Source of the DNA: Rhodothermales bacterium
Lineage (GTDB): Bacteria > Bacteroidota > Rhodothermia > Rhodothermales > UBA10348
Direction: 5' to 3'
Assembly (NCBI GenBank): GCA_028284865.1
Contig: JANQQV010000007.1
Coordinates: forward strand, 62,001 to 126,000
DNA: 64,000 nucleotides
Shown here: positions 1 through 64,000 of the stretch, in pieces
How the letters are laid out: each line of letters opens with the position of its first letter
Numbering within the stretch: position 1 is the first letter of the stretch
Position numbers and translations under genes: made by a program
The notes under the pieces: generated by a model
Databases searched by the model: none
Told to the model about the DNA's origin: nothing
What the model saw: the letters and a program-made list of their open reading frames with translations, nothing else

Positions 1-283
1 ACTCTCCTCCTCTTCGCAACGCCCGAACGAATTCCTTGTGGGCCAGGGCATCCATCACCGCCTGGACCTCCCCCTGCACATTGATTTCCCCGGTGGATCC
101 AAAGACATCAATGATGCCCGCACGACGCATGTGCCAATTGACCAGCTTGGCCGCTACGGAGATGTCCCGCAAAAGCCGGGAAAATGCGCCTGTAGAAGAG
201 TCTACTGAGAATTGACGCTCGATAATGAACTGTTCAAGCGTCTTGAACGCTCCGATTTCTTGCAGACCGTTTTCGGGTTGCAT
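1..283 (-). CDS. fbp: Fructose-1,6-bisphosphatase class I, N-terminal part (gene runs off the left edge)
   Basis: Only the first 94 codons lie in the window; the rest is beyond base 1. I read the minus frame by hand from the ATG at 283. It gives a TLEQFIIERQ segment near residue 15, then a SRLLRDISVAAKLV helix, then an INVQGEVQAVMDALA segment. This order matches the start of class I fructose-1,6-bisphosphatases, including the NVQGE element of the AMP/active-site region. The family hydrolyses fructose-1,6-bisphosphate to fructose-6-phosphate in gluconeogenesis, in the cytosol. The catalytic metal-binding residues are outside the window, so integrity cannot be judged. It follows the cysteine desulfurase gene on the same strand after about 190 bases. 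Confidence 0.85.
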   Translation of the reverse strand, partial: MQPENGLQEIGAFKTLEQFIIERQFSVDSSTGAFSRLLRDISVAAKLVNWHMRRAGIIDVFGSTGEINVQGEVQAVMDALAHKEFVRALRRGGE

Positions 284-469
284 GGGCGACGGGTTGGCGG
301 AGGAGACAGGTGTGTATGACGGTAAGATATCCCGCTTCGGCGCGCCCTCCAACCAATGCGATCGACTTTCCCTGTCTGATCGAACCTGATTCAAGAAGAG
401 CACCAATCGGGCATCCCACTATACGTTTGTTCGCTGTGGATGCCTTTCTTCCGAACAACATTCGGAGAG

Positions 470-1609
470 TCAGCTCATCCGGTCCATGACACGGCCAAGT
501 GCAGAAACCGCATCATCAACTTCGTCCGCAGTGGTTTGCGGACCGAACGAGATGCGCAATGCGCCCAGGGCTTGATCACCCGAAATCCCGATCGACTCCA
601 GCACGTGACTCACTTTCATGGTCCCGGAGCTGCAGGCTGAACCAGCTGAAACCGCTATGCCTTCGATATCGAGACCGAGAATCAACATCTCCCCATCAAC
701 GCCGGTCTCCTCCTCTTTGAGAACGAGCAGATTCACGATGTGCGGAGAGCAATCTGATTCCGGTGAAACCAACCGAAAAGGCGTTGGGAGTCTTTCCGTC
801 AGTCCCAAAAGCAAGCGGTGCCGAAGGGACTTGGCGTGTGATACGAATGTCTCCCGCTGTGCATCTGCAAGCTCAAGCGCCTTGGTGATACCGACTGCGA
901 AGGCGATGTTTTCCGTTCCGGATCGACGGCCCTGTTCCTGACCGCCACCCAAAATGAGCGGAGCGTGGGGCACCCCTGCCCTGACGAACAGTAACCCGAT
1001 TCCTTTTGGAGCACCGAATTTGTGGCCAGTCAGTGACAGATAGTCTACCGACTCGACAATAGGCTTCAGATCAAGCGTCCTTGCTCCTTGTGCGGCATCG
1101 GTGTGCACAAGCATGTCCCGTGCTCGGCACCATGCGGAAATGTCCCGTATCGGATTGATCGTCCCCAATTCGTTGTTCACCAGCATGAATGATGCGAGGC
1201 CCAAGCCGGTGGGATCGACAACATCCAATTCCTTTGTCGTGATTCGGCCATCCTGGTTAGTGGCCAGGACATGGTGTTTATCCAGAAGGCGGATTGGTTC
1301 CAGCACAGCCTCGTGTTCTACCGATGAAGTCAACACTCCCAGCTGGCCGGCGGCTTGCGAGGAAAGCACCGTGTTGTTCGATTCGCTCCCTCCCGAAGTG
1401 AACACGATTTCTGCCGGTCCTACGCCCAGGATTCCGGCCACCTTCCCCCTGCACGACTCCAAGGCATGGCGCGCCTTCCGTCCTCGACCATACACCGACG
1501 ACGGATTCCCGAATTCGGTCGTGAACCACGGCATCATGGCATCCAGTACCTCGGGTAGCACAGGGGAGGTCGCTGCGTGGTCAAGATAAATGGAGGTGGG
1601 TGCTGACAT
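470..1609 (-). CDS. Cysteine desulfurase (NifS/IscS-type aminotransferase class V)
   Basis: A 379-residue PLP enzyme that removes sulfur from cysteine as an enzyme persulfide for Fe-S cluster, tRNA or cofactor synthesis. The N-terminus has YLDHAAT at residues 8-14, typical of the family. The PLP lysine is K197 in TGHKFGAPKG, and the sulfur-accepting cysteine is C326 in the SAGSACSSG loop. Length is normal for NifS/IscS. No iscU, sufU or other Fe-S assembly gene is adjacent, so the sulfur acceptor cannot be named. The moaD/moaE pair 12 kb away could also need sulfur, but that link is only a guess. The start is close to the YLDHAAT motif, as usual. Confidence 0.92.
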   Translation of the reverse strand: MSAPTSIYLDHAATSPVLPEVLDAMMPWFTTEFGNPSSVYGRGRKARHALESCRGKVAGILGVGPAEIVFTSGGSESNNTVLSSQAAGQLGVLTSSVEHEAVLEPIRLLDKHHVLATNQDGRITTKELDVVDPTGLGLASFMLVNNELGTINPIRDISAWCRARDMLVHTDAAQGARTLDLKPIVESVDYLSLTGHKFGAPKGIGLLFVRAGVPHAPLILGGGQEQGRRSGTENIAFAVGITKALELADAQRETFVSHAKSLRHRLLLGLTERLPTPFRLVSPESDCSPHIVNLLVLKEEETGVDGEMLILGLDIEGIAVSAGSACSSGTMKVSHVLESIGISGDQALGALRISFGPQTTADEVDDAVSALGRVMDRMS

Positions 1610-1738
1610 GATTGATGGTCAAAGGTCAACCAATGAGACGAGTGACACCGGGCGCAAAGTGGAAGGCGTGCTCGAGGGAAACGTTCCATCGGCTGATTCA
1701 TAGGAGGCGAATTGATCGACCCCAAGCATGGATGATTC

Positions 1739-3037
1739 ATGGACAAGCTCGTAGTTCGCGGTGGCAAGCCACTCACCGGTTCGCTCACCGTCAGCGGCTC
1801 GAAAAACACGGCTCTTCCCCTCATGTCGGCTGCCTTGCTGACCGATGGTCCGGTCGCGCTGAGCAACATCCCGGATCTGAAAGACATCCATACCTTCCGA
1901 CGCGTGATCGAGGTTACAGGGACCACCGTCGATCATTCTCCCGCAACGCATTCCATGACACTGGATGCGAGTACGCTGGAGCGAGCTGAAGCGCCTTACG
2001 AATTGGTGAAGCGCATGCGCGCTTCGTTTTACATGCTGGGTGCTTTGCTGGGTCGCATGGGCCGTGCTCGCGTCTCGCTGCCCGGAGGGTGTGCATGGGG
2101 TCCCCGACCGGTAGACTTGCATATCCAGGGCATGAAAGCTCTCGGGGCAACGATTGATTTGGACCAGGGATATGTCGTCGCCGAGGCTCCTGGAGGCCGG
2201 TTGGCCGGAGGTCGCGTGACCCTTGAACCATCTTCGGTAGGCGCGACGATCAATATCGCCCTGGCGGCATCGTTGGCCAGTGGGTCGTCGGTCATTGAGA
2301 ATGCAGCCATCGAACCGGATGTCGTGCATTTCTGCGAAATGCTCGAAGCCATGGGTGCCCGACTGAATGGGATTGGCACACGCACGCTCGAAATCGAGGG
2401 CGTGGATCGGCTGAATCCGGTGTCGTTCAAGAACTGTCCAGATCGCATCGAGATGGGCACGTTCATGATTGCCGCTGCCATCGCCGGCGTACCCGACCAG
2501 CCCGTCCATATCCTAGGCGGCCGGACCGATCACCTCGGCGACGCTTTTATCGAGGCTTTCGAGCGGACGGGAACGGGATTGACCGTCGAAGAGGATCGCG
2601 TCATCGTGACCGCGCCCGAAGAGCTACGTCCGGTGAGCATCAAAACGGAGATCTATCCCGGTTTCCCCACTGATCTTCAGGCTCAGTGGACGATCCTGAT
2701 GGCGCGCTGCTCCGGCAATTCCAAAGTCCATGAGACCGTTTATCCGGATCGCTTCAAGCACATTCCCGAGCTCCAACGCATGGGTGTCAATGCGATCATC
2801 GTCGGCGATGAAGTAATGATTGAAGGCGGCAAGTCATTCCAGGGGACCAACGTGATGAGCACGGACCTGCGAGCCAGCGTTTCGCTCGTGTTGGCAGGGA
2901 TGGTTGCCGAGGGTGAAACACACGTCCTGCGGGTGTACCACCTGGATCGCGGCTATGAGCGCCTGGAAGAGAAGCTCAGCAACGCCGGCATCGACATCGA
3001 ACGTGTCAGCTACGACGAATGGGCCGATCCAAATTGA
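1739..3037 (+). CDS. murA: UDP-N-acetylglucosamine 1-carboxyvinyltransferase
   Basis: A 432-residue cytosolic enzyme that transfers enolpyruvate from phosphoenolpyruvate to UDP-GlcNAc, the first committed step of peptidoglycan synthesis. The N-terminus shows GSLTVSGSKNTALP with the conserved K22-N23. The active-site loop is LPGGCAWGPRPVDLHI with catalytic C118, so a cysteine-type (fosfomycin-sensitive class) enzyme is predicted rather than the Asp variant. Length matches the family. It is divergent from the cysteine desulfurase, with a 129-base gap holding the promoters, and convergent with the large outer-membrane gene that follows. Confidence 0.96.
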   Translation: MDKLVVRGGKPLTGSLTVSGSKNTALPLMSAALLTDGPVALSNIPDLKDIHTFRRVIEVTGTTVDHSPATHSMTLDASTLERAEAPYELVKRMRASFYMLGALLGRMGRARVSLPGGCAWGPRPVDLHIQGMKALGATIDLDQGYVVAEAPGGRLAGGRVTLEPSSVGATINIALAASLASGSSVIENAAIEPDVVHFCEMLEAMGARLNGIGTRTLEIEGVDRLNPVSFKNCPDRIEMGTFMIAAAIAGVPDQPVHILGGRTDHLGDAFIEAFERTGTGLTVEEDRVIVTAPEELRPVSIKTEIYPGFPTDLQAQWTILMARCSGNSKVHETVYPDRFKHIPELQRMGVNAIIVGDEVMIEGGKSFQGTNVMSTDLRASVSLVLAGMVAEGETHVLRVYHLDRGYERLEEKLSNAGIDIERVSYDEWADPN

Positions 3038-3109
3038 TCGGATCGTCGTACCAGGACTCAGACACAGACCCGGTCCCTGGACCCGGACCCAGAACCCCGA
3101 CAACAACGG

Positions 3110-6100
3110 TCAGAACCGGGCGGACAGCTGGAATCGACCCGTGTGAATAGTGGATAGGCCTTCGGGGCTCCGCCCATCGTACCGCAGGGTGGCAGTCATG
3201 ACCTCGGTCAACCGGATGTCCAAGTGAAGGTGCCACATCCAGGACGTCCCTTCTCCCCGGCCTTCAGTCAATTCGAACAGCTGTAAGCCGATAGGGCTTC
3301 CGCCCGTGATGGACGACCGGGACCACTCAACACCTCCCCTCCACGACATTCCTTCGGGAGACCAAAATGCGTCCAATGGGACGCGATGCGTCGTGACCCG
3401 AGCGCCAGATGCATCTTCACGTGCCGTGCCCCAAAGCCATTCGAGTTGCCACCGCCAGCTACCCTGCCGAAGGACACCGCCCGGGCGAAGATCCCAACGA
3501 GAAATCTCATAGTCCCTACTGCTGAAACGCTCCGAATCTGATTGTTCACTTCGGGTCGACACATCCAACGTCAGATCCAGACCTTCTTGAAGCTCCTCGC
3601 GTGCGCTAAGCCCAAATTCTGTCCGTTCCGTGGTTTCTGCGCCTTTCGCCAACTCTGACAAACTCTCGGCGCGAATCAATCGAAGATCGATATCGCGATC
3701 CCTTCTCAGCGGCGTCAGGCCGATGCTCTGCGTCAGACGAACCCTTCCATTGATCGTCTCTCCCACCTGTCTCAATGCCGATCGTCTGAGCAGATAAACC
3801 TGGGCCCGATCTTCCGTTCGAGAGGTCTCACGAAGATCAATGGACGTTCGCCAGGCCAGACGCTTCCATCTCGGCGCATTCGGCCCTGGTGTATGAACCA
3901 GACTCCATCGTGCCTGTGCTGTCGTCACGGATTCGAGCGAATCACTCGGAAACAGGGTCCTCGCATACTCTCCCTCACCCGGAGTGGTCTCCGGAAAGAA
4001 CTCATCCAATTGAATGCGACCATCTTGGTTGACATCCTGCCAGACAAACTGGCCTCGGTCTGGACCCGTCCGGATGAATACTTCCTGCATGGCTGCTGTT
4101 TGCTCGGAGCGCACATCGTAGGACCACTCCATGATCCCGATGGTTGTCGATCGGACGCGCCCCTGCCACCCAATCAACAACGCCTGCTCAGCATTTCCTT
4201 CAGCCTGCTGAGCTGGGCCCGAGTCGGTCGGGTCGCTCACCAGTCGGGATGTGCGCCAGCCGACCGAAGCTGCCGAACGCACCCGGCCGGACGGCTCCCA
4301 TTCCCAGTTTCCCTGCGCAACCGCCACCCGATTTGCCGCCAACAAGCGAACATCATCGACCACCACATCGTCCTCGAGACGAAGAGAAGTGCTTGTCGCG
4401 ACCCTATGGTGAGACCAGGTACGTCCAACCCCGATTCGTGCGAGACGGTAAGGCATACGCGAGGCAAGGGCCACATCTGATCCACGTGTCACGCTTACAC
4501 CAGATTCCTGCCAACGCTCCATTTCAGCCTCGGCGAATGGCTGCCACAGCTTGGTTTCATCCGTGGCGTCGAGGCGCAACTTGCCGGAAACACGCTCTGA
4601 CCGGAACGCACCCGTTGTTGTCCCACTGGCCAGCATTCTCCCAAAGCTTCCAGAGGCTTCGATACCAAACGGGACAGAGAGGATTGATACGGCCTCCCAC
4701 CTTCGCGACCGGACGGCATCGCCCAAGTCCAGTTGCTGGAACGACAGCGAGATGAGAGAAGAATCGGCTCGATAAAAACGAGCATCGAGTCCATGGATTT
4801 GTTCGGTTGTGCCGGGAAGAATGGCTCCAAATGGATCAATCGCCGGTATGGGAATGCCCCAATCCCGTGCAAACTCAACAGAGCGAATGCGCTCGAAGGT
4901 CTCAAATGCGGCGCTTCGGGATGCTGTGGAGGCCCTGACCATCGATGACCACGATTCCGAGAGCGGAATCCGTTGGCTTTCGAGCTGAACATCCCAAGCG
5001 TTTCCTTCCACCATGGCTGCCGAACCGGCCGCCAGTCGATTCCGATCGAGGACCGAACCGGCAGCTCCCAATGTCACATCGACACCGGGAATAGCATGCA
5101 GACGTAATCGGGCTTCTCCGAGCGATTTTCGCGTCGGGACCGGTAACGTGCGAGCAGCCACGTACGCACCGCCACCAGGACCTACCCATTCGTACGCGAT
5201 TCCTCCCGCTTGCGATGGAATCCTGCGATAATCTCCCAGTCCAGAGCCCACGAATGTAAACGGCACCCGGTAGACTGTTGAGTTTTCACTCAGTGATCCT
5301 GTCGCTTCCCGGTAAACTACCGCACCATCTCCTCTGGATTCGGCGACATACTGCGTGTAGAGGGCCTCAGGATCGAAAGGGACAGCTGTTGCACCATCGA
5401 CTTGCACGATGCCATCAACGCTGGCTGCAACAAGCGCAGAATCCGACTCGGACAGACCCAACTCGTCCACGAAGGCATCGCCGTCTGCTTCTCGAATTCC
5501 GCCAACGGTCAATGTGGCCAAGGGTCGTCCGGTCGTCCTTCCCAGTACGACTTCTGCCTCTGTAAACGACAGCGTTCGAGTGTACCTGTTGGTTGTGTAC
5601 TCGAACTCAACGCGAATACGTCGCTCACGTCCCATGACATGGCGGGACGTGAAGGTGATCTCTCCAAGCGCGTAATCAACCACGTAGTCCGCTTCAGGAC
5701 CGGACTGCAGCAACACGCCGTCCAGGAAAACGCGCTCGGTTCCGGGTAAAACCAGAATGAAGCGTTCGCCAGTGGCGCCATTCAGTCGGTACGGTCCCTG
5801 AACACCATCGAGCACTGGAATGTCCATTGATTGGAACTGTCCACGCGATACGGCAGCTCCGGCCGACACTTGGATTGAACGTACGCCCGGTTGCTGGATG
5901 GACAGCTCGGAAGTCGAAATGGCCGCTCCTTGCAGCTTGCGACGCAGGATGCCGTATCTGGTCTTTTCCAGTGCAGTATCGAAGTCTCCGAGGGTCACGC
6001 TACCTTGACGCGATTCAAATCCGATGCGGATGCGATCGAATTGATCGAACTGACGTGTGACGCCTTCCGGCACCAACGGCGTGTCTTCATCGGTCAGCTC

Positions 6101-6718
6101 TGCTTGCAATTGTATACCCGGTGCAACCTCACCTGAAACCTCAAGCTGCAACCCGGACTCTATCTGCGCATTGCGGTTACTCCCTGTCAGCACCCCTCTG
6201 GTCACACGGCCAGATGTCGTCAGCGATTGTGACGCTGAGGTTGTACGGGTGACCGGTCTCGTTGCCGACGCAGCCTCATCGGATGTCCGTTCCCAGAGTT
6301 GATAAGACGGCTGGGCGCTGAGCGGGATATAGCGGTACGATGCAACAACGAGCAGAGTGGAATCACGGGCAACGCGGTTGAACACAACGATTCCCTGGCG
6401 GTGATCGAGCACGTAGTCAGCGGCGGATGCTTTCACCCCATTTATCCAGATAGCCTCGCTTCCGGGTTCAATGAACGCGCGAATCAGGAAGGGTCCGGGA
6501 CCCGTTACCCGCAGCGTATCCGATCGCTCTGGCAAGCGAAAACGGTTCAGCTCATCAGGTAAGATTTCCTCCGAATCGACAGTGGCGCCGGTCGCTGAAG
6601 TTGTTTGCGTCTCTTGGCCACGCACAAGCCTGGGAGCCATCACCAGAATCAACACCACCCAGAAGAACACCCCGAGAGTTCGGATGATCGAGGGGCTGAT
6701 ACGTGACAGGAGTGGCAT
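3110..6718 (-). CDS. Very large predicted outer-membrane/surface protein
   Basis: About 1200 residues. I start at the ATG at 6718 because it gives a clean signal peptide (MPLLSRIS, then a hydrophobic VFFWVVLILVMAP core, cleavage near LVRGQ). The open frame extends 26 codons further upstream. The first third has repeated short beta units with GPYRL, ERVFLDGVLL, ADYVVDYALGEITFT and GRERRIRVEFEY segments. I recall such segments in uncharacterised Bacteroidota/Chlorobi surface proteins. The remainder is rich in alternating polar/aromatic strands ending in HTGRFQLSARF, whose terminal phenylalanine is typical of outer-membrane barrels. It contains a DVNQDGRIQLDEF calcium-loop-like stretch in the second half. 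No function is known to me; a surface or transport barrel is inferred. Confidence 0.75.
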   Translation of the reverse strand: MPLLSRISPSIIRTLGVFFWVVLILVMAPRLVRGQETQTTSATGATVDSEEILPDELNRFRLPERSDTLRVTGPGPFLIRAFIEPGSEAIWINGVKASAADYVLDHRQGIVVFNRVARDSTLLVVASYRYIPLSAQPSYQLWERTSDEAASATRPVTRTTSASQSLTTSGRVTRGVLTGSNRNAQIESGLQLEVSGEVAPGIQLQAELTDEDTPLVPEGVTRQFDQFDRIRIGFESRQGSVTLGDFDTALEKTRYGILRRKLQGAAISTSELSIQQPGVRSIQVSAGAAVSRGQFQSMDIPVLDGVQGPYRLNGATGERFILVLPGTERVFLDGVLLQSGPEADYVVDYALGEITFTSRHVMGRERRIRVEFEYTTNRYTRTLSFTEAEVVLGRTTGRPLATLTVGGIREADGDAFVDELGLSESDSALVAASVDGIVQVDGATAVPFDPEALYTQYVAESRGDGAVVYREATGSLSENSTVYRVPFTFVGSGLGDYRRIPSQAGGIAYEWVGPGGGAYVAARTLPVPTRKSLGEARLRLHAIPGVDVTLGAAGSVLDRNRLAAGSAAMVEGNAWDVQLESQRIPLSESWSSMVRASTASRSAAFETFERIRSVEFARDWGIPIPAIDPFGAILPGTTEQIHGLDARFYRADSSLISLSFQQLDLGDAVRSRRWEAVSILSVPFGIEASGSFGRMLASGTTTGAFRSERVSGKLRLDATDETKLWQPFAEAEMERWQESGVSVTRGSDVALASRMPYRLARIGVGRTWSHHRVATSTSLRLEDDVVVDDVRLLAANRVAVAQGNWEWEPSGRVRSAASVGWRTSRLVSDPTDSGPAQQAEGNAEQALLIGWQGRVRSTTIGIMEWSYDVRSEQTAAMQEVFIRTGPDRGQFVWQDVNQDGRIQLDEFFPETTPGEGEYARTLFPSDSLESVTTAQARWSLVHTPGPNAPRWKRLAWRTSIDLRETSRTEDRAQVYLLRRSALRQVGETINGRVRLTQSIGLTPLRRDRDIDLRLIRAESLSELAKGAETTERTEFGLSAREELQEGLDLTLDVSTRSEQSDSERFSSRDYEISRWDLRPGGVLRQGSWRWQLEWLWGTAREDASGARVTTHRVPLDAFWSPEGMSWRGGVEWSRSSITGGSPIGLQLFELTEGRGEGTSWMWHLHLDIRLTEVMTATLRYDGRSPEGLSTIHTGRFQLSARF

Positions 6719-7023
6719 GAACGGCGTTCCAAACGAGACTGCCGTGCCAACCCGCCTTCCCCTGATCCAGTTTCGTGGGCAGGTTGATTGGCACACACGA
6801 ATCTATCCCCCTTATGCAACGGAAGCTCCATCCGGACGGAGGATCACCTCTTGTGGTACCAGCACTGGAGGTCCTCAGATCGGCTGAAACGCCCGTCGAC
6901 GCTGCAAGGGAAACCCCGTCTTGCCGCATTGTCCGCCAAGGACCTACTTTCTCCTGCGTTCTTCGTCGGTCCGTTCTGATGAAGAACGTCATTGATCCCC
7001 CGCAATCAACGATCCGTGACCCC

Positions 7024-8412
7024 ATGTCAACACCAGGAACCGCCGATCATCCCTGGCGCATTGCCATCATTGGAGCTGGACCCGCAGGATTCTACGCCGC
7101 CGAACACTTTTTCAAGCAGGACGACCTGCATGTTCAGGTGGATGTTTATGATCGCTTGCCCACTCCCCATGGACTGGTTCGGGCCGGTGTTGCCCCCGAT
7201 CACGAGAAGATCAAGAATGTGACCCGGGTCTATGACCGAACGGCTTCCAACCCCGCATTCCGGTTTTTCGGTAATGTGGATTTTGGCAAGCACGTGTCTC
7301 TCGACGACATGAAATCGTTCTATCACCAGATCTACTTCTCCACAGGTGCACAGGTGGATCGACAGCTGGGCATTCCCGGCGAGGATCTCGAGCGGTCACA
7401 TTCAGCCACAGAGTTCGTCGCCTGGTACAACGGTCATCCTGATTTCAGGGACCTCACGTTCGATCTCAGCCAGGAGCGCGTTGCAGTGGTGGGTGTCGGA
7501 AACGTAGCCATCGACGTTGCGCGTATCCTCTGCAAGACCGTGGATGAGCTCAAGACCACGGACATTGCTGACTACGCGCTCGAAGCCCTCGCGGAAAGCA
7601 AAGTCAAAGAAGTCATCCTGATGGGGCGTCGCGGTCCCGCTCAGGCCGCCTTTTCGCTGAAGGAGATCAAGGAGATGGGAGAGCTGGAGGATGCCTCCTC
7701 AGTCACCCTCGAAGACGAAATGACCCTTGACGAGCATTCGGAAGCAGACCTCGAAGCCAACCCGGACCGAATGACCACCAAGAAGCTGGAGGTGCTCAAT
7801 GGTTTCCTCGGTGGCAGCAAGGAAGGTGCGTCAAGAACCTGCCAGATCCGATTCCTCGTGTCACCAGTCGAATTGCTAGATGATGGCACGGGTGCCGTTG
7901 GTGGGATGAAGGTTGGCCGCAACCGGTTGGAGCCCTCCTCCTCCGGACGTCTCGGTGCGCGTGCGACCGGTGAAACGTTTGATTGGCCCGTCGGACTGGT
8001 ATTCCGGTCAGTGGGCTACCGTGGCGTGGCCTTGCCCGACATCCCCTTCAGGGACGACTGGGGAGTAATCCGGAACGACAAGGGCCGGATTCTGGAGGAA
8101 AACGGAGACGTGTTTGAAGGCTGCTACGCTGGAGGCTGGATCAAGCGAGGCCCGACTGGTGTCATCGGAACGAACAAACCCGATGCCGTCGAAACCGTCG
8201 AGTGCATGAGCGAGGACCTTGCTGCAGGCAAGCACTTCTCGCCAGACAGGGACGATGTCGATGCATTTATTCGCTCCCGCCAGCCGGACGTATTCTCCTA
8301 TGACGACTGGCTGAAGTTGAACGAATTGGAGACAGCCAAAGGCGAGGCATCAGGCCGGCCACGGGTCAAGTTCACTTCCGTTCAGGAAATGATCGACGCC
8401 ATCCGGTCCTGA
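7024..8412 (+). CDS. FprA-type ferredoxin/adrenodoxin-NADP+ reductase
   Basis: A 462-residue flavoprotein related to adrenodoxin reductase, mycobacterial FprA and the glutamate-synthase small subunit fold. It moves electrons between NADPH and a ferredoxin. The FAD site is IAIIGAGPAGFYAAE about 12 residues after the chosen start; the NADP site is VAVVGVGNVAIDVARIL followed by MGRRGPAQAAFSLKE. Near the C-terminus are YAGGWIKRGPTGVIGTNK and a long helix, as in FprA. ATG 7024 is chosen because the FAD motif follows at the usual distance; ATG 6979 and further upstream starts are possible. No ferredoxin gene is adjacent. Confidence 0.9.
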   Translation: MSTPGTADHPWRIAIIGAGPAGFYAAEHFFKQDDLHVQVDVYDRLPTPHGLVRAGVAPDHEKIKNVTRVYDRTASNPAFRFFGNVDFGKHVSLDDMKSFYHQIYFSTGAQVDRQLGIPGEDLERSHSATEFVAWYNGHPDFRDLTFDLSQERVAVVGVGNVAIDVARILCKTVDELKTTDIADYALEALAESKVKEVILMGRRGPAQAAFSLKEIKEMGELEDASSVTLEDEMTLDEHSEADLEANPDRMTTKKLEVLNGFLGGSKEGASRTCQIRFLVSPVELLDDGTGAVGGMKVGRNRLEPSSSGRLGARATGETFDWPVGLVFRSVGYRGVALPDIPFRDDWGVIRNDKGRILEENGDVFEGCYAGGWIKRGPTGVIGTNKPDAVETVECMSEDLAAGKHFSPDRDDVDAFIRSRQPDVFSYDDWLKLNELETAKGEASGRPRVKFTSVQEMIDAIRS

Positions 8413-8418
8413 TCCAGG

Positions 8419-8634
8419 TCAGGCAACAGGATTGGCCGAAACGACGGGATAGCCCTCCTCTTCCAGAGCAGCTCGCAGCTTCGGCTCGACGATTCCCCAA
8501 TCCGGCACGTCGATGACGGCTCGGCCGATCTCCACGTCGTGCTTCTCGATTCCTTCCACTTCTGCGATGGTTTCGTCAACAGTCATTTTGCAATGATTGC
8601 AGCTCATTCCGTCGAGCTCGAGTTCGATTTTCAT
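8419..8634 (-). CDS. copZ: Heavy-metal-associated (HMA) copper chaperone, CopZ-like
   Basis: A 71-residue cytosolic metallochaperone with a single HMA fold. The metal site is GMSCNHC (cysteines in MxCxxC) at residues 9-15, followed by the usual VEGI and EEEGYPV elements. Cu(I) is the expected ligand because the next gene upstream on the same strand is a Cu(I) P-type ATPase, 87 bases away. The two probably form an operon in which this protein delivers copper to the pump. It is convergent with the FprA gene, with only six bases between the stops. Confidence 0.88.
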   Translation of the reverse strand: MKIELELDGMSCNHCKMTVDETIAEVEGIEKHDVEIGRAVIDVPDWGIVEPKLRAALEEEGYPVVSANPVA

Positions 8635-8721
8635 GTCCTTGATCAGGATTTGATGGTGTGAGATCGCAACAGGAATCTCCTTCCGGGAGGTTCTGGGAGC
8701 TACGGCTCATTCCGTGTGGCA

Positions 8722-11142
8722 TCAACGGCCCTTCAAGCGAAGGCTATTCGACACTACCGAGACGCTGCTCAATGCCATGGCTGCTGATGCGATAACCGGT
8801 GAAAGCAGTAGACCAAACGCGGGATACAACGCCCCCGCCGCAATAGGGATGCAGATCACGTTGTAGATGAATGCAAAAAACAGATTCTGCTTGATGACGG
8901 TCATGGTATCACTGGACAAGCGGATGGCTTCCGGAATCAGGCCCAGATCATGCTTCATCAGGGTGACATCGCTGGCCTCACGTGCCACATCGGAACCCGA
9001 ATGAACGGCTATTCCCAGATCAGCCGTTGCCAGAGCCGGCGCATCGTTGATCCCGTCGCCTACCATGGCCACACGAGCATCGGCTGCTTTCAATCGCTCC
9101 AGGTGCTCCACTTTTTGCACCGGCAATAAATGTGCATGCCACGTTGAAATGCCTGCAGCAGTGGCAATGTGGCGCGCAGCTGCTTCGCGATCGCCAGTCA
9201 GCAGGACGACATCCCGGTTCATTTCGGCAAGGCTTGCGATAACCGCCGGCACCTCCTCTCGCAGTGTATCGACGGCTTCCATCCATCCGAGGTAACTCGA
9301 ATCCTCCGCCACATGAATGACTGATCCCACGACGTCATCCGGTACTGCTACCACCTCAACCCCGCGATCTTCCAGATAGCCGGCATTTCCGGCATGAATG
9401 GTCTTTTTGCGGACAACGCCGGTCAATCCTTTCCCAGGCACTACCTCGACGTCAGACGGATCCCGCAGCATCAGTTCCCGTCGTTCCGCCTCAGAGACGA
9501 TAGCTCGGCCTATCGGATGCTCAGAGACCTGCTCCAGCGAGGCTACGAGCGACAGCAGCGTCTCTTCATCGCTGTTATCGGACGGCTCAATACGGGGAAT
9601 AGACAACGACCCATGTGTAAGCGTGCCCGTTTTGTCGACAGCAACTGTTTGAATACTGGCCAGCTTCTGAAGAGCGGCGGCGTCGCGAATCAGGATACCG
9701 CGCTTCGCGGCGCGACCGGTGCCCACAACGATTGCCGTAGGAGTGGCCAATCCCAATGCACACGGACAGGCGATGATCAGCACTGAGACAAATCGAAGCA
9801 GCGCGTTATCCAGCGCGGGATCAGGGCCGATAAACCACCATACGAGGGCCGTACCAACAGCAATGACCATCACGATGGGTACAAAGATCGAGGCGATGCG
9901 ATCGGCCAGTTGCTGCACAGGCGCTTTTGTGGCCTGAGCGCGGGACACCAGATGGGTAATCTGACTCAACATGGTGTCTGGACCTGTCCTGGTAACCTCG
10001 ACTTCCAGCACCCCAGAAGTGTTGGTCGTTCCAGCAACAACACCGTCCCCCCTGGATTTTGTCACAGGTACGGACTCGCCCGTCACCATGGCTTCGTCGA
10101 CGGGACTTGAACCTTCCACGACACGTCCATCAACCGGGATACGCTCTCCCGGAAGGATCCGAACGCGATCTCCCAGGACCACTTCCTCCGCAGGAATGAT
10201 GACGGCCTCCCCCATCCGCAGAATTCTCACTTCATCGGGCTGTAGCGCTTTCAGGCGCTCGATAGCCTCACCCGTTCGTCCTTTCGCCCGCTCCTCCATG
10301 AATCTCCCGACCAGGATGAACGTGACGATCAGCGCCGCTGCTTCGAAATACACCGGAGGCATGCCGCCCTCAGACAGCCGCTCCGGAATGAACAGGGCAA
10401 CGGTTGAATAAAGAAATGCCGAGCCTACTCCCAAAGCGACCAGGGAATTCATATCCGTGCCACCGTGGCGCAACGCCGTCCAAGCCGCCGAAAAGAAAGG
10501 AGTCCCTGCGTACAGCACCACCGGGGTTGCCAGCGCCAGTTGGAGCCAGTGCTCGTAGGGAATACCAAAAGCGCCGTGACTCATGGCAATGACCGCGAGC
10601 GGAAGGCTGAACGCAACGCTGACAATCAGGCGCGTCCTCATTTTCCGTTCTCGCAGACGGGCCTCCTCGGCCTGAGAAGGCCCTGTCTGAAGCGTTTCAG
10701 GCCGGTGCACATCAATGAGCCGACTCAACGAACGCCCGGAAATCATGGCCGGAATGTATCGGATCGTGACATCCTGCCCGTCGGAGCGTGCCCTCGCGTC
10801 AGCATCCGTGACACCATTGGTAGACAAGAGGTCTTCAATCAAGCCCGCAGCACGCTCATGCGATTCCTCTCCCTCAAATCGGACCTCGGCCAAAGACGTG
10901 GCGACGTCATATCCGGTTTTCCGAATCACATCAACCAATTCTCGCACAGAAGACTGATCAGAATCAACCCGGATGACGGCTTCGGCCGCGGCATAGTTCA
11001 CTCCAGCCTCGGACACACCCACTGTCTTTCCCAGCTTGCGCTCAATTCGCAAGGCACATGCCGCGCACGTCATTCCCTCAACGGGAATGTGGACAACATC
11101 TGCCTCCTGGATGGCATCCATTTCGGGTGAGTCGTCGTTCAT
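8722..11142 (-). CDS. copA: Cu(I)-exporting P-type ATPase
   Basis: An inner-membrane P1B-type ATPase of about 806 residues from ATG 11142. The open frame reaches 11274, but the first HMA motif (GMTCAAC, residues 23-29 from 11142) begins shortly after this start. The shorter start also leaves a 169-base divergent promoter region toward the LacI gene. A second HMA-like repeat follows but has no CxxC pair, so it probably does not bind metal. Later motifs are the membrane CPC in IACPCALGLATPTAIVVGTG, the phosphorylation site DKTGTLTHG, the hinge GDGINDAPALA and the NLFFAFIYN helix typical of Cu(I) pumps. It probably forms an operon with the copZ-like gene. Confidence 0.93.
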   Translation of the reverse strand: MNDDSPEMDAIQEADVVHIPVEGMTCAACALRIERKLGKTVGVSEAGVNYAAAEAVIRVDSDQSSVRELVDVIRKTGYDVATSLAEVRFEGEESHERAAGLIEDLLSTNGVTDADARARSDGQDVTIRYIPAMISGRSLSRLIDVHRPETLQTGPSQAEEARLRERKMRTRLIVSVAFSLPLAVIAMSHGAFGIPYEHWLQLALATPVVLYAGTPFFSAAWTALRHGGTDMNSLVALGVGSAFLYSTVALFIPERLSEGGMPPVYFEAAALIVTFILVGRFMEERAKGRTGEAIERLKALQPDEVRILRMGEAVIIPAEEVVLGDRVRILPGERIPVDGRVVEGSSPVDEAMVTGESVPVTKSRGDGVVAGTTNTSGVLEVEVTRTGPDTMLSQITHLVSRAQATKAPVQQLADRIASIFVPIVMVIAVGTALVWWFIGPDPALDNALLRFVSVLIIACPCALGLATPTAIVVGTGRAAKRGILIRDAAALQKLASIQTVAVDKTGTLTHGSLSIPRIEPSDNSDEETLLSLVASLEQVSEHPIGRAIVSEAERRELMLRDPSDVEVVPGKGLTGVVRKKTIHAGNAGYLEDRGVEVVAVPDDVVGSVIHVAEDSSYLGWMEAVDTLREEVPAVIASLAEMNRDVVLLTGDREAAARHIATAAGISTWHAHLLPVQKVEHLERLKAADARVAMVGDGINDAPALATADLGIAVHSGSDVAREASDVTLMKHDLGLIPEAIRLSSDTMTVIKQNLFFAFIYNVICIPIAAGALYPAFGLLLSPVIASAAMALSSVSVVSNSLRLKGR

Positions 11143-11311
11143 GATCGACAGCGGTCGGGCATCGAATTCTGGAGAGACGGGAAAGGCAGAAAAACCTGTG
11201 CTTCGAATTTGATCCGTACCCGCATCCCGATTCATCTGAGCTTCTGCCTGCGAACAATTCCCGGCCTGCTTCATCTAAGCGCTCTCCGTCCATGACCTTC
11301 TGTCTGCACCC

Positions 11312-12349
11312 ATGAAACGTCGCCCTAAAACCAACGTCACCATCTATGACGTCGCGCAGCACGCCGGTGTAGCCATTTCTACGGTTTCTCGAGTGCTGAA
11401 TGGGTCTCCAGACGTTTCGGAAGGAACACGGAGCAACGTCGAGCGAGCCATTGCGGAGCTCAAGTATCACCCTAATCGGACGGCCCGTTCTCTTGCCCAA
11501 CAGGACATCCGATCCCTGGCCGTTGCCATTCCGTCTTTCACCGCTCCTTTTCAGAACGAATTGCTGAAAGGAATCCGGTCCTTTCTCCGTGAGATTGATC
11601 ACGATTTGCTGATCTGCGATCTGGGCTCTGAAAACCAGGAATCAGCACTCCGGAAGTTTCTTTCCCGGGGAGCGGTACGTGGTTTATTGCTTTGTGGACT
11701 CCCGGTCACAGACGAGCTGGCGGAAGAGCTAGAATCCGGTCGATCGCCGTGTGTACTCGTTGGTCATCGTCACAAGCAATTCGATTCCTGGACGTGGGAT
11801 GATCGGGCAGGCGCGAAAGCAGCGGTTTCCCACCTGGTCAAACAAGGGCACACACACATTGCCATGATCCGATCCAGCGTTGAAAGTGCGTCCCAGTTGG
11901 CCCGCATCTCAGGATATCGTGACGCATTGGAAGAAGCAGGCGTTACGATCGACGAATCCTGGATCGTGGCTGGCGCACCGGCCTACCATGGCGGGTTTTC
12001 GGAAGAGGACGGACAGGAGGCCATGAATCGGATCCTGACGGAGTACCCGGAATGCACTGCCGTCTTCTGCAGCTCCGATGTGCAGGCCATTGGAGCCATG
12101 GCGGCTCTGCGCGATGCGGGTTCCAGGATACCCGAAGACATGGCCCTGGTTGGTTATGATGACATCAAGACCAGCCGGTTCATCGGATTGAGCAGCGTCG
12201 ATCAGAAGATGCAGGATATTGGCCGGGCTGCAGCTGAGAAACTGTTTGAACGCGTTTCAGAAACACGAACACCCTCCGAGCGCATCTATGTCGTGGTCGA
12301 ACCCCGCCTCGCCATCCGGCGCTCCAGCATGAATTTCGCCTCCAAATGA
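11312..12349 (+). CDS. LacI/GalR-family transcriptional regulator
   Basis: A 345-residue regulator. The N-terminal helix-turn-helix is complete (VTIYDVAQHAGVAISTVSRVLNG, hinge helix RTARSLAQ at residues 53-60), followed by a periplasmic-binding-protein-like effector domain with typical blocks such as AVFCSSDVQAIGAM and DMALVGYDDI. The effector is unknown. Its stop overlaps the start of purC in an ATGA arrangement, so the two are translationally coupled. This could mean control of purine synthesis in the manner of enterobacterial PurR, but I see no operator and no proof of the ligand. It is divergent from copA. Confidence 0.92.
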   Translation: MKRRPKTNVTIYDVAQHAGVAISTVSRVLNGSPDVSEGTRSNVERAIAELKYHPNRTARSLAQQDIRSLAVAIPSFTAPFQNELLKGIRSFLREIDHDLLICDLGSENQESALRKFLSRGAVRGLLLCGLPVTDELAEELESGRSPCVLVGHRHKQFDSWTWDDRAGAKAAVSHLVKQGHTHIAMIRSSVESASQLARISGYRDALEEAGVTIDESWIVAGAPAYHGGFSEEDGQEAMNRILTEYPECTAVFCSSDVQAIGAMAALRDAGSRIPEDMALVGYDDIKTSRFIGLSSVDQKMQDIGRAAAEKLFERVSETRTPSERIYVVVEPRLAIRRSSMNFASK

Positions 12350-13314
12350 ACGAGCAGGTCATTCGCGGCCAATTGGACGCAACCGTCTCCGGGACATCAT
12401 TCGACTTCCTTTCGGGTCGCTACGGAGGCAAGGTCAGGGACACGTACCGGCATGAGGATCGGCTTGTCCTGATTACTTCGGATCGTATTTCGGCGTTTGA
12501 TCACATCCTTCGACAGACCATTCCCTTCAAGGGCCAGGTCCTGAATCGTCTCGCAGCGTGGTTTTTCGAGCAGACCAGCGATATCGTCACGAATCATGTC
12601 ATTTCGGTGCCCGATCCGAATGTCACGATCGCCAAACGTTGTCAGGCCCTTCCCGTCGAGTTCGTGGTCAGAGGATATCTGGCTGGACACGCCTGGAGAA
12701 CCTACAAGTCAGGCGGTCGAGAACTCTGTGGCAAAGAGTTGCCGGAAGGCCTTCAGCAAAACAGCCGCCTGCCCCAACCCATCCTGACACCTGCCACCAA
12801 GGCCGCGGAAGGACACGATGAGGATATCTCCAGGGCTGGTATTCTTGAACGAGGGATTCTGTCCGAGTCCCTCTTCGACGAACTCGAGCGTATCAGCCTG
12901 GCGCTGTTTGCACGCGGAACAGAACGTGCGGCCGAACGCGGCCTCATTCTGGTGGACACGAAGTACGAGTTTGGCCTGGACGAAGACGGGGGCATCGTGT
13001 TGATCGACGAGATCCACACGCCCGATTCCTCCCGCTATTTCTACTCCGACACCTACGATGAACTACTGGCCGCAGACGAGCCACAGCGGCAGCTATCCAA
13101 GGAGTTCGTCCGTGAATGGCTGATGGCCCACGGCTTCCAGGGCCTCGATGGGCAGCAACTGCCCGACCTTCCCGATGCTTTCCGCATCCAGGTGGCCCAG
13201 CGCTACATCGAACTCTACGAGCAGATCACTGGCGAATCGTTCGAACCGGAGACGTCATCAGACCCGATTTCCAGAATGGAATCCAGCATCAAGCAGGAAT
13301 TGAATCTCGGCTAG
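12346..13314 (+). CDS. purC: Phosphoribosylaminoimidazole-succinocarboxamide synthase
   Basis: A 322-residue SAICAR synthase that condenses CAIR with aspartate using ATP in de novo purine synthesis. It carries GKVRDTY near residue 25, SDRISAFDHIL, VEFVVRGYLAGHAW, ILTPATKAAEGHDEDIS and LVDTKYEFG, all in the order of the longer (about 300-residue) bacterial/yeast-like form. The gene starts inside the stop codon of the LacI-type regulator (four-base overlap). Its stop sits in a CTAG at 13311-13314 that also holds the stop of moaE on the other strand. Confidence 0.95.
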   Translation: MNEQVIRGQLDATVSGTSFDFLSGRYGGKVRDTYRHEDRLVLITSDRISAFDHILRQTIPFKGQVLNRLAAWFFEQTSDIVTNHVISVPDPNVTIAKRCQALPVEFVVRGYLAGHAWRTYKSGGRELCGKELPEGLQQNSRLPQPILTPATKAAEGHDEDISRAGILERGILSESLFDELERISLALFARGTERAAERGLILVDTKYEFGLDEDGGIVLIDEIHTPDSSRYFYSDTYDELLAADEPQRQLSKEFVREWLMAHGFQGLDGQQLPDLPDAFRIQVAQRYIELYEQITGESFEPETSSDPISRMESSIKQELNLG

Positions 13315-13754
13315 TCCAGCCAGCTATCGCCCTGCCATTCGGTTGTACCATCTGCGAAATGCTCTTTCTTCCAGATTGGCACGGATACCTTCAGCTCGTC
13401 GATGAGAAAACGAGCCGCTTCAAAGGCTGGACCGCGATGCATGCTGGCCACTCCAATCAGTACGCTCGCCTCAGAGACCGGAACGACTCCCGTTCGGTGG
13501 TGAACGCCAATCCGCAACAGGTCCCAGCGCTCCATGGCCACATCAGCAAGTCGCTGTATCTCCTTGACTGCCATGGACTCGTGCGCCTCATATGACAGCT
13601 CGTCCGTGACTCGAGAGCCCGTCACGCGCCGGGTGGTACCGCCGAAGATGGCGATCCCTCCGCCCTCTGACGCAGCAAGGAAGGCCCACAGATCATCCAG
13701 AGACAGGGGATCCTCCTGAATGGTAATTCGGCATCGCTGTTGGGAATCGGTCAT
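13311..13754 (-). CDS. moaE: Molybdopterin synthase catalytic subunit
   Basis: A 147-residue MoaE that converts precursor Z (cPMP) to molybdopterin using sulfur carried on MoaD. Recognisable blocks are GGIAIFGGTTR, LSYEAHESMA, IGVHHRTGVVPVSEASVLIGV and the family hallmark VPIWKKEHF near the C-terminus, with the catalytic lysines. It lies three bases downstream of moaD, so the two subunits are made together. The tail overlaps purC by four bases in a palindromic CTAG. No other molybdenum-cofactor genes are in the window. Confidence 0.93.
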   Translation of the reverse strand: MTDSQQRCRITIQEDPLSLDDLWAFLAASEGGGIAIFGGTTRRVTGSRVTDELSYEAHESMAVKEIQRLADVAMERWDLLRIGVHHRTGVVPVSEASVLIGVASMHRGPAFEAARFLIDELKVSVPIWKKEHFADGTTEWQGDSWLD

Positions 13755-13757
13755 CGA

Positions 13758-14003
13758 TCAACCACCAGAGACCGGTGTCAACAAGGCGACCTCATCACCG
13801 TCCTGCAACGGACGGGATCCAGAAATCCAGGAGTCGTTGATCGCGATCCTGATGAGGTGGCGCATGCGTGCTACCCCCTCCTCTTTCTCTGCGATGGCGT
13901 CCAACAATGCGCTACTGTCCATGCCTTCCGGAATCTCTTCGTGCCACGAAGATCTCCCGACCGCTTCACGCAAGGATGCAAAGACACGGACCGTAACGAC
14001 CAT
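13758..14003 (-). CDS. moaD: Molybdopterin synthase sulfur-carrier subunit
   Basis: An 81-residue ubiquitin-like protein ending in TPVSGG. The C-terminal Gly-Gly is where a thiocarboxylate forms, and the DGDEVALLTPVSGG tail is diagnostic of MoaD. It donates sulfur to molybdopterin precursor through MoaE, encoded three bases downstream. Its start codon overlaps the stop of the upstream peroxiredoxin by one base, which implies translational coupling in the operon. The MoeB-type activating enzyme is not in the window. Confidence 0.92.
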   Translation of the reverse strand: MVVTVRVFASLREAVGRSSWHEEIPEGMDSSALLDAIAEKEEGVARMRHLIRIAINDSWISGSRPLQDGDEVALLTPVSGG

Positions 14004-14467
14004 CAGAGCGAGGCGATTGCAGACTGGATGGCGTCGAGATCCGGCATGTTGCCCGGATTCTCCAGTACCTCAGCGTACCGCACAACACCTTCGGTATCAA
14101 TCAGGAACGCGCTCCGCTTGGCAATGCGATCGTACTTCATGGGACCGAAGTTGCCATCGTACTTGCTGTCGAACTGCGCCGCTACATCCGCGCTGTGATC
14201 CGAAAGCAGATCGACATTGAATGCGTTGGCTTTCGAAAATTCGCCTAGCGTGAAGAGCGTATCCGTGGACACACCAAAAACGCGAGCCGGTGCATAGGCG
14301 TCGAGATCGTTGGATACCGTGTTCAGCTCAGTTGTGCACACGCCCGTGAACGCAGCCGGAAAAAAGAGCAACAGGACGGGTCCATTTTTGAGTTCGTCCG
14401 AGAGTGTGACTGCTTCTTTGTCGGTGTTGAACAGCGTGAAATCAGGCGCTTTCTGACCAATCGTCAT
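14003..14467 (-). CDS. Peroxiredoxin (AhpC/TSA, AhpE/Bcp-like)
   Basis: About 154 residues from ATG 14467. This start is chosen because MTIGQKAPDFTLF is the normal beginning of the thioredoxin-like fold; the 29 residues further upstream overlap the preceding gene and look non-native. The peroxidatic cysteine is in FTGVCTTEL, equivalent to the FTPVCTxEL motif, with the usual FGVSTDTLFTLGEF segment afterward. It reduces hydrogen peroxide or organic hydroperoxides in the cytosol. A clear resolving cysteine is not obvious, so a 1-Cys mechanism is possible. It sits in a compact operon between the permease gene and moaD. Confidence 0.92.
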   Translation of the reverse strand: MTIGQKAPDFTLFNTDKEAVTLSDELKNGPVLLLFFPAAFTGVCTTELNTVSNDLDAYAPARVFGVSTDTLFTLGEFSKANAFNVDLLSDHSADVAAQFDSKYDGNFGPMKYDRIAKRSAFLIDTEGVVRYAEVLENPGNMPDLDAIQSAIASL

Positions 14468-14478
14468 GATGATTCGGG

Positions 14479-15711
14479 TTATCGGATTCGGATGGCTTGA
14501 ATGGGTTCCAGACGTCCCGCGACCTTGGCGGGAATCCAGGATGAAATGGCGCACAGCACCAGCGTAATCACGGCGACCAGGACGAAATCAATCAGTCCGA
14601 GGTCGATCGGTGCGGTGTCCATGTAGTAGGCTTCAGCAGGCAATGGAATGATTCCAAACTGCTTCTGCGCCCACGCAAAAATAAGTGCCGATGCCTGACC
14701 GATCATTACACCGGCACCGCCGATCAGCAAACCAAGTCGCACGAAAATGCGACGACGCGTTTTCGAAGTGGCTCCCATCCCCGCCAGAATGCCCATTTCG
14801 CGTCGCTTCTCGAGGATGATCATCAGCAACGTGCCGATAATGTTGACCGCGGCCACAAATATGATGATGGAGATGATCAAAGGGATGATGCTCTCTTGCA
14901 GTGCAACCCATGCAAACAGGCTCCGATAGATTTCCGTCACGGGTCGGGCGATGGCAGGAAATTCCAGGACTTCATCGAGTCGATCAGCGGCATCCACAAA
15001 CTGAACACCCTCATTGACCCGCAAATCGAATCGGGTGACCTGATCCGGACCGTATTCCAGCAGGTCTCGGGTCTCCTCTATCGGAGCGAATACATACAGA
15101 TCATCGAAGTCAGCGAGTGAAGACTCATAGATCCCCGATACCGTGAATTGACTGAATCTCGGATTCTGAGCCTGTCCAGCATTTCCCTGGACCGAGATGG
15201 CCGTCAGCCGATCGCCGACGCCTACCCCAAGGACACGCGCTAACGAAGCCCCAATGACCAGTCCAGGGCGATCACCTGCTGGCCTGAGATCCCCACTCCC
15301 CGCAACGAGCGCTGACGTGATGTAGTCGGGAATCTCAGGCGTTCCCCAGATCGAAACACCATCGATGTCCCGCGATGAGCGTCGAAGCAGAATGAATTCC
15401 TGAACGACCGGCGAGACTTCGCTGAGGATCTGTTGACGTTCGAGTAGTTGCTGAAGCGCTGCCACGTCGTCAAGCGGCTCGTCGCGAATGCTCTGGACCT
15501 GAACGTGAGCGGCAAATCCGGTGATCTTGTTCTCGATTTCGCCACTGAAGCCGCGCACGATGGACAACGCCAGAATGAGCGATGCGACACCAACGGCGAC
15601 CCCTGCGATCGATATCCACGTGATCATCCGCAGAAAACGGCGCCCTTCTGCCATGCCTTGGGCACCGCGCAAATAGCGTCTGGCAATGAACGATTCGAAG
15701 TGGAAGGCCAT
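14479..15711 (-). CDS. LolC/LolE-family ABC transporter permease
   Basis: About 410 residues from ATG 15711, where MAFHFESFIARRYLRG gives the typical family start. The longer open frame adds 28 arginine- and cysteine-rich residues that look non-coding. An N-terminal membrane helix (MITWISIAGVAVGVASLILALSIVRGF) is followed by a large periplasmic domain (MacB-PCD type) and three C-terminal membrane helices with the REMGILAGMGATSKT coupling region. The family extracts lipoproteins from the inner membrane or drives mechanotransmission with an ATPase partner. No LolD-type ATPase is adjacent, so it must be elsewhere. It leads the operon with peroxiredoxin, moaD and moaE. Confidence 0.88.
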   Translation of the reverse strand: MAFHFESFIARRYLRGAQGMAEGRRFLRMITWISIAGVAVGVASLILALSIVRGFSGEIENKITGFAAHVQVQSIRDEPLDDVAALQQLLERQQILSEVSPVVQEFILLRRSSRDIDGVSIWGTPEIPDYITSALVAGSGDLRPAGDRPGLVIGASLARVLGVGVGDRLTAISVQGNAGQAQNPRFSQFTVSGIYESSLADFDDLYVFAPIEETRDLLEYGPDQVTRFDLRVNEGVQFVDAADRLDEVLEFPAIARPVTEIYRSLFAWVALQESIIPLIISIIIFVAAVNIIGTLLMIILEKRREMGILAGMGATSKTRRRIFVRLGLLIGGAGVMIGQASALIFAWAQKQFGIIPLPAEAYYMDTAPIDLGLIDFVLVAVITLVLCAISSWIPAKVAGRLEPIQAIRIR

Positions 15712-15863
15712 CGGGCGCGATTGGGTCGTCTGCTGCGAGCAGCAGCGGCGAATGGAACACGGCAGTCTGACGCGTGGATCTACCGCGGGATCCACCTTCC
15801 CTTATCTGAAATGCGAGTGACACTGCTCGAAATGGTATGCCACCGATCGAATGGATATAAACA

Positions 15864-15899
15864 CGCCGTGCCGGCGGACGAATGTCCGCCGGCACGGCG
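15864..15899 (-). terminator. Perfect 16-bp hairpin downstream of the GvpL/F fusion gene
   Basis: Arms 15864-15879 and 15884-15899 are exact inverse complements around a GAAT loop. On the minus strand the hairpin follows the fusion-gene stop by 57 bases and is followed by GTGTTTATAT, only modestly T-rich. A transcription terminator separating the fusion gene from the permease operon is the simplest reading. Confidence 0.7.
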
Positions 15900-15955
15900 C
15901 TGAACAAACCCCGGTTCAATTCCTGGGAATCGTCACGGGAATGTGTGGGAGCGGA

Positions 15956-18900
15956 CTAGGTGTCCATTCCAGCAAATTCTTCGGAGCTTCCACCAAAGTC
16001 GATGTCCACGAAGTGGTAAGGCGGCCACGGGCCACTTACTTCGATGTGGATACCGAGCGCGTTAAATTCGGCTGCAAGCTTGCGTACCTCGGCGCGGAAG
16101 TCTTCTTCCGATGCCATGGTGATCAAGTACGTGGCGCTGAGAATCATCTCGGTGCCGGCAACCGGGTTTCGCATGGCCTCGCCCGAGAATCGAGCCAGGT
16201 GTCCGTGGATCCGATCAGCAATGCCGTCGGGATTCGGTGCATGCTTTACGTCCGACGCTGCTTTGCGTAGGAAGCTTGCTACGCCACTGGGTACTCCGTC
16301 AAGGTCATCTGCGGCTTCGGCATCCTCGAATCGGACGCGGACGCTGAACTCGGAGCGGTTGTGCAAGCGTGTCAATGCATCCTGAAGGGATTCTTCGCGA
16401 GCATCCACGAACTCTTTGACTTCCGTCGGATTGGCCATCACGCAGCCAAATCGCAATGGGATCACCGTCTGGATGGACTGTGCTTCAGCCAGTACATCAG
16501 CATGGCGACGAACATGCGCTTTGAGCCAGTCTGAATCCGTCATGGAGGCCTTGATGGCATCGGGATGGAATTTGGCATCTGACGTTGCGCTAACCAGGGC
16601 CGTGAGAGGACCGCATGAGAGCAGTCGTACTGAGGAATCATCAGAGATCCCTTCAATTCCCTCGAAGTCCTCCGGCGAGACATCATCGGTCCGGACGACG
16701 CCGAACAGATAGAGAGACGTACGCTTTGCTGTCGGTTTGGGGAACTGTGGCATCCGCGAGCGGCTACCGTCGCCGGAAACGGCGCCAGATACGGCGGCTC
16801 GGTCCACGGGACGAAATTCGTTGACGCGCCAGGTGCGTTTTGTAGCAGCAACCGTCTCATCAGGAGTGACTTCTGTGAGATCACTCAAGCTGGACCATGC
16901 GTCCGATGCTTCCGGCTGGGACTCATCGTTCGCCTCGTCAGCAGGCTCTGACTCTTGTGGTTCGTTGACTTCGACGGGCGGCGAGGCCACAGTTTCTTCG
17001 GCTGCGTCGTTCGACGCCATAGGTTTTTCTTCGACATCGTCTTGACCGGCCTCGGTAGGCATGTCAATCGACGGTGTTGAAGGAGCATCCGATCTGTTTG
17101 CCTGGATGTCGCGGATGGCTGAGCGGAAGAACGCACGTTCGCCCGACTCGTCCATGTCAGCTACAGAGCTGCCGATATCCGTCAACGCGCTGGCAAGCAG
17201 GTTTTCCATGAGGTGGCGCTCGACAATCTTGCGCATGCCGTCCAGCACATCCTGGTGGTCCTGCAATTTGTGACCCGCCTTCTCCACGACCACTTCAGTG
17301 TCACGCATCAGGTTCATGGCTTCGCGAGCCACCTCAGCAATGAGCGTTTCGTGGAGTTTCGCTGCGGCATCCGCCATTTGACGAGAGGTCGCAGGAATCA
17401 AGGTCCGGGACTCTTCCGCTGCCTTCTCGCCATCGGAGATGGACTCCATGGCATCTTTGGCGACCGTAAAGAGCAATTGATTGCGCAGTTCGTCAACAGC
17501 ATCAGCAATGTGATCATGCTGCTGATCAATGTGCCAGAAAGCTTCGGCACTGGTCTTTTCGGCGTCAGCAATGCTGGTCACCACTTGCTCAGCCAAGCCC
17601 TTGAAGAGCTTCATGCGCATGGCTTCCTCGATGGCGTCCAGCTCTTTGGTGGCGCGCAGGAAAGTGCTCGCTTTCTCAGAAGCGTGCTGCACATCGTACA
17701 GACGCTCTTTGGCTGTTTCGGCAACCTGCTGCAAGAGCATGTTCTCCAGAACGCCAGCGGCCTGGCGAACTTCTGCCGGCGTGTCTGACATCCGCTTGCG
17801 AGCGTCTGAGGACACTTTTTCCGTTGAGCGCATGCGAGAACCGACTTCGATGACAATGTCGTCGATCAGCAAGGACATGGTAGCCTTGATGGCACGCTGG
17901 AACACATCGTTGTCCACCGGAACACGCGAGGACGCCTCCGGAGCAACTTCATCCGACGCCGCCAGACGTTCGATGGCCTGCTCAGCGACCCGATCTGTCA
18001 ACAAGCCCAATGTGGCGCTGACTGACTCGATGATTCGCTCATGCTCATTGGCAATACGCTTGTTGGCTTCGGCAGACACCTGCTTGGCGTCTTCCATGTC
18101 GTGGAGAGTCAGATTGACAACTCGCTCGACCAACCTGTTACGCGTTTCGCGAACAGCTGCACGGATCTCTTCCGTTTCTGCGGTGAATGATGGAAGGACG
18201 TTTCCGACTACCGTATCGGTATCGCCGGCCTCTTTCGTGGCACGCTTGCGGACCTCTGCGGTCACGTGCTGCAGGATCTGCTCGACCGCTGCCGACACGA
18301 CAGAGTGGTCTTCCGGAATCCAGGCCATTGCTTTGACCTGAACGGTTTCTGTGTCAGCTAAACGCGTCACAGCGCTTGTGGCGATGTTCTTGATCAGCTC
18401 CTTCTCAAGTGAATCAGTGGCTTCCGTGAGATGACGGTGATCTGTATCCACATGCAGGAAGGCTGCATCAGCGGCTCGCTCGGCCTGGTCCAAACGCGAC
18501 GTTGCCTCGGTAGCCAGGTGCTCATTGATCCGATCAACAATTCCGTCAACCAGATCGGACATGGCTTCCTTCTCAGAGACAATAGAGACAGCAAGGTCTT
18601 CCGCCAGCTGCTCGTCTTGATCCATTTCGGAAACGACCTGCTCAGTCGTTCGAGCGACGACGCGCTTTTTGGCCTCTGCCTCAAGATGCTCCCGCAGAGC
18701 CTGGTTGTCAGAAACGTGCTGTTCGATGCTATCAGTAATGGTTGCTGTGAACACCTCGTCATTGGCCATTGCTTCTTCAATGGCCGAAACGACGCGAGAT
18801 GCTATTCCAGCTTCAGCTTCCTCTAATGCTGCACGCCAATCGGCGGACAAGAGGAAGCGCTCCATGCGCTCAGATACAAACTCTTTCTGGATGCGTGTCA

Positions 18901-19795
18901 GGGTCTGGCGCGTGGCAGCTACCTGCTCATCCAGTTCTTCCTGGATTCTCTGATCCAAGGACTCAGCCACCATGCTGCGCAGACGTCCGATCATATCGTC
19001 TGCGTTCATGCATGCAACGGCGTCCTTGACCTGGCCTTCGAATCGGGAGACATCGCTGTTTTCCAGCTTGGCAGTCTCCTCGGCGACAGCCGCTGGCAAG
19101 ACATGACTGTTGATCCGGGATTCAATCTCGTTCCGCACCAGTTTGAAGATGTCCGAAAGGTCGGCTTCGTCCATGCGGCTCTTGACCAGGCTCTCAGCGG
19201 CTTCAATGTCCTGGGCAGCTTCATCGATGGAATCCGCTACCGCTTTCTGGGTCAGCCCTTCAGTCAGTTCAGATATCATGGACGCGCTCAGCTCCTGTGC
19301 CGCCTTTCGTACATCCGAAAAGTCAGCTGAAGCCAGTTGGTCCTTGACCATCTCCTTGACACTCACGGTATCAGGAGTGATGTCTTCCAGCGATTCCGTG
19401 ACCACAGATGCCACGATCTCGTTGCACAGCTCTTCGATCATCGACTCATTCAGGTCCCGAACGGAAGACTGAACCGATGAAAGATCTGACTGGGAGATCT
19501 GGTTTTTGACCAGGCTACGGACGGCCTCGTTGTCGGGCGTCATTTCCGAGATGGACTCAGAAACAACAGATGAGACAATCTCGCTGCGAAGGTCGTCCAC
19601 CATGGACGCCTTAAGAGATTCGATGGCATCCTGCATACCGTCTTCGGCCAGGATGTCTTGAACGTCAGAACCGATGCCCTCGTGAGAAGCATCATTCAGT
19701 TCATCTACGACCTGCTGGATGAGCGAGCGAAGCAGTTGCTTCTTCACTGCATCCCGCGCGTCAGAGACGTTCGTCTGATCGGGTTTGAAAAACAT
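15956..19795 (-). CDS. Giant helical-repeat protein with C-terminal GvpL/GvpF gas-vesicle domain
   Basis: 1279 residues, very acidic, with no signal peptide. Residues 1-870 are almost entirely predicted amphipathic helix, built of degenerate units of 52-54 residues. The clearest are three tandem 54-residue copies at 64-117, 118-171 and 172-225. Later copies carry xLxDxExVxxEA and VAExAxxRL patterns. A low-complexity Glu/Ser/Pro linker follows. Residues 1024-1270 form a full GvpL/GvpF domain: SLYLFGVV, DWLKAHVRRHADVL, IQTVIPLRFGCVM and the ending SGPWPPYHFVDIDF. GvpL/F proteins are normally 210-280 residues and act in gas-vesicle assembly. Nothing else gvp-like is nearby, so this one may do something else. 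A hairpin terminator follows the gene. Confidence 0.85.
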   Translation of the reverse strand: MFFKPDQTNVSDARDAVKKQLLRSLIQQVVDELNDASHEGIGSDVQDILAEDGMQDAIESLKASMVDDLRSEIVSSVVSESISEMTPDNEAVRSLVKNQISQSDLSSVQSSVRDLNESMIEELCNEIVASVVTESLEDITPDTVSVKEMVKDQLASADFSDVRKAAQELSASMISELTEGLTQKAVADSIDEAAQDIEAAESLVKSRMDEADLSDIFKLVRNEIESRINSHVLPAAVAEETAKLENSDVSRFEGQVKDAVACMNADDMIGRLRSMVAESLDQRIQEELDEQVAATRQTLTRIQKEFVSERMERFLLSADWRAALEEAEAGIASRVVSAIEEAMANDEVFTATITDSIEQHVSDNQALREHLEAEAKKRVVARTTEQVVSEMDQDEQLAEDLAVSIVSEKEAMSDLVDGIVDRINEHLATEATSRLDQAERAADAAFLHVDTDHRHLTEATDSLEKELIKNIATSAVTRLADTETVQVKAMAWIPEDHSVVSAAVEQILQHVTAEVRKRATKEAGDTDTVVGNVLPSFTAETEEIRAAVRETRNRLVERVVNLTLHDMEDAKQVSAEANKRIANEHERIIESVSATLGLLTDRVAEQAIERLAASDEVAPEASSRVPVDNDVFQRAIKATMSLLIDDIVIEVGSRMRSTEKVSSDARKRMSDTPAEVRQAAGVLENMLLQQVAETAKERLYDVQHASEKASTFLRATKELDAIEEAMRMKLFKGLAEQVVTSIADAEKTSAEAFWHIDQQHDHIADAVDELRNQLLFTVAKDAMESISDGEKAAEESRTLIPATSRQMADAAAKLHETLIAEVAREAMNLMRDTEVVVEKAGHKLQDHQDVLDGMRKIVERHLMENLLASALTDIGSSVADMDESGERAFFRSAIRDIQANRSDAPSTPSIDMPTEAGQDDVEEKPMASNDAAEETVASPPVEVNEPQESEPADEANDESQPEASDAWSSLSDLTEVTPDETVAATKRTWRVNEFRPVDRAAVSGAVSGDGSRSRMPQFPKPTAKRTSLYLFGVVRTDDVSPEDFEGIEGISDDSSVRLLSCGPLTALVSATSDAKFHPDAIKASMTDSDWLKAHVRRHADVLAEAQSIQTVIPLRFGCVMANPTEVKEFVDAREESLQDALTRLHNRSEFSVRVRFEDAEAADDLDGVPSGVASFLRKAASDVKHAPNPDGIADRIHGHLARFSGEAMRNPVAGTEMILSATYLITMASEEDFRAEVRKLAAEFNALGIHIEVSGPWPPYHFVDIDFGGSSEEFAGMDT
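19121..19606 (-). repeat. Three tandem 54-codon repeats within the GvpL/F fusion gene
   Basis: Residues 64-225 of the fusion protein split into three units of exactly 54 residues, each beginning with SM(V/I)xxL and containing xSLVKxxxxxxDLSxxxxxxR-type second halves. They are the best-preserved copies of a repeat that covers most of the protein in more diverged form. Confidence 0.7.
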
Positions 19796-20103
19796 GGCTG
19801 TATCCCGTTATCCGGGGATTGATCGGAGTTTGTTCAATCCCGGTATCGGCGAACATCGTGCCGACCAAACCCAAAAAGCCCGTTTCGACCAGTAAATCGG
19901 CGGATTTAGGCCTTTATGAGCATCTCATGGCGGTTTTGGGGCCATTTCTTCACCATCACCCATCCGCATTTGGAGCGCATACTGAAGGGCGCACAGGCGG
20001 AATTCTTTCCGCATCAACGGAAAATGATGCCACGAGATTGCGCATCGCTATTCTCTTCAGAAAGCGCTTTTTCGGGGCTTGGGACGAAGTTTTCGAGAAC
20101 GGG

Positions 20104-20134
20104 TTTGGGACCCCCGAACGGGATGTTACCTTTC
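20104..20134 (+). promoter_or_regulatory. Bacteroidota-type promoter-like element upstream of P5C dehydrogenase
   Basis: TTTG at 20104-20107, a 19-base spacer, then TACCTTTC at 20127-20134. The known Bacteroidota consensus is TTTG, 19-21 bases, TAnnTTTG, so this differs at one position. It ends 46 bases before the chosen ATG. The whole 19796-20180 gap (385 bases) holds the divergent promoters of the fusion gene and this gene; I see no convincing gene in it. Confidence 0.4.
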
Positions 20135-20180
20135 CCGAATCGGCCTCTTTCGTACTCACCAGAATGCCTGCTTCGCTCCT

Positions 20181-21830
20181 ATGAACAACATGTTCTCCCG
20201 CACGCCTGATCCTGTCAACGAACCCGTTCGTTCGTACGCCCCCGGCTCACCGGAACGCGCCTCGCTTCGAAGCGAGATGAAGCGTATGAAAGGGGAAACG
20301 ATCGATATCCCTGCCTTCATACACGGCAAGGAAGTTCGTTCAGGAAACATCATCGATGTAGTCGCTCCCCACGAGCACAGCCGGGTTCTGGGAAAGGCAC
20401 ACCAGTTGTCAGGTGACAACATCAATGCAGCCATCGACTCTGCCGTTTCCGCCCGGAACGACTGGATGAACATGGATTGGACCGATCGCGCAGCTGTCTT
20501 CCTGAAAGCGGCTGAATTGCTTGCCGGCCCTTGGCGCGATGTCATCAATGCCTCCACGATGCTGGGCCAGAGCAAGAACCCATATCAGGCAGAAATCGAC
20601 TCCGCCTGTGAGCTGATCGACTTCTTCCGGTTCAACGTGCGCTTCATGGAGCAGATCTACAAGGATCAGCCCATCTCCTCGCCAGGCGTCTGGAACCGGG
20701 TCCAGTACCGTGCCCTCGAAGGATTCGTATTCGCCGTCACGCCGTTCAACTTCACGTCGATCGCCGGTAACCTGCCGACAGCACCGGCCCTCATGGGGAA
20801 TACAGTTCTCTGGAAACCTGCTTCCACGCAGCTTCTGAGTGCCTACTACCTGTACAAGATGTTTGAGGAAGCAGGGCTGCCCCCGGGAGTCATCAACGTC
20901 GTGCCTGGCCGTGGCGCCGACGTGGGCGATCCCATCTTTGCTTCAGAGCATTTCGCTGGTCTTCACTTCACGGGCTCAACCGGCACATTCAACTACATGT
21001 GGAAGACCATCGGCAACAACATGGACACCTACCGTGGCTACCCACGGGTCGTTGGTGAGACGGGCGGCAAGGACTACATCCTGGCCCACCCAAGCGCCGA
21101 TCCGATTGCTGTCGCCACGGCTATTGTGCGTGGCGGATTCGAGTATCAGGGACAGAAGTGCTCTGCTGCCTCGCGCGTCTACCTTCCCAAGTCGCTGTGG
21201 CCGACGATCAAGGACAGCATGCTGGCCCAGTTGGACGATATCTCGATGGGGCCAGTGGAAGACTTCACCAACTTCGTCAACGCCGTCATCGACAAAAAGG
21301 CATACGATTCGATCACCTCGTACATCGCAGAAGCCAAGCAGTCCTCCGACATTGAGGTCATTGCTGGTGGTAACTACTCGGACGAAGTCGGGTACTTCAT
21401 CGAGCCGACCGTGCTGCTGACTTCCGATCCGAAGTATCGCACCATGTGCGAGGAAATCTTTGGCCCCGTGGTCACGGTTTTCGTGTACGATGATGCCGAT
21501 TTCAATGCGACGGTTGATCTGCTCAACCAGACCTCACCGTTTGCGCTCACAGGCGCCATCTTCTCGCAGGACCGCGCAGCCCTCGCTTCAATGTCTGCTC
21601 GTCTCGTGGATTCCGCCGGAAACTTCTACCTGAACGACAAGCCCACCGGCGCGGTCGTCGGGCAACAGCCATTTGGTGGTGCACGTGCTTCCGGTACGAA
21701 CGACAAGGCGGGTTCTTACCTGAACCTGGTCCGCTGGGTATCCGCACGATCAATCAAGGAAACCTTCAATCCGCCAAAGCACTACGCGTATCCATTCCAT
21801 CAGGAGGATCCAAACGACCTTCCGCTCTGA
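20181..21830 (+). CDS. pruA: L-glutamate gamma-semialdehyde (1-pyrroline-5-carboxylate) dehydrogenase, ALDH4 type
   Basis: 549 residues from ATG 20181, chosen because the upstream 34 codons are not conserved-looking and the promoter-like element lies inside them. It oxidises glutamate-5-semialdehyde to glutamate with NAD+, the second step of proline and ornithine breakdown. The catalytic glutamate is E293 in VGETGGKD and the catalytic cysteine is C327 in GQKCSAASRVY. The N-terminal extension and the LHFTGSTGTFNYMWKTIG block match the ALDH4A1-like branch. No proline dehydrogenase is adjacent. The next gene on the strand encodes a diaminopentanoate-dehydrogenase-like enzyme, which suggests amino acid catabolism. 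Confidence 0.93.
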   Translation: MNNMFSRTPDPVNEPVRSYAPGSPERASLRSEMKRMKGETIDIPAFIHGKEVRSGNIIDVVAPHEHSRVLGKAHQLSGDNINAAIDSAVSARNDWMNMDWTDRAAVFLKAAELLAGPWRDVINASTMLGQSKNPYQAEIDSACELIDFFRFNVRFMEQIYKDQPISSPGVWNRVQYRALEGFVFAVTPFNFTSIAGNLPTAPALMGNTVLWKPASTQLLSAYYLYKMFEEAGLPPGVINVVPGRGADVGDPIFASEHFAGLHFTGSTGTFNYMWKTIGNNMDTYRGYPRVVGETGGKDYILAHPSADPIAVATAIVRGGFEYQGQKCSAASRVYLPKSLWPTIKDSMLAQLDDISMGPVEDFTNFVNAVIDKKAYDSITSYIAEAKQSSDIEVIAGGNYSDEVGYFIEPTVLLTSDPKYRTMCEEIFGPVVTVFVYDDADFNATVDLLNQTSPFALTGAIFSQDRAALASMSARLVDSAGNFYLNDKPTGAVVGQQPFGGARASGTNDKAGSYLNLVRWVSARSIKETFNPPKHYAYPFHQEDPNDLPL

Positions 21831-21892
21831 CATCGGTAGGCATCCATTGCTGCCGCCTCTTCATTCAATCAAACCCCTGATCTCGTAGACGT

Positions 21893-22903
21893 ATGGCTCG
21901 CACGTTCAACGTCGTTCAGTTCGGCATCGGCCCCATCGGTCAGTCTTGCCTCCGCACCATCCTGTCCAAGGCAGACCATATCAACCTCGTTGGTGTGATC
22001 GACATCGATCCCGAGAAAGTCGGAAAAGATGTTTCAGACATTCTCGGCCTCGAATCGCCAACTGGTGTGATCGTCTCAGGCGACGCGGAGGCTGTCCTCT
22101 CCTCGACCAAGCCAGATGTGGTCGTCCACACGACCTCCTCTTTCCTTGGGCGCATGTATGACCAGCTCATCCTGTGCGCGCGTCACGGAGCAAACGTGGT
22201 ATCGTCCACCGAGGAGTTGTCCTGGCCGTATGAGCGTCATCCGGAGATTTCCGTCGAACTCGATCGAGCAGCGAAGGAAAACGGTGTCTCGATCCTGGGA
22301 ACGGGTGTGAATCCGGGGTATGCCATGGATGCGCTGGCCTTGATGGCTACAGGCGTCTGCAACGAAGTCCGTTCCATCACGATCAACCGCGAGGTAGATG
22401 CTGGATTGCGGCGTCTTCCCCTGCAGCAGAAAGTGGGTGCAGGAATTACCGAAGCCGAGTTCGCCGCGAAGAAGGCCACCGGCATGTTCGGTCATATCGG
22501 CCTCGTCGAATCTGTTCGCATGGTTGCCGCTGGACTCGGCTGGAATATCGATCGGATTGAAGAGCACCTGGATCCCGTGATCTCCAAGAAAGAGGTTGTT
22601 ACTCCGTTCCTGACAGTCAAGGAAGGATCGGTAGCAGGTATCCATCATCATGCCTACGGGTATGATGGGGACGAACTGCTTCTGACGCTTGACCTGAAGA
22701 TGTTCGTCGGCGCCGAAGACCCTCGTGACGCCGTCCTCGTCGATGGCGATCCACCGATGGACCTTGTCGTTCGTGGAGGCATCTTCGGAGATACAGCTAC
22801 CGTCGCGACGCTGATCAACGGCATCCCGCAGGTGTTCGACGCGACGCCGGGACTGAAAACGGTCAAGGACGTACCGCTTGTTCGCGCATTCGGCACCCGC
22901 TGA
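21893..22903 (+). CDS. Dihydrodipicolinate-reductase-family dehydrogenase, 2,4-diaminopentanoate dehydrogenase-like
   Basis: 336 residues with an N-terminal Rossmann fold (VVQFGIGPIGQSCLR) and a C-terminal catalytic domain. The GTGVNPGYAMDAL segment and the INREVDAGLRRLPLQQKVGAG block resemble 2,4-diaminopentanoate dehydrogenases of ornithine fermentation and related uncharacterised paralogues. Being next to P5C dehydrogenase is compatible with ornithine or proline breakdown, but the rest of an ornithine pathway (OraS/OraE, OrtA/B) is not seen. The substrate is therefore open. It starts 62 bases after pruA and is followed within nine bases by a small membrane-protein gene. Confidence 0.8.
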   Translation: MARTFNVVQFGIGPIGQSCLRTILSKADHINLVGVIDIDPEKVGKDVSDILGLESPTGVIVSGDAEAVLSSTKPDVVVHTTSSFLGRMYDQLILCARHGANVVSSTEELSWPYERHPEISVELDRAAKENGVSILGTGVNPGYAMDALALMATGVCNEVRSITINREVDAGLRRLPLQQKVGAGITEAEFAAKKATGMFGHIGLVESVRMVAAGLGWNIDRIEEHLDPVISKKEVVTPFLTVKEGSVAGIHHHAYGYDGDELLLTLDLKMFVGAEDPRDAVLVDGDPPMDLVVRGGIFGDTATVATLINGIPQVFDATPGLKTVKDVPLVRAFGTR

Positions 22904-22912
22904 TTGCTGAAT

Positions 22913-23377
22913 ATGGAAGAGGAAGCCGTCAGACAGGTATTCTTCAGCGCCCACCATCCCGGTGGTCGTTCCAAGTCTGCCATTGCCGGAACGGCGCTTG
23001 TTCGCCCGATCGGTTTCTGCATGCTTCCGGTCATGATCAGCGCGCTGGTCTCAATGCTTCAGGGATATGCAGCGCTACCGTTCTTGACGATTGGCTTTCC
23101 GATCGCCGCCGGGTGTGCTCTCGTTTGGACCTGGATTCGAATCCGTGGAGAGATGTGTGAGGTCCACATCCACGGCGGGAGCGTGGCCTTCCGATCCTTG
23201 TTCGAGGCCGCGTTGCCGACCTCCAAATTGAACTGGAAGCGTGTGATCCATGCAGAGCTGGAAGGCTCCCACGCCGATGTGACACTGGGACTGTCGACCT
23301 ATCGCTTCGATCAGGCCAATTGGCCCGAGTGGACAACTGTGGTTAGAGCATTGGCCCAGGCAAGTACCGAGCGCTAG
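22913..23377 (+). CDS. Small two-helix membrane protein of unknown function
   Basis: 154 residues from ATG 22913; a TTG at 22904 in the same frame is also possible. Two hydrophobic segments lie near residues 30-75 (PIGFCMLPVMISALVSML and ALPFLTIGFPIAAGCALVW), followed by a soluble region of about 80 residues with alternating strands that resembles a bacterial PH-like domain. I do not recognise a family with confidence. Its stop codon overlaps the GTG start of the GntR-type regulator by one base, so the two are coupled. Confidence 0.7.
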   Translation: MEEEAVRQVFFSAHHPGGRSKSAIAGTALVRPIGFCMLPVMISALVSMLQGYAALPFLTIGFPIAAGCALVWTWIRIRGEMCEVHIHGGSVAFRSLFEAALPTSKLNWKRVIHAELEGSHADVTLGLSTYRFDQANWPEWTTVVRALAQASTER

Positions 23378-24294
23378 TGATAGAGATCCAACATCAATCA
23401 GGGCAGTCTGTCCGAGATCAGCTGATTTCGGCGATTCGATTCCGCATTGCTGGTGGCACATTCCGTGTCGGTGACAAGCTTCCCGCTACCCGGAAACTGG
23501 CCAGTCAGCTCGGAATCTCGTTCCATACCGTTCGAAAAGCCTACCAGCACCTGGAGCAAGAGGGCCTGGTGGCTGCCCGCAAAGGAAGTGGGTATGTAGT
23601 ACTCGACGCATCACCACTCGACAAAAGCGCTCGTATGGAGCGCGGTGCTGTGGTGCTGGGTGCAGCCCTTCAAGAAGTTGTGGGATTGGGCCTTGATGAG
23701 GACGAGATTTCCTATCTCATGGAAGAGCAGCTTGCGCTGCTTGAGTCTGAAGAGTCTCCCTTGAAGGTTGTCGTCATCACGTCTTTTCGCGAACTCAGCA
23801 TCGCTTGCGCTGAGCACTTCGAGACGGCTTATCAGCGAGAATGTGAGTCTGCGACGCTCAACGAGGTGCGTCAGCACGCGGACGCCGATCTCTTGCTAGT
23901 ACCCTTTGCCAACGTCAAGCAAGTGCTATCCATGAACACGCGTGCGGACGTCGTGGGCATTTCGGCGGAGCTGGGCGAAGACGCGCTTGCCTCGATTTCG
24001 CGTCTTTTGGATCATGAGACACTGGGGCTCGTCACCCGCTACTCGGACGCAGTAGCTCCGTTGATGGCCGAAATCCGGAATCGAACGCGTTTTTCCGGCC
24101 AGGTGTTGGCGGTTTCAACGGAGGAAGGCGACTCGTATCTGGCCAACCTGGTTCGCCAGTCCGAATTGATGGTATACACCCCGGAGGCCTCGCGTCGCGT
24201 CAAGCCGTTTCTCGAACGGGCGCGTCGACATGTCAAACTGACCATGTCGCCAGCAGCGTCAACCGTCGAGCGCGTGCGTAGCCTGATCCCCTGA
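23377..24294 (+). CDS. GntR-family transcriptional regulator with unusual C-terminal domain
   Basis: 305 residues, GTG start. The N-terminus is a winged helix of the YtrA/YhcF type (SVRDQLISAIRFRIAGGTFRVG, LASQLGISFHTVRKAYQHLEQEGLVAARKGSGYVV). The remaining 220 residues are not the short tail of YtrA, nor a clear FCD, UTRA or MocR aminotransferase domain. The pattern of strands (LKVVVITSF, ADADLLLVPFANV, RADVVGISA, LGLVTRYSD) suggests two alpha/beta lobes like a periplasmic-binding fold. The ligand is unknown. The last 36 bases overlap the end of the convergent pgpH gene. Confidence 0.85.
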   Translation: MIEIQHQSGQSVRDQLISAIRFRIAGGTFRVGDKLPATRKLASQLGISFHTVRKAYQHLEQEGLVAARKGSGYVVLDASPLDKSARMERGAVVLGAALQEVVGLGLDEDEISYLMEEQLALLESEESPLKVVVITSFRELSIACAEHFETAYQRECESATLNEVRQHADADLLLVPFANVKQVLSMNTRADVVGISAELGEDALASISRLLDHETLGLVTRYSDAVAPLMAEIRNRTRFSGQVLAVSTEEGDSYLANLVRQSELMVYTPEASRRVKPFLERARRHVKLTMSPAASTVERVRSLIP

Positions 24295-26640
24295 CCACGC
24301 TTCGCTCTCGTTGTTCTCTTCTTCAGGGTACTTGATCCTGACGTGGTAAATGCCCGTCAATACACCGAGCATGGATTCCTTGATGGTGTTCAGCTCGGAA
24401 AACGTCAAGTTGGTATTGTCGAGCTGACCGTCATCACGCCGCGCCTTGAAAATAGCGTCGATCACCCCTTCCAGACGTTTCCGGGTCGGATTTTCCAGCG
24501 CCCGACTGGCAGCCTCGACGCTGTCCGCCAACATCAGGATGGATGTCTCTTTTGAACTCGGACGAGGGCCGGGATAACGGAATTCAGACTCCTGAACAGG
24601 CGGATCTCCTTCGTTGTGTTGCTTGAGGGCCCGCTGATAGAAGTACTCAATGCGCGTCGTCCCGTGGTGCATCGGGATGAAGTCTTCAACCTCTTTGGGC
24701 AGTCGATTTTTCCGGGCCTTATCGATACCCTCCTTCACGTGGCTGGCAATGATGAGCGCGCTCATCCTGGGCTTGAGCCCGTCATGCGGATTGACACCAC
24801 TGCGCTGATTTTCGACAAAGTAATCGGGCTTGACCATCTTCCCGATATCGTGGTACAGCGCGCCGACGCGCGTCAGCAAGGCATTCGCACCGATCGAATC
24901 CGCCGCTGTTTCCGCCAGATTAGCAACCTGGAGTACGTGATTGAACGTCCCTGGTGCTTTCATCGACAGCTCTTTCAGGAGAGGTCGATTCGTATCGGAT
25001 AGCTCCAGCAGGGTCAGATCGGTGGTGATGTCGAAGACACGCTCGAAGATCCACAGCGCCGGGTAAGCCAGAAGCAGCAAGACCGAGTTGATGGCGACGA
25101 ATATGGTCAGATCCACAAACCGATCCATTGGAGTATTCTGGAGCAACAGGTCGGCAGTGAGCACGACCATGTATCCGGCAAAGACGACACTGGCACTGAT
25201 GAAGAACTGGCTGCGGTTCCTTATATCCCGGACGCTGAAGATTCCCAGCGTACTGGCAAAGACAGTGGCGAAGGTGAACGCGAAGTCGTAATTGAGCAGG
25301 TGGCTTCCCAGCAGCGCCAAGGTGAGGGATCCGAAGAAGGCGACCCGCGAGTCAAAAATGACCGTCAGCAGGATGGCCACGATGGCGACGGGTACGACAT
25401 ACATGTCGACCAGGGCGGCTCGAAGCGCGACTCCATAGACGGCTATTACACCCAGGAACAGCAAGGTGATCAGCGTGAGCTTGGCATCGTCACGAAAAAT
25501 GGGCTTTCGCAGCAGGTAGAGATACAGGAAGAAAATCAGCAAGGAGGCAATCGTGACCAGGAAATGACCCAGCATGGTCTTCCACTCGACCTGACCTCCA
25601 GCCTGCTCCAGCAGCTGACCACGAAGCGAGTCCAGCTTGAGCATGATCTCAGCCGTTACGCGATCGCCCTGCCTGACGATCACCTCGTTTTCTCTAACAA
25701 TGCCTTGGGTCGGTACGATTTCCGATTCGGCCAATTCCAGTTGACTTTGAGTGGCATCCTCGTCCAGGAAAAGGTTGGGCGCGACCAGCATTCCGAACAT
25801 CTTTTCGGCAATCTGCAGCGTGAAGGGCTGTCCCAGCCATCTTGCAGTAAGCTGCTCGGACACTTCCTGCGCCGCACCAACTACGTCATGGATCCGGTCT
25901 ACAGATCGGCGGCCTTCCCGACTTTGCTCTTCGATGCGTACGACAATACTGTCTGCCTCAATCGAGCTTTTCGATACGTCGATGATCCCATCGACCATCA
26001 GCTGGGCGAGTACCTGCTCGGACGCTTGCAATGTCACACGGTCCAGCCTTGGACCGGGAACGGACTGGCGCTGCTGCGTGACCAGACCGCCTGTTTGCTC
26101 TACATACGATTGCAGGATGGCCATCCATTCACCCTGCGTAAAACGTACTTGAAGGCTGTCCCTGGATGTTGCATAAAGCAGGGAGTCGCGCAGTGCTTCC
26201 TCTACCCTTCCCCGCGTTCGATTCTGGATGAATCCACCGTAGTGACCCAGGACGCGATCAAGATGATCTTCCAGGCGATCTGCCCGCTCTCTCATTGCAG
26301 TCAGCGCTTCCAGATCATTCCGGAATATGGGAAGCGTCCTTCTGCGGACCTCTTCCCGCTCTGCCTCCAACTCCGCCTCCGGCTTCAGGATGGCGAAGGT
26401 GAACGGTGCATGCAGATTGGGTTGTCGCCAGATTTCGTCCTGTTCGGCTGTGTACTGATAGACCGTTCCTTTGGGAAAGGCGATCAACGTCAGAATCACG
26501 ATGCTCGAGAACAGTCCTGCCTTGATAGCCAGCGATCGGCGCCGCCGACTTTGCTCGAAAGCGGCGTCCCCGGCTTCCAATGTGTCACCTACCGGGCGTA
26601 CCCGTGGCTTCAGAAATGGTATGCGCTTGAGAAACGACAT
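24259..26640 (-). CDS. PgpH-type 7TM-HD phosphodiesterase (cyclic-di-AMP hydrolase family)
   Basis: 793 residues. A cytosolic N-terminus is followed by one membrane helix, a 7TMR-HDED extracytoplasmic domain (about residues 60-340), a seven-helix membrane block (about 350-530) and a C-terminal HD domain. The HD motif is ALYHDIGKM; further metal ligands lie in ALIIASHVKEG and IPMHHGTTRIEYFY. Proteins of this architecture (PgpH, Listeria and others) hydrolyse cyclic-di-AMP. No diadenylate cyclase is in the window. The gene starts four bases after the symporter gene stops, and its tail overlaps the GntR-type gene by 36 bases on the opposite strand. Confidence 0.9.
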   Translation of the reverse strand: MSFLKRIPFLKPRVRPVGDTLEAGDAAFEQSRRRRSLAIKAGLFSSIVILTLIAFPKGTVYQYTAEQDEIWRQPNLHAPFTFAILKPEAELEAEREEVRRRTLPIFRNDLEALTAMRERADRLEDHLDRVLGHYGGFIQNRTRGRVEEALRDSLLYATSRDSLQVRFTQGEWMAILQSYVEQTGGLVTQQRQSVPGPRLDRVTLQASEQVLAQLMVDGIIDVSKSSIEADSIVVRIEEQSREGRRSVDRIHDVVGAAQEVSEQLTARWLGQPFTLQIAEKMFGMLVAPNLFLDEDATQSQLELAESEIVPTQGIVRENEVIVRQGDRVTAEIMLKLDSLRGQLLEQAGGQVEWKTMLGHFLVTIASLLIFFLYLYLLRKPIFRDDAKLTLITLLFLGVIAVYGVALRAALVDMYVVPVAIVAILLTVIFDSRVAFFGSLTLALLGSHLLNYDFAFTFATVFASTLGIFSVRDIRNRSQFFISASVVFAGYMVVLTADLLLQNTPMDRFVDLTIFVAINSVLLLLAYPALWIFERVFDITTDLTLLELSDTNRPLLKELSMKAPGTFNHVLQVANLAETAADSIGANALLTRVGALYHDIGKMVKPDYFVENQRSGVNPHDGLKPRMSALIIASHVKEGIDKARKNRLPKEVEDFIPMHHGTTRIEYFYQRALKQHNEGDPPVQESEFRYPGPRPSSKETSILMLADSVEAASRALENPTRKRLEGVIDAIFKARRDDGQLDNTNLTFSELNTIKESMLGVLTGIYHVRIKYPEEENNESEAWSGDQATHALDG

Positions 26641-26644
26641 TTTG

Positions 26645-28165
26645 TCACCTATGCCGCACGGAAAGCAAGGATCCGATTCCCATGGTTATGGCTGCTCCTA
26701 CGGCTGTATACCAGGGCCAGGCCAGTGATGTCAGCCCGAGATCGGCTTTTACACTGTCGGCAGGATTGAACATGAACATCCACTGCCCGTCAGCACCCTG
26801 CCATACCCCGAAAATGATCACGATCATGGCTACGAGGCCAACCATGAACCCGATCAACGCATCGGATTCCCTCACACGGTCAACGATCAATCCCAGCAGG
26901 AAAGCGCCCAGCAAAGCTCCATAGGTAAAGGAGGCGATGGACAAGCCGAGTTCGACCACCGGGTTCTGCTGATCCTCAAACAGCGTTGCAAAGAAAACGA
27001 ACACCAGCGCCCATCCGAGAGTGAGGAATCGGGACCAACGCAGCCCGGTCGCTGCATCCATCTTGGCCGCTCGTTTGCCCAGAAGATCATTCAGCGACGA
27101 ACTGGCCAAGGCATTGAGCGACGAGGAGAGCGTACTCATGGCTGCGGCCAGGATGCCTGCCAGCACGAGTCCTGCCAATCCTGTCGGAAGCTGCTCGACG
27201 ATATACTTGGGAAAGACCTCGTCCGCGCGCGTGAGCCCGAGTGCTGCGGCATCCTGGCCGCCGTAGTACACCCAGAGCAAGGCTCCCACCGCCAAAAAGA
27301 TGGCAAACTGGATCATCACGAAAAACGCGCTGCCAACCAAGGCCTTCCGTGCGTCTCCGAGCGAGCGGCAGGACAACAAACGCTGAACGATCAGCTGATC
27401 CGTCCCGTGTGAGGCCATCGAAAAGATGCCTCCCCCGATAACTGCCGTAATCATGGTGTAGGGACTGGTCAGAATGGTCGAAGCAGACGTGCTGAATGAG
27501 AACACCGTCAGCTTTCCGGCTTCCGAAAGAGCCTCTGAGGCAGCTGCTCCGATATCCGACCACAACAAGAACAGGGTGAACACGGCTCCAAGCACGTACA
27601 CCGACATCTGAACGACATCCATCCACACGACGGCTTTGAAGCCGCCCACATAGGTGTAAAGTGCTGTCAGGACACCGATTGCTAGGATAATCGTCGGATA
27701 CCCCAGGTCGATTCCTGCCGACAGGGCGATGATCCGGATGGGGATGGCCGTTGCAAACAGCCGGACGCCGTCGGCCAACAGGCGCGTTACCAGAAAGGTC
27801 ACACTGGACAAACGCTGCATGCGCTCACCGAAGCGCTGGCCCAGGAAAGCATAGGCCGTTTGGAGGTCTCCGGCGGCATATCGAGGCAAGAACCAGATGG
27901 CGACCACAACTCTTCCCACCAGGTATCCAAACGTCAACTGAAAGAAGGTGAGGGCTCCACCGTAGGCCACAGCCGGAATGCCAATCACGGTCAGCGTACT
28001 GGTCTCGGTCGCCACGATGGAAAAAGAGATGGCCCACCACGGCATTTCCTTTGATCCAAGGAAGTAGTCCTTGACGTTTGTCTGTTTTCCAGCCGTCCGG
28101 ATCCCGAAAATGACTACTCCAACGAGGTAGGCGACAATGACGATATAGTCGAATGGCTGCAGCAA
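26645..28165 (-). CDS. Sodium:solute symporter (SSS) family transporter
   Basis: 506 residues with about thirteen predicted membrane helices. The family features are the N-terminal DYFLGSKEMPWWAISFSIVATETSTLTVIGIPA stretch (a sodium- and substrate-site region), the VGGFKAVVWMDVVQ segment and the GLVLAGILAAAMSTLSSSLNALASSSLNDL helix 8 region with conserved serines. The substrate cannot be read from sequence; sugar, carboxylate, amino acid and urea transporters all look like this. It starts three bases after ligA and is followed four bases later by pgpH, so co-transcription is likely. Confidence 0.9.
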   Translation of the reverse strand: MLQPFDYIVIVAYLVGVVIFGIRTAGKQTNVKDYFLGSKEMPWWAISFSIVATETSTLTVIGIPAVAYGGALTFFQLTFGYLVGRVVVAIWFLPRYAAGDLQTAYAFLGQRFGERMQRLSSVTFLVTRLLADGVRLFATAIPIRIIALSAGIDLGYPTIILAIGVLTALYTYVGGFKAVVWMDVVQMSVYVLGAVFTLFLLWSDIGAAASEALSEAGKLTVFSFSTSASTILTSPYTMITAVIGGGIFSMASHGTDQLIVQRLLSCRSLGDARKALVGSAFFVMIQFAIFLAVGALLWVYYGGQDAAALGLTRADEVFPKYIVEQLPTGLAGLVLAGILAAAMSTLSSSLNALASSSLNDLLGKRAAKMDAATGLRWSRFLTLGWALVFVFFATLFEDQQNPVVELGLSIASFTYGALLGAFLLGLIVDRVRESDALIGFMVGLVAMIVIIFGVWQGADGQWMFMFNPADSVKADLGLTSLAWPWYTAVGAAITMGIGSLLSVRHR

Positions 28166-28168
28166 GGA

Positions 28169-31458
<3,290 letters not shown>

Positions 31459-31549
31459 GCGGTCGTCTTGGTTCTCTCACCGGGCGGGCTGCAAAGGTAC
31501 GTGACGCACCGGCAACGATCCACCGTGAACCGCAGGAGGAAGACGATGG

Positions 31550-32173
31550 TCAGACAGGCAACGCGGCGGCTGCAATGAATGCCTCGTACAGGAACGTTGC
31601 GCGATCGCCCTGGGGAGTCAGCATCATTTTCGCACGATCGTGATCCGCTGTTTTGAGACTGTTGAGCACTTCCTCGTGTGCCAGTCGAAACCATGGTGTG
31701 AAGGCTGACGGCGTATTGGCGATGCCTTCCGAAACCTCCTGCTTGGTCATCCAACGAACAGCCTGAACCTCTTCTGGATTCGGCTTGGGCTCCGAGAGCG
31801 CTCGTGCTACGAACACATGATCGTATTCATGCTCTACCAACCCTTCGCCAACATCCGCACGGTACCTCATGACGAACACTTCGCAGAGCTCTGCTTCCAT
31901 GTTCAATTCCTCTTTCAGGCGACGGTAAGCGGCATCGCGAGGTGATTCACCCGGGTAGGGATGCGAACACACCGTATTGGACCACAAGCCCGGTGCATGA
32001 TACTTGCTGAGTGCCCGCTGCTGCAGCAACTCGTTACCCTCGTCATCAAAGACAAACACCGAAATGGCCCTGTGCAGCGTGCCGTCCAGGTGGACATCCA
32101 GTTTGGGAGCCGTTCCAACGGCATTCCCGTTTGCGTCCACACATTCGACAAGCTGATTCAAGGTACTCTCCAT
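31550..32173 (-). CDS. idi: Isopentenyl-diphosphate delta-isomerase, type 1
   Basis: 207-residue NUDIX enzyme that interconverts IPP and DMAPP, feeding carotenoid precursors. Motifs are HRAISVFVFDDEGNELLQQRA, the catalytic cysteine in NTVCSHP, the Nudix-like GESPRDAAYRRLKEELN box and the catalytic glutamate in EHEYDHVF. Length is slightly greater than the usual 180-200. It is the last gene of the carotenoid operon, 33 bases downstream of crtI, and is separated from the RodZ-like gene by 91 bases. Confidence 0.94.
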   Translation of the reverse strand: MESTLNQLVECVDANGNAVGTAPKLDVHLDGTLHRAISVFVFDDEGNELLQQRALSKYHAPGLWSNTVCSHPYPGESPRDAAYRRLKEELNMEAELCEVFVMRYRADVGEGLVEHEYDHVFVARALSEPKPNPEEVQAVRWMTKQEVSEGIANTPSAFTPWFRLAHEEVLNSLKTADHDRAKMMLTPQGDRATFLYEAFIAAAALPV

Positions 32174-32206
32174 GTTCGTCTTTCAGGTTTGGGTGTAAGA
32201 ACCGGA

Positions 32207-33736
32207 CTAGGACTGAAGCGACGTCGCAGGCGCAGGCTGCTCGCTAAGTGTCGGCTCGCCTGGTCCAAGGTCTTCAAGGACACACGACAGCGTAGCCTCA
32301 GCAGAAAGCATGACACCAGGGACGCCAGCTCCTGGATGCGTTCCTGCACCAACGATGTAGAGGCGATCAATGTCTTCCGACCGGTTGTGTGGACGGAACC
32401 ATGCGGTTTGGGTCAACTTCGGCTCCAGCGCGAAGGCGTTTCCATCGGTCGCATTGAGCTCGGTCGCGAAGTCTTCCGGAGTGAACAGGTGGCAGACTTC
32501 CATCGACTCCTTAAGACCCTCCATTCCCCATTCCTCGAGGAAAGTCAGCACCTTGTCGGCGTAGTCCTCTTTCTCCGCTTCCCAATCCGTCGAAGCTTTC
32601 AGGTTGGGTACCGGAATCAGGACATACATCGACTCGCATCCTTCTGGCGCCATGGAAGGCTCGGTTGCCGTCGGTACGTGCAGATACATGCTGAAATCAT
32701 CAGGCAGCTTCTTATGGGCGAAGATCTCGTCGATCAGACCCTTGTACCGTTCCGCAAGAATCAGCGTGTGGTGCGCCAGCTTGGGGAATTTCTTCTTGGT
32801 ACCGATGTACATCAGGTAGCAGCTCATGGTCTGCTTCTGTCGATCCAGTTTCCCGTTCGTCCACTTGGAGCGATGTGCAGGGTCAATCAATCGACGATAG
32901 GTCTGTGTCACATCGCCATTGGAAACGACCGCATCGAATGGGAAATGCGTCCCATCGATCTGCACACCCGTTGCGCGACCTTCACTTACCGTGATTTGAT
33001 CGACCTCGGCCGAAGTCGTAATCACGCCACCAAGCTCTTCAAATACTTTACCCAGTGCTTCGACGATGGCATACATCCCTCCTTTCGCGAACCACACACC
33101 CTCCTCTTTCTCGAGGTATGGGATCATCGCGTAGATCGAAGGGGCCCGGAAGGGGTGTCCACCGATAAACAGTGGATGGAAGGAAAACATGAAGTGACTT
33201 CTGAAGTCCTCGAAGTAGGACTTGGCCATGTAAGCGACAGGCTTCAAGGCATTCAGTCGCATCGCGCGTGGTACAAACTTGGCCATCTTCCCGATTGTGT
33301 CGAACGGCTGTTTGCCCAAGCCATCCGTGATGACGGCGTCATAGATACCCTTCATGTCTTGCATGAAGGTGTCGTAAGCCGCTGCGTCCTTTTCGGAGAA
33401 CTGAGCCAACTGGGCCCTCATTTTTTCCGAGTCCCCACTGTAGTCCATTTTGGACCCGTCGTGGAAGTAGATGCGATAGAACGGGTCAAGCGGCAGGAGA
33501 TCGATATAGTCTTCCATCCTGCGTCCGGCTGATTCAAAGATTGAGCGGATGATGGAAGGAGCCGTGACAAGACTTGGTCCCATGTCGAACGTGTACCCAG
33601 CGTCTTTCAGCTGATAGGCTCGACCGCCGATTTTCTCCCGCTTCTCGAAAATGCGGACCTGATGGCCTGCTGCCTGCAGACGCACGGCGAGAGACAACCC
33701 GCCGAATCCGGAACCGATGATGGCAATGTGTTTCAT
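32207..33736 (-). CDS. crtI: Phytoene desaturase (CrtI family)
   Basis: 509 residues from ATG 33736, chosen because it places the FAD site at the very N-terminus (HIAIIGSGFGGLSLAVRLQAAGH). The family signature near the C-terminus, VGAGTHPGAGVPGVMLSAE, is complete. The enzyme introduces double bonds into phytoene to give lycopene or related polyenes; which number of steps cannot be read from sequence. The gene starts 20 bases after the CruF-CrtB fusion gene stops and is followed by idi. Its role in a carotenoid operon is clear from context. Confidence 0.94.
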   Translation of the reverse strand: MKHIAIIGSGFGGLSLAVRLQAAGHQVRIFEKREKIGGRAYQLKDAGYTFDMGPSLVTAPSIIRSIFESAGRRMEDYIDLLPLDPFYRIYFHDGSKMDYSGDSEKMRAQLAQFSEKDAAAYDTFMQDMKGIYDAVITDGLGKQPFDTIGKMAKFVPRAMRLNALKPVAYMAKSYFEDFRSHFMFSFHPLFIGGHPFRAPSIYAMIPYLEKEEGVWFAKGGMYAIVEALGKVFEELGGVITTSAEVDQITVSEGRATGVQIDGTHFPFDAVVSNGDVTQTYRRLIDPAHRSKWTNGKLDRQKQTMSCYLMYIGTKKKFPKLAHHTLILAERYKGLIDEIFAHKKLPDDFSMYLHVPTATEPSMAPEGCESMYVLIPVPNLKASTDWEAEKEDYADKVLTFLEEWGMEGLKESMEVCHLFTPEDFATELNATDGNAFALEPKLTQTAWFRPHNRSEDIDRLYIVGAGTHPGAGVPGVMLSAEATLSCVLEDLGPGEPTLSEQPAPATSLQS

Positions 33737-33756
33737 GAACTCAGAATACGTGACGT

Positions 33757-35622
33757 TCAGACCGACCAAAGGATGACGGCCTGAATCAACAGAACGAAAA
33801 AGGGAACCATCCAGGACATGCGTGCCTTGTCCAGGATGGACTTGATGGCACGCTGGGCCCGCGATGGTGTGATGTGCTGAAGGGACAGGATGGCCTTCTC
33901 CAGCGAAAAACGAATGAGGGCACCGGTTGCCAGCACGACTTTGCGCGCGGTAGAGGTGTATGCCCGTTTAGTGAGGTTATCGTGACCGTTCCGCCGAACG
34001 ACAGAGTGAATGCCTCTGTAGACTTCTGCAGCGACCGCGACGGATGGACCAAACCGCCAGGAAAGGGTAGGAATGGCTTCCCATGCCTTCCTGTACGCCA
34101 GGCTCGCGTATCCCTCTAGGTCAGTCATCATCTGGAGATACTCGGGCGTGAGTGGCTTGCCTGCCTGCATCTCGCGAAGATCTGCTTCTGTTGTGTTGTA
34201 GCGCTCCTGCCATTCCAGGGGCAGATACACGCGGCCCAATCGAAGGTCTTCGCCCACGTCGCGGTAGATGTTGGTGAGCTGCATGGCGAGTCCCAACGAG
34301 ATTGCGCGTTCCTGAGCCCACGGCTCCGTTTCGCCAAAGAGGTGGCACATCATGATGCCAACCGTCGAAGCCACACCGTACGAATAGTCTGCCAGATCCT
34401 GCTGAGTCTGGATAGGACGGTAGTCAATGTCCGATTCAATGGCTTCCAGCAGTCCTTCCACCACGTTGTAGCGGAGGTCGTGGTTCTTGAGATCCTGCAT
34501 CAGATCGTCCAGCCAGACCACGCCTGAGAGGCTCCCGTGGTAGGAATCTCTTACCATTTCTTTCCACTCGGACATAAGTCTCCTGCGCTCATCAGCGCTC
34601 AGTCCACGTTCGTCTGCAATGTCATCCGACATGCGGCAGAAAGCATACAGCCGGCAGACACGAGGACGGTCTGAAGCAAAGAACAATCCAGAGGCAAACG
34701 AAAAGGAGCGTGAGTGCTTCTCGAAGTACTCACCCGTGCGATCCGCGATGACAGCCAAGCGGCCGTCCATCGTCTTGTTCGGCGTTCCAGGGCCGTCATC
34801 CTCTGCAGCAATCGTGTCGCGCTGCTTGGCCCACCTGTGCACGAGGATCATTGACCCCCCGATTCCAATTGTGACCAGGACTACCAGGAGGATGTGTCCC
34901 GCGGCAATGAGCATGCCTGCTGGCATGGCGTACACGATGGCGTAGTAGATGATGAATGTCCTGCTGGACACATGCTCAACAGCTTCCCGAGAACGGAAAA
35001 GACTGAGGGCGGCCGAAAGCACGAATCCGGTGACAAACCAACCCGCCAGGTTTATCCACGGCATTCCATAAAAGCTTCCGGCCTGCCCCCACAGCCAATA
35101 CGGGACAAGAAAACTCATCGCGGGATCCAGTAGCAGATCCCAGGAAGTCAACAAAGCCGCTGCAATCGCCCACCTGGCGACAATGTGAACCTTTCCTTCC
35201 AGTGTTCGCTCTACAAGGACGAACGACGGCAGCGCCATCGTAAACCAGCTGAGCGGAATCAGGTAGGGAACGTGGTTGAACCATTGCGCTCCCAGTAGCG
35301 TCGAGTACTCGTAGTCACCAAAAGGAAATCCGGTCGTCGTTCCCAGCAGCTCTGAACCCAGGCTGAGGACGTACACGGCAACGAATCCTGCTATCCATCC
35401 GAAATGTCTGCCTCTGGCAAGGATCGCTATGATCACCAGTCCTGACAACCAAACCTGGGTTTGGGCAAAAAACGAAAAGGAGTGGGCGTAAAACGAGGCC
35501 GACTGAGGGAATCGGGCCAGGTTCTCAGGATGAAGACCGAAAAACCAGTAGCCGCTGATGGCAGTGGCTGAAAACACGGCCAGGGCAATCAGGCCGATTC
35601 GTTCAATGGGTTTCATTTTCAA
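33757..35622 (-). CDS. Fusion: CruF-type carotenoid hydratase (N) and phytoene synthase CrtB (C)
   Basis: 621 residues. Residues 1-265 are a seven-or-eight-helix membrane domain with FGDYEYSTLLG, VPYLIPLSWF and WDLLLDPAMS, the pattern of CruF/bisanhydrobacterioruberin-hydratase-type proteins that hydrate acyclic carotenoid ends. Residues 290-600 are a phytoene synthase with the first Asp-rich motif D333-D334-x-x-D337 (RMSDDIADE) and the second D455-x-x-x-D459 (NIYRDVGED). It should condense two geranylgeranyl diphosphates and also modify a later carotenoid. The start overlaps the last 20 bases of the CarH-type gene. An internal ATG at 35616 is an alternative. Confidence 0.88.
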   Translation of the reverse strand: MKMKPIERIGLIALAVFSATAISGYWFFGLHPENLARFPQSASFYAHSFSFFAQTQVWLSGLVIIAILARGRHFGWIAGFVAVYVLSLGSELLGTTTGFPFGDYEYSTLLGAQWFNHVPYLIPLSWFTMALPSFVLVERTLEGKVHIVARWAIAAALLTSWDLLLDPAMSFLVPYWLWGQAGSFYGMPWINLAGWFVTGFVLSAALSLFRSREAVEHVSSRTFIIYYAIVYAMPAGMLIAAGHILLVVLVTIGIGGSMILVHRWAKQRDTIAAEDDGPGTPNKTMDGRLAVIADRTGEYFEKHSRSFSFASGLFFASDRPRVCRLYAFCRMSDDIADERGLSADERRRLMSEWKEMVRDSYHGSLSGVVWLDDLMQDLKNHDLRYNVVEGLLEAIESDIDYRPIQTQQDLADYSYGVASTVGIMMCHLFGETEPWAQERAISLGLAMQLTNIYRDVGEDLRLGRVYLPLEWQERYNTTEADLREMQAGKPLTPEYLQMMTDLEGYASLAYRKAWEAIPTLSWRFGPSVAVAAEVYRGIHSVVRRNGHDNLTKRAYTSTARKVVLATGALIRFSLEKAILSLQHITPSRAQRAIKSILDKARMSWMVPFFVLLIQAVILWSV

Positions 35623-36526
35623 CCAGTGCTGTGTTGGACAGGAATTCGGTCGACCAGGACGCGAAATCCGTTGCTGAATCGAAGAATCGAACCCGACCGG
35701 GATCCGATGCGAGGTGGACCAGGCGTGACGCTGCTTTCGCTCCAGAGCCGCCCACGGCGATCAGAAAGCCTGAATCCGCGTCTCCCAACTCAAGAACCCG
35801 ATTGACCACTTCCATGATCGACTCAGGCGTGCGTGAAATGGTCGCCGAAAGACATACAAGCGGTGCGGTGACCTTATGCTGGAAAAGCACGAAGTCCTCT
35901 TCTGGCACATTACGCCCGAGGTATGCCACTTTCCACCCAGATTCGGTCAAAAGGGTGCGGACCATCATGGCGCCCGTTACATGCTCCTCGTCACGGATCG
36001 CGCCAAGAACAGCCGTCGGCGAATCTGCCAGGGTCATTCTGTCAGAGTGAGCTTGCTGCGCATACAGGACATCAAGAATTGCTTCAGATATCCGGTGCTC
36101 TTCACCAATACGAAAGGCGCCTCGTGCCCAGGAATCACCAACGTCGCGCATCACGCCGCCGATCAATCGATCGTAAATGACGGGAAGCCCGATCCCGAAC
36201 GCTTTTGCCAGTCGCATGAAGGCTGTCAGACGGTAGCTTTGAGCGTCCAACAGCCATTGCTTTACCATGTCCTGGAGATCGGCTGGAACACGAGAGCGCC
36301 GCAGGGCGAGCAATCCGTTGACAGCCGTTTGGGCGTCATCCTGGAAAACCAGGACGTCAACATGGAGCCCAGATTTGGAAGCGAATCGCACCAATTTTTC
36401 CAGCGCGATTCTGCGGTGGCCACCTGAGGTGGTCTGGCATTCAAGCTCGCCTGCATTACACCACCGTTTGATGGAGGACTCGTGCGTGTCCAGCAGGATA
36501 GCGGCTTGTCGAGATGATAGAAGCAT
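35603..36526 (-). CDS. carH: CarH/LitR-type B12-dependent light-responsive MerR regulator
   Basis: 307 residues. An N-terminal MerR winged helix (SSRQAAILLDTHESSIKRWCNAG, GGHRRI) is followed by a four-helix B12-cap domain and a Rossmann-like cobalamin-binding domain. The cap has W133-X9-E143-H144, the motif that in CarH gives the light-breakable upper histidine ligand. The Rossmann domain has E180-x-H182-x-x-G185 for the lower ligand. In characterised CarH proteins, adenosylcobalamin makes a DNA-bound tetramer in the dark, and light breaks it up to derepress carotenoid genes. Here it is the first gene of the crt operon and overlaps the next gene by 20 bases, so it probably controls itself too. 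Confidence 0.9.
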   Translation of the reverse strand: MLLSSRQAAILLDTHESSIKRWCNAGELECQTTSGGHRRIALEKLVRFASKSGLHVDVLVFQDDAQTAVNGLLALRRSRVPADLQDMVKQWLLDAQSYRLTAFMRLAKAFGIGLPVIYDRLIGGVMRDVGDSWARGAFRIGEEHRISEAILDVLYAQQAHSDRMTLADSPTAVLGAIRDEEHVTGAMMVRTLLTESGWKVAYLGRNVPEEDFVLFQHKVTAPLVCLSATISRTPESIMEVVNRVLELGDADSGFLIAVGGSGAKAASRLVHLASDPGRVRFFDSATDFASWSTEFLSNTALVENETH

Positions 36527-36766
36527 GGAGGCCTGATGGTGACCAACGGGGTAAAGCGCGTCGGGGTGACGTGCGCCGTTGGGATGCCTCCGCGCGCCCT
36601 TCTGTTACACAAAGTCGATCATTTTCTTTCAGTGAACGATTTACGTCGGCCAGAATTCGGTCTCTGAGCGGTATTACATTTGCGACCTTCCCACGCGCAC
36701 GTTCTCCATTTCCAGCTTGTCCAGCGCCCAGTTGCATCGATTCGTGCGGGCCGAATCTCAACCCTT
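36527..36766 (-). promoter_or_regulatory. Region upstream of carH with three spaced TTAC elements
   Basis: A 240-base gap that must hold the carotenoid operon promoter. TTACA at 36605, TTACG at 36641 and TTACA at 36674 (plus-strand notation) recur at 36 and 33 bases, roughly helically phased. They are candidate CarH sites only; no long palindrome is seen. Confidence 0.25.
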
Positions 36767-37165
36767 CTATCGCCAAATCCAGAGGATCAGGACCCCGACC
36801 CATGCCACGGTCCTGACACCATTTGCCTGAAGAAGACCGGCAATTGTTTCGGCTTCCTGCCCTTCGAGAGCGAGTCGAGCATGATGAGGGACCGCTCGCA
36901 AACCCGTCACGACCCAAGCCACCAGGATCAGGACGGCCGCGATCCAATCGACCGAGGTCGGTTCATTGACCAAGCGATATGAGTAGGCGAGTACCTGCCC
37001 GACCATAAGCGGCCCGACAAACCATGTGATCCGCTGCGTATACCAGTTGTGGTACTGATGGAACTGATCCTCAGCGATATTACGAAGCGTTGGGTAGATG
37101 ATGGCTTGAACCAACAAGGCCAATACGGCCACTCCAGCATCCAATCCCAATGTCAACAAATCCAT
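36767..37165 (-). CDS. Four-helix inner-membrane protein of unknown function
   Basis: 132 residues with four predicted membrane helices (LGLDAGVAVLALLVQAII, WFVGPLMVGQVLAYSY, VDWIAAVLILVAWVVTGL, TVAWVGVLILWIWR). Between helices 1 and 2 is a short amphipathic segment with EDQFHQYHNWYTQRI. I recognise the general look of small DUF1772-like membrane proteins but would not assign it. It lies 240 bases upstream of carH on the same strand, so it could share light regulation, though its own promoter in the 178-base gap before it is just as likely. Confidence 0.7.
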   Translation of the reverse strand: MDLLTLGLDAGVAVLALLVQAIIYPTLRNIAEDQFHQYHNWYTQRITWFVGPLMVGQVLAYSYRLVNEPTSVDWIAAVLILVAWVVTGLRAVPHHARLALEGQEAETIAGLLQANGVRTVAWVGVLILWIWR

Positions 37166-37343
37166 TGCACTTCTCTATGGCGTACAAGTCAGACAGGTCA
37201 GCCTTGCCACCGGCGTGCCTCGGTCAGCATCGCTCAGCTTTTCGTGGCATTTCTGGGCCTCGCTCGACACAAGAATAGTGCTCAGGAAATAATCGGAATG
37301 CAACCTGCTCCAACTTGCAGGAGCTTCCCGTGTATTTTCCAGC

Positions 37344-38861
37344 ATGAGACACGTCCCTCCTGCCGTACGACGCCGGCGCCTCGCCGCCATACTGAGTCTG
37401 GTCCTGTTTGGATCACTGACGGTACTATTCCTCGTTCTGGACCTTCCTGATCAGTCTGCCGGGAATGTCTCGGGCAGTATGGTGGCCTCAAGTAACTCAG
37501 CACTCTTGTGGGAAAGCGGCGCACCCTCTTCTTCTCTTGACGAATGGCTCACGGTGTCGTTCTCGGATTTACCCTCTGCATTTGCGGATCACCAAAATGG
37601 CTGGAGTTTGGTTGCCAGCCGAACCGAAACGCCGGATCATGATTCCGCCTGTGTCTTGCGCACATGGAACGCCGGTGATGAGCATCCTGGAAGCGATTTC
37701 CTCCTTATTCCCAGAAGCGCCGAATGCTTGGATGCTGGTCCATGGCACGTTTTTGTGGTCAACGATGAGGCGGGTCACAAACTGAATGGGGTTCTGGATA
37801 TCGCGAACGGACCGGCATCCGTCGAGTTGGTCGCGACCGTATCCGAGACAGGAAACCGAGGCGCCGTGGAAGCTGAGATCGCTGTCCACAGACCAGCCTC
37901 CGATGATGGCTTTGACGGCCTTCATGAACGTCCGTTGGACGTCTGGTTGACGGACGGAAAAGATGTTTGCGTAGCCTCAGCGGCCCCACTGTCGATGGAT
38001 CGAATGACTGCGCGCACAGGGAAAAGCTGGGACCAGCAAAGTCATCGCGTACGATTGGAGTTGTCAGCCTTTCAACGCGTGCGTGACTACAACCCTTTTG
38101 AAGGAGACGGCGACGTAAAGGAAAGCGCGGCAGTGAGGACAAGGGGCAATTGCTCGATGAATGAAGGCACGTATGATGTCCTTGTTGGTCCAACTGAGAG
38201 AGCGTACGCAAAAACAAATCAGCTGAAAGTCCACGCGCGACCAGCTCAGATATCAACCACGCCTATCGTGGTGTCGATTCCCGCTGGTGAAGTCACCGAG
38301 TCCCACTTCTCCCTCCGCAATTACAGCGAACAAGCTGTACGATGGACGGCAGGACCGGCTACGTCCTCAGCCTCCGATTGGATCATCGGATCCCGCGACC
38401 AGGAGCTCAAGGGAAAAGCGCGTGATCGCGGGCTCCTGACGTTTTCATCGCACGATCTGACGCCTGGCTTGTACACGACTGATGTCGTGGTTCAGGTTGA
38501 TGACTACTATGGTACAGAGGTCCGCATACCCGTTGAAATGCGCGTCCTTCGCGCGAGAGCAACGACTGCTGGCTCGATCGATTCGGAATCCGTGGTTCCG
38601 GAATCGTTTGCGATCGGCAACTACCCCAACCCGTTCTCATCTTCCACCACGATCCGTCTAGAGATCCAGGAAGCCGGTCAGGTTACCATCAATGTGTATG
38701 ACATGACTGGACGTGAGGTCGCCGTGGTGGCAAACGACCACTTCTCCATTGGTGTACACGAATTCAGATTCGATGCCAACAACCTGGCGAGCGGGTCTTA
38801 CATGCTCCGCGTGGTCACGCCGCATGGTCAAAAAACCGAAACCATGACTTTAGTTCGATGA
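37344..38861 (+). CDS. Secreted protein with type IX secretion sorting domain
   Basis: 505 residues. An N-terminal basic stretch and membrane helix (LAAILSLVLFGSLTVLFLVL) serve as signal anchor or signal peptide. The last 80 residues are a T9SS type A C-terminal domain: YPNPFSSSTTIRLEI, VTINVYDMTGREVAVV, HEFRFDANNLASGSYMLRV and a final TETMTLVR. This domain directs export through the Por/T9SS machinery and cleavage at the surface. The middle has strands with possible Ig-like folds and no enzyme motif that I recognise. It is convergent with the esterase gene, with 14 bases between stops. Confidence 0.82.
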   Translation: MRHVPPAVRRRRLAAILSLVLFGSLTVLFLVLDLPDQSAGNVSGSMVASSNSALLWESGAPSSSLDEWLTVSFSDLPSAFADHQNGWSLVASRTETPDHDSACVLRTWNAGDEHPGSDFLLIPRSAECLDAGPWHVFVVNDEAGHKLNGVLDIANGPASVELVATVSETGNRGAVEAEIAVHRPASDDGFDGLHERPLDVWLTDGKDVCVASAAPLSMDRMTARTGKSWDQQSHRVRLELSAFQRVRDYNPFEGDGDVKESAAVRTRGNCSMNEGTYDVLVGPTERAYAKTNQLKVHARPAQISTTPIVVSIPAGEVTESHFSLRNYSEQAVRWTAGPATSSASDWIIGSRDQELKGKARDRGLLTFSSHDLTPGLYTTDVVVQVDDYYGTEVRIPVEMRVLRARATTAGSIDSESVVPESFAIGNYPNPFSSSTTIRLEIQEAGQVTINVYDMTGREVAVVANDHFSIGVHEFRFDANNLASGSYMLRVVTPHGQKTETMTLVR

Positions 38862-38875
38862 GCAACCGCGGCTGA

Positions 38876-40600
38876 CTAGCGCATCCAGCGCAAATCCGCT
38901 CCGGCCGGAGCATTGGAGGCCATATGCGCGGCGGCAATTCCGACAAACTCGACCGTCGTCATGTCTTCGCCCGAACCACTTGGTGAATAGCCGGTCCAGC
39001 AATGTGGTTTTCGCCGTCCGTACTGAATTTCCGTCTCGATACGTGGCTGTGCTTCGGTATCCAGGAATTCCTCCAGCAGATACACCGCGTTGTCCAGGTA
39101 ATAGGAGTCCATGTCGCCGGTTGCGATGTGTAACTGCCCGTCCAGCTTCCCAGAAAGCGATTCCCAGTTTGTTTGCAGGTGATGATTCAGGTCGAAGTTG
39201 CTTCGCCAGTACTCGGCCGTCTGCCGGTCGATGTCTCCGTTTTCAGGGTCCCAAATAGGAGCCGGGTACCCGTCCTCCCCAACCGGTCCGAATACCGCTT
39301 CCCAGATGGCCCACTGTCCTCCTGAGCGCGTCTTGGATCCGGTGGCCAGTTCGAGATGGTTTTCTTGCCGCACCGTCGAACGGATGTTGCCATCGAAGCT
39401 ACGCGCGTTGGGACGCTCAACACGGTGCCACTCACTATCCGTGTAGTACGCATTCTCGTCCTCGTAGACGTTGACGATCTGGTAGTAGTTGAAATCGACA
39501 GGATCGGGACACCAACCCCATGAGCCTCCCCAGAAATCAGGCTGAAAGATCTGCATGGCGAGGGCTTCCCATCCCCCAGTTGAACCGCCAGCAACGATCC
39601 GCGCCCAGGGTTCAGGAATGATCCGAAACTCGGATTCCAGATAGGGTACCAATTCCTGCGTTATGGCATCGCCGTACGGGCCCAGGTTTTCCGAGTTCAC
39701 GGAATACGACGTGTCGTAGTAGGGATTAGCGTCGCGGAACGTGACGGCAATCATCTTGGGCGAATCCGGAGATCGCCAGAATTCTGAAAGACCGGCCGAG
39801 CGCCCACGGCCGGTGCCCGAGTCTGAGTAGCCCAGTGGAGACCGACTTCCAGGAAAGTGCCCCTGCATGTACATGACCGGGTAGTTCTGCGTCGACTCGT
39901 CGTAGCCCGCTGGCAGGAGCACGTTGGCACCGATGTACATGTCGCGTCCCCAGAATTCGGAAAGCAGTTCGCTACGAATCTTGACGAACCTGACCATGTC
40001 CGTATCCGGCGGATTGCCTTGCTGGAGGCTGCCTCCTTCCGGAACTGGATTTTGTGGAGGAATGACACCGCTGACTTCTAGCGAAACTGTACCGTTCGAA
40101 GACGCATCCACACGCGTTGTCACTACCTCGCTTATCCCGTTTCCTGGTGCCCGCCACTGGTTCTGGCCGGCCCCGGAATTGAGGTGCATTGCGACGGTAT
40201 GTCCGTCCGAGCGCTCGAATTCAGTGTATACACTCAGGAGTGCCTGAACGTGGTATTCTCCCTCAGGCAATTCTTCAATCGACTCGAACGGGAATCCACG
40301 AACGGCAGCGTCTCCGGCTTCCAGCCGGACAAGGTCTCCGGGCTCGAGTCCCTCGACATCGATACCCCAGAAGGGTACACCACTCACACCCGTTTGAAGT
40401 CTCGGTTCGCGTTCATCGTCGCGCGAAATGACGACAAACAGCCTGCCATGAACGGGCGTGTCCAAGCCAAGGGAGTCGATTGCTTGATAGGCCTCCTCGG
40501 TCAAGCGAACCTCGAAAGCGAAGTCGCTGGTGGAATTGGATTGGCAGCTCGTCAGCAGGAGCGTTAGGCCGACGAATAAGGAACTAAGCAGGCGGGTCAT
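38876..40600 (-). CDS. Lipoprotein esterase (putative esterase/Esterase D-like alpha/beta hydrolase)
   Basis: 574 residues. A lipobox LLTSC with C19 indicates a lipid-anchored envelope protein. The catalytic half has YPVMYMQGHFP (start of the alpha/beta fold), a nucleophile elbow GGS340TGG and, near the C-terminus, RRKPHCWTG carrying a candidate catalytic histidine. This resembles the putative-esterase family that includes feruloyl/acetyl-xylan esterases and Esterase D. The N-terminal 180 residues are a beta-rich domain. The substrate is unknown. The gene stands alone on its strand. Confidence 0.85.
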   Translation of the reverse strand: MTRLLSSLFVGLTLLLTSCQSNSTSDFAFEVRLTEEAYQAIDSLGLDTPVHGRLFVVISRDDEREPRLQTGVSGVPFWGIDVEGLEPGDLVRLEAGDAAVRGFPFESIEELPEGEYHVQALLSVYTEFERSDGHTVAMHLNSGAGQNQWRAPGNGISEVVTTRVDASSNGTVSLEVSGVIPPQNPVPEGGSLQQGNPPDTDMVRFVKIRSELLSEFWGRDMYIGANVLLPAGYDESTQNYPVMYMQGHFPGSRSPLGYSDSGTGRGRSAGLSEFWRSPDSPKMIAVTFRDANPYYDTSYSVNSENLGPYGDAITQELVPYLESEFRIIPEPWARIVAGGSTGGWEALAMQIFQPDFWGGSWGWCPDPVDFNYYQIVNVYEDENAYYTDSEWHRVERPNARSFDGNIRSTVRQENHLELATGSKTRSGGQWAIWEAVFGPVGEDGYPAPIWDPENGDIDRQTAEYWRSNFDLNHHLQTNWESLSGKLDGQLHIATGDMDSYYLDNAVYLLEEFLDTEAQPRIETEIQYGRRKPHCWTGYSPSGSGEDMTTVEFVGIAAAHMASNAPAGADLRWMR

Positions 40601-40761
40601 GACATTTCGAATTTCTGAAGGGAGATACCAATCTATGTTGATCCCTCAACGCTTTCCACTGCTGCGCCCTCTTGCTTGCGGATTCCTTGACTTCCCGTCG
40701 ACAATTCGGGATTGTATGCAGGTCGGGATTGTGTACTGAGCCTCCACCCACGGATTGACTG

Positions 40762-41274
40762 ATGACGGACCCTCGTTTCCTGATTGATTTCGCACAGCTC
40801 GCTATTGTTTTGGCTGGCTTCACGTCAGTGTTTGCCGCACTCATTCCGAAAGACTCCGAGTTTTGCCGGGTCGATCGCGTGCATGCAGCGGCCATGATTC
40901 TGGCGAGCTATACGACGGTTATTTGTGCACTGACTCCGTTTTACCTCGAAGCGATAGGTGTCGAGGGAATGGCTATATGGAAAGTAGCGACGGCATTCTT
41001 GTTGCTCCTGGGGACTCCTTGCGCCTTCTATGTCCTGAAGCGAGTGCTCGCCATGACGCGGGAAGAGCAAAGGGAGATGGGGCTGGTCCACATCTGGGTT
41101 GGATTTGGACTCATCGGAGTAATGCTGGTCATTGCCATAACAGGCCTGTTCAGCGATCGCGCCAAAGACCTGTTCATCGCCGCTCTGATGTTGGGATTCG
41201 CTGCCGGATCCATGTCATTTCTTTCCTTCGCTCTCAACCAGTTCAGCGAACGCAGGTCTGGAAGCCCGTCATGA
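40762..41274 (+). CDS. Integral membrane protein of unknown function
   Basis: 170 residues with four or five hydrophobic helices ([97 protein letters not shown]). There are no signature residues that I can tie to a family. It precedes ahcY on the same strand with a 106-base gap, so read-through is possible, but functional linkage to the methyl cycle is not evident. Confidence 0.7.
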
Positions 41275-41380
41275 AAGCCGTTCACCTGTCTTCATCGCCG
41301 CTTACCGAAGTGATGGAAACAACATGGCCGCAAACGGTACAAATCGCCATCCAGAAGGCTACACATCATCTATCAGGTCG

Positions 41381-42688
41381 ATGAACGTCGAAACGTTGAA
41401 TTACAAAGTCAAAGACATCTCCCTCGCAGAGTGGGGCCGTAAAGAGATCCGGTTGGCAGAAGCCGAGATGCCGGGTCTCATGGCTCTCAGAGAGCAGTAC
41501 CGTGACCAGCAGCCGCTCAAAGGCGCTCGCATCGCTGGTTGCCTCCACATGACGGTTCAAACCGCAGTATTGATCGAGACCCTGGTTGAATTGGGCGCCG
41601 AAGTAACCTGGTCGTCTTGCAACATCTTCAGCACGCAGGACGAAGCGGCAGCGGCGATTGCAGCTGCGGGCATTCAGGTATACGCCTGGAAAGGCATGAA
41701 CGAGGAAGAGTTTGACTGGTGCATCGAGCAGACGCTGTTCTTTGGCGAAGAGGGTAAGCCGTTGAACATGATCCTCGATGACGGCGGCGACCTGACGAAC
41801 ATGGTACTCGACCGCTATCCCGAATTGGTCCCGGGCATCAAAGGTCTGTCTGAGGAGACGACGACGGGTGTTCACCGCCTGCATGAGCGTCAGAAAAATG
41901 GAACACTGCCAATGCCAGCCATCAATGTCAACGACTCGGTCACGAAGTCGAAATTTGATAATAAGTATGGTTGCAAGGAGTCGCTGGTAGATGCTCTTCG
42001 CCGCGCCACCGATATCATGATGGCAGGCAAAGTCGCCGTCGTGGCTGGTTACGGCGATGTTGGTAAAGGATCGGCGGCCTCACTTCGAGGAGCTGGCGCC
42101 CGAGTGATTGTTACCGAAATTGATCCCATCTGCGCGCTTCAGGCAGCAATGGACGGTTTCGCTGTCAAAAAAATGGACGACGCAGTCAAAGAAGTCGACA
42201 TCGTAGTGACCGCCACGGGCAACTTCAACGTGGTTACCGAGCGTCATTTTCGGTCGCTCAAGGACAAGGCGATCGTTTGCAACATTGGTCATTTCGACAA
42301 TGAGATCGATATGGCGTGGCTCAATGAGAACTATGGCCATACCAAAGACACGATCAAACCTCAGGTGGACCTCTACTCCATCGACGGTAGCGAGGTGATC
42401 ATCCTTGCAGAGGGTCGTCTCGTGAATCTCGGCTGTGCGACCGGTCACCCCTCATTCGTGATGTCGAACTCATTCACGAACCAGGTGCTTGCTCAGCTCG
42501 AACTCTGGCACAATGCCGACCAGTATGACAACGAGGTGTACACGCTGCCGAAGCATCTCGATGAGCAGGTAGCCCGTCTGCACCTGGCCAAGATCGGCGT
42601 CGAGCTTGACGAACTGTCCCAAGAACAGGCCGAATACATCGGTGTCACGCCGGATGGGCCGTACAAGCCTGAGTACTATCGCTACTGA
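41381..42688 (+). CDS. ahcY: Adenosylhomocysteinase
   Basis: 435 residues from ATG 41381. The frame is open from 41324, but the extra 19 codons are not conserved-looking. The cytosolic NAD+-dependent enzyme splits S-adenosylhomocysteine to adenosine and homocysteine, clearing the product of methylation. Blocks seen are [74 protein letters not shown], the NAD site [20 protein letters not shown] and the C-terminal [12 protein letters not shown]. It ends with a strong rho-independent terminator. I looked for an SAH riboswitch upstream and saw none. Confidence 0.97.
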
Positions 42689-42710
42689 GTCGGGTATGAA
42701 CTTTGACTTG

Positions 42711-42749
42711 AAAGCCTCCGACATTGCTGATGTCGGAGGCTTTCTTTTT
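42711..42749 (+). terminator. Rho-independent terminator of ahcY
   Basis: Perfect 14-bp arms at 42711-42724 and 42730-42743 around a five-base loop, followed by CTTTTT. It lies 22 bases after the ahcY stop. Confidence 0.93.
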
Positions 42750-42839
42750 GGGGGCAAGCTTGATAAGGGTTTTCCGCGTGAGCGCTCTCCAGCGCCCAGC
42801 CTGTTCGTCAAAGAGAGATATCTGACTTGTCGCGAAGCT

Positions 42840-43289
42840 CTATAGGGTCAGTATCACAAACATTGGTCCGATCAGAAAGCCACCGGCGCCTAGGCCAATG
42901 GTCATTCCAATGAGTGGATTGTTGTCGCGGCGTTTGGCGATTCCCCATCCAGCAACGGCACCGACCAATACACCAGCGGCGTATACCATCCCTGGGGATT
43001 TGGAGGCGCGCGCCGCGTATGGACTTCCGAAGGGTGAGAGTTCGTGGCGTATCCATTCATCGTCCCGAAGGCTGGTTGCTTGATTCGGACTTTCCAAAAG
43101 GCTCCATCGCCGTTCAAAAACATGCCGTCCAGATGGAAAGGCGAAATGCGACTGAACTCCAATTCGTGGTGAGTTGATCGCTGCCTCCCTTGGCGTCGGG
43201 AAAGTCTGGGCGAATGAATCTGAGGCGCAGGTAAAAAGCACCACCAAGACCAGACTGGACACCACAAGTATTCGCTGATACATATCCAT
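42840..43289 (-). CDS. Exported glycine-rich small membrane protein, unknown
   Basis: 149 residues. A signal peptide is clear (MYQRILVVSSLVLVVLFTCASDSFAQ, cleavage after the second Ala-Gln area); the true start may be the second methionine at 43283. The C-terminal 60 residues carry two short glycine/alanine-rich hydrophobic segments (VYAAGVLVGAVAGWGIA and IGMTIGLGAGGFLIGPMF) separated by KRRDNNP, which looks like a glycine-zipper hairpin. There is no recognisable family. It is 11 bases downstream of the lipoprotein gene and probably co-transcribed. Confidence 0.65.
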   Translation of the reverse strand: MDMYQRILVVSSLVLVVLFTCASDSFAQTFPTPREAAINSPRIGVQSHFAFPSGRHVFERRWSLLESPNQATSLRDDEWIRHELSPFGSPYAARASKSPGMVYAAGVLVGAVAGWGIAKRRDNNPLIGMTIGLGAGGFLIGPMFVILTL

Positions 43290-43300
43290 AAACCTGACTG

Positions 43301-43942
43301 CTATTGGGGTCGAGCCGACGCTCCTCGGTCTTTATCCGTCGGTGCCTCTCTCGTATCCAGGGAGAACATCAACCCACCGATGCCACCGCCATCGTACACA
43401 ACAATATCCAATGTGTGCGTGCCGTCCAATCCAACGATTGTCGATCTGGTGAATGACTTTTCGGTGCCCTGTGAATCGATATGCTCTCCGTCGATGTAAA
43501 TCCATGCACAGTCGTCGGCCAGTACAAATAGATCAAATACACCGTCTCCTGTCAATTCAGAAGTGAACCGTGAATACGCCTGACCCAAGTCGCCCGGAGT
43601 CTCCAACATGGGTTCACTCGTCACCCAGTTCGCAGAGAAGCCATCCAGTTCTGCTAGCGATTGCCAATCATGCGCGTCCTTTCCGTGTTTGACAGCGTCT
43701 CGAGGCACACCCCAGTTCGATTGAAGGTCAACCCCCGGATCAATGGAGCACCCTCCCGTCCATGGCTGAAAGGCTATCTCCGGGAAGAGCACATTGTACG
43801 TCATGACTTCGCCCGTGCTTGAAAAGACTCCAGACGGATCAACCTCCTCCATATTCCGGATGAAGTCCGCAAAACCGGCACACCCGGTGAACAGCAGTCC
43901 GGCAATCAAAAGAACGGAGAGGCGTGGAAGAGTCGTGCGCAT
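43301..43942 (-). CDS. Lipoprotein with PA14/fibro-slime-like carbohydrate-binding domain
   Basis: 213 residues from ATG 43942, which gives a lipoprotein signal (RLSVLLIAGLLFTGC, lipidated cysteine about residue 21). The mature part has the order seen in fibro-slime/PA14 proteins: a DWQSLAELDGFSANWV segment, then DGVFDLFVLADDCAWIYIDGEHI and a DGTHTLDIVVYDGGGIGGLMFSL strand pair. Such domains bind sugars or form adhesive surfaces. The DUF-type assignment is tentative. It lies next to the tRNA-Pro attachment site and forms a pair with the small exported protein downstream. Confidence 0.72.
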   Translation of the reverse strand: MRTTLPRLSVLLIAGLLFTGCAGFADFIRNMEEVDPSGVFSSTGEVMTYNVLFPEIAFQPWTGGCSIDPGVDLQSNWGVPRDAVKHGKDAHDWQSLAELDGFSANWVTSEPMLETPGDLGQAYSRFTSELTGDGVFDLFVLADDCAWIYIDGEHIDSQGTEKSFTRSTIVGLDGTHTLDIVVYDGGGIGGLMFSLDTREAPTDKDRGASARPQ

Positions 43943-44055
43943 GATGAGAGCTGTTTGTTTGCAGGCGATCGACAAAGATAGCCACGACTAATCTCTGACA
44001 GAATCCCTGTTGCCGCCTTCTTGTCGCAAAGGCAAGGATGCATTCGTCGGGACTC

Positions 44056-44088
44056 TCACTGGGATTTTCCTTCGGACAATCCCAGTGA
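44056..44088. terminator. Hairpin between the lipoprotein gene and the island
   Basis: Arms TCACTGGGATT (44056-44066) and AATCCCAGTGA (44078-44088) are exact complements around 11 bases. There is no strong T-tract on either side, so the function is uncertain. Confidence 0.4.
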
Positions 44089-44103
44089 CCCTCCTCAAAC
44101 ACG

Positions 44104-44131
44104 AAAAGGCAAGCCCGAAGGCTTGCCTTTT
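44104..44131 (-). terminator. Terminator of the original tRNA-Pro gene
   Basis: A perfect 12-bp stem (44104-44115 with 44120-44131) around a CGAA loop, with T-runs on both strands. It sits 11 bases beyond the left tRNA fragment and is probably the ancestral tRNA terminator, left behind when the island inserted. Confidence 0.75.
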
Positions 44132-44141
44132 CTTTGTTTTC

Positions 44142-44196
44142 GTCGGGACGGCGGGATTTGAACCCACGACCCCTTGCACCCCATGCAAGTGCGCTA
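44142..44196 (-). pseudogene. attL: truncated tRNA-Pro(GGG), 3' portion only
   Basis: The 55 bases 44142-44196 are identical to 57754-57808. They cover the tRNA from the D-arm TAGCGC through the anticodon stem-loop, T-arm and acceptor 3' strand. The 5' acceptor strand and most of the D-arm are absent (the sequence departs at 44197), so this copy cannot fold as a tRNA. It is the displaced 3' end of the original gene and marks the left attachment site. Confidence 0.9.
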
Positions 44197-44261
44197 GATG
44201 GGCCAATCCACCTAAACACTAGCAAATGAGCACTATCCAGATCTAGTCTGGTTTTTCTAGC

Positions 44262-44277
44262 ACAAATGTAGAACAGT
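44262..44277 (+). repeat. 16-bp repeat near the left island end (possible integrase arm site)
   Basis: ACAAATGTAGAACAGT here is identical to 57648-57663 near the right end. A related ACAAATGTAC follows at 44295. Equal motifs close to both attachment sites suggest arm-type integrase or excisionase sites. Confidence 0.5.
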
Positions 44278-44481
44278 TCTTTGCTGTAATCGCTACAAAT
44301 GTACTCTTTACTAGCTCCCCGCAACACCCTCTTTTTCTGCCATTGTAACATATACCCATATAATGGAGAACTGGTAGGGGTGTGGTCAAACAATAGAAAA
44401 AGAGAAAGAAAGAGAAGACTCGTAGTGGTTGGCAGGAATTATCAGACAACAGAGTAATCGGATTCCAGAAATGAAGAATGA

Positions 44482-45552
44482 CTAGCGAAGAAGATCGAAA
44501 TCTGCTGATTCAAATTTTTGACCGCGAATTTTGATTTCGATTCCTGTGTGGATTTTGACCAGTCCTTCTAGGTAGCGAGTCTCCATCCTCTTTCCCACCC
44601 ATCCATCGTATATCATTGAAATCATTCGATCGCCCACTGCTTCATTGAGAATCTGCATTATCCATGCTTCATATCCATACATCTCAAACATGAGATCATT
44701 CTTTGGTGCTCCTGACTCTCTAGACTTTCCTAGCACATTCTGAATTCGCTTTCCTCCTTCCCTGAGTCGTTTGACAATGGTTCTTCGTCCCTCCACAACC
44801 TCTCGGTACAAACCTCTGAGAAGTGTATCTCGATGCATTTCCTCCAGCTTTGATACTCCCCACTTTGACGCCATGGAGTTCCATCCGTTTGGACTATCCT
44901 TAGATCCGTAGATCCAAGAAATCAGATAAGTCTTTAGTGCTGAAGATTTGATTCCATACTTATCTGACAAGGATGCTCTCACCTCTTCCTTGTTCTCATT
45001 GTAGTGACTAATGCATGGAGTTTTGAGTCCTTCACGTTGACACAGATACTCAAGTATCGTGTAGTGAGCGTTCGAAAGATCGTAGTCCCACAGATCTTGA
45101 TCGGCGAACAACACATTTCTTACCGCTGAGGACGTATTCACCGTATGGGGAAAATTCAGTCCTTGGGGGACAGTTAGTCTCCCTTCGCTTCCTTCTCGAT
45201 ATAGTTGAAGAACGTGCCCCGGACACAGTGGACGCTCAGAAGCCTCACGCCAAGCTTCTAGACTATTCAAGTTGTACTTGAACCGTGCTGTTCTCAATCG
45301 TATCGAAGGACCATTAGATCGCATATACGCAATCGCTTCTTCCACACATTTAATGTTTGGCTTGATTGCACCGGGAAGAACTACCGATGAAGCCGTAGGG
45401 TTACCGTCCTTATCTAACCCCAGAATCGCATTGGATGGAAGCTCATTGACTACCACTCGCGCCTTGGATCCATCCCTGTACGAGTACTGTACTGGGGAGT
45501 AAATTCTCTTTTGTTGAAAGGCGTCGATCTCCGTGTCAAGCCACTCTTTCAA
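44482..45552 (-). CDS. Compact DNA/RNA polymerase of the family A (Pol I/T7-like) palm superfamily
   Basis: 356 residues from a TTG start. Three motifs occur in the order and internal spacing of family A polymerases. Motif A, WDYDLSNAHYTILEYL, has candidate catalytic D158 and is preceded by GRLTVPQGLNFPHTVNTSS and an RNVLFA strand, parallel to the Pol I region before its DYS motif. Motif B is K207-x7-Y215-G216 (KTYLISWIYG), the same spacing as in Pol I and T7 RNA polymerase. Motif C is ISMIYDGW with D316, where the usual HD is YD. A YGYEAWIMQIL helix lies between B and C. There is no exonuclease domain. It probably replicates or transcribes the element; whether it makes DNA or RNA cannot be told. 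Confidence 0.65.
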   Translation of the reverse strand: MKEWLDTEIDAFQQKRIYSPVQYSYRDGSKARVVVNELPSNAILGLDKDGNPTASSVVLPGAIKPNIKCVEEAIAYMRSNGPSIRLRTARFKYNLNSLEAWREASERPLCPGHVLQLYREGSEGRLTVPQGLNFPHTVNTSSAVRNVLFADQDLWDYDLSNAHYTILEYLCQREGLKTPCISHYNENKEEVRASLSDKYGIKSSALKTYLISWIYGSKDSPNGWNSMASKWGVSKLEEMHRDTLLRGLYREVVEGRRTIVKRLREGGKRIQNVLGKSRESGAPKNDLMFEMYGYEAWIMQILNEAVGDRMISMIYDGWVGKRMETRYLEGLVKIHTGIEIKIRGQKFESADFDLLR

Positions 45553-45854
45553 CTGATATTTCTTTGTGTAAGATTTCCTCCGGAAAACCTGAATGACTCA
45601 TCTACACATTTCAGATATGGATCGATGACCTCAAGGTAATAGCCGTTCCGACGAGTCTTGGCAAACTCTCCTTGCAGATATTTTGCAGGAAGGGCATAGG
45701 AACCAAAATACTCAGTTGGGAAGAACTCACGATGTACGAAGTTGCCTTGGATACACCCTGCGATAAGATGGGCTAAACGTTCCTGATGCAGAGGTGTCAG
45801 CGCACAAAAGTGCTTGTGCCCTGAGAGAAGTTTTTGAATCGCAAAGTCGTTCAT
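45549..45854 (-). CDS. Small ORF immediately upstream of the polymerase-like gene
   Basis: 101 residues, no family recognised. Its TGA stop overlaps the TTG start of the polymerase-like frame. The polymerase frame stays open about 45 bases further upstream without an ATG or GTG, reading RRKSYTKKYQLKEW. That continues naturally from VDESF of this ORF if the frame slips by -1 near 45585. So this may be the N-terminal part of one polymerase gene split by a frameshift mutation, by programmed slippage or by a sequence error. A truly separate, coupled small protein is the alternative. Three phased repeats lie just before its start. Confidence 0.55.
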   Translation of the reverse strand: MNDFAIQKLLSGHKHFCALTPLHQERLAHLIAGCIQGNFVHREFFPTEYFGSYALPAKYLQGEFAKTRRNGYYLEVIDPYLKCVDESFRFSGGNLTQRNIS

Positions 45855-45859
45855 GGTGT

Positions 45860-45890
45860 CACACTAGTGCACACTGTCTCACACTCCGTT
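45860..45890. repeat. Three CACACT repeats at exact 10-bp spacing before the polymerase operon
   Basis: CACACT begins at 45860, 45870 and 45880 (plus strand), within 30 bases of the upstream ORF start. One helical turn of spacing suggests an operator or a replication-initiator iteron array. Beyond it, 45891-46229 holds no gene that I would support. Confidence 0.45.
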
Positions 45891-46229
45891 CACGAAAAGC
45901 ATGGCCGCGATATTTGAACGCGTTTGAGTCATCACAATAGGAAGTTTTGCACCGCAGAACCGAGGAATGGGTAGGGTGCGGCCCCAGCAAGAGACCGAAG
46001 ATAAAATGGACAGATTACCCCTCCTCTTGCCAACTACACCTGCACTCTGCACTACAATCCAGAATCATCATGTGCAACGTTTTCAGAGGTTGTGACCAAG
46101 ACCGTGAGGTGATCCTTATCTACCACCCGCTGATTTCTGCCCTGCAACAAATGCGGCTTCTGCAATTCTCATAACCGTTCGGTAATTGTTTTTCTGTTGT
46201 CGAGATGGCTTCTCCCTACCAAACTTTTC

Positions 46230-46364
46230 TCAGAATTCTGTGAACAGGGTCTCAGCTATCAGAATCTGGGTATCAACACCATCAACTCGAATTCGTAGCG
46301 GAGCAGGTTTTCCCGCATGAACTGTGATTGAGGTTTCTTGACGTACCTCCACTCGTTTGCTCAT
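46230..46364 (-). CDS. Possible 44-residue protein downstream of hsdR
   Basis: ATG at 46364 to TGA at 46230, read by hand. The product begins MSKRVEVRQETSITVHAGKP, then APLRIRVDGVDTQIL, and ends in ETLFTEF. It starts 63 bases after the hsdR stop on the same strand. The alternating charged/hydrophobic pattern with a glycine turn suggests a small beta-rich protein. No family is recognised; it may be a chance frame. Confidence 0.4.
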   Translation of the reverse strand: MSKRVEVRQETSITVHAGKPAPLRIRVDGVDTQILIAETLFTEF

Positions 46365-46427
46365 CGGTTGTCCTCTTCGACTATAGCTGACTCACACTGT
46401 TGAACACGGAATTTTTTTACTGACTTG

Positions 46428-49361
46428 CTATTTTCGACTAAACCCTTTGTCATTCAGATACTGCTCATATAGCATCCCGAAAAGCGTCTTCTTCAATTCA
46501 GGATTGCTCATGAGCTTGTTGTAGAGTCCAACCCGTTCGTTCACGAAGGACAGTAATTCCTTCTCCCCTTCCTCGGTAAACTTCTTGCGCTTATTCGTCG
46601 GGGAATTATCTCCCATGTGAACAGCGTCCAGCTCTTCTTTTGATTGCATCCGAGATGCAAACTCTCTCAACGCCACCTTGTCTTCCTCACTGAATTCCGT
46701 GGCGTATACCTCGTTAATACGACTCAAAATGGAAGAGAGGTAGTCCTCCTCTTCTTCAGAGACAGCACCATCCCCAATTGCCACTGGAGGGAGCACTTTC
46801 GGCTCATGTACTGCAATAGCCCCTTCGAACTGTTTCTGCAACCTGAAGTAGTCCAAATCAACCGAGTCTAGTAGCTCATGAATATCCACTCGGTCTGGAC
46901 GGGGAAGCTTTTTAACTACCGATCTCAAGAACATGTACAGCTTCTCCCAGTCAGTCTCGTAGAAGTCTGCAATCTGGGATACGTATCCGTAAAGCCGACA
47001 GAACGATGATGCCTTCGAACGAAATTCCTCACGCACTTCTTCGTCTTCGATCCTGCTCCATCGCTCCACGACACTATCCAGAATTGGAATGAATTCGGCA
47101 TCGCTTCGTTTTGGATCTAGAAAGATCTCGCAGAACGTGTCTCGCTCTTCATCGCTATACAGGTGAAACTCCTCTATCTCGCTATGGAGCTGATACAACC
47201 TGTTTGGATCTGTCGTACCCTCAAGGGTTGTTTCACCATAGTAGGGAGCAAACGCTTCTTCGATGTCCTCCGCGCTATTCACAAAGTCGAGCACAAACGT
47301 GTTTGTCTTGCCCTTCGTGGTCCTATTAAGTCTGGAAAGGGTCTGTACTGCTTGAAGACCTCGGAGCGTCTTATCGACGAACATGGTGTGCAGGAGAGGC
47401 TCATCGAACCCGGTCTGGTACTTGTTTGCAACGATTAGGAGCTTGTATTCCGGTCGCTTCAACGCATCAGGAATGATCTTTGCGATCTCTGGGTTCATAG
47501 ACCTCTCTGTATAGTCTACCCCCCTCTCCGTAATCGTCCCCGTGAAGGCCACCAACGCATAATACGGAGTTCCCCTTTCCTTCAGCTGACGATCCACTTC
47601 CAGCTTGTACTTGACGCACATCTGGCGAGACGAAGTCACAATCATGGCTTTCGCCTTTCCACCGATCTCGTTCTTGGTCTTCGAATCGAAGTGATCAAGA
47701 ATGATGGTGACTTTCTCCTTCACGTTGTGCTCGTGCAGGTCTACCCAACCAATCAGCTTTTTGAGCGAGGTTTTCTCAGGAAATCTCGGATCATCCAGAA
47801 TGCGTTTTGAAAGCTCAAAGTGACGCTGGTAAGTGGTATAGTTCTGAAGCACATCCAGCGTGAACTCTTCCCCTATCGACTGCTTCATCGAATAGGTGTG
47901 AAATGAGCGTGGGATACTATCCGCTCCTTGAGTTCCGAATATTTCAATGGTCTTGTTCTTCGGCGTACCAGTGAAACCAAAGAAACTGACGTGCTCCAAC
48001 TTTGAGCGATATTTCATCTCCTTGAGAATACGCTCATCTAAATCACCTCCGGTGACATCGTCCTCATCATCAATAGAGAGTGCTTTGTTGAGATGCTTCT
48101 TCTGCTCACCACTCTGGGAGGAGTGAACCTCATCAACAATTACGGCAAATCGCCTCGTGCCTAGACTCTTGATTGTGTCAGATATGAACGGAAACTTCTG
48201 AATCGTAGTGATGACAATGGATTTTCCCTGCTCCAAGAACTCCTTGAGTTGCTGAGATCCCATTTGGACTCCATTTACAACTCCCTTGGTGCGTTCAAGC
48301 TGACGTATCGTGTTCTGAAGCTGGCTGTCCAGTACTCTCCTATCAGTTACCACGATTACCGTATCGAACAATCGATCTGTATCAGATGGCTTCTGATAGA
48401 ACGAGGTGAGCATGTGAGCGAGCCATCCGATGGAGTATGACTTCCCAGAGCCTGTCGTATGCTGAACGAGGTAGTTCTTACCTGCCCCATCGCCCCTTAA
48501 AGCCGTTCTAAGGCTTCGTATCACATCTAGCTGGTGGTAGCGAGGAAAAATGAGTACTTCACTCTCCTTCTCTTCTACGAGTTTTGTGGTCTCGTTGTAG
48601 ACCTTCTCCTTCTCACGCGAGACATGGACAAAGTTCTCTAGAATGTCTAGTAGTGATGTAGGGGTGAGAATGTCTTGCCACAAATACGCGGTCTTGACAC
48701 CGTTTGGATTGATGGGATTCTTGATGCCTTTGTTGAAAGGCAAAAAGCGTGTCCCGTATCCGCTGAGCCGAGTAGCCATGTAGACCAGATCTTGGTCTAC
48801 CGCAAAGTGAACGACGCACCGCTTGAACTGGAGTAGAGGCTCCCCTGCGGGCTTGCGATCTTCCTTGTACTGCTTCTTCGCATCCTTGACCGTCTGCCCC
48901 GTGAGCTGGTTTTTTAGCTCAATCGTGACCACCGGAAGCCCATTCGCAAAGAGAACCACGTCAATGGAGTTCTCATTCTTGGTCGAGTAGTGAAGCTGGC
49001 GAACCACAGACAACCTGTTCGCTTCGAAAAGCTTCTGATGATCAGGATTCAGTCCGCTCTTCGGCTCGAAGTAGCACAGTTTGAAGTGGATTCCACGATG
49101 CTTGATTGCTCCTCGAAGGACGCTGATCAGTCCTTTCTTTCTGATCTCTTCAGAGACAATCTTGCAGAAGCGTGATTCGGTCTCGTCTCCATAGGATTGA
49201 CTAAGCTTTTCCCACTCATCAGGCTGAGTATCTTTGACGAAACCCGATAGTTCTGATGTAATCAGGCACAGGTCACGATCATACACAGAGTAATCGCATA
49301 TCCTGTAGCCTGAGCTGACTAGACCTTCTTCAATGATATCCTCAAGGTCTCTTTCCTTCAT
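46428..49361 (-). CDS. hsdR: Type I restriction enzyme, endonuclease/translocase subunit
   Basis: 977 residues. The N-terminal nuclease has D134 (SIDVVLFANG) and E148-x-K150 (VVTIELKN), the PD-(D/E)XK core. The SF2 motor follows with Walker A TTGSGKS (about 302-308), DEVH at 411-414, a GFTGTPKNKT motif and helicase motif VI-like QTLSRLNRTTKGK. A helical C-terminal region binds the methylase. With HsdM and HsdS it should cut unmodified foreign DNA after ATP-driven translocation. It starts four bases after hsdS stops, and all catalytic residues are present, so it is probably active. Confidence 0.94.
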   Translation of the reverse strand: MKERDLEDIIEEGLVSSGYRICDYSVYDRDLCLITSELSGFVKDTQPDEWEKLSQSYGDETESRFCKIVSEEIRKKGLISVLRGAIKHRGIHFKLCYFEPKSGLNPDHQKLFEANRLSVVRQLHYSTKNENSIDVVLFANGLPVVTIELKNQLTGQTVKDAKKQYKEDRKPAGEPLLQFKRCVVHFAVDQDLVYMATRLSGYGTRFLPFNKGIKNPINPNGVKTAYLWQDILTPTSLLDILENFVHVSREKEKVYNETTKLVEEKESEVLIFPRYHQLDVIRSLRTALRGDGAGKNYLVQHTTGSGKSYSIGWLAHMLTSFYQKPSDTDRLFDTVIVVTDRRVLDSQLQNTIRQLERTKGVVNGVQMGSQQLKEFLEQGKSIVITTIQKFPFISDTIKSLGTRRFAVIVDEVHSSQSGEQKKHLNKALSIDDEDDVTGGDLDERILKEMKYRSKLEHVSFFGFTGTPKNKTIEIFGTQGADSIPRSFHTYSMKQSIGEEFTLDVLQNYTTYQRHFELSKRILDDPRFPEKTSLKKLIGWVDLHEHNVKEKVTIILDHFDSKTKNEIGGKAKAMIVTSSRQMCVKYKLEVDRQLKERGTPYYALVAFTGTITERGVDYTERSMNPEIAKIIPDALKRPEYKLLIVANKYQTGFDEPLLHTMFVDKTLRGLQAVQTLSRLNRTTKGKTNTFVLDFVNSAEDIEEAFAPYYGETTLEGTTDPNRLYQLHSEIEEFHLYSDEERDTFCEIFLDPKRSDAEFIPILDSVVERWSRIEDEEVREEFRSKASSFCRLYGYVSQIADFYETDWEKLYMFLRSVVKKLPRPDRVDIHELLDSVDLDYFRLQKQFEGAIAVHEPKVLPPVAIGDGAVSEEEEDYLSSILSRINEVYATEFSEEDKVALREFASRMQSKEELDAVHMGDNSPTNKRKKFTEEGEKELLSFVNERVGLYNKLMSNPELKKTLFGMLYEQYLNDKGFSRK

Positions 49362-49365
49362 GGCG

Positions 49366-50691
49366 TCAATTCACTTCTGAAGGTGACCAGTCCCGAACGT
49401 CGATCTTGCCCGTTACCGCTTCGGAAATGAGAGATCTTCGATATTCCTGTAGCAACAGAATGGATTTACCGCTCTTATCTATTTCACAGTCTAAATACTG
49501 AGTTTCACTATCGAGATACTCCTCAATCTCGTCTTGCTCATTTGAGGGAGGAACAATTACTTCGAGCCTTCCCAGTTTTTCTTTGGTGAAATGAGGGATA
49601 CTTGTCGTATCAACCAATCCTAAATAGATGTTCTTTGAATAAAACGAAGACAACAGGTACTCGAAGTAACTTGAGTTATCTGTGGTTAGTCTGACACGAT
49701 TTAAAGATTTCTGATACATCATTCCTTCCCGTTCATTCTGCCACCGCGCGGTTCTTCCAACGTCTCCACCTTCTGTGACCAATAGATCCCCGTCCTTTAG
49801 GAGATAGTTACAAATCTCGCTGGGCGTAAAGAACGTCTTCTTTAGGTCGTCCAGTTCTATAAATCGATCTTGAACATTCAAATTACGAAGATATGGCAAC
49901 TCAACGGCCTCAGGCTTTGGACTGCGTTTTGAGTCTAGCATCTTACCCAACTCAATCGCAGAAATGTGTTTCAGTTTGGTCTTCGTCCAATGCCTTGGGA
50001 TATCCCCAATCCACTCAACTTCTGAGTCTTTCATTTCAGCATCGGGGTAGAGTCCCTTCGTCACCACGTGTGAAATCAAACTCGCCTTCTGCTCCTCCAG
50101 CAATTCAATCTTGCGTTTTTTCTTTTCAATCAGAGAGTCGATGAGGGCAGTTTTGCGGTCGAGGAATAACGCAATTTTGTTTTGTTCATCCTCTGTCGGA
50201 AGCAAAAGTGGCAAATCAAGGAATGAATCATCGTACATCCTCAATCGAGAGTCCACAATTCCTTTGGATCTCTTTCTGAACTCGGTAACGCAACGATCAT
50301 CTCGAAGTAGGTAGTGATAAAATTTCGGAACGACGAAAGACGCGAACCGAAATACAGAATAAGCTGGTGACACTACCCCATCGAACGGACTTACGCCTAG
50401 TGCGCGCTTCCAAGTCAGCATGATGTTGCTAACTAAATCGTCCTTGCTAACCTTAGCATATCCAATCAGCGACTCTGATCGAGACAAATGCTCTCCATCG
50501 TCGACATTCTTTATTGATGACCTCTGAACCACGCCGCTGTGTTCGGTGACGGAGAGTAGATTTTCATGCCCAGTAGTACTTTTTTCCTTGCGTACCGAAA
50601 GAAGATATTTTGCTCTCCTTGTCAGCCAGTGTTTCGGGATCGTATCAATCCACTCAACACCTGAATCCTTGTATTCCGAATACCTTTTCAT
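49366..50691 (-). CDS. hsdS: Type I restriction-modification specificity subunit
   Basis: 441 residues with two target-recognition domains in tandem. Each half begins with a similar phrase (KDSGVEWIDTIPKHW near residue 7 and KDSEVEWIGDIPRHW near residue 222) and ends in a coiled spacer (KKRKIELLEEQKASLISHVVTKG and the C-terminal LLLQEYRRSLISEAVTGKIDV). This is a complete two-TRD subunit, so a bipartite recognition site is expected. The start overlaps the stop of the upstream nuclease gene by four bases; hsdR follows after four bases. There is no second or silent hsdS in the window. Confidence 0.94.
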   Translation of the reverse strand: MKRYSEYKDSGVEWIDTIPKHWLTRRAKYLLSVRKEKSTTGHENLLSVTEHSGVVQRSSIKNVDDGEHLSRSESLIGYAKVSKDDLVSNIMLTWKRALGVSPFDGVVSPAYSVFRFASFVVPKFYHYLLRDDRCVTEFRKRSKGIVDSRLRMYDDSFLDLPLLLPTEDEQNKIALFLDRKTALIDSLIEKKKRKIELLEEQKASLISHVVTKGLYPDAEMKDSEVEWIGDIPRHWTKTKLKHISAIELGKMLDSKRSPKPEAVELPYLRNLNVQDRFIELDDLKKTFFTPSEICNYLLKDGDLLVTEGGDVGRTARWQNEREGMMYQKSLNRVRLTTDNSSYFEYLLSSFYSKNIYLGLVDTTSIPHFTKEKLGRLEVIVPPSNEQDEIEEYLDSETQYLDCEIDKSGKSILLLQEYRRSLISEAVTGKIDVRDWSPSEVN

Positions 50692-51614
50692 CCCTCTTGC
50701 CTCTCATACGACTGCTTGACAAGGGACATGGCGTATTCAACCTGATCGGGTTTCTGGATGTAAAAGCGGTAATCTCCATTTCCCCAGTGTCCTTTCTCGC
50801 TTATGTCTTCGCACAAGCCCAAAGGATCGTCTAGCTCACCTTTCTTAAGGTTGAACATCAACGGAATGCCTTTGTCGTACATGATCGCGTCGACGAAAGG
50901 ACCGTACCTGCGAAAGCTGATGTACTGCTTGTTGTACTTGATCTCGATATCGTCACTCAAGGCTAGAATACGCTCTTTAATCTGGTGCCAAAGATCGATG
51001 ATATGCTGAGGACGATTCTTTGACTTATTTAGGTGATACGCCTCATCCACTTTGACCACTTCCGAGGATACGCTACGCACCACATCGCTTTTGCCAGAGG
51101 ACACGGAATTGATATCCACATCAGACTGCGTTTCAATCTGATTAAAGCTTACCGATCCATTTTCGAACCGTGTGATTTCCCAAAGCTCGAATGGCACGTT
51201 TCTAAAGCCAATAGAATGCCTCTGGTAAGCCGTGAACTTGGGAGAGACGAAGATGACGCGAGACTGCGACCAATCAACTTCCTCACGTTTGAGCGTTCGC
51301 TCCATCCGTTCATTGAACTCCAGAATGAAGTCTGCCTTGTTGTTGAGTAGAATGGAGAGATAGGTGTAGCCCTGATCGATTACCGAGTAGTTGGTGCCCT
51401 TCTTGTACTCAATGATGACAAACGCATTTGATTCAGCATCATAGCAGAGAGAGTCAAAGCGAAACGATTGGATGGGAAATTCTGACCGTACCAGATCTAG
51501 CCCAAATAGCTCATCGACATTTCCTTCAACGAGGTCCTGAATTTCCTTCTCAAGCGCAAATGCCTTTGAGCGGACGTGCGTTAGAGTACCCCCTCTTTGA
51601 TCAAACAGCTTCAT
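50688..51614 (-). CDS. PD-(D/E)XK nuclease-like protein with DUF5655-like C-terminus in the hsd operon
   Basis: 308 residues from ATG 51614, chosen because the 45 upstream codons run back over hsdM. The N-terminal 100 residues have FRFDSLCYDAESNAFVIIEYKKG: D54, E69-x-K71 match a PD-(D/E)XK active site of the type seen in NucS-related and DUF91 nucleases. The C-terminal 110 residues (IKERILALSDDIEIKYNKQYISFRR, later DDPLGLCEDISEKGHWGNGDYRF) resemble DUF5655. It sits between hsdM and hsdS with a one-base gap and a four-base overlap, so it is made with the restriction enzyme. Such accessory genes occur in type I loci, but their role is not settled. Confidence 0.75.
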   Translation of the reverse strand: MKLFDQRGGTLTHVRSKAFALEKEIQDLVEGNVDELFGLDLVRSEFPIQSFRFDSLCYDAESNAFVIIEYKKGTNYSVIDQGYTYLSILLNNKADFILEFNERMERTLKREEVDWSQSRVIFVSPKFTAYQRHSIGFRNVPFELWEITRFENGSVSFNQIETQSDVDINSVSSGKSDVVRSVSSEVVKVDEAYHLNKSKNRPQHIIDLWHQIKERILALSDDIEIKYNKQYISFRRYGPFVDAIMYDKGIPLMFNLKKGELDDPLGLCEDISEKGHWGNGDYRFYIQKPDQVEYAMSLVKQSYERQEG

Positions 51615-51615
51615 A

Positions 51616-53328
51616 TCAGTCCTCCAAAATCTGTCTGAGTAAGTCCTTGGACTCTTCTTCGAGAGCAAGTAAATCAGCGGTGATCTCAGAAAGAGGACGG
51701 GGAGGTGTGTACTTGTAGAAGTACTTCGAGAAGTTGATCTCGTAGCCAACCGAATCGAAGGATCTATCTACCCAGTATTCTTCTAGGTGTGGGTTCACCT
51801 CCCTTTGGATGTACTCTTCAATAGACTCCGAAAGGGGTATGCGTTCGTAATCTCGCTTCTTTGTATCCGCCTTGGGACTACCGTCGCGCTTGCGAACGAC
51901 TTTTCCATCTTCGACAAGAGGCTGTTCCACTCGAACCTTAGTGTAGCCGAAGAACTCGTTTCCGTAGATCTTGGAGAACTCACTCTCCTCAAATGAGGCA
52001 TACAGATCCAGTAGTTCTCGTCTGTTCTGTTTAGAAAGCTCCTTTCGCTTATCGCCAAGCGACTTCTTCATCTGCTGATAGAACGATGAGCCATCTATTA
52101 GATGAACCTTACCCTTTCGTTGAGATGACTTTCGGTTGGTAACAATCCACAAATACGTGGTGATACCCGTATTGAAGAACATCTGATCAGGAAGGCGAAG
52201 GATGCACTCTAGCCAATCGTTTTCGATGATCCATCGACGAATCTCGGACTCACCACTCCCTGCATCTCCAGTAAAGAGTGGCGACCCGTTCATAACGATC
52301 CCGATACGCGACCCACGATCCCGATCCATCTTCGAGATCATGTGCTGAAGGAAAAGAAGCTGTCCATCAGAGGAGCGAGGCGTACCTGCCGAGAAACGTC
52401 CATTCGGATTCTTGGCCTCCTCCTCGATCTCCACCTTCTCAGATTTCCAACTGACTCCATAGGGAGGATTGGTAATCATGTAGTCGAACCGATCCCCAGC
52501 AAACTTGTCTTCAGTGAGCGAAGATTCGCCTCGAATATTCTCAGGGTCACCATCCGAGATCATCATATCGGATTTGCAGATAGCGTATGTCTGGGGGTTT
52601 AGCTCCTGTCCGGAGAGTCGTAGCTCTACGCTTTCATTGACGAAATCATGAATCCACTCCTGCGAAATGGTGAGCATTCCACCAGTCCCGCAACACGGAT
52701 CAAATATGGAGCGAACAAGCCCCTCCCCTTTGAGCCTGTCTGTGTCAGGCGTGAAGATCATCCCGACTAGGAGGCGCACAACATCACGCGGCGTATAGTG
52801 CTCCCCACTCGTCTCATTAGACATCTCTGAGAACTTGCGAAGCAGTTCTTCAAACACCTGACCCATGGTGTGATTGCTCACCACATCTGGATGTAGGTCT
52901 ATCTCGGTGAACTTCTCGACGAACAGAAAGAGTCGCTTGTTCTTGTGAAGCTTATCGATGTGCTTGCCGATCCCAAAGTTCTCAATGATCTCGCGCACAT
53001 TCTTTGAGTATCCGTCGAGATACCCGTTCAGATTCATCCGAATGTTGTGAGGGTCCTGCGTTAGCCTTTTGAGGTCGTACTTCGAACGGTTGTAGAAACT
53101 CGCTCCCACCTTGTTCAGGATGATTGGTGCTGGATCATCCACTTTAGACTTCCACTCTTCGTACAGCGCATAGACCTGCTCCTTTTGAGGCTCTAGGACG
53201 CAGTCTAGTCGCCTCAGAACGACGAACGGGAGGATTACATCTCCATACTCATGTTGCTTGAACAAGCCCCTTAGAACGTCATCACAGACGTTCCAGATGA
53301 AAGTGGAGATCTTAGAGAAGTCGGACAT
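51616..53328 (-). CDS. hsdM: Type I restriction-modification DNA methyltransferase subunit
   Basis: 570 residues. An N-terminal helical HsdM_N domain (SDFSKISTFIWNVCDDVLRGLF) precedes an N6-adenine methyltransferase. The AdoMet site is DPCCGTGG at 210-217 and the catalytic NPPY is at 287-290. It methylates adenine within the site chosen by HsdS and so protects host DNA. It is the first gene of the hsd operon, 121 bases downstream of the unknown 145-residue gene. Confidence 0.95.
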   Translation of the reverse strand: MSDFSKISTFIWNVCDDVLRGLFKQHEYGDVILPFVVLRRLDCVLEPQKEQVYALYEEWKSKVDDPAPIILNKVGASFYNRSKYDLKRLTQDPHNIRMNLNGYLDGYSKNVREIIENFGIGKHIDKLHKNKRLFLFVEKFTEIDLHPDVVSNHTMGQVFEELLRKFSEMSNETSGEHYTPRDVVRLLVGMIFTPDTDRLKGEGLVRSIFDPCCGTGGMLTISQEWIHDFVNESVELRLSGQELNPQTYAICKSDMMISDGDPENIRGESSLTEDKFAGDRFDYMITNPPYGVSWKSEKVEIEEEAKNPNGRFSAGTPRSSDGQLLFLQHMISKMDRDRGSRIGIVMNGSPLFTGDAGSGESEIRRWIIENDWLECILRLPDQMFFNTGITTYLWIVTNRKSSQRKGKVHLIDGSSFYQQMKKSLGDKRKELSKQNRRELLDLYASFEESEFSKIYGNEFFGYTKVRVEQPLVEDGKVVRKRDGSPKADTKKRDYERIPLSESIEEYIQREVNPHLEEYWVDRSFDSVGYEINFSKYFYKYTPPRPLSEITADLLALEEESKDLLRQILED

Positions 53329-53449
53329 TGATACCCGTACCTGATTTAAACGGAAGGCGCACGTTACGAAAGCCCATATGAAAAGTGAATGAGGGTGTTT
53401 ACTACTCTAGAGTCCCGACCTAATCCGCTTCCGAGTCACGCCCACAAGA

Positions 53450-53887
53450 CTATGGTAGGTGTTCCAGCTTGCTCACAGCGTCAGCCTTGAAGAAGTAGAA
53501 CCAAAATCCGTCAACTTGCTGACAGGTCCACCCCTCGCCAAGTGCCAATAAGATTCGCTGACAAAGCCGGGAGTATAGGCGCCCCCGTCTCCCATCTGTG
53601 GGGGTGAAGTAGAAGTACGACGTGTCGGTACGCTTGACGATGGTACACAGCGCTTCGATGAGCTTTTGTACCAGCTGAAATATCAAAGGCGGTCTTATTA
53701 CGCTTTCCGCTGTGTAAGACCATTCGTAGTCAATTACGTCCTCTTCTGAGCAATCCCATGACCTCCAAAGCGATTCCAACATCGTGTCCGGCCAAGTGTT
53801 GGTCTCTTTGAAAGCCATCGAAACCTCGTTGTGGTCATTTAACTCAACTCTCCAAAGTCCCTCTTCCATATCCACTTGGGCAATCAT
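53450..53887 (-). CDS. Unknown 145-residue protein next to the restriction operon
   Basis: No recognised family. The sequence is rich in tryptophan and acidic residues in its first half (LWRVELNDHNEVSMAF, ESLWRSWDCSEEDVIDYEWSY). The second half (DTSYFYFTPTDGRRGRLYSRLCQRIL and GFWFYFFKAD) looks like an alpha/beta fold with a helix between two strands, somewhat like small toxin or acetyltransferase-sized proteins, though no motif decides this. It lies 15 bases after the short recombinase gene and 121 bases before hsdM. An operon partner of the recombinase or an anti-restriction/immunity factor are both possible. Confidence 0.65.
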   Translation of the reverse strand: MIAQVDMEEGLWRVELNDHNEVSMAFKETNTWPDTMLESLWRSWDCSEEDVIDYEWSYTAESVIRPPLIFQLVQKLIEALCTIVKRTDTSYFYFTPTDGRRGRLYSRLCQRILLALGEGWTCQQVDGFWFYFFKADAVSKLEHLP

Positions 53888-53902
53888 GCAAAAACAACTT
53901 AG

Positions 53903-54496
53903 CTAGAGCATTTCAATGAGGTTCTTTTTCGCCTCGGAAGAGACTTCTACGTAGTGCTGAGTTGTGGCGAGGTGCTTGTGACCCAGGATTGATTGAAGGT
54001 CTTTGAGAGATCCTCCAGCCCGAGACAGATTTCTCGCCGAACGAGTGGCAAGTGTTCTTCTTCCAGAATGACTCGATGCTCCCTCCAACCCCAACCTCTC
54101 GTAGGTACGCTTGAACCACAGGACTATTGAATGCGGAGACATAGGTGCCCCACGCATTGATATGATCACATTCTCGTCCCTATTCCTCCAGACACACGAA
54201 TCGCTCTGGCGCAGGTCAGTCAATGCCTTACGCAATTCCGGATGAGTTGGGATCACCCGCCCAGAGCCTTTCTTAGCTATTGCATCTCGGACCTCTAAGT
54301 GATCTTGAACCTCTCCAGAGGGGCCCAACACCATTGACCAACAAAGCTTGGCAATCTCCGAAGCCCTGAGACCAGCCCTAAAGCTCAACAGGAATATTAC
54401 AACGTTCCTTTCCGGATATCGGGTCTCCTCAGTCAGATAACGAAGTACAGCTCGCGCCTGATGATCAGTGAGAATCTTTGCTTGTTTTCCAGCCAT
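53903..54496 (-). CDS. Short tyrosine recombinase (catalytic domain only)
   Basis: 197 residues from ATG 54496; the longer frame to 54619 runs through the AT-rich control region. The catalytic set is complete: R44 (RAGLRASEIAKL), K76 or K77, H143-x-x-R146 (HSGRRTLAT), H173 (LGHKHLATTQHY) and the nucleophile Y182. The N-terminal core-binding domain of full integrases is missing, as in FimB/FimE-type and other small recombinases that invert or resolve DNA. The next genes are the unknown 145-residue protein and the hsd operon, so a site-specific switch acting on this region is possible. No inverted target pair was found by eye. Confidence 0.88.
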   Translation of the reverse strand: MAGKQAKILTDHQARAVLRYLTEETRYPERNVVIFLLSFRAGLRASEIAKLCWSMVLGPSGEVQDHLEVRDAIAKKGSGRVIPTHPELRKALTDLRQSDSCVWRNRDENVIISMRGAPMSPHSIVLWFKRTYERLGLEGASSHSGRRTLATRSARNLSRAGGSLKDLQSILGHKHLATTQHYVEVSSEAKKNLIEML

Positions 54497-54646
54497 TTTG
54501 CACAGTTTATAAAACGATTTACACATTTTATATGCATATATAGCTACAAGGTTGCGTGGTAATCCCACTTTATTGTTGTGCACCATCGTCTTACACTGGA
54601 ATCGATACAGTTTGCACAAAAAATATCCATTTCAACTTTCAGTCCC
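54497..54646. promoter_or_regulatory. AT-rich divergent control region between recombinase and receiver genes
   Basis: 150 bases, very A/T-rich, containing the 12-bp palindrome TATATGCATATA at 54529-54540 and two TTTGCACA copies (54497 and 54611) in the same orientation. It must hold the promoters of both divergent genes and could hold a recombinase site. Confidence 0.4.
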
Positions 54647-55312
54647 ATGCAGGAGCAGACCATCTTGGATTTCTTCGCCGAGAACAAAGAGTGGATTTTT
54701 AACGGTGTCGGGGCACTGTTCTTGATGGGCTTATTTGGTTGGCTAGGAAGGAAGCTCCTTTCAGGCTCCTCTGCATCACCAGCGGGGACTACCAATACGA
54801 CCGTGACCAACAACATCAACGTTGGGTCCGGCCACAATTCGGCTCCAAACGACGTGCAAAAGTCGGAGTCATCAGAGGAGACGCAAGAGGACACACTTGG
54901 CGGGGAGCTAGACTTGGTCACCCGGAAAGCTCTAACGAGAATTGTCTTCGTTGATGACGATGTGAAGTTCAAAATCGTTCAGATCCTAAAAAAGTCCGGA
55001 TGGATCAATACCTCCATAATCAAGGATGTTGCCAATATTGATGAGGACCCCATTGTGTCTGCTCATATCGTTTTCGTCGATATTCGCGGCGTTGGTAAAG
55101 CCATGGATTTCAAGGATGAAGGCTTGGGCTTGGCTCTAGCACTGAAGAAGAAATACTCAGAGAAGTACGTAGTGATCTATTCTACTCAGAGCCAAGGAAA
55201 CCGCTTTCACGAAGCATTACGACAGGTAGATACTTTCGTCTCCAAGAATGCAGAGCCTTACGAATTTCAGGAGATCATTGAACAGGCAAGCGAGAGAATC
55301 AGTCTAGCATGA
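54647..55312 (+). CDS. Membrane-anchored receiver-domain protein
   Basis: 221 residues from ATG 54647. One membrane helix lies near the N-terminus (WIFNGVGALFLMGLFGWLG, residues 16-34), followed by a Thr/Asn/Ser-rich linker and a receiver domain at about 97-221. The receiver has all key residues: acidic cluster D103-D105 (VFVDDD), phosphoacceptor D145 (VFVDIRG), S179/T180 (VIYST) and K200 (FVSKN). There is no DNA-binding or enzyme domain, so the membrane part must be the output or simply the anchor. The stop overlaps the start of the kinase gene by four bases, and that gene encodes its probable phospho-donor. Confidence 0.8.
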   Translation: MQEQTILDFFAENKEWIFNGVGALFLMGLFGWLGRKLLSGSSASPAGTTNTTVTNNINVGSGHNSAPNDVQKSESSEETQEDTLGGELDLVTRKALTRIVFVDDDVKFKIVQILKKSGWINTSIIKDVANIDEDPIVSAHIVFVDIRGVGKAMDFKDEGLGLALALKKKYSEKYVVIYSTQSQGNRFHEALRQVDTFVSKNAEPYEFQEIIEQASERISLA

Positions 55313-56349
55313 ATATCAGACTAACCAGCAGTGCCGGAGACTCTTTAATAGATGACTTCCCTTCCGAATGTGATCCTTGTATCAACTCCAACTCTGAATG
55401 CTCGGTGCTAGTAACGTGTCCATTGCACGAGGATAAAAGACGGATTGGCATCCTACACGGTGATGAAGGGTCTGTCTTTTGTTGCTCAAACAAGAAGGAT
55501 TACATCAAGAGCAACAAGACCTTCAAACGAGAGCAACAAGCGTACATAGACGGAATCAGACTCGTGGATGATGCCATCGAGAGACTGACGCTTGAAGTCC
55601 GCTCCACTATCCACAACCTCACAAAAACGAATGCACACAACATTCAGGAGTTGTATGCCATCGTTCCTCAAGATTTGCTGACGCAAGACATTAAATCACA
55701 GCTCGCGTCAATCAAGGGCATCATTGCCGAAAACCCTCATGAAGCTGCAAAAGCCTTCCTTAGAATCGCCAAGAACAATGCATCAATGAAGGTTGAGTTT
55801 TCTGCTCTCAGCAAGCTTGAAGAAAAGGAGCCGACACTGCTGTTTAGAAAGCATTCTCTGAAAAGAGTCACCCTAAACTTGCTCCACATCTTCTACCAAG
55901 ACTTCAATGAGCGAGAGATAGAAATCAACATAGCTGACTCGGATCTTTCCGCTTACATCGACTTCGAGATCGTCCATCTGGCACTTTATAACCTATTTCA
56001 CAATGCTACGAAGTATGCATTGAGAGAAAGCACGATTGACATTTCATTTAAACGTGAGCACAACGACTACTTCTTGTCTTTTGGAATGCTCTCTCTACGC
56101 ATTGAGAAAGACGAACTTCCTAGACTATGTGAGCTGAAGTTCTCCGGTGATATTGCCAAACGTCTAGGACTAGCTGGAGATGGAATCGGACTAGCACGGA
56201 CAGCTCGGATTCTCAAACTCAATAATGCTGAACTATTAATTGAAACCAATACAGGAGAGAAAGAATCTGTCGCAATCAAGGGAATACCGTACGACTACAA
56301 CAGGTTCACCATTGTCTTCAGAGACAACACCAAGAAGATCGTAAAGTGA
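55309..56349 (+). CDS. Soluble histidine kinase-like protein with N-terminal Cys cluster
   Basis: 346 residues with no membrane helix. The N-terminal 60 residues have C21, C24, C31, C37, H40, C58 and C59, a likely zinc or iron-sulfur site. A long helix with H102 (STIHNLTKTN) is a candidate dimerisation/phosphoacceptor region. The ATPase domain has an N-box N228-LFHN232-ATKY and a G-box G290-D-G-I-G-L. It should phosphorylate the adjacent receiver protein. The C-terminal end of the ATPase fold is normal. It is translationally coupled to the receiver gene and convergent with the integrase gene. Confidence 0.75.
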   Translation: MNIRLTSSAGDSLIDDFPSECDPCINSNSECSVLVTCPLHEDKRRIGILHGDEGSVFCCSNKKDYIKSNKTFKREQQAYIDGIRLVDDAIERLTLEVRSTIHNLTKTNAHNIQELYAIVPQDLLTQDIKSQLASIKGIIAENPHEAAKAFLRIAKNNASMKVEFSALSKLEEKEPTLLFRKHSLKRVTLNLLHIFYQDFNEREIEINIADSDLSAYIDFEIVHLALYNLFHNATKYALRESTIDISFKREHNDYFLSFGMLSLRIEKDELPRLCELKFSGDIAKRLGLAGDGIGLARTARILKLNNAELLIETNTGEKESVAIKGIPYDYNRFTIVFRDNTKKIVK

Positions 56350-56515
56350 TTGAGTCGGCTTAGGATCTAGGTGACAAGCAACACTCTAAGACACAAAAAA
56401 CCACGTGTAGACCCAAACAGGTCAGTCTCAATCTTATTAGTCGAAGACTATGCCCTCTAAACCGGCCACAATTAGTGTGGTAGAATCATTGGGCATTTGA
56501 GAGACTATGAGTCCA

Positions 56516-57616
56516 TCAGATGCTGGTGTCCTTTACGATAGAATTATCGACGATCTGCTTAGCGTAGTCATTTGGTCTTAAGTGCAGATATCTACTTGTA
56601 GTCTCCAGACTCCGGTGTCCAGCGAACATCCGAACTGCCTCAAGAGAAGCACCTCTTTTAAGAGCATCAGTTATACCTCCGTGCCTCAATCCATGAAAAG
56701 TGATGGATTCAGGTAAGCCAGTTAATCTGACGAGCCTCTTGAATTGCTTACTGGTGTGCTTCGGATTGAGTGCGTTCCCCATGTTATTCAGAAACACTCT
56801 ACCGGTAGAATCCGAACGTCTCACCTGCGGCTCCAGAAGACTCCTCAATCGTCTAGAAATTGGTTTGGTGACCGGCCTGCCAGACTTAGGTGCGAAGCCC
56901 TCCTCGGCTTGAATCGTAACCCACTCGAAGTCATTGCTTAACCATCTGATTCTCATCTCACATACCTCTGTCAGTCTAAGGGCTAGGTCAAAGGCGGTAA
57001 CAATGACAAGAGACATGTAAGGCACCGAAGATGATTCAGCAGTTCTGACCAACAGATCTAAGTCTGAAGGAGTGATACATTTCTCCCCAATCCGGTCAGG
57101 TGGTCTCGGAATCGAAACGTTGGTGCAAGGATTTGACGTAACCAGACCTTTGTCTCTGAAATAGTTGAAAGCAATCTTCACACGAGTGAAGTAGGTAAAG
57201 CGAGTCGATGGATTGGCAGTAGCAATGGCGAGCCAGTCAGATATCGTAGTCTCATCAACACCAGCAATCTTACGATCATCACCGACCTCTTCAACAAACA
57301 GAGTCAACACCCATCGATAGTGGTCTCTGGTTGCCCTCCTACACCCCTGACGTGACTTGAGAAACAGCTCAACCGCTTCTCCGAGTGTTGGCTCTTCCAT
57401 AATCCTAGGCTCTTCTAGACCCCAATACGGTGCCCTCAATGCCTGTCTCCACGGATCGATTATTCCTTGAGCGTATCGACTTTCCAACAGGGACTGCAAG
57501 TGTCTCGCTTCCCTCTTCCCTTCGACTCTCAGAGCGACTCTCTTACGGACTGGAGTTCTTCCTGAGTCAAAAAACTGGAGACTGTAGTAGCGACCATTCT
57601 TGTGTAGGGTAGCCAT
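56516..57616 (-). CDS. int: Tyrosine integrase of the island
   Basis: 366 residues from ATG 57616; 25 further upstream codons cross the 16-bp repeat and are rejected. An N-terminal arm-binding region, a core-binding SAM-like domain (about 75-160, with TLGEAVELFLKSRQGC) and a catalytic domain are present. Catalytic residues are R214 (ALRLTEVCEMR), K244, H308-x-x-R311 (HGLRHGGIT), H334 (AGHRSLETT) and Y343 (SRYLH). It should integrate and excise the island at the tRNA-Pro site, whose 3' end lies about 140 bases from the gene start. No small excisionase gene was found near it. Confidence 0.92.
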   Translation of the reverse strand: MATLHKNGRYYSLQFFDSGRTPVRKRVALRVEGKREARHLQSLLESRYAQGIIDPWRQALRAPYWGLEEPRIMEEPTLGEAVELFLKSRQGCRRATRDHYRWVLTLFVEEVGDDRKIAGVDETTISDWLAIATANPSTRFTYFTRVKIAFNYFRDKGLVTSNPCTNVSIPRPPDRIGEKCITPSDLDLLVRTAESSSVPYMSLVIVTAFDLALRLTEVCEMRIRWLSNDFEWVTIQAEEGFAPKSGRPVTKPISRRLRSLLEPQVRRSDSTGRVFLNNMGNALNPKHTSKQFKRLVRLTGLPESITFHGLRHGGITDALKRGASLEAVRMFAGHRSLETTSRYLHLRPNDYAKQIVDNSIVKDTSI

Positions 57617-57647
57617 GTGATATCTGTTCTGAAGTCTCAGCTTTAGA

Positions 57648-57663
57648 ACAAATGTAGAACAGT
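57648..57663 (+). repeat. 16-bp repeat near the integrase (possible arm site)
   Basis: Identical to 44262-44277 at the other end. Within 60 bases the core TGTAGAACA recurs inverted as TGTTCTACA at 57710-57718, which adds to the picture of integrase or excisionase binding sites. Confidence 0.5.
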
Positions 57664-57695
57664 AGTTCTGCCCCAGATCCCTACCGGACACAAAA

Positions 57696-57727
57696 AGAGC
57701 ACCCTGTAGTGTTCTACAAAGTGCTCT
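57696..57727 (-). terminator. Terminator downstream of tRNA-Pro within the island end
   Basis: Stem AGAGCAC/GTGCTCT with an inner TGTAG/CTACA pair and a four-base loop, followed on the minus strand by TTTTTG. It would end the tRNA transcript before the integrase gene. Confidence 0.7.
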
Positions 57728-57753
57728 AATTGGCCTCTAGGAGGCTTTTCTAT

Positions 57754-57808
57754 GTCGGGACGGCGGGATTTGAACCCACGACCCCTTGCACCCCATGCAA
57801 GTGCGCTA
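57754..57808 (-). repeat. attR: 55-bp direct repeat inside tRNA-Pro
   Basis: Identical to 44142-44196. This copy completes the functional tRNA, so the 3' half of the present gene is supplied by the island. Confidence 0.92.
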
Positions 57809-57828
57809 CCGGGCTGCGCCACGTCCCG
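57755..57828 (-). tRNA. tRNA-Pro (anticodon GGG)
   Basis: 74 bases. Acceptor CGGGACG pairs with CGTCCCG; the D-arm stem is GCGC/GCGC; the anticodon stem CTTGC/GCAAG encloses loop ATGGGGT with anticodon GGG; the T-arm is GTGGG-TTCAAAT-CCCGC; the discriminator is A. CCA is not encoded. The 3' 54 bases belong to the island attachment repeat. Confidence 0.95.
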
Positions 57829-57979
57829 AAAAACCCTGCCGCGACAGCAGACAGGACACCCTCCAATCTACGAACACGTTGAGGGTTCCGCGACCGATCA
57901 TGACCCGTCAGGGTCGGAGAATTGAAGAATAGACGACGGCCAGCTCAAAGGCAGGCCAGGGCACCACAGCCAGCAAAAG

Positions 57980-58321
57980 TCAGTCCTTCACCCGATCCAG
58001 CATCTTCTGCAAGAACGAGCGCATCTCCATGAGTTGCTGCACGCTGTCCGGTGCAGTTCGGGACGAAGATTTGTCGCGCTTCAAGGCCTGACGTGCACCG
58101 TCAATGGTGAACTTCTCATCGCGCAGCAGATGACGGATCCTGAAGACGACGTCGAGATCGTCCTTCGTGTAAACACGCTTGCCGGCCCGGTTCTTTCTAG
58201 GGCGAAGGCTATCAAACTCGGTTTCCCAATAGCGCAGCACGTGCGCTTCCTCCTCCACCATCGCCGCCACTTCACCAATGGTGTAGTACAGCTTGGTTAT
58301 TCCGTTGTCCAGCATGGCCAT
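57980..58321 (-). CDS. MerR-family transcriptional regulator
   Basis: 113 residues from ATG 58321 (58315 is also possible). The winged helix is YYTIGEVAAMVEEEAHVLRYWETEF and RKNRAGKRVYTKDDLDVVFRI, followed by HLLRDEKFTIDGARQAL and a short coiled C-terminus. It resembles the small MerR-like regulators without an effector domain that are common in Bacteroidota. Upstream of these starts the frame continues another 32 codons that I judge untranslated. It is divergent from the EamA-type transporter, 156 bases away, and could regulate it, though I see no operator. Confidence 0.85.
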   Translation of the reverse strand: MAMLDNGITKLYYTIGEVAAMVEEEAHVLRYWETEFDSLRPRKNRAGKRVYTKDDLDVVFRIRHLLRDEKFTIDGARQALKRDKSSSRTAPDSVQQLMEMRSFLQKMLDRVKD

Positions 58322-58477
58322 GGCGCACCTCGTCGGGATCAGTTGATGCAAATAACGGAATCCTACCTGTCCGGTCAAGAATGGATCAAACGTTGATTGC
58401 CGATCGGGAATGTGCATCGGATCAACTAGCTTTGCGACCGCTTACCGCTTTCCGCTTCCACCCGCCATCCCACGCCG

Positions 58478-59419
58478 TTGACAACCAAAGCCACACGTTC
58501 ATTCCGCTCTGAGTTGGAGCTGATGGCGGTCGTCCTGTTCTGGGGATTGAATTTCGTGGTAGTGAAGATCGTCCTCGTCGTCATGCATCCGCATGTGATG
58601 AACATCTTCAGGTTGATAGCTGCGGCAGCCGTGCTGACGTGGATTTACTGGCGAAAGACGCAGCAATCGGGTGAGCCTTTCTGGGGTCCACTGCGCGCTG
58701 ATCCGGGAGCACTGATCCGCTTGACCCTCATCGGTTGGGTCTTCTACCAGGCAGCCTTCATCATTGGCCTCGACTACACGTCTGCTGGGAATGGAGCCAT
58801 CATCATGTCTTCGGCACCTATTTGGACAGCCCTGTTGTCGTTGACCATGGGTACGGAGCGTCTGTCCGCCAAAGCCTGGTTCGGTCTGCTGGTATCCATC
58901 GTTGGAACGACAACGGTCGTGGCCTTTGGGTCGGCAGAAATCAGTCTTTCCTCCGACCTGCTCGTTGGCAATGCGATCATTCTTGCAGCTGCCATCCTGT
59001 GGGGTTCCTACACCGCACTGACCCGTCCGGTCGTGCAGCGACATTCACCGCTGTCGCTGACTGTTATCGCGCTGCTGCTCTGTCTTCCGCCCCTCGCCCT
59101 TCTAGCCATCCCTTACTGGGATGCTACCGACTGGTCACAGATGAATTTCTGGTACTGGTTCGCTGTGATGTTCTCAGGAGCACTTTCGACCGGCGTTGCC
59201 ATCGTATTCTGGAACAACGCTGTGAAGAGTCTCGGTGCATCCCACACCGCTGCTTTTGGCAATTTGGTGCCTTTGATTGCACTCATCAGTGGATTTTTGA
59301 TTCTGGGTGACCCGATTCTCCCTGCGCAGTTGATCGGAGGTACCCTGATCATTGGCGGCCTCGTTATCATGCGTTGGGCACGGAAGAAAATGGACATCGC
59401 TCCCGCGTCATTCAAATGA
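58478..59419 (+). CDS. EamA/DMT-family transporter
   Basis: 313 residues, TTG start at 58478; the membrane part begins at LMAVVLFWGLNFVVVKIVL. About ten membrane helices form two EamA repeats, the second with the usual ALSTGVAIVFWNNAVKSLGASHTAAFGNLVPLIALISGFLILGD block. Members export metabolites or amino acids; the substrate is unknown. Its TGA overlaps an ATG of the following gene's frame (59416), suggesting coupling if that start is used. Confidence 0.88.
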   Translation: MTTKATRSFRSELELMAVVLFWGLNFVVVKIVLVVMHPHVMNIFRLIAAAAVLTWIYWRKTQQSGEPFWGPLRADPGALIRLTLIGWVFYQAAFIIGLDYTSAGNGAIIMSSAPIWTALLSLTMGTERLSAKAWFGLLVSIVGTTTVVAFGSAEISLSSDLLVGNAIILAAAILWGSYTALTRPVVQRHSPLSLTVIALLLCLPPLALLAIPYWDATDWSQMNFWYWFAVMFSGALSTGVAIVFWNNAVKSLGASHTAAFGNLVPLIALISGFLILGDPILPAQLIGGTLIIGGLVIMRWARKKMDIAPASFK

Positions 59420-59475
59420 GAGCATCGAGGATGAATCGAGAGGCCCACATCGAAAAGCATTCCCGCGGCACGTGG

Positions 59476-60351
59476 ATGACCCGAGTACAGTTGCAGGTCG
59501 TGCTGCTCGCAATCGGCATTGCATGTGTCCCATTCACGGCGAGAGCGCAGTCCGAATCTGACGTTTCCTCTCCCTCGCTCCCTCTGGTCGAATGGTCGTT
59601 TACTGCGTCACGCACGTGGACGGAATCGCCTGCGGCAACGGTTCCAGCCATACGGTTTCTCGGCAGCGTCCCGCTCGATATCCTTCTCCCTCAGACGACT
59701 CCTGATTCGAGGATTGAGTTCGGGTTGATCAGTGCAGGCGTTCGAAATGAGGACGGAGCGACTTCGGAGGCTTGGAGCGTTGGCCTCCTCGATCTGCTTC
59801 TCCAGCGTTCGTTGTGGTCAGGATCCGTTTCCCTGATTCAACTGTCCTCGAACACCCTTCTCGACACGGACAGAACGTGGTTTGAGATCGGCACAGGCCC
59901 CGGTTTTCATCTGCAGCGCGATCAATCGGCCTTTTCAGGCCGGCTTCGCAGTCTGGGAGGCCGCCGATCGGTGGAGACCAGTCGCTCGAATCATTCTTAT
60001 CGAGACGAACATCACGCTCGAGACCACGAGCGTGAACACGAGAACGGCCACGACGGCCACCACCGCCACTTCGCCAAGGAAAAATGGAATGGCTGGCACG
60101 GGGGTCTGGCATTTGAGGCGGCTACACGCCTTGGATCGAAGGTTTCGGCTTCATCCCGCTTGGCCCGCACCTGGTTCACTGACGGAAACGACCCTCTGGA
60201 CGAACTGCAGTCGAATGTAAGCGTGCGCGTCTCGAATCACTGGGTGTTCAGCGGAGTAGCGCATCACATCCTGAATGAGGACAACGGGCGCGTCGAAAGC
60301 CCCTGGATGGCAGGTGTCGAACTGACGTATCGATTCGGCGTCCAGCGCTGA
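59476..60351 (+). CDS. Predicted outer-membrane protein with histidine-rich stretch
   Basis: 291 residues from ATG 59476, which gives a signal peptide (VQLQVVLLAIGIACVPFTARAQ). ATG 59416, overlapping the transporter stop, is an alternative. The mature part alternates short strands and loops and ends in VELTYRFGVQR, like a small outer-membrane barrel. Around residues 172-200 is a run dense in His, Asp and Glu (DEHHARDHEREHENGHDGHH), likely a surface loop able to bind metal ions such as zinc or nickel. No family is recognised. Confidence 0.7.
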   Translation: MTRVQLQVVLLAIGIACVPFTARAQSESDVSSPSLPLVEWSFTASRTWTESPAATVPAIRFLGSVPLDILLPQTTPDSRIEFGLISAGVRNEDGATSEAWSVGLLDLLLQRSLWSGSVSLIQLSSNTLLDTDRTWFEIGTGPGFHLQRDQSAFSGRLRSLGGRRSVETSRSNHSYRDEHHARDHEREHENGHDGHHRHFAKEKWNGWHGGLAFEAATRLGSKVSASSRLARTWFTDGNDPLDELQSNVSVRVSNHWVFSGVAHHILNEDNGRVESPWMAGVELTYRFGVQR

Positions 60352-60384
60352 TTCACGACCCGAGAATAGTTCAGGCCCTACTCC

Positions 60385-60927
60385 CTAGATGGGCAGACTG
60401 CCGGCGTCGAAATCCAGGCGATCCTCAACTTTCTTGAGCATCTCGCCGAAAGCGGGCGAACGGTCCTCCAGCAACGTCCACGCAGTCGGTACGATCTGAT
60501 AGACCGGCATGTAGAAGTCAGACTCTTCGCGGGATACTTCCCCAGGGAGCTGGGCGAAACCAACGACGACAAAAAACAGACTCATGGCGACGGCCGCTTT
60601 CGCAGCGCCCGTCAGTCCACCAGCCACGCGATCCATGCCAGACAGGTTGACCGCTTCCAGCAATGAGGATGCGGCTTTGGCTACCATGTTCACGGCCAGC
60701 TTCACCACGACGAACAATCCCATGAACCCGATCAGGCTGGCTTGCTCGGGTGAAACCCGCATACCGGACGCGATCATTTGTCCAACCGACTCCATGAAAG
60801 AAGCGGCCAGGACAAATGCCAGGATCGTACCCACGAGTGAGGTGACCTGCTTCAGAAAGCCGGATCGCCATCCTCTGAGCAGGCCGATACCAAGCACTAC
60901 CAGTATGAGTATGTCGAGTGTTGCCAT
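60385..60927 (-). CDS. CvpA family membrane protein
   Basis: 180 residues, four membrane helices, starting DILILVVLGIGLLRGWRSGFLKQ, which is the CvpA hallmark, with MDRVAGGLTGAAKAAVAMSLFF later. CvpA is needed for colicin V production in E. coli and for envelope stress tolerance elsewhere; its activity is not defined. It is the last gene of the block that starts with the Omp85-type gene, 89 bases after yqeY. Confidence 0.88.
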   Translation of the reverse strand: MATLDILILVVLGIGLLRGWRSGFLKQVTSLVGTILAFVLAASFMESVGQMIASGMRVSPEQASLIGFMGLFVVVKLAVNMVAKAASSLLEAVNLSGMDRVAGGLTGAAKAAVAMSLFFVVVGFAQLPGEVSREESDFYMPVYQIVPTAWTLLEDRSPAFGEMLKKVEDRLDFDAGSLPI

Positions 60928-61016
60928 GAATGAGTTATCGGCGGGATTCCCTTGGTATGAAGTCCAAAATCAGGCAGAAACAGGCCCTCAATTACGAATC
61001 CCTTCAGGTATCAGCT

Positions 61017-61472
61017 TCAAGACATGAGGAGCTCTCTGGCAGCCTGCTGGACCAGTTTTCCATCGGCCTTTCCCTTGAGGCGACCCATGGCCTGACCCAT
61101 CACTTTGCCCATGTCGCTCATGCCGGATGCGCCTGAGGCATTGATGATCTCTTGCACCACGTTACGGACCTCTTCGGCCGATAGTTGCTTGGGCAGATAC
61201 GACTCAATCACTTCGAGCTCTTCTTCTTCGACCTTCCTGAGGTCGTCACGTCCTGCCGCAATGAACTGTTCGATGGAATCACGGCGCTGCTTTGCCTGCT
61301 TCTGCAAGACAGCCAATGCATCTTCCTCGGATATCGTCGCCGCGCCATCTGTACGCATATCGATTTCCTTGGCCATGATTGCTGAGCGCAACGATCGAAT
61401 GGTGCGCAGACGCACCGCGTCCTTCGACTTCATGGCTTCCTTCATGTCGGCTTGCAGCTGTTCGACGATCAT
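61017..61472 (-). CDS. yqeY: GatB/YqeY domain protein
   Basis: 151 residues, the standard size. It shows KSKDAVRLRTIRSLRSAI near residue 15, KQAKQRRDSIEQF, the ESYLPKQLSAEEV motif and the C-terminal MGKVMGQAMGRLKGKADGKLV. The domain is the tRNA-binding tail domain of GatB found alone; its cellular role is unsettled. It lies 62 bases after the PEGA gene. Confidence 0.93.
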   Translation of the reverse strand: MIVEQLQADMKEAMKSKDAVRLRTIRSLRSAIMAKEIDMRTDGAATISEEDALAVLQKQAKQRRDSIEQFIAAGRDDLRKVEEEELEVIESYLPKQLSAEEVRNVVQEIINASGASGMSDMGKVMGQAMGRLKGKADGKLVQQAARELLMS

Positions 61473-61534
61473 CTGTCCCGGATTGAATGGTTGAGAGGCA
61501 ACGTCCCTTGTGAACGACGATGCTCGAACCGGGT

Positions 61535-62326
61535 TCAGAATGCAAGTCGGATAGCAACCAGTCCAAGACCCGCCTGCATCACTCCCAGAGCAACGCCCGA
61601 TTGCACGTCCAGCCTTCTGATGTCCGAACGGAGTGATTGCTTTCCCGTAACTCCGAAATCGTCAAATCGATTGTCGGCTTTCGTGCGATAATGGATGGCC
61701 AATGCGCCCGCGATGAATGCCGTAGCCGTGGCTGAGACATTGATCCAATCCGGACCGCGATCCTCCAGGATGTGATCGCTTCGAACGGCTTCTGCCGTCG
61801 ACGCCAACGGCTCCAGAGTGGCCGGAACCCGATTCCACAAATCGTCACCTGCCTTCATTCTGACATCCATATACCCGGGCAAGCTGAATCGGATATCCTC
61901 AGTCAGTGGCGATGGCGTCCTGTGCAAAAACGGCGTGACGCCGAGCTGCTGCTGTCCGTGAAACACGAAGGCCCCGGAAGGTGCACTTACAAACTGGTAA
62001 TGGTGGTCGAAGGCCGCATTGAGCTCCGTTCGTGCACCTGTCTGTTCCGACACATCGAACCACAGCGGCTCAATGGACCATGCTCCACCCAGTGGAGGGC
62101 GCACCGTCACGGATTGCGCTCCTTGCGGTATGGAGAACGGACTGCCAGAGACCAGTCCCACCCAATTCCCATCCACATAGACCATGGCTGAGTCAGCATT
62201 TGAACTCACGGTAAGCTGCCGCTGTTGCGCGGACAGGTCTGATGCCGCTGCCACCATCAAAATCGCCACGATGAGAGAAGCTGTCCCTTTTCTCAACCCA
62301 TCCGCGTGTAATCTCCTGCCAGTCAT
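61535..62326 (-). CDS. Exported PEGA-domain-like protein
   Basis: 263 residues with a signal peptide (ASLIVAILMVAAASDLSAQ). Two PEGA-like units follow (residues about 38-80 with SAMVYVDGNWVGLVSGSPFSIPQG, and about 105-145 with SGAFVFHGQQQLGVTPFLHRT), and near the C-terminus two weak hydrophobic segments. PEGA domains are found in envelope proteins and may contact the cell wall. The start overlaps the stop of the BamB-like gene by four bases, so they are coupled. Confidence 0.75.
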   Translation of the reverse strand: MTGRRLHADGLRKGTASLIVAILMVAAASDLSAQQRQLTVSSNADSAMVYVDGNWVGLVSGSPFSIPQGAQSVTVRPPLGGAWSIEPLWFDVSEQTGARTELNAAFDHHYQFVSAPSGAFVFHGQQQLGVTPFLHRTPSPLTEDIRFSLPGYMDVRMKAGDDLWNRVPATLEPLASTAEAVRSDHILEDRGPDWINVSATATAFIAGALAIHYRTKADNRFDDFGVTGKQSLRSDIRRLDVQSGVALGVMQAGLGLVAIRLAF

Positions 62327-63540
62327 CGTTTACCTCCGGACGGACGCTCGTCACTTGCAAGCGACTCGTCTCCTTCTTGCGAATCGGGACGGTAATACAG
62401 CACCCATTTGGGTTCAGCCAAGACAACCAGTCCGCCCTCTGTCGTGGCCATCGCAGACTTGATTCGTCCGTCCACGGTGGTCTGCCAAACGATTTTTCCA
62501 GAGATGGAATTAAGTGCAAAGAGCTCCTCGCCCAGCGTTCCCACGAACGCAGTCTCGCCAGCAATGAGCGGGGCGGCTGCAATCACATCGGTGAATTCTA
62601 CGGCCCAGGTTTCCGATCCGTTGTCCACGTTCAGAGCCCGGACGATTCCGTCCGTACCCCCCACCAAAACGGATTTGCTCCCAAACGCCGGAGCCCCCAT
62701 GCGAACATGGCTCTCCCCGCGCCAGACCCAGCGTTCGCTACCATCTTCAACATTCAGCATGTGGACACTGCCCCTGGTCGTGCTGATCACCATGTGCTCT
62801 TCCACCACAGCCGGTGTCTGATACACGGGGAGCCCCATTTCCTTTTGCCACACAATCGATTGCTTGTCCAGATTGACGCGGTACATGACTCCGTCTACAT
62901 CTACCAGCAGGATATCTGAATCAGAAATCCGTACGGGCGAAGCCTTGAATGTTGTGAATGGCGCCAGTTCAATGGACCAGCTTTCATCGCCATCCAATGC
63001 AGAAAACGCCCGCAGCGTGCCTTCCAAATCGACCCCAACCACTGTATCTCCGTGGCCGATCAGCGCCGTAGCGAACGGGACTCCCCTGGCTCGCCAGCGA
63101 TTCACACCCTTGGATAGGTCGAAGGCAACCAGAACGTGTTTTCCCCAAGCAACGGGAACGTAGAGCGTGCCATCATGGATGAGAGGCGATCCATCCACCG
63201 TTTCGCCCATCTGCTTGAAGCCTCTACCTCGCCCCGTCGCGACCTCAATAGTGTGAATCTCTCCCTTCCGGTTGCCGACCAGGACGCGGTCCTGGAGGAT
63301 CAACGGCGAGGAGCTACCGAATCCAGCATTGGCGCTGTATTTCCAGGCCAGCTCCAACGGAACGTCGACCTGTGCGTCAAACGCCCGACTGCGCTCATCA
63401 TTTTGTCCATCTGTCACCCAATCAGACGCCGAGGTGACCTGGGGCCGCTCAAACTGTATGGTTTGGCAACCTGCAAGCACTACACAAATCAAAAGGACTG
63501 CTGAGACACGGAGTACGGTATGATGCTGTCGAACTCCCAT
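62323..63540 (-). CDS. BamB-like beta-propeller lipoprotein
   Basis: 405 residues from ATG 63540, which overlaps the upstream gene's stop by one base. The lipobox is CVVLAGC. The rest is a PQQ-like beta-propeller of about seven WD-type blades with recurring phrases (LVGNRKGEIHTIEVATG, VVGVDLEGTLRAFSALDGDESW, LVGGTDGIVRALNVDNGSETW, FVGTLGEELFALNSISGKIVWQ). BamB assists outer-membrane protein insertion. The adjacent Omp85-type barrel makes that plausible here, but other propellers of this kind bind substrates, so the gene symbol is withheld. Confidence 0.85.
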   Translation of the reverse strand: MGVRQHHTVLRVSAVLLICVVLAGCQTIQFERPQVTSASDWVTDGQNDERSRAFDAQVDVPLELAWKYSANAGFGSSSPLILQDRVLVGNRKGEIHTIEVATGRGRGFKQMGETVDGSPLIHDGTLYVPVAWGKHVLVAFDLSKGVNRWRARGVPFATALIGHGDTVVGVDLEGTLRAFSALDGDESWSIELAPFTTFKASPVRISDSDILLVDVDGVMYRVNLDKQSIVWQKEMGLPVYQTPAVVEEHMVISTTRGSVHMLNVEDGSERWVWRGESHVRMGAPAFGSKSVLVGGTDGIVRALNVDNGSETWAVEFTDVIAAAPLIAGETAFVGTLGEELFALNSISGKIVWQTTVDGRIKSAMATTEGGLVVLAEPKWVLYYRPDSQEGDESLASDERPSGGKR

Positions 63541-64000
63541 CAGAAGTCCCACCCGAAAAAGAATTGGCGGAATACCTTGTCCTGTCGCTGGAATCCGTCG
63601 CGATAACGTCGCCCAACATCATAACGGAGGACAAAGGCGCCGAACAGATTCATCCGGAAGCCAATGCCGGCCGCACCGAGGGTTTCCCCCGATCGAAGTT
63701 CAGGTCTGATTTCATTGTAGTCATCATTCCACGCGTGCGCGGCGTCGAAAAAGAGGGCTCCACGCAGACTCGCAATACCAAATGGAGCGAGAATGGGAAA
63801 CATGACCGATGGAGCATTCAGAATCGGGAATCGCAGCTCCTGGGAAGTGAACCACATCTTCTGACCGCGCACGTCGAACCAGCGGAACCCTCTCAGGTCC
63901 CAGCTACCACCCAGCACGAACAGCCGTGCTTCGCGTCCTTCGTTGATACGCGCCATTCCCCACGTTGCGAAGGTGATGTCTCGGGTGATGCGGAAGTATT
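63540..64000 (-). CDS. Omp85/bacterial surface antigen barrel, C-terminal part (runs off the right edge)
   Basis: The frame stays open to base 64000 (reading YFRITRDITFATWGMARINEG at the edge), so only the last 152 codons are seen. They show a barrel end: LGGSWDLRGFRW, the conserved GxxxLRGF turn region of Omp85/BamA-type barrels, then SQELRFPIL, GALFFDAAHAWND, and a terminal FFFGWDF with a C-terminal phenylalanine. It could be the BamA-like assembly factor or one of the surface-antigen barrels fused to other domains in this phylum; the N-terminal domains would decide. It is coupled to the BamB-like gene by a one-base overlap. Confidence 0.82.
   Translation of the reverse strand, partial: YFRITRDITFATWGMARINEGREARLFVLGGSWDLRGFRWFDVRGQKMWFTSQELRFPILNAPSVMFPILAPFGIASLRGALFFDAAHAWNDDYNEIRPELRSGETLGAAGIGFRMNLFGAFVLRYDVGRRYRDGFQRQDKVFRQFFFGWDF

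Follow-up and report, generated by a model that had tools for sequence, protein, structure and literature searches.

A single gene in the genome of a Rhodothermales bacterium combines an array of eleven amphipathic helical units of 44 residues with a complete GvpL/GvpF (GvpL/F) domain, the two being connected by a predicted disordered acidic linker. A strong terminator follows the gene, which purifying selection maintains in a clade without gvpA. The gene lies in the window, which here means the whole 64,000-nucleotide stretch of DNA that was analyzed, and the features of the locus are listed in Table 1. We tentatively propose, at slightly less than an even chance, that the fusion protein is a gas-vesicle assembly factor co-opted to work without gas vesicles, serving as a cytosolic multivalent scaffold or chaperone whose client is not GvpA. 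In a literature search of incomplete coverage, no description of a fusion of GvpL/F with a helical array was found, and the roles of GvpL/F are given solely as those of parts of gas-vesicle assembly (PMC9501494, PMC11445434).

Table 1. Features of the fusion gene and its surroundings (positions in the window)
Feature	Position	Strand	Evidence or remark
Helical-repeat/GvpL–GvpF fusion protein, 1279 aa	15956..19795	−	ORF and translation; orthologs in many relatives
N-terminal region, diverged ~54-residue units, aa 1–300	18896..19795	−	Lag 54
Conserved first unit TNVSDARDAVKKQLLRSLIQQVVDELN..., aa 8–43	19667..19774	−	Common to nearly all fusions
Array of eleven 44-residue helical units, aa 444–927	17015..18466	−	Lag 44; unit HMM steps
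Acidic, predicted disordered, fast-evolving linker, aa 928–1022	16730..17014	−	pLDDT ~30–40; identity; pI 4.2
GvpL/GvpF domain, aa 1028–1264	16004..16714	−	PF06386, E = 4.2e-42; AlphaFold pLDDT; Foldseek 6l5d, 4qsg
Strong intrinsic terminator, 17-bp stem, between the fusion and LolE-type genes	15863..15900	−	−39.8 kcal/mol
LolC/E-type FtsX/MacB permease, syntenic neighbor	14479..15795	−	Probably a separate transcription unit
Aldehyde dehydrogenase, divergent syntenic neighbor	20079..21830	+	PF00171

Architecture of the fusion protein

The ORF is intact and starts with ATG. The preliminary description, made from the sequence alone, had placed a complete C-terminal GvpL/F domain at residues 1024–1270, and this assignment is confirmed: the Pfam model GvpL_GvpF (PF06386) matches the domain over profile positions 2–245 of 245, with a score of 145 bits against the curated cut-off of 23.6. 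The invariant residues of GvpL/F are present. The AlphaFold pLDDT is ~93–98 over most of the domain, which Foldseek groups with the two GvpF crystal structures; the comparison with 6l5d gave a probability of 1.00 and a target TM score of 0.75. The domain is the sole GvpL/F in the genome (3.48 Mb, 97.7% complete). Its scores against the NCBI equivalogs for GvpL and GvpF (NF045778 and NF052351), 42.6 and 39.9 bits, are below the cut-offs of 200 and 350, as are those of a Chloroflexota protein inside a gas-vesicle cluster (L077). The fusion resembles the GvpF and GvpL proteins of gas-vesicle clusters in the completeness of the domain, its invariant residues, and its fold, but differs from them in the lack of gvpA, gvpK, and gvpG, in the addition of ~1000 residues that are mostly helical repeats, and probably in being transcribed alone.

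The part in front of the domain had been described as roughly sixteen units of 52–54 residues. The repeats are real, but their main array consists of about 11 units of 44 residues, and a unit of ~54 residues is restricted to aa 1–300. The best lag was 44 residues in aa 444–927 and 54 residues in aa 1–300, and none of 1000 shuffles scored as high in either region; the protein thus contains ~11 units of 44 residues and a more diverged N-terminal third. A profile HMM of the unit located 11 units between aa 444 and 884 in exact 44-residue steps without indels. Same-genus orthologs are 30–36% identical across the first 40% of the protein. Within the genus, the linker is 34–40% identical, compared with 58–64% for the GvpL/F domain. 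Structure prediction of the repeats, which had been suggested as a check, returned long helices, but with low confidence: pLDDT was ~50–70 in the repeats, compared with ~30–40 in the linker, and 51 in a repeat-only model of the array. The amphipathic periodicity of the repeats is 3.65–3.67 residues. Scans of the repeats and of the companion genes described below against Pfam and NCBIfam gave only matches below the cut-offs.

Amphipathic units of this kind might form a surface coat that wraps a hydrophobic inclusion or a membrane in the manner of GvpC or apolipoproteins, with the GvpL/F head recruiting another protein. The observed periodicity and a weak match to an apolipoprotein domain (E = 0.14) are consistent with such a coat, and GvpC, too, has tandem helical repeats, of 32–40 residues, in its gas-vesicle setting (PMC9501494). 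However, 3.67 is also the harmonic of the strict 44-residue period that lies nearest to the α-helix, so the periodicity is weak evidence for a coat. Every match to known coats, including that to the apolipoprotein domain, was below the cut-off, and no inclusion gene was recognized among the neighbors. The fusion differs from GvpC in lacking a Pfam GvpC match, in its 44-residue unit, in possessing a GvpL/F domain, and in having no gas vesicle to coat. We regard the coat as unlikely. Somewhat less likely still is a cell-length filament or rod, an example given in the preliminary description, in which the repeats would form a continuous rigid polymer capped or anchored by the GvpL/F domain. Such a rod would agree with the long helices predicted throughout, with the exact 44-residue register across 11–12 units, and with a protein length that varies from ~680 to 1917 aa among relatives. 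Nevertheless, repeat models of the confidence given above allow no polymer interface to be inferred, and the large differences in length fit a flexible multivalent array equally well.

Distribution and selection

GvpL/F matches were found in 41 of the 100 genomes sampled from the order and in 19 of 27 genomes of the family to which the window belongs. The dN/dS values by segment of the fusion are ~0.06–0.3 where estimable; in pairs with unsaturated dS, they are 0.06–0.10 for the GvpL/F domain and ~0.07–0.17 for the repeats, and all of these values are rough because many pairs lie near dS saturation. Two genomes of the same genus carry truncated alleles, either of which could be an assembly error: only an N-terminal frame of 255 aa is left in G006 (L155 3008–3775), and the allele of G005 (L156 1–1780), located just before the conserved terminator, is devoid of the GvpL/F domain. 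These alleles suggest that the gene is dispensable in some lineages. Together with the empty site in a further relative (G012) and the lack of gvpA, the truncations would also be expected if the gene were a functionless remnant, now decaying, of a gas-vesicle cluster that has been lost, but the dN/dS values well below 1 for both the domain and the repeats in several independent pairs, as well as the frame that is intact across families at lengths of up to 1917 aa, argue against decay, and we consider a relic improbable.

Two variants were noted among the relatives. In one fusion (L068 5925–8234, G027), the GvpL/F domain seemingly lacks its N-terminal half, with a Pfam match to positions 169–245 only. 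Both G091 (L067 9247–10656) and G198 encode an additional, divergent GvpL/F relative whose N-terminal motif resembles that of the fusions.

Absence of gas-vesicle genes

The preliminary description reported no gas-vesicle cluster with the fusion and proposed a search of the whole genome, and both the window and the genome bear it out. No gvpA was found within the window, and the gvpA search gave no match in the fusion genome, whereas the same search was positive in two relatives (G063 and G095). For gvpK and gvpG, no match above the cut-off was obtained genome-wide, whereas the positive controls (G063, G191, and G201) matched both models. By these searches, the genome lacks the genes for gas-vesicle biogenesis (gvpA, gvpK, and gvpG). 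Some relatives gave weak C-terminal matches resembling GvpG, which were below the cut-off and were left out of the counts. Across the order, gvpA is missing from 98 of 100 relatives, and both relatives that bear it carry their own short GvpL/F genes. Among 80 GvpL/F loci from named genomes, gvpA, scored within ~6 kb on each side of the locus, accompanies every one of the 75 that fall outside the clade and none of the five fusion loci. A giant gas-vesicle assembly factor serving a distant gvp locus, one of two options offered earlier, would suit a domain of the GvpL/F family but is already contradicted and very improbable, since gvpA, gvpK, and gvpG are absent above the cut-offs not only here but also in the fusion-bearing relatives tested, whereas the models are positive in relatives with gas-vesicle clusters.

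In another genome (G080), a 282-aa GvpL/F of the gas-vesicle type is encoded (L063 9158–10006), and the gvpA model matched nothing in that genome.

Phylogeny and origin of the array

Phylogenetic analysis of 100 GvpL/F domains placed the 23 fusion rows together in a single clade (support 99/94) and six short GvpL/F forms in a separate clade (100/97). The two clades join with moderate support (85/87) and adjoin gas-vesicle GvpL/F proteins of Chloroflexota and Armatimonadota, and the gas-vesicle GvpL/F proteins from the same order are located elsewhere in the tree, away from the fusions. The second option offered earlier, that the GvpL/F fold has been put to a new use, gains support from this single clade of gvpA-less proteins under purifying selection.

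In the short-form lineages, GvpL/F is preceded by small genes bearing the helix motif EARxEALAEAKAIIKERMLQAILE. One to three such genes stand before a short gvpA-less GvpL/F at L055 (G032), L059 (G042), L060 (G061), L070 (G054), and L071 (G033). For three of the companion genes, no Pfam or NCBIfam model scored above its cut-off. A helix profile built from companions only was run on 23,156 frames; it matched the f7 companions (2e-15), the Chloroflexota GvpL/F L077 (6e-9), the N-termini of the short GvpL/F proteins (~1e-7), and, weakly, the fusion repeats (best E ~6e-4). A search of 15 whole genomes located the helix motif exclusively within GvpL/F genes or close to them, with the exception of three matches in G045, which are on contig C45, whereas the GvpL/F of this genome is on a separate short contig (C246). 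These matches support the view that the fusion array and the companion genes are expansions of one helix motif, which is also found N-terminal to GvpL/F of a Chloroflexota gas-vesicle cluster. The array may have grown from this helix, the step between the companion motif and the 44-residue unit being the weakest link in this derivation.

The long-form gas-vesicle GvpL/F proteins of Chloroflexota (L077 and L078) are nearest to the fusion in the tree, and L077 shares the N-terminal helix motif. Unlike the fusion, they have one helix motif and no array, and their genes are located beside gvpA. The short GvpL/F proteins of the relatives f3, f7, and f8, which belong to the sister clade, and their companions possess the same helix motif in genomes without gvpA, but their helix modules are separate small genes at another genomic site. 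The preliminary description had asked whether homologs carry the two parts as separate neighboring gvp genes. In a sister lineage, the parts are indeed separate neighbors, but still without gvpA; this arrangement bears on the origin of the fusion and does not restore gas vesicles.

Proposed function

GvpF is a chaperone that binds GvpA, and GvpL serves other Gvp proteins as a platform (PMC9501494, PMC11445434). By analogy with these roles, we propose that the co-opted fusion protein acts as a soluble scaffold or chaperone in the cytosol. Just as GvpF binds GvpA, the GvpL/F head would bind a putative amphipathic client; the helical array may self-associate or supply avidity. Weighing against this proposal are the housekeeping character of the conserved neighbors, the truncated alleles of G005 and G006, the low confidence of the repeat models, and the helix link to the 44-residue units, which is weak by itself. 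A bolder version, which we consider possible but rather doubtful, is that GvpL/F and the helical array, as one giant protein here and as several small genes in the sister clade, constitute a gas-vesicle-free assembly system that constructs, or chaperones, an undescribed structure in the cytosol from a client other than GvpA. A conserved GvpL/F with a helical array and without the shell protein would show that the chaperone can serve another client, and the clade offers a simple system for asking what the GvpL/F domain itself recognizes.

Genomic context and transcription

The fusion is not an isolated case. Inspection of homologs and their neighbors revealed 24 loci, from several families of the order, in which the long fusion is directly upstream of the LolC/E-type permease gene on the same strand and mostly divergent from the aldehyde dehydrogenase gene. 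As stated in the preliminary description, the neighbors are unrelated to gas vesicles; they are housekeeping-type genes and remain in place where the fusion gene is absent. In fusion-less genomes, the permease and aldehyde dehydrogenase genes are often adjacent, which indicates a presence/absence site. The terminator between the fusion and the permease genes makes it probable that the fusion gene is monocistronic at its 3′ end and transcribed alone. An operon or functional link with the LolE-type permease was rejected because this terminator separates the genes; the permease is a mere neighbor and provides no evidence on the function of the fusion. A strong hairpin with a T-rich tail soon after the stop codon was found in 14 of the 22 fusion loci scanned, as a raw count without shuffle calibration. 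In the terminator hairpin of G005, a compensatory change from T–A to G–C is present.

Follow-up and report, generated by a model that had tools for sequence, protein, structure and literature searches.

A compact, divergent TV-Pol-type family A polymerase encoded on a tRNA-Pro defence island of a Rhodothermales bacterium

TV-Pol was defined by Iyer, Abhiman and Aravind in 2008 as a family of minimal, nuclease-free superfamily A polymerases found in transposons and viruses (PMC2579912). Its traits include an RRM-like palm bearing two catalytic Asp, a beta-hairpin whose invariant Arg precedes the palm, a thumb of two antiparallel helices, and a helix-turn-helix in the fingers that carries RxxxK and a conserved Asp. 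The elements that carry them encode integrase, resolvase or transposase genes and occupy integration hot spots rich in restriction-modification (RM) genes, and a prim-pol function was predicted (PMC2579912). In some of these elements the N-terminal domain is encoded as a separate neighbouring gene (PMC2579912). Linkage to a D5 helicase characterizes a different subset and is not defining; the integrase/resolvase subset does not require it (PMC2579912). One member in that study came from Microcystis phage Ma-LMM01 (PMC2579912). The sole biochemically tested TV-Pol that we found in the literature is the staphylococcal CcPol of SCCmec, which with its partner MP makes primers and extends them with dNTPs, and can prime with dNTPs only (PMC7581432). 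Pairs of this PolA-SSB kind occur widely in Bacillota (PMC10061031).

In the present study, we analysed a polymerase gene and its surroundings in a 64,000-nucleotide stretch of DNA (the window) from a Rhodothermales bacterium. Both reading frames named in a first-pass annotation of this DNA proved to be real, and the 356-codon frame starts at a TTG. The features were as follows:

44482..45552, (-) strand: TV-Pol-like polymerase ORF (ORF2), 356 aa from the TTG and 371 codons from stop to stop.
45549..45854, (-) strand: ORF1, 101 aa, in another frame and joined to ORF2 by a TTGA overlap; a probable N-terminal part, taken as a lead only.
45553..45597, (-) strand: a stretch of 15 sense codons (VIQVFRRKSYTKKYQ) that extends the polymerase frame ahead of the TTG and whose codon usage is coding-like.

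The ORF2 sequence gave no useful match in Pfam, PHROGs, NCBIfam or the PDB; the Pfam DNA_pol_A domain (PF00476) of canonical DNA polymerase I did not match it, and the host encodes a separate PolA. We found 12 distant relatives with the same motif order, carried by similar islands and small plasmids as well as by phages. A whole-genome search of 60 related genomes gave one weak relative, a 538-aa protein from the same bacterial family as the host. Using tblastn against plasmids, we matched Polaromonas plasmids pH8NP1 (E 1e-21) and pW9NP1 and, with a second protein as the query, Calothrix and Synechocystis plasmids. Further searches matched a Desulfovibrio phage (E 2e-9) and phages of Microcystis and Erwinia, and a Gordonia phage protein annotated as DNA polymerase I matched weakly. 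Relatives were also present at five chromosomal loci in Burkholderiales and in four additional genomes of the host phylum, in which a more sensitive profile detected a member in only 6 of 394 genomes. Scans of viral contigs with back-translated patterns recovered no relative.

Several of the relatives were inspected individually. The Polaromonas genes (L004:37-1653 and L003:6095-7600) are annotated as "hypothetical" or "Clp protease N-terminal domain-containing protein"; we read the Clp_N label as a misannotation, since it lies under the Pfam cut-off and overlaps the polymerase core. On pW9NP1 the gene stops 10 bp ahead of repA. The 89,863-base contig L042 of genome G358 is plasmid-like, with ParA, an RPA replication initiator and a relative at 8062-10077. 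The relative on the Synechocystis B12 plasmid (L006:4668-6204) changes frame ahead of motif C. Desulfovibrio phage 7757 encodes a 767-aa relative with about 200 additional C-terminal residues in a record without annotation (L010:2200-4503), and compact unannotated family A-like polymerases occur in the Erwinia phage (L021:3104-4708) and Dickeya phages JA29, JA11 and JA13, all of them large. The Calothrix relative was considered as a CyRepA-type cyanobacterial Rep and rejected, as the domains differ; identity with a known plasmid Rep protein was also rejected, the Polaromonas authors giving replication to RepA_C. Acyl-carrier-protein matches of the family profile in the PDB were regarded as chance.

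The family profile matched a protein of Microcystis phage MaMV-DL02 with probability 97 and E 1.3e-10, and the orthologue of this protein, 96.9% identical, is gp030 of Ma-LMM01. gp030 adjoins two transposases, in line with the description by Iyer et al. (PMC2579912). From this gene neighbourhood, rather than from an accession, gp030 is very probably the TV-Pol member that they took from Ma-LMM01. These results indicated that ORF2 is a real compact family A polymerase and a rather divergent new member of TV-Pol, not a new family. The first-pass annotation had considered the family impossible to name and possibly a new replicase or transcriptase; it falls instead in one named in 2008.

ORF2 and its relatives share the order GR(L), motif A YD(x4)H/Q, motif B K(x7)YG, a QGxE helix and motif C HDG (YDG in ORF2), and the fuller pattern in the relatives reads GR(L/M)-Y...LQ...R..R, YD-x4-(H/Q), R, K-x2-L-x4-YG, N-x2-G, QGxE, HDG. 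The ORF2 residues are R125 in the GR hairpin, D158 in motif A, H163 at the ribose-gate position, K207-Y215-G216 in motif B, the YG-YE helix at 292-295 and Y315-D316 in motif C; D158, K207, Y215, G216, Y315 and D316 lie exactly where the first reading of the sequence had placed them. In a 10-sequence alignment, the positions equivalent to Y118, G124, R125, D158, G175, K207, G216, E295, D316 and G317 were invariant, and conservation was at least 90% at Y157 and Y215, in the QG of QGxE and at the His of HDG, showing that the motifs are not chance. We take them to correspond to E. coli Pol I R668 (GR), D705, K758, Y766-G767, Q849 and H881-D882. A profile built from eight relatives matched the host's own PolA (E 1.1e-4, with a probability of 56% against this single-sequence target), and the alignment placed GRL..NLQ, QG and HD in register. 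ORF2 departed from its relatives by Y315 for H in motif C, Y292 for Q in the QG helix and NTSS at the NLQ segment. Within the RxxxK fingers motif, K207 was invariant, three fingers helices were predicted and no invariant Asp was seen. The Arg of this motif was present in G358 (RGLVK), but ORF2, the majority of its relatives and even the Microcystis phage protein lack it, so that the residue appears to be a majority feature of TV-Pol and not a strict one.

The window copy itself was evaluated with a codon-usage model trained on the other genes of the island. From about 45600 towards lower coordinates, codon usage supported the polymerase frame; upstream of 45600 the coding signal was broken, and the support for ORF1 was weak. 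The likely position of the break is the AGGTTTTCC run at about 45600, and a frame break near this run is the simplest reading. Programmed -1 frameshifting was also considered, and the AGG TTT TCC run differs from the canonical slippery heptamer. ORF1 sits in the right place for the N-terminal domain of the relatives, but its similarity to that region (3.2 bits, beaten by two of 1,000 shuffles and not significant) is too low to show it. The ORF1/ORF2 arrangement may instead reflect a read error or a split that is functional. Since ORF1 lies in another frame, the break falls near 45600 and some conserved residues are changed, the window copy may be decaying and is possibly damaged at its front end. 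At its furthest, this would make ORF2 the remnant of a once-working TV-Pol whose N-terminal part was removed by a frameshift near 45600 and whose core is drifting, which we regard as a serious contender with somewhat less than an even chance of being right. The coding-like codons extending 15 positions upstream of the TTG, the three altered motifs that are otherwise conserved, and the broken state of other copies (Synechocystis B12 and, likewise, L013) are consistent with such decay. However, both catalytic Asp residues, the GR Arg, K207, Y215 and G216 are intact in an open frame of 371 codons, and the separate N-terminal gene of some elements means that a split can be functional (PMC2579912). 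The frame break and the altered motif C, QG helix and NLQ segment make the activity of the window copy uncertain, with its catalytic residues kept.

The gene lies in a 13.6-kb element with the following features:

44142..44196, (+) strand: left att repeat, 55 bp, duplicating the 3' end of tRNA-Pro.
46428..49361, (-) strand: HsdR, type I restriction subunit.
49366..50691, (-) strand: HsdS, type I specificity subunit.
50688..51749, (-) strand: DUF5655 protein, candidate defence gene PDC-S18 (PADLOC).
51616..53328, (-) strand: HsdM, type I methyltransferase.
53903..54619, (-) strand: second tyrosine recombinase (Phage_integrase), upstream of hsdM.
54578..55312, (+) strand: PDC-M43A, PADLOC candidate (E 8e-71).
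55309..56349, (+) strand: PDC-M43B with a HATPase domain, PADLOC candidate (E 2e-105).
56516..57691, (-) strand: tyrosine integrase (Phage_integrase), adjoining the tRNA.
57754..57808, (+) strand: right att repeat, inside tRNA-Pro(GGG) at 57754-57828 (-).

The earlier description of a genomic island was borne out by the 55-bp direct repeats at tRNA-Pro, the integrase, a GC content of 0.469, below that of the flanks (0.556 and 0.565), and an empty site in G005, a genome of the same genus. There, a single tRNA-Pro carries one att copy, identical at 55/55 positions (L041:14281-14335), and the orthologues of the flanking genes are close together (adenosylhomocysteinase at L041:11280-12602 and a MerR-type gene at 14490-14897). 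Among the island proteins, the Pfam scan found no D5-type helicase, and no SSB-like partner, replication initiator or any other DNA replication gene was recognised. Next to the polymerase there was no candidate by sequence for an OB-fold SSB partner, and no helicase was found in its operon. Comparable elements carry some of the relatives. In Roseateles violae, the relative is accompanied by an integrase, AlpA, type I RM and an NYN-type gene, and an 18-bp repeat, with copies 14.2 kb apart, bounds the element; the complement of the repeat encodes FCIGK, which we take to be the usual C-terminus of MnmE, and an mnmE-like gene adjoins the integrase. The Pelomonas copy also adjoins type I RM genes.

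Three further observations concern the cargo of the window island. The PDC-M43A and PDC-M43B genes overlap by a few bases and form a candidate two-component-like defence system. The DUF5655/PDC-S18 gene sits between hsdM and hsdS, and its listed 134-bp overlap with hsdM suggests that its start is probably further downstream. The recombinase at 53903-54619 is short and XerC-like; XerC-like genes near hsdM sometimes invert hsdS segments, and only one hsdS was seen in the island.

Compared with the described systems, ORF2 resembles the TV-Pol subset with an N-terminal domain in its minimal superfamily A core without a nuclease, its class of 400-600 aa and its integrase/resolvase elements in RM-rich spots. 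It differs by the YD in motif C, the missing Arg of RxxxK, the split at the frame break and the lack of a linked D5 helicase. The CcPol-MP and PolA-SSB primases are likewise small A-family polymerases in site-specific-recombinase islands with the same catalytic logic (PMC7581432, PMC10061031), whereas the ORF2 operon is without a recognisable OB-fold partner or helicase and ORF2 is far more divergent from Pol I. Because neither a helicase nor a recognisable SSB partner was found, the group fits TV-Pol and not the PolA-SSB subset as defined. Phage divPolA1 and divPolA2 also combine a palm lacking an active 3'-5' exonuclease with an unusual N-terminal region, but their description sets them apart from the ORF2 group as separate lineages (PMC11348598). 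Pipolins share the lifestyle of the island as integrative elements that encode a DNA polymerase of their own together with a site-specific recombinase (PMC7385651). The pipolin polymerase (piPolB) belongs to family B and the island polymerase to family A.

Gene content also bears on whether the enzyme replicates its element or is an accessory polymerase of mobile elements used for repair or gap filling. The plasmid partners of the gene are RepA_C in Polaromonas, RPA and ParA on the G358 contig, and a large serine recombinase in Calothrix. The gene thus adjoins a dedicated replication initiator on the Polaromonas plasmids and the G358 contig, and TV-Pol is not the sole replication protein on plasmids with their own RepA or RPA. 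The phages with relatives are large, and such phages usually encode other polymerases. Against an accessory role, the literature ties the family to replication through D5 helicases and CcPol-MP, and no further DNA replication gene was recognised in the window island; we consider this role unlikely.

Predicted structures were compared next to the sequence evidence. The AlphaFold model of a full-length relative, L011, had a pLDDT of 77 and a pTM of 0.75, and in the PDB its best matches were without exception DNA polymerases of family A (Foldseek E 5e-6, probability 1.00). With VIA-align it matched T7 DNA polymerase at Z 15.9 over 290 residues and Klenow at Z 15.8. Beta strands flank the GR motif in this model, and the GR Arg (R125) is invariant among the relatives. 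Two long helices (166-185 and 195-212) occupy the thumb region, which is of low confidence in the ORF2 model; a thumb could fit into the roughly 120 residues of ORF2 ahead of the GR motif, and the earlier claim that no thumb-sized N-terminal region exists does not stand. The absence of an exonuclease did agree with our results, as no Pfam nuclease domain was found in ORF2 or its relatives. The ORF2 model had an overall pLDDT of 59.7, although its core, at about 167-363 in the 371-residue frame, was confident, and it matched M. smegmatis Pol1 (Foldseek E 8.6e-7) and KlenTaq (Z 12.4, rmsd 3.1, 188 residues, over 158-365). The closest viral predicted structures were phage proteins without a name, about 400-550 aa long, and virophage or giant-virus replication proteins. 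Among the latter, the Zamilon virophage replication protein V6BPG7 was matched by a relative's model at Foldseek E 3.9e-6; it differs as a 778-aa protein, and the Sputnik-type virophage version is fused to a helicase (PMC2579912). Homology and structure prediction together show a family A palm with two catalytic Asp (D158/D316). Of the two outcomes that the first-pass annotation had named as refuting it, a structure lacking a right-hand palm and a confident hit on some unrelated family, neither was seen. Homologs, motifs, predicted structures and the att and empty-site evidence thus all back a compact family A-like polymerase on a genomic island.

These comparisons also addressed a possible single-subunit RNA polymerase of the island, acting as a transcriptase or RNA primase. 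T7 RNA polymerase has motifs A-C, the HDGF of the relatives resembles its HDSF, and similarly simplified phage divPolA2 proteins have been suggested as RNA polymerases (PMC11348598). However, Foldseek and profile-profile comparison led to family A DNA polymerases: all strong structural matches were to such enzymes, mitochondrial RNA polymerase reached only E 0.57 against the ORF2 model, and T7 RNA polymerase gave nothing comparable with the profile of eight relatives that matched PolA. The ribose-gate position, E710 in Pol I and G542 in T7 RNA polymerase, is H163 in ORF2; it is H or Q and not G in 11/12 relatives (most have H, three have Q and the Desulfovibrio phage has V). Judged by this residue, dNTP use would be favoured, and CcPol uses dNTPs (PMC7581432). 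An RNA polymerase is accordingly improbable, and the transcriptase option of the first-pass annotation is disfavoured. Chance resemblance of motifs in an unrelated protein, which the lack of a profile-library match might suggest, is excluded to a high degree by motif conservation across phyla and significant profile and fold matches, leaving it a negligible probability.

Collectively, it is probable that ORF2 encodes the catalytic portion of a template-dependent superfamily A DNA polymerase of the TV-Pol type, without a nuclease domain, and belongs to the tRNA-Pro defence island. On present sequence evidence, its most likely task is DNA synthesis for the excised element, perhaps together with primer synthesis. 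The tyrosine integrase would excise the island as a circle, a step suggested by the att repeats and the empty site that were observed. The polymerase would then copy the circle using dNTPs, and would probably lay its own DNA primers too, as CcPol-MP does in SCCmec. With its N-terminal segment cut off by the frame break near 45600, it may be expressed as a bare catalytic core only, or the gene may be in the course of being lost. A bolder and rather doubtful proposal is that a TV-Pol free of helicase and SSB serves as one-protein initiator, primase and polymerase of a tRNA-targeting defence island, with its N-terminal DNA-binding part supplied by a separate or frame-shifted ORF. The element would then be a family A counterpart of pipolins, which integrate at tRNA sites and carry RM cargo.

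TV-Pol has been known since 2008, and what is new is ORF2 as a divergent member on a defence island. In the present results, a very divergent, unannotated TV-Pol branch that escapes Pfam and NCBIfam is linked to integrative defence islands and to plasmids of small size, as well as to large phages. They widen the range in which self-replicating, pipolin-like defence islands may occur, and they supply small proteins for asking whether a minimal family A enzyme primes DNA alone.
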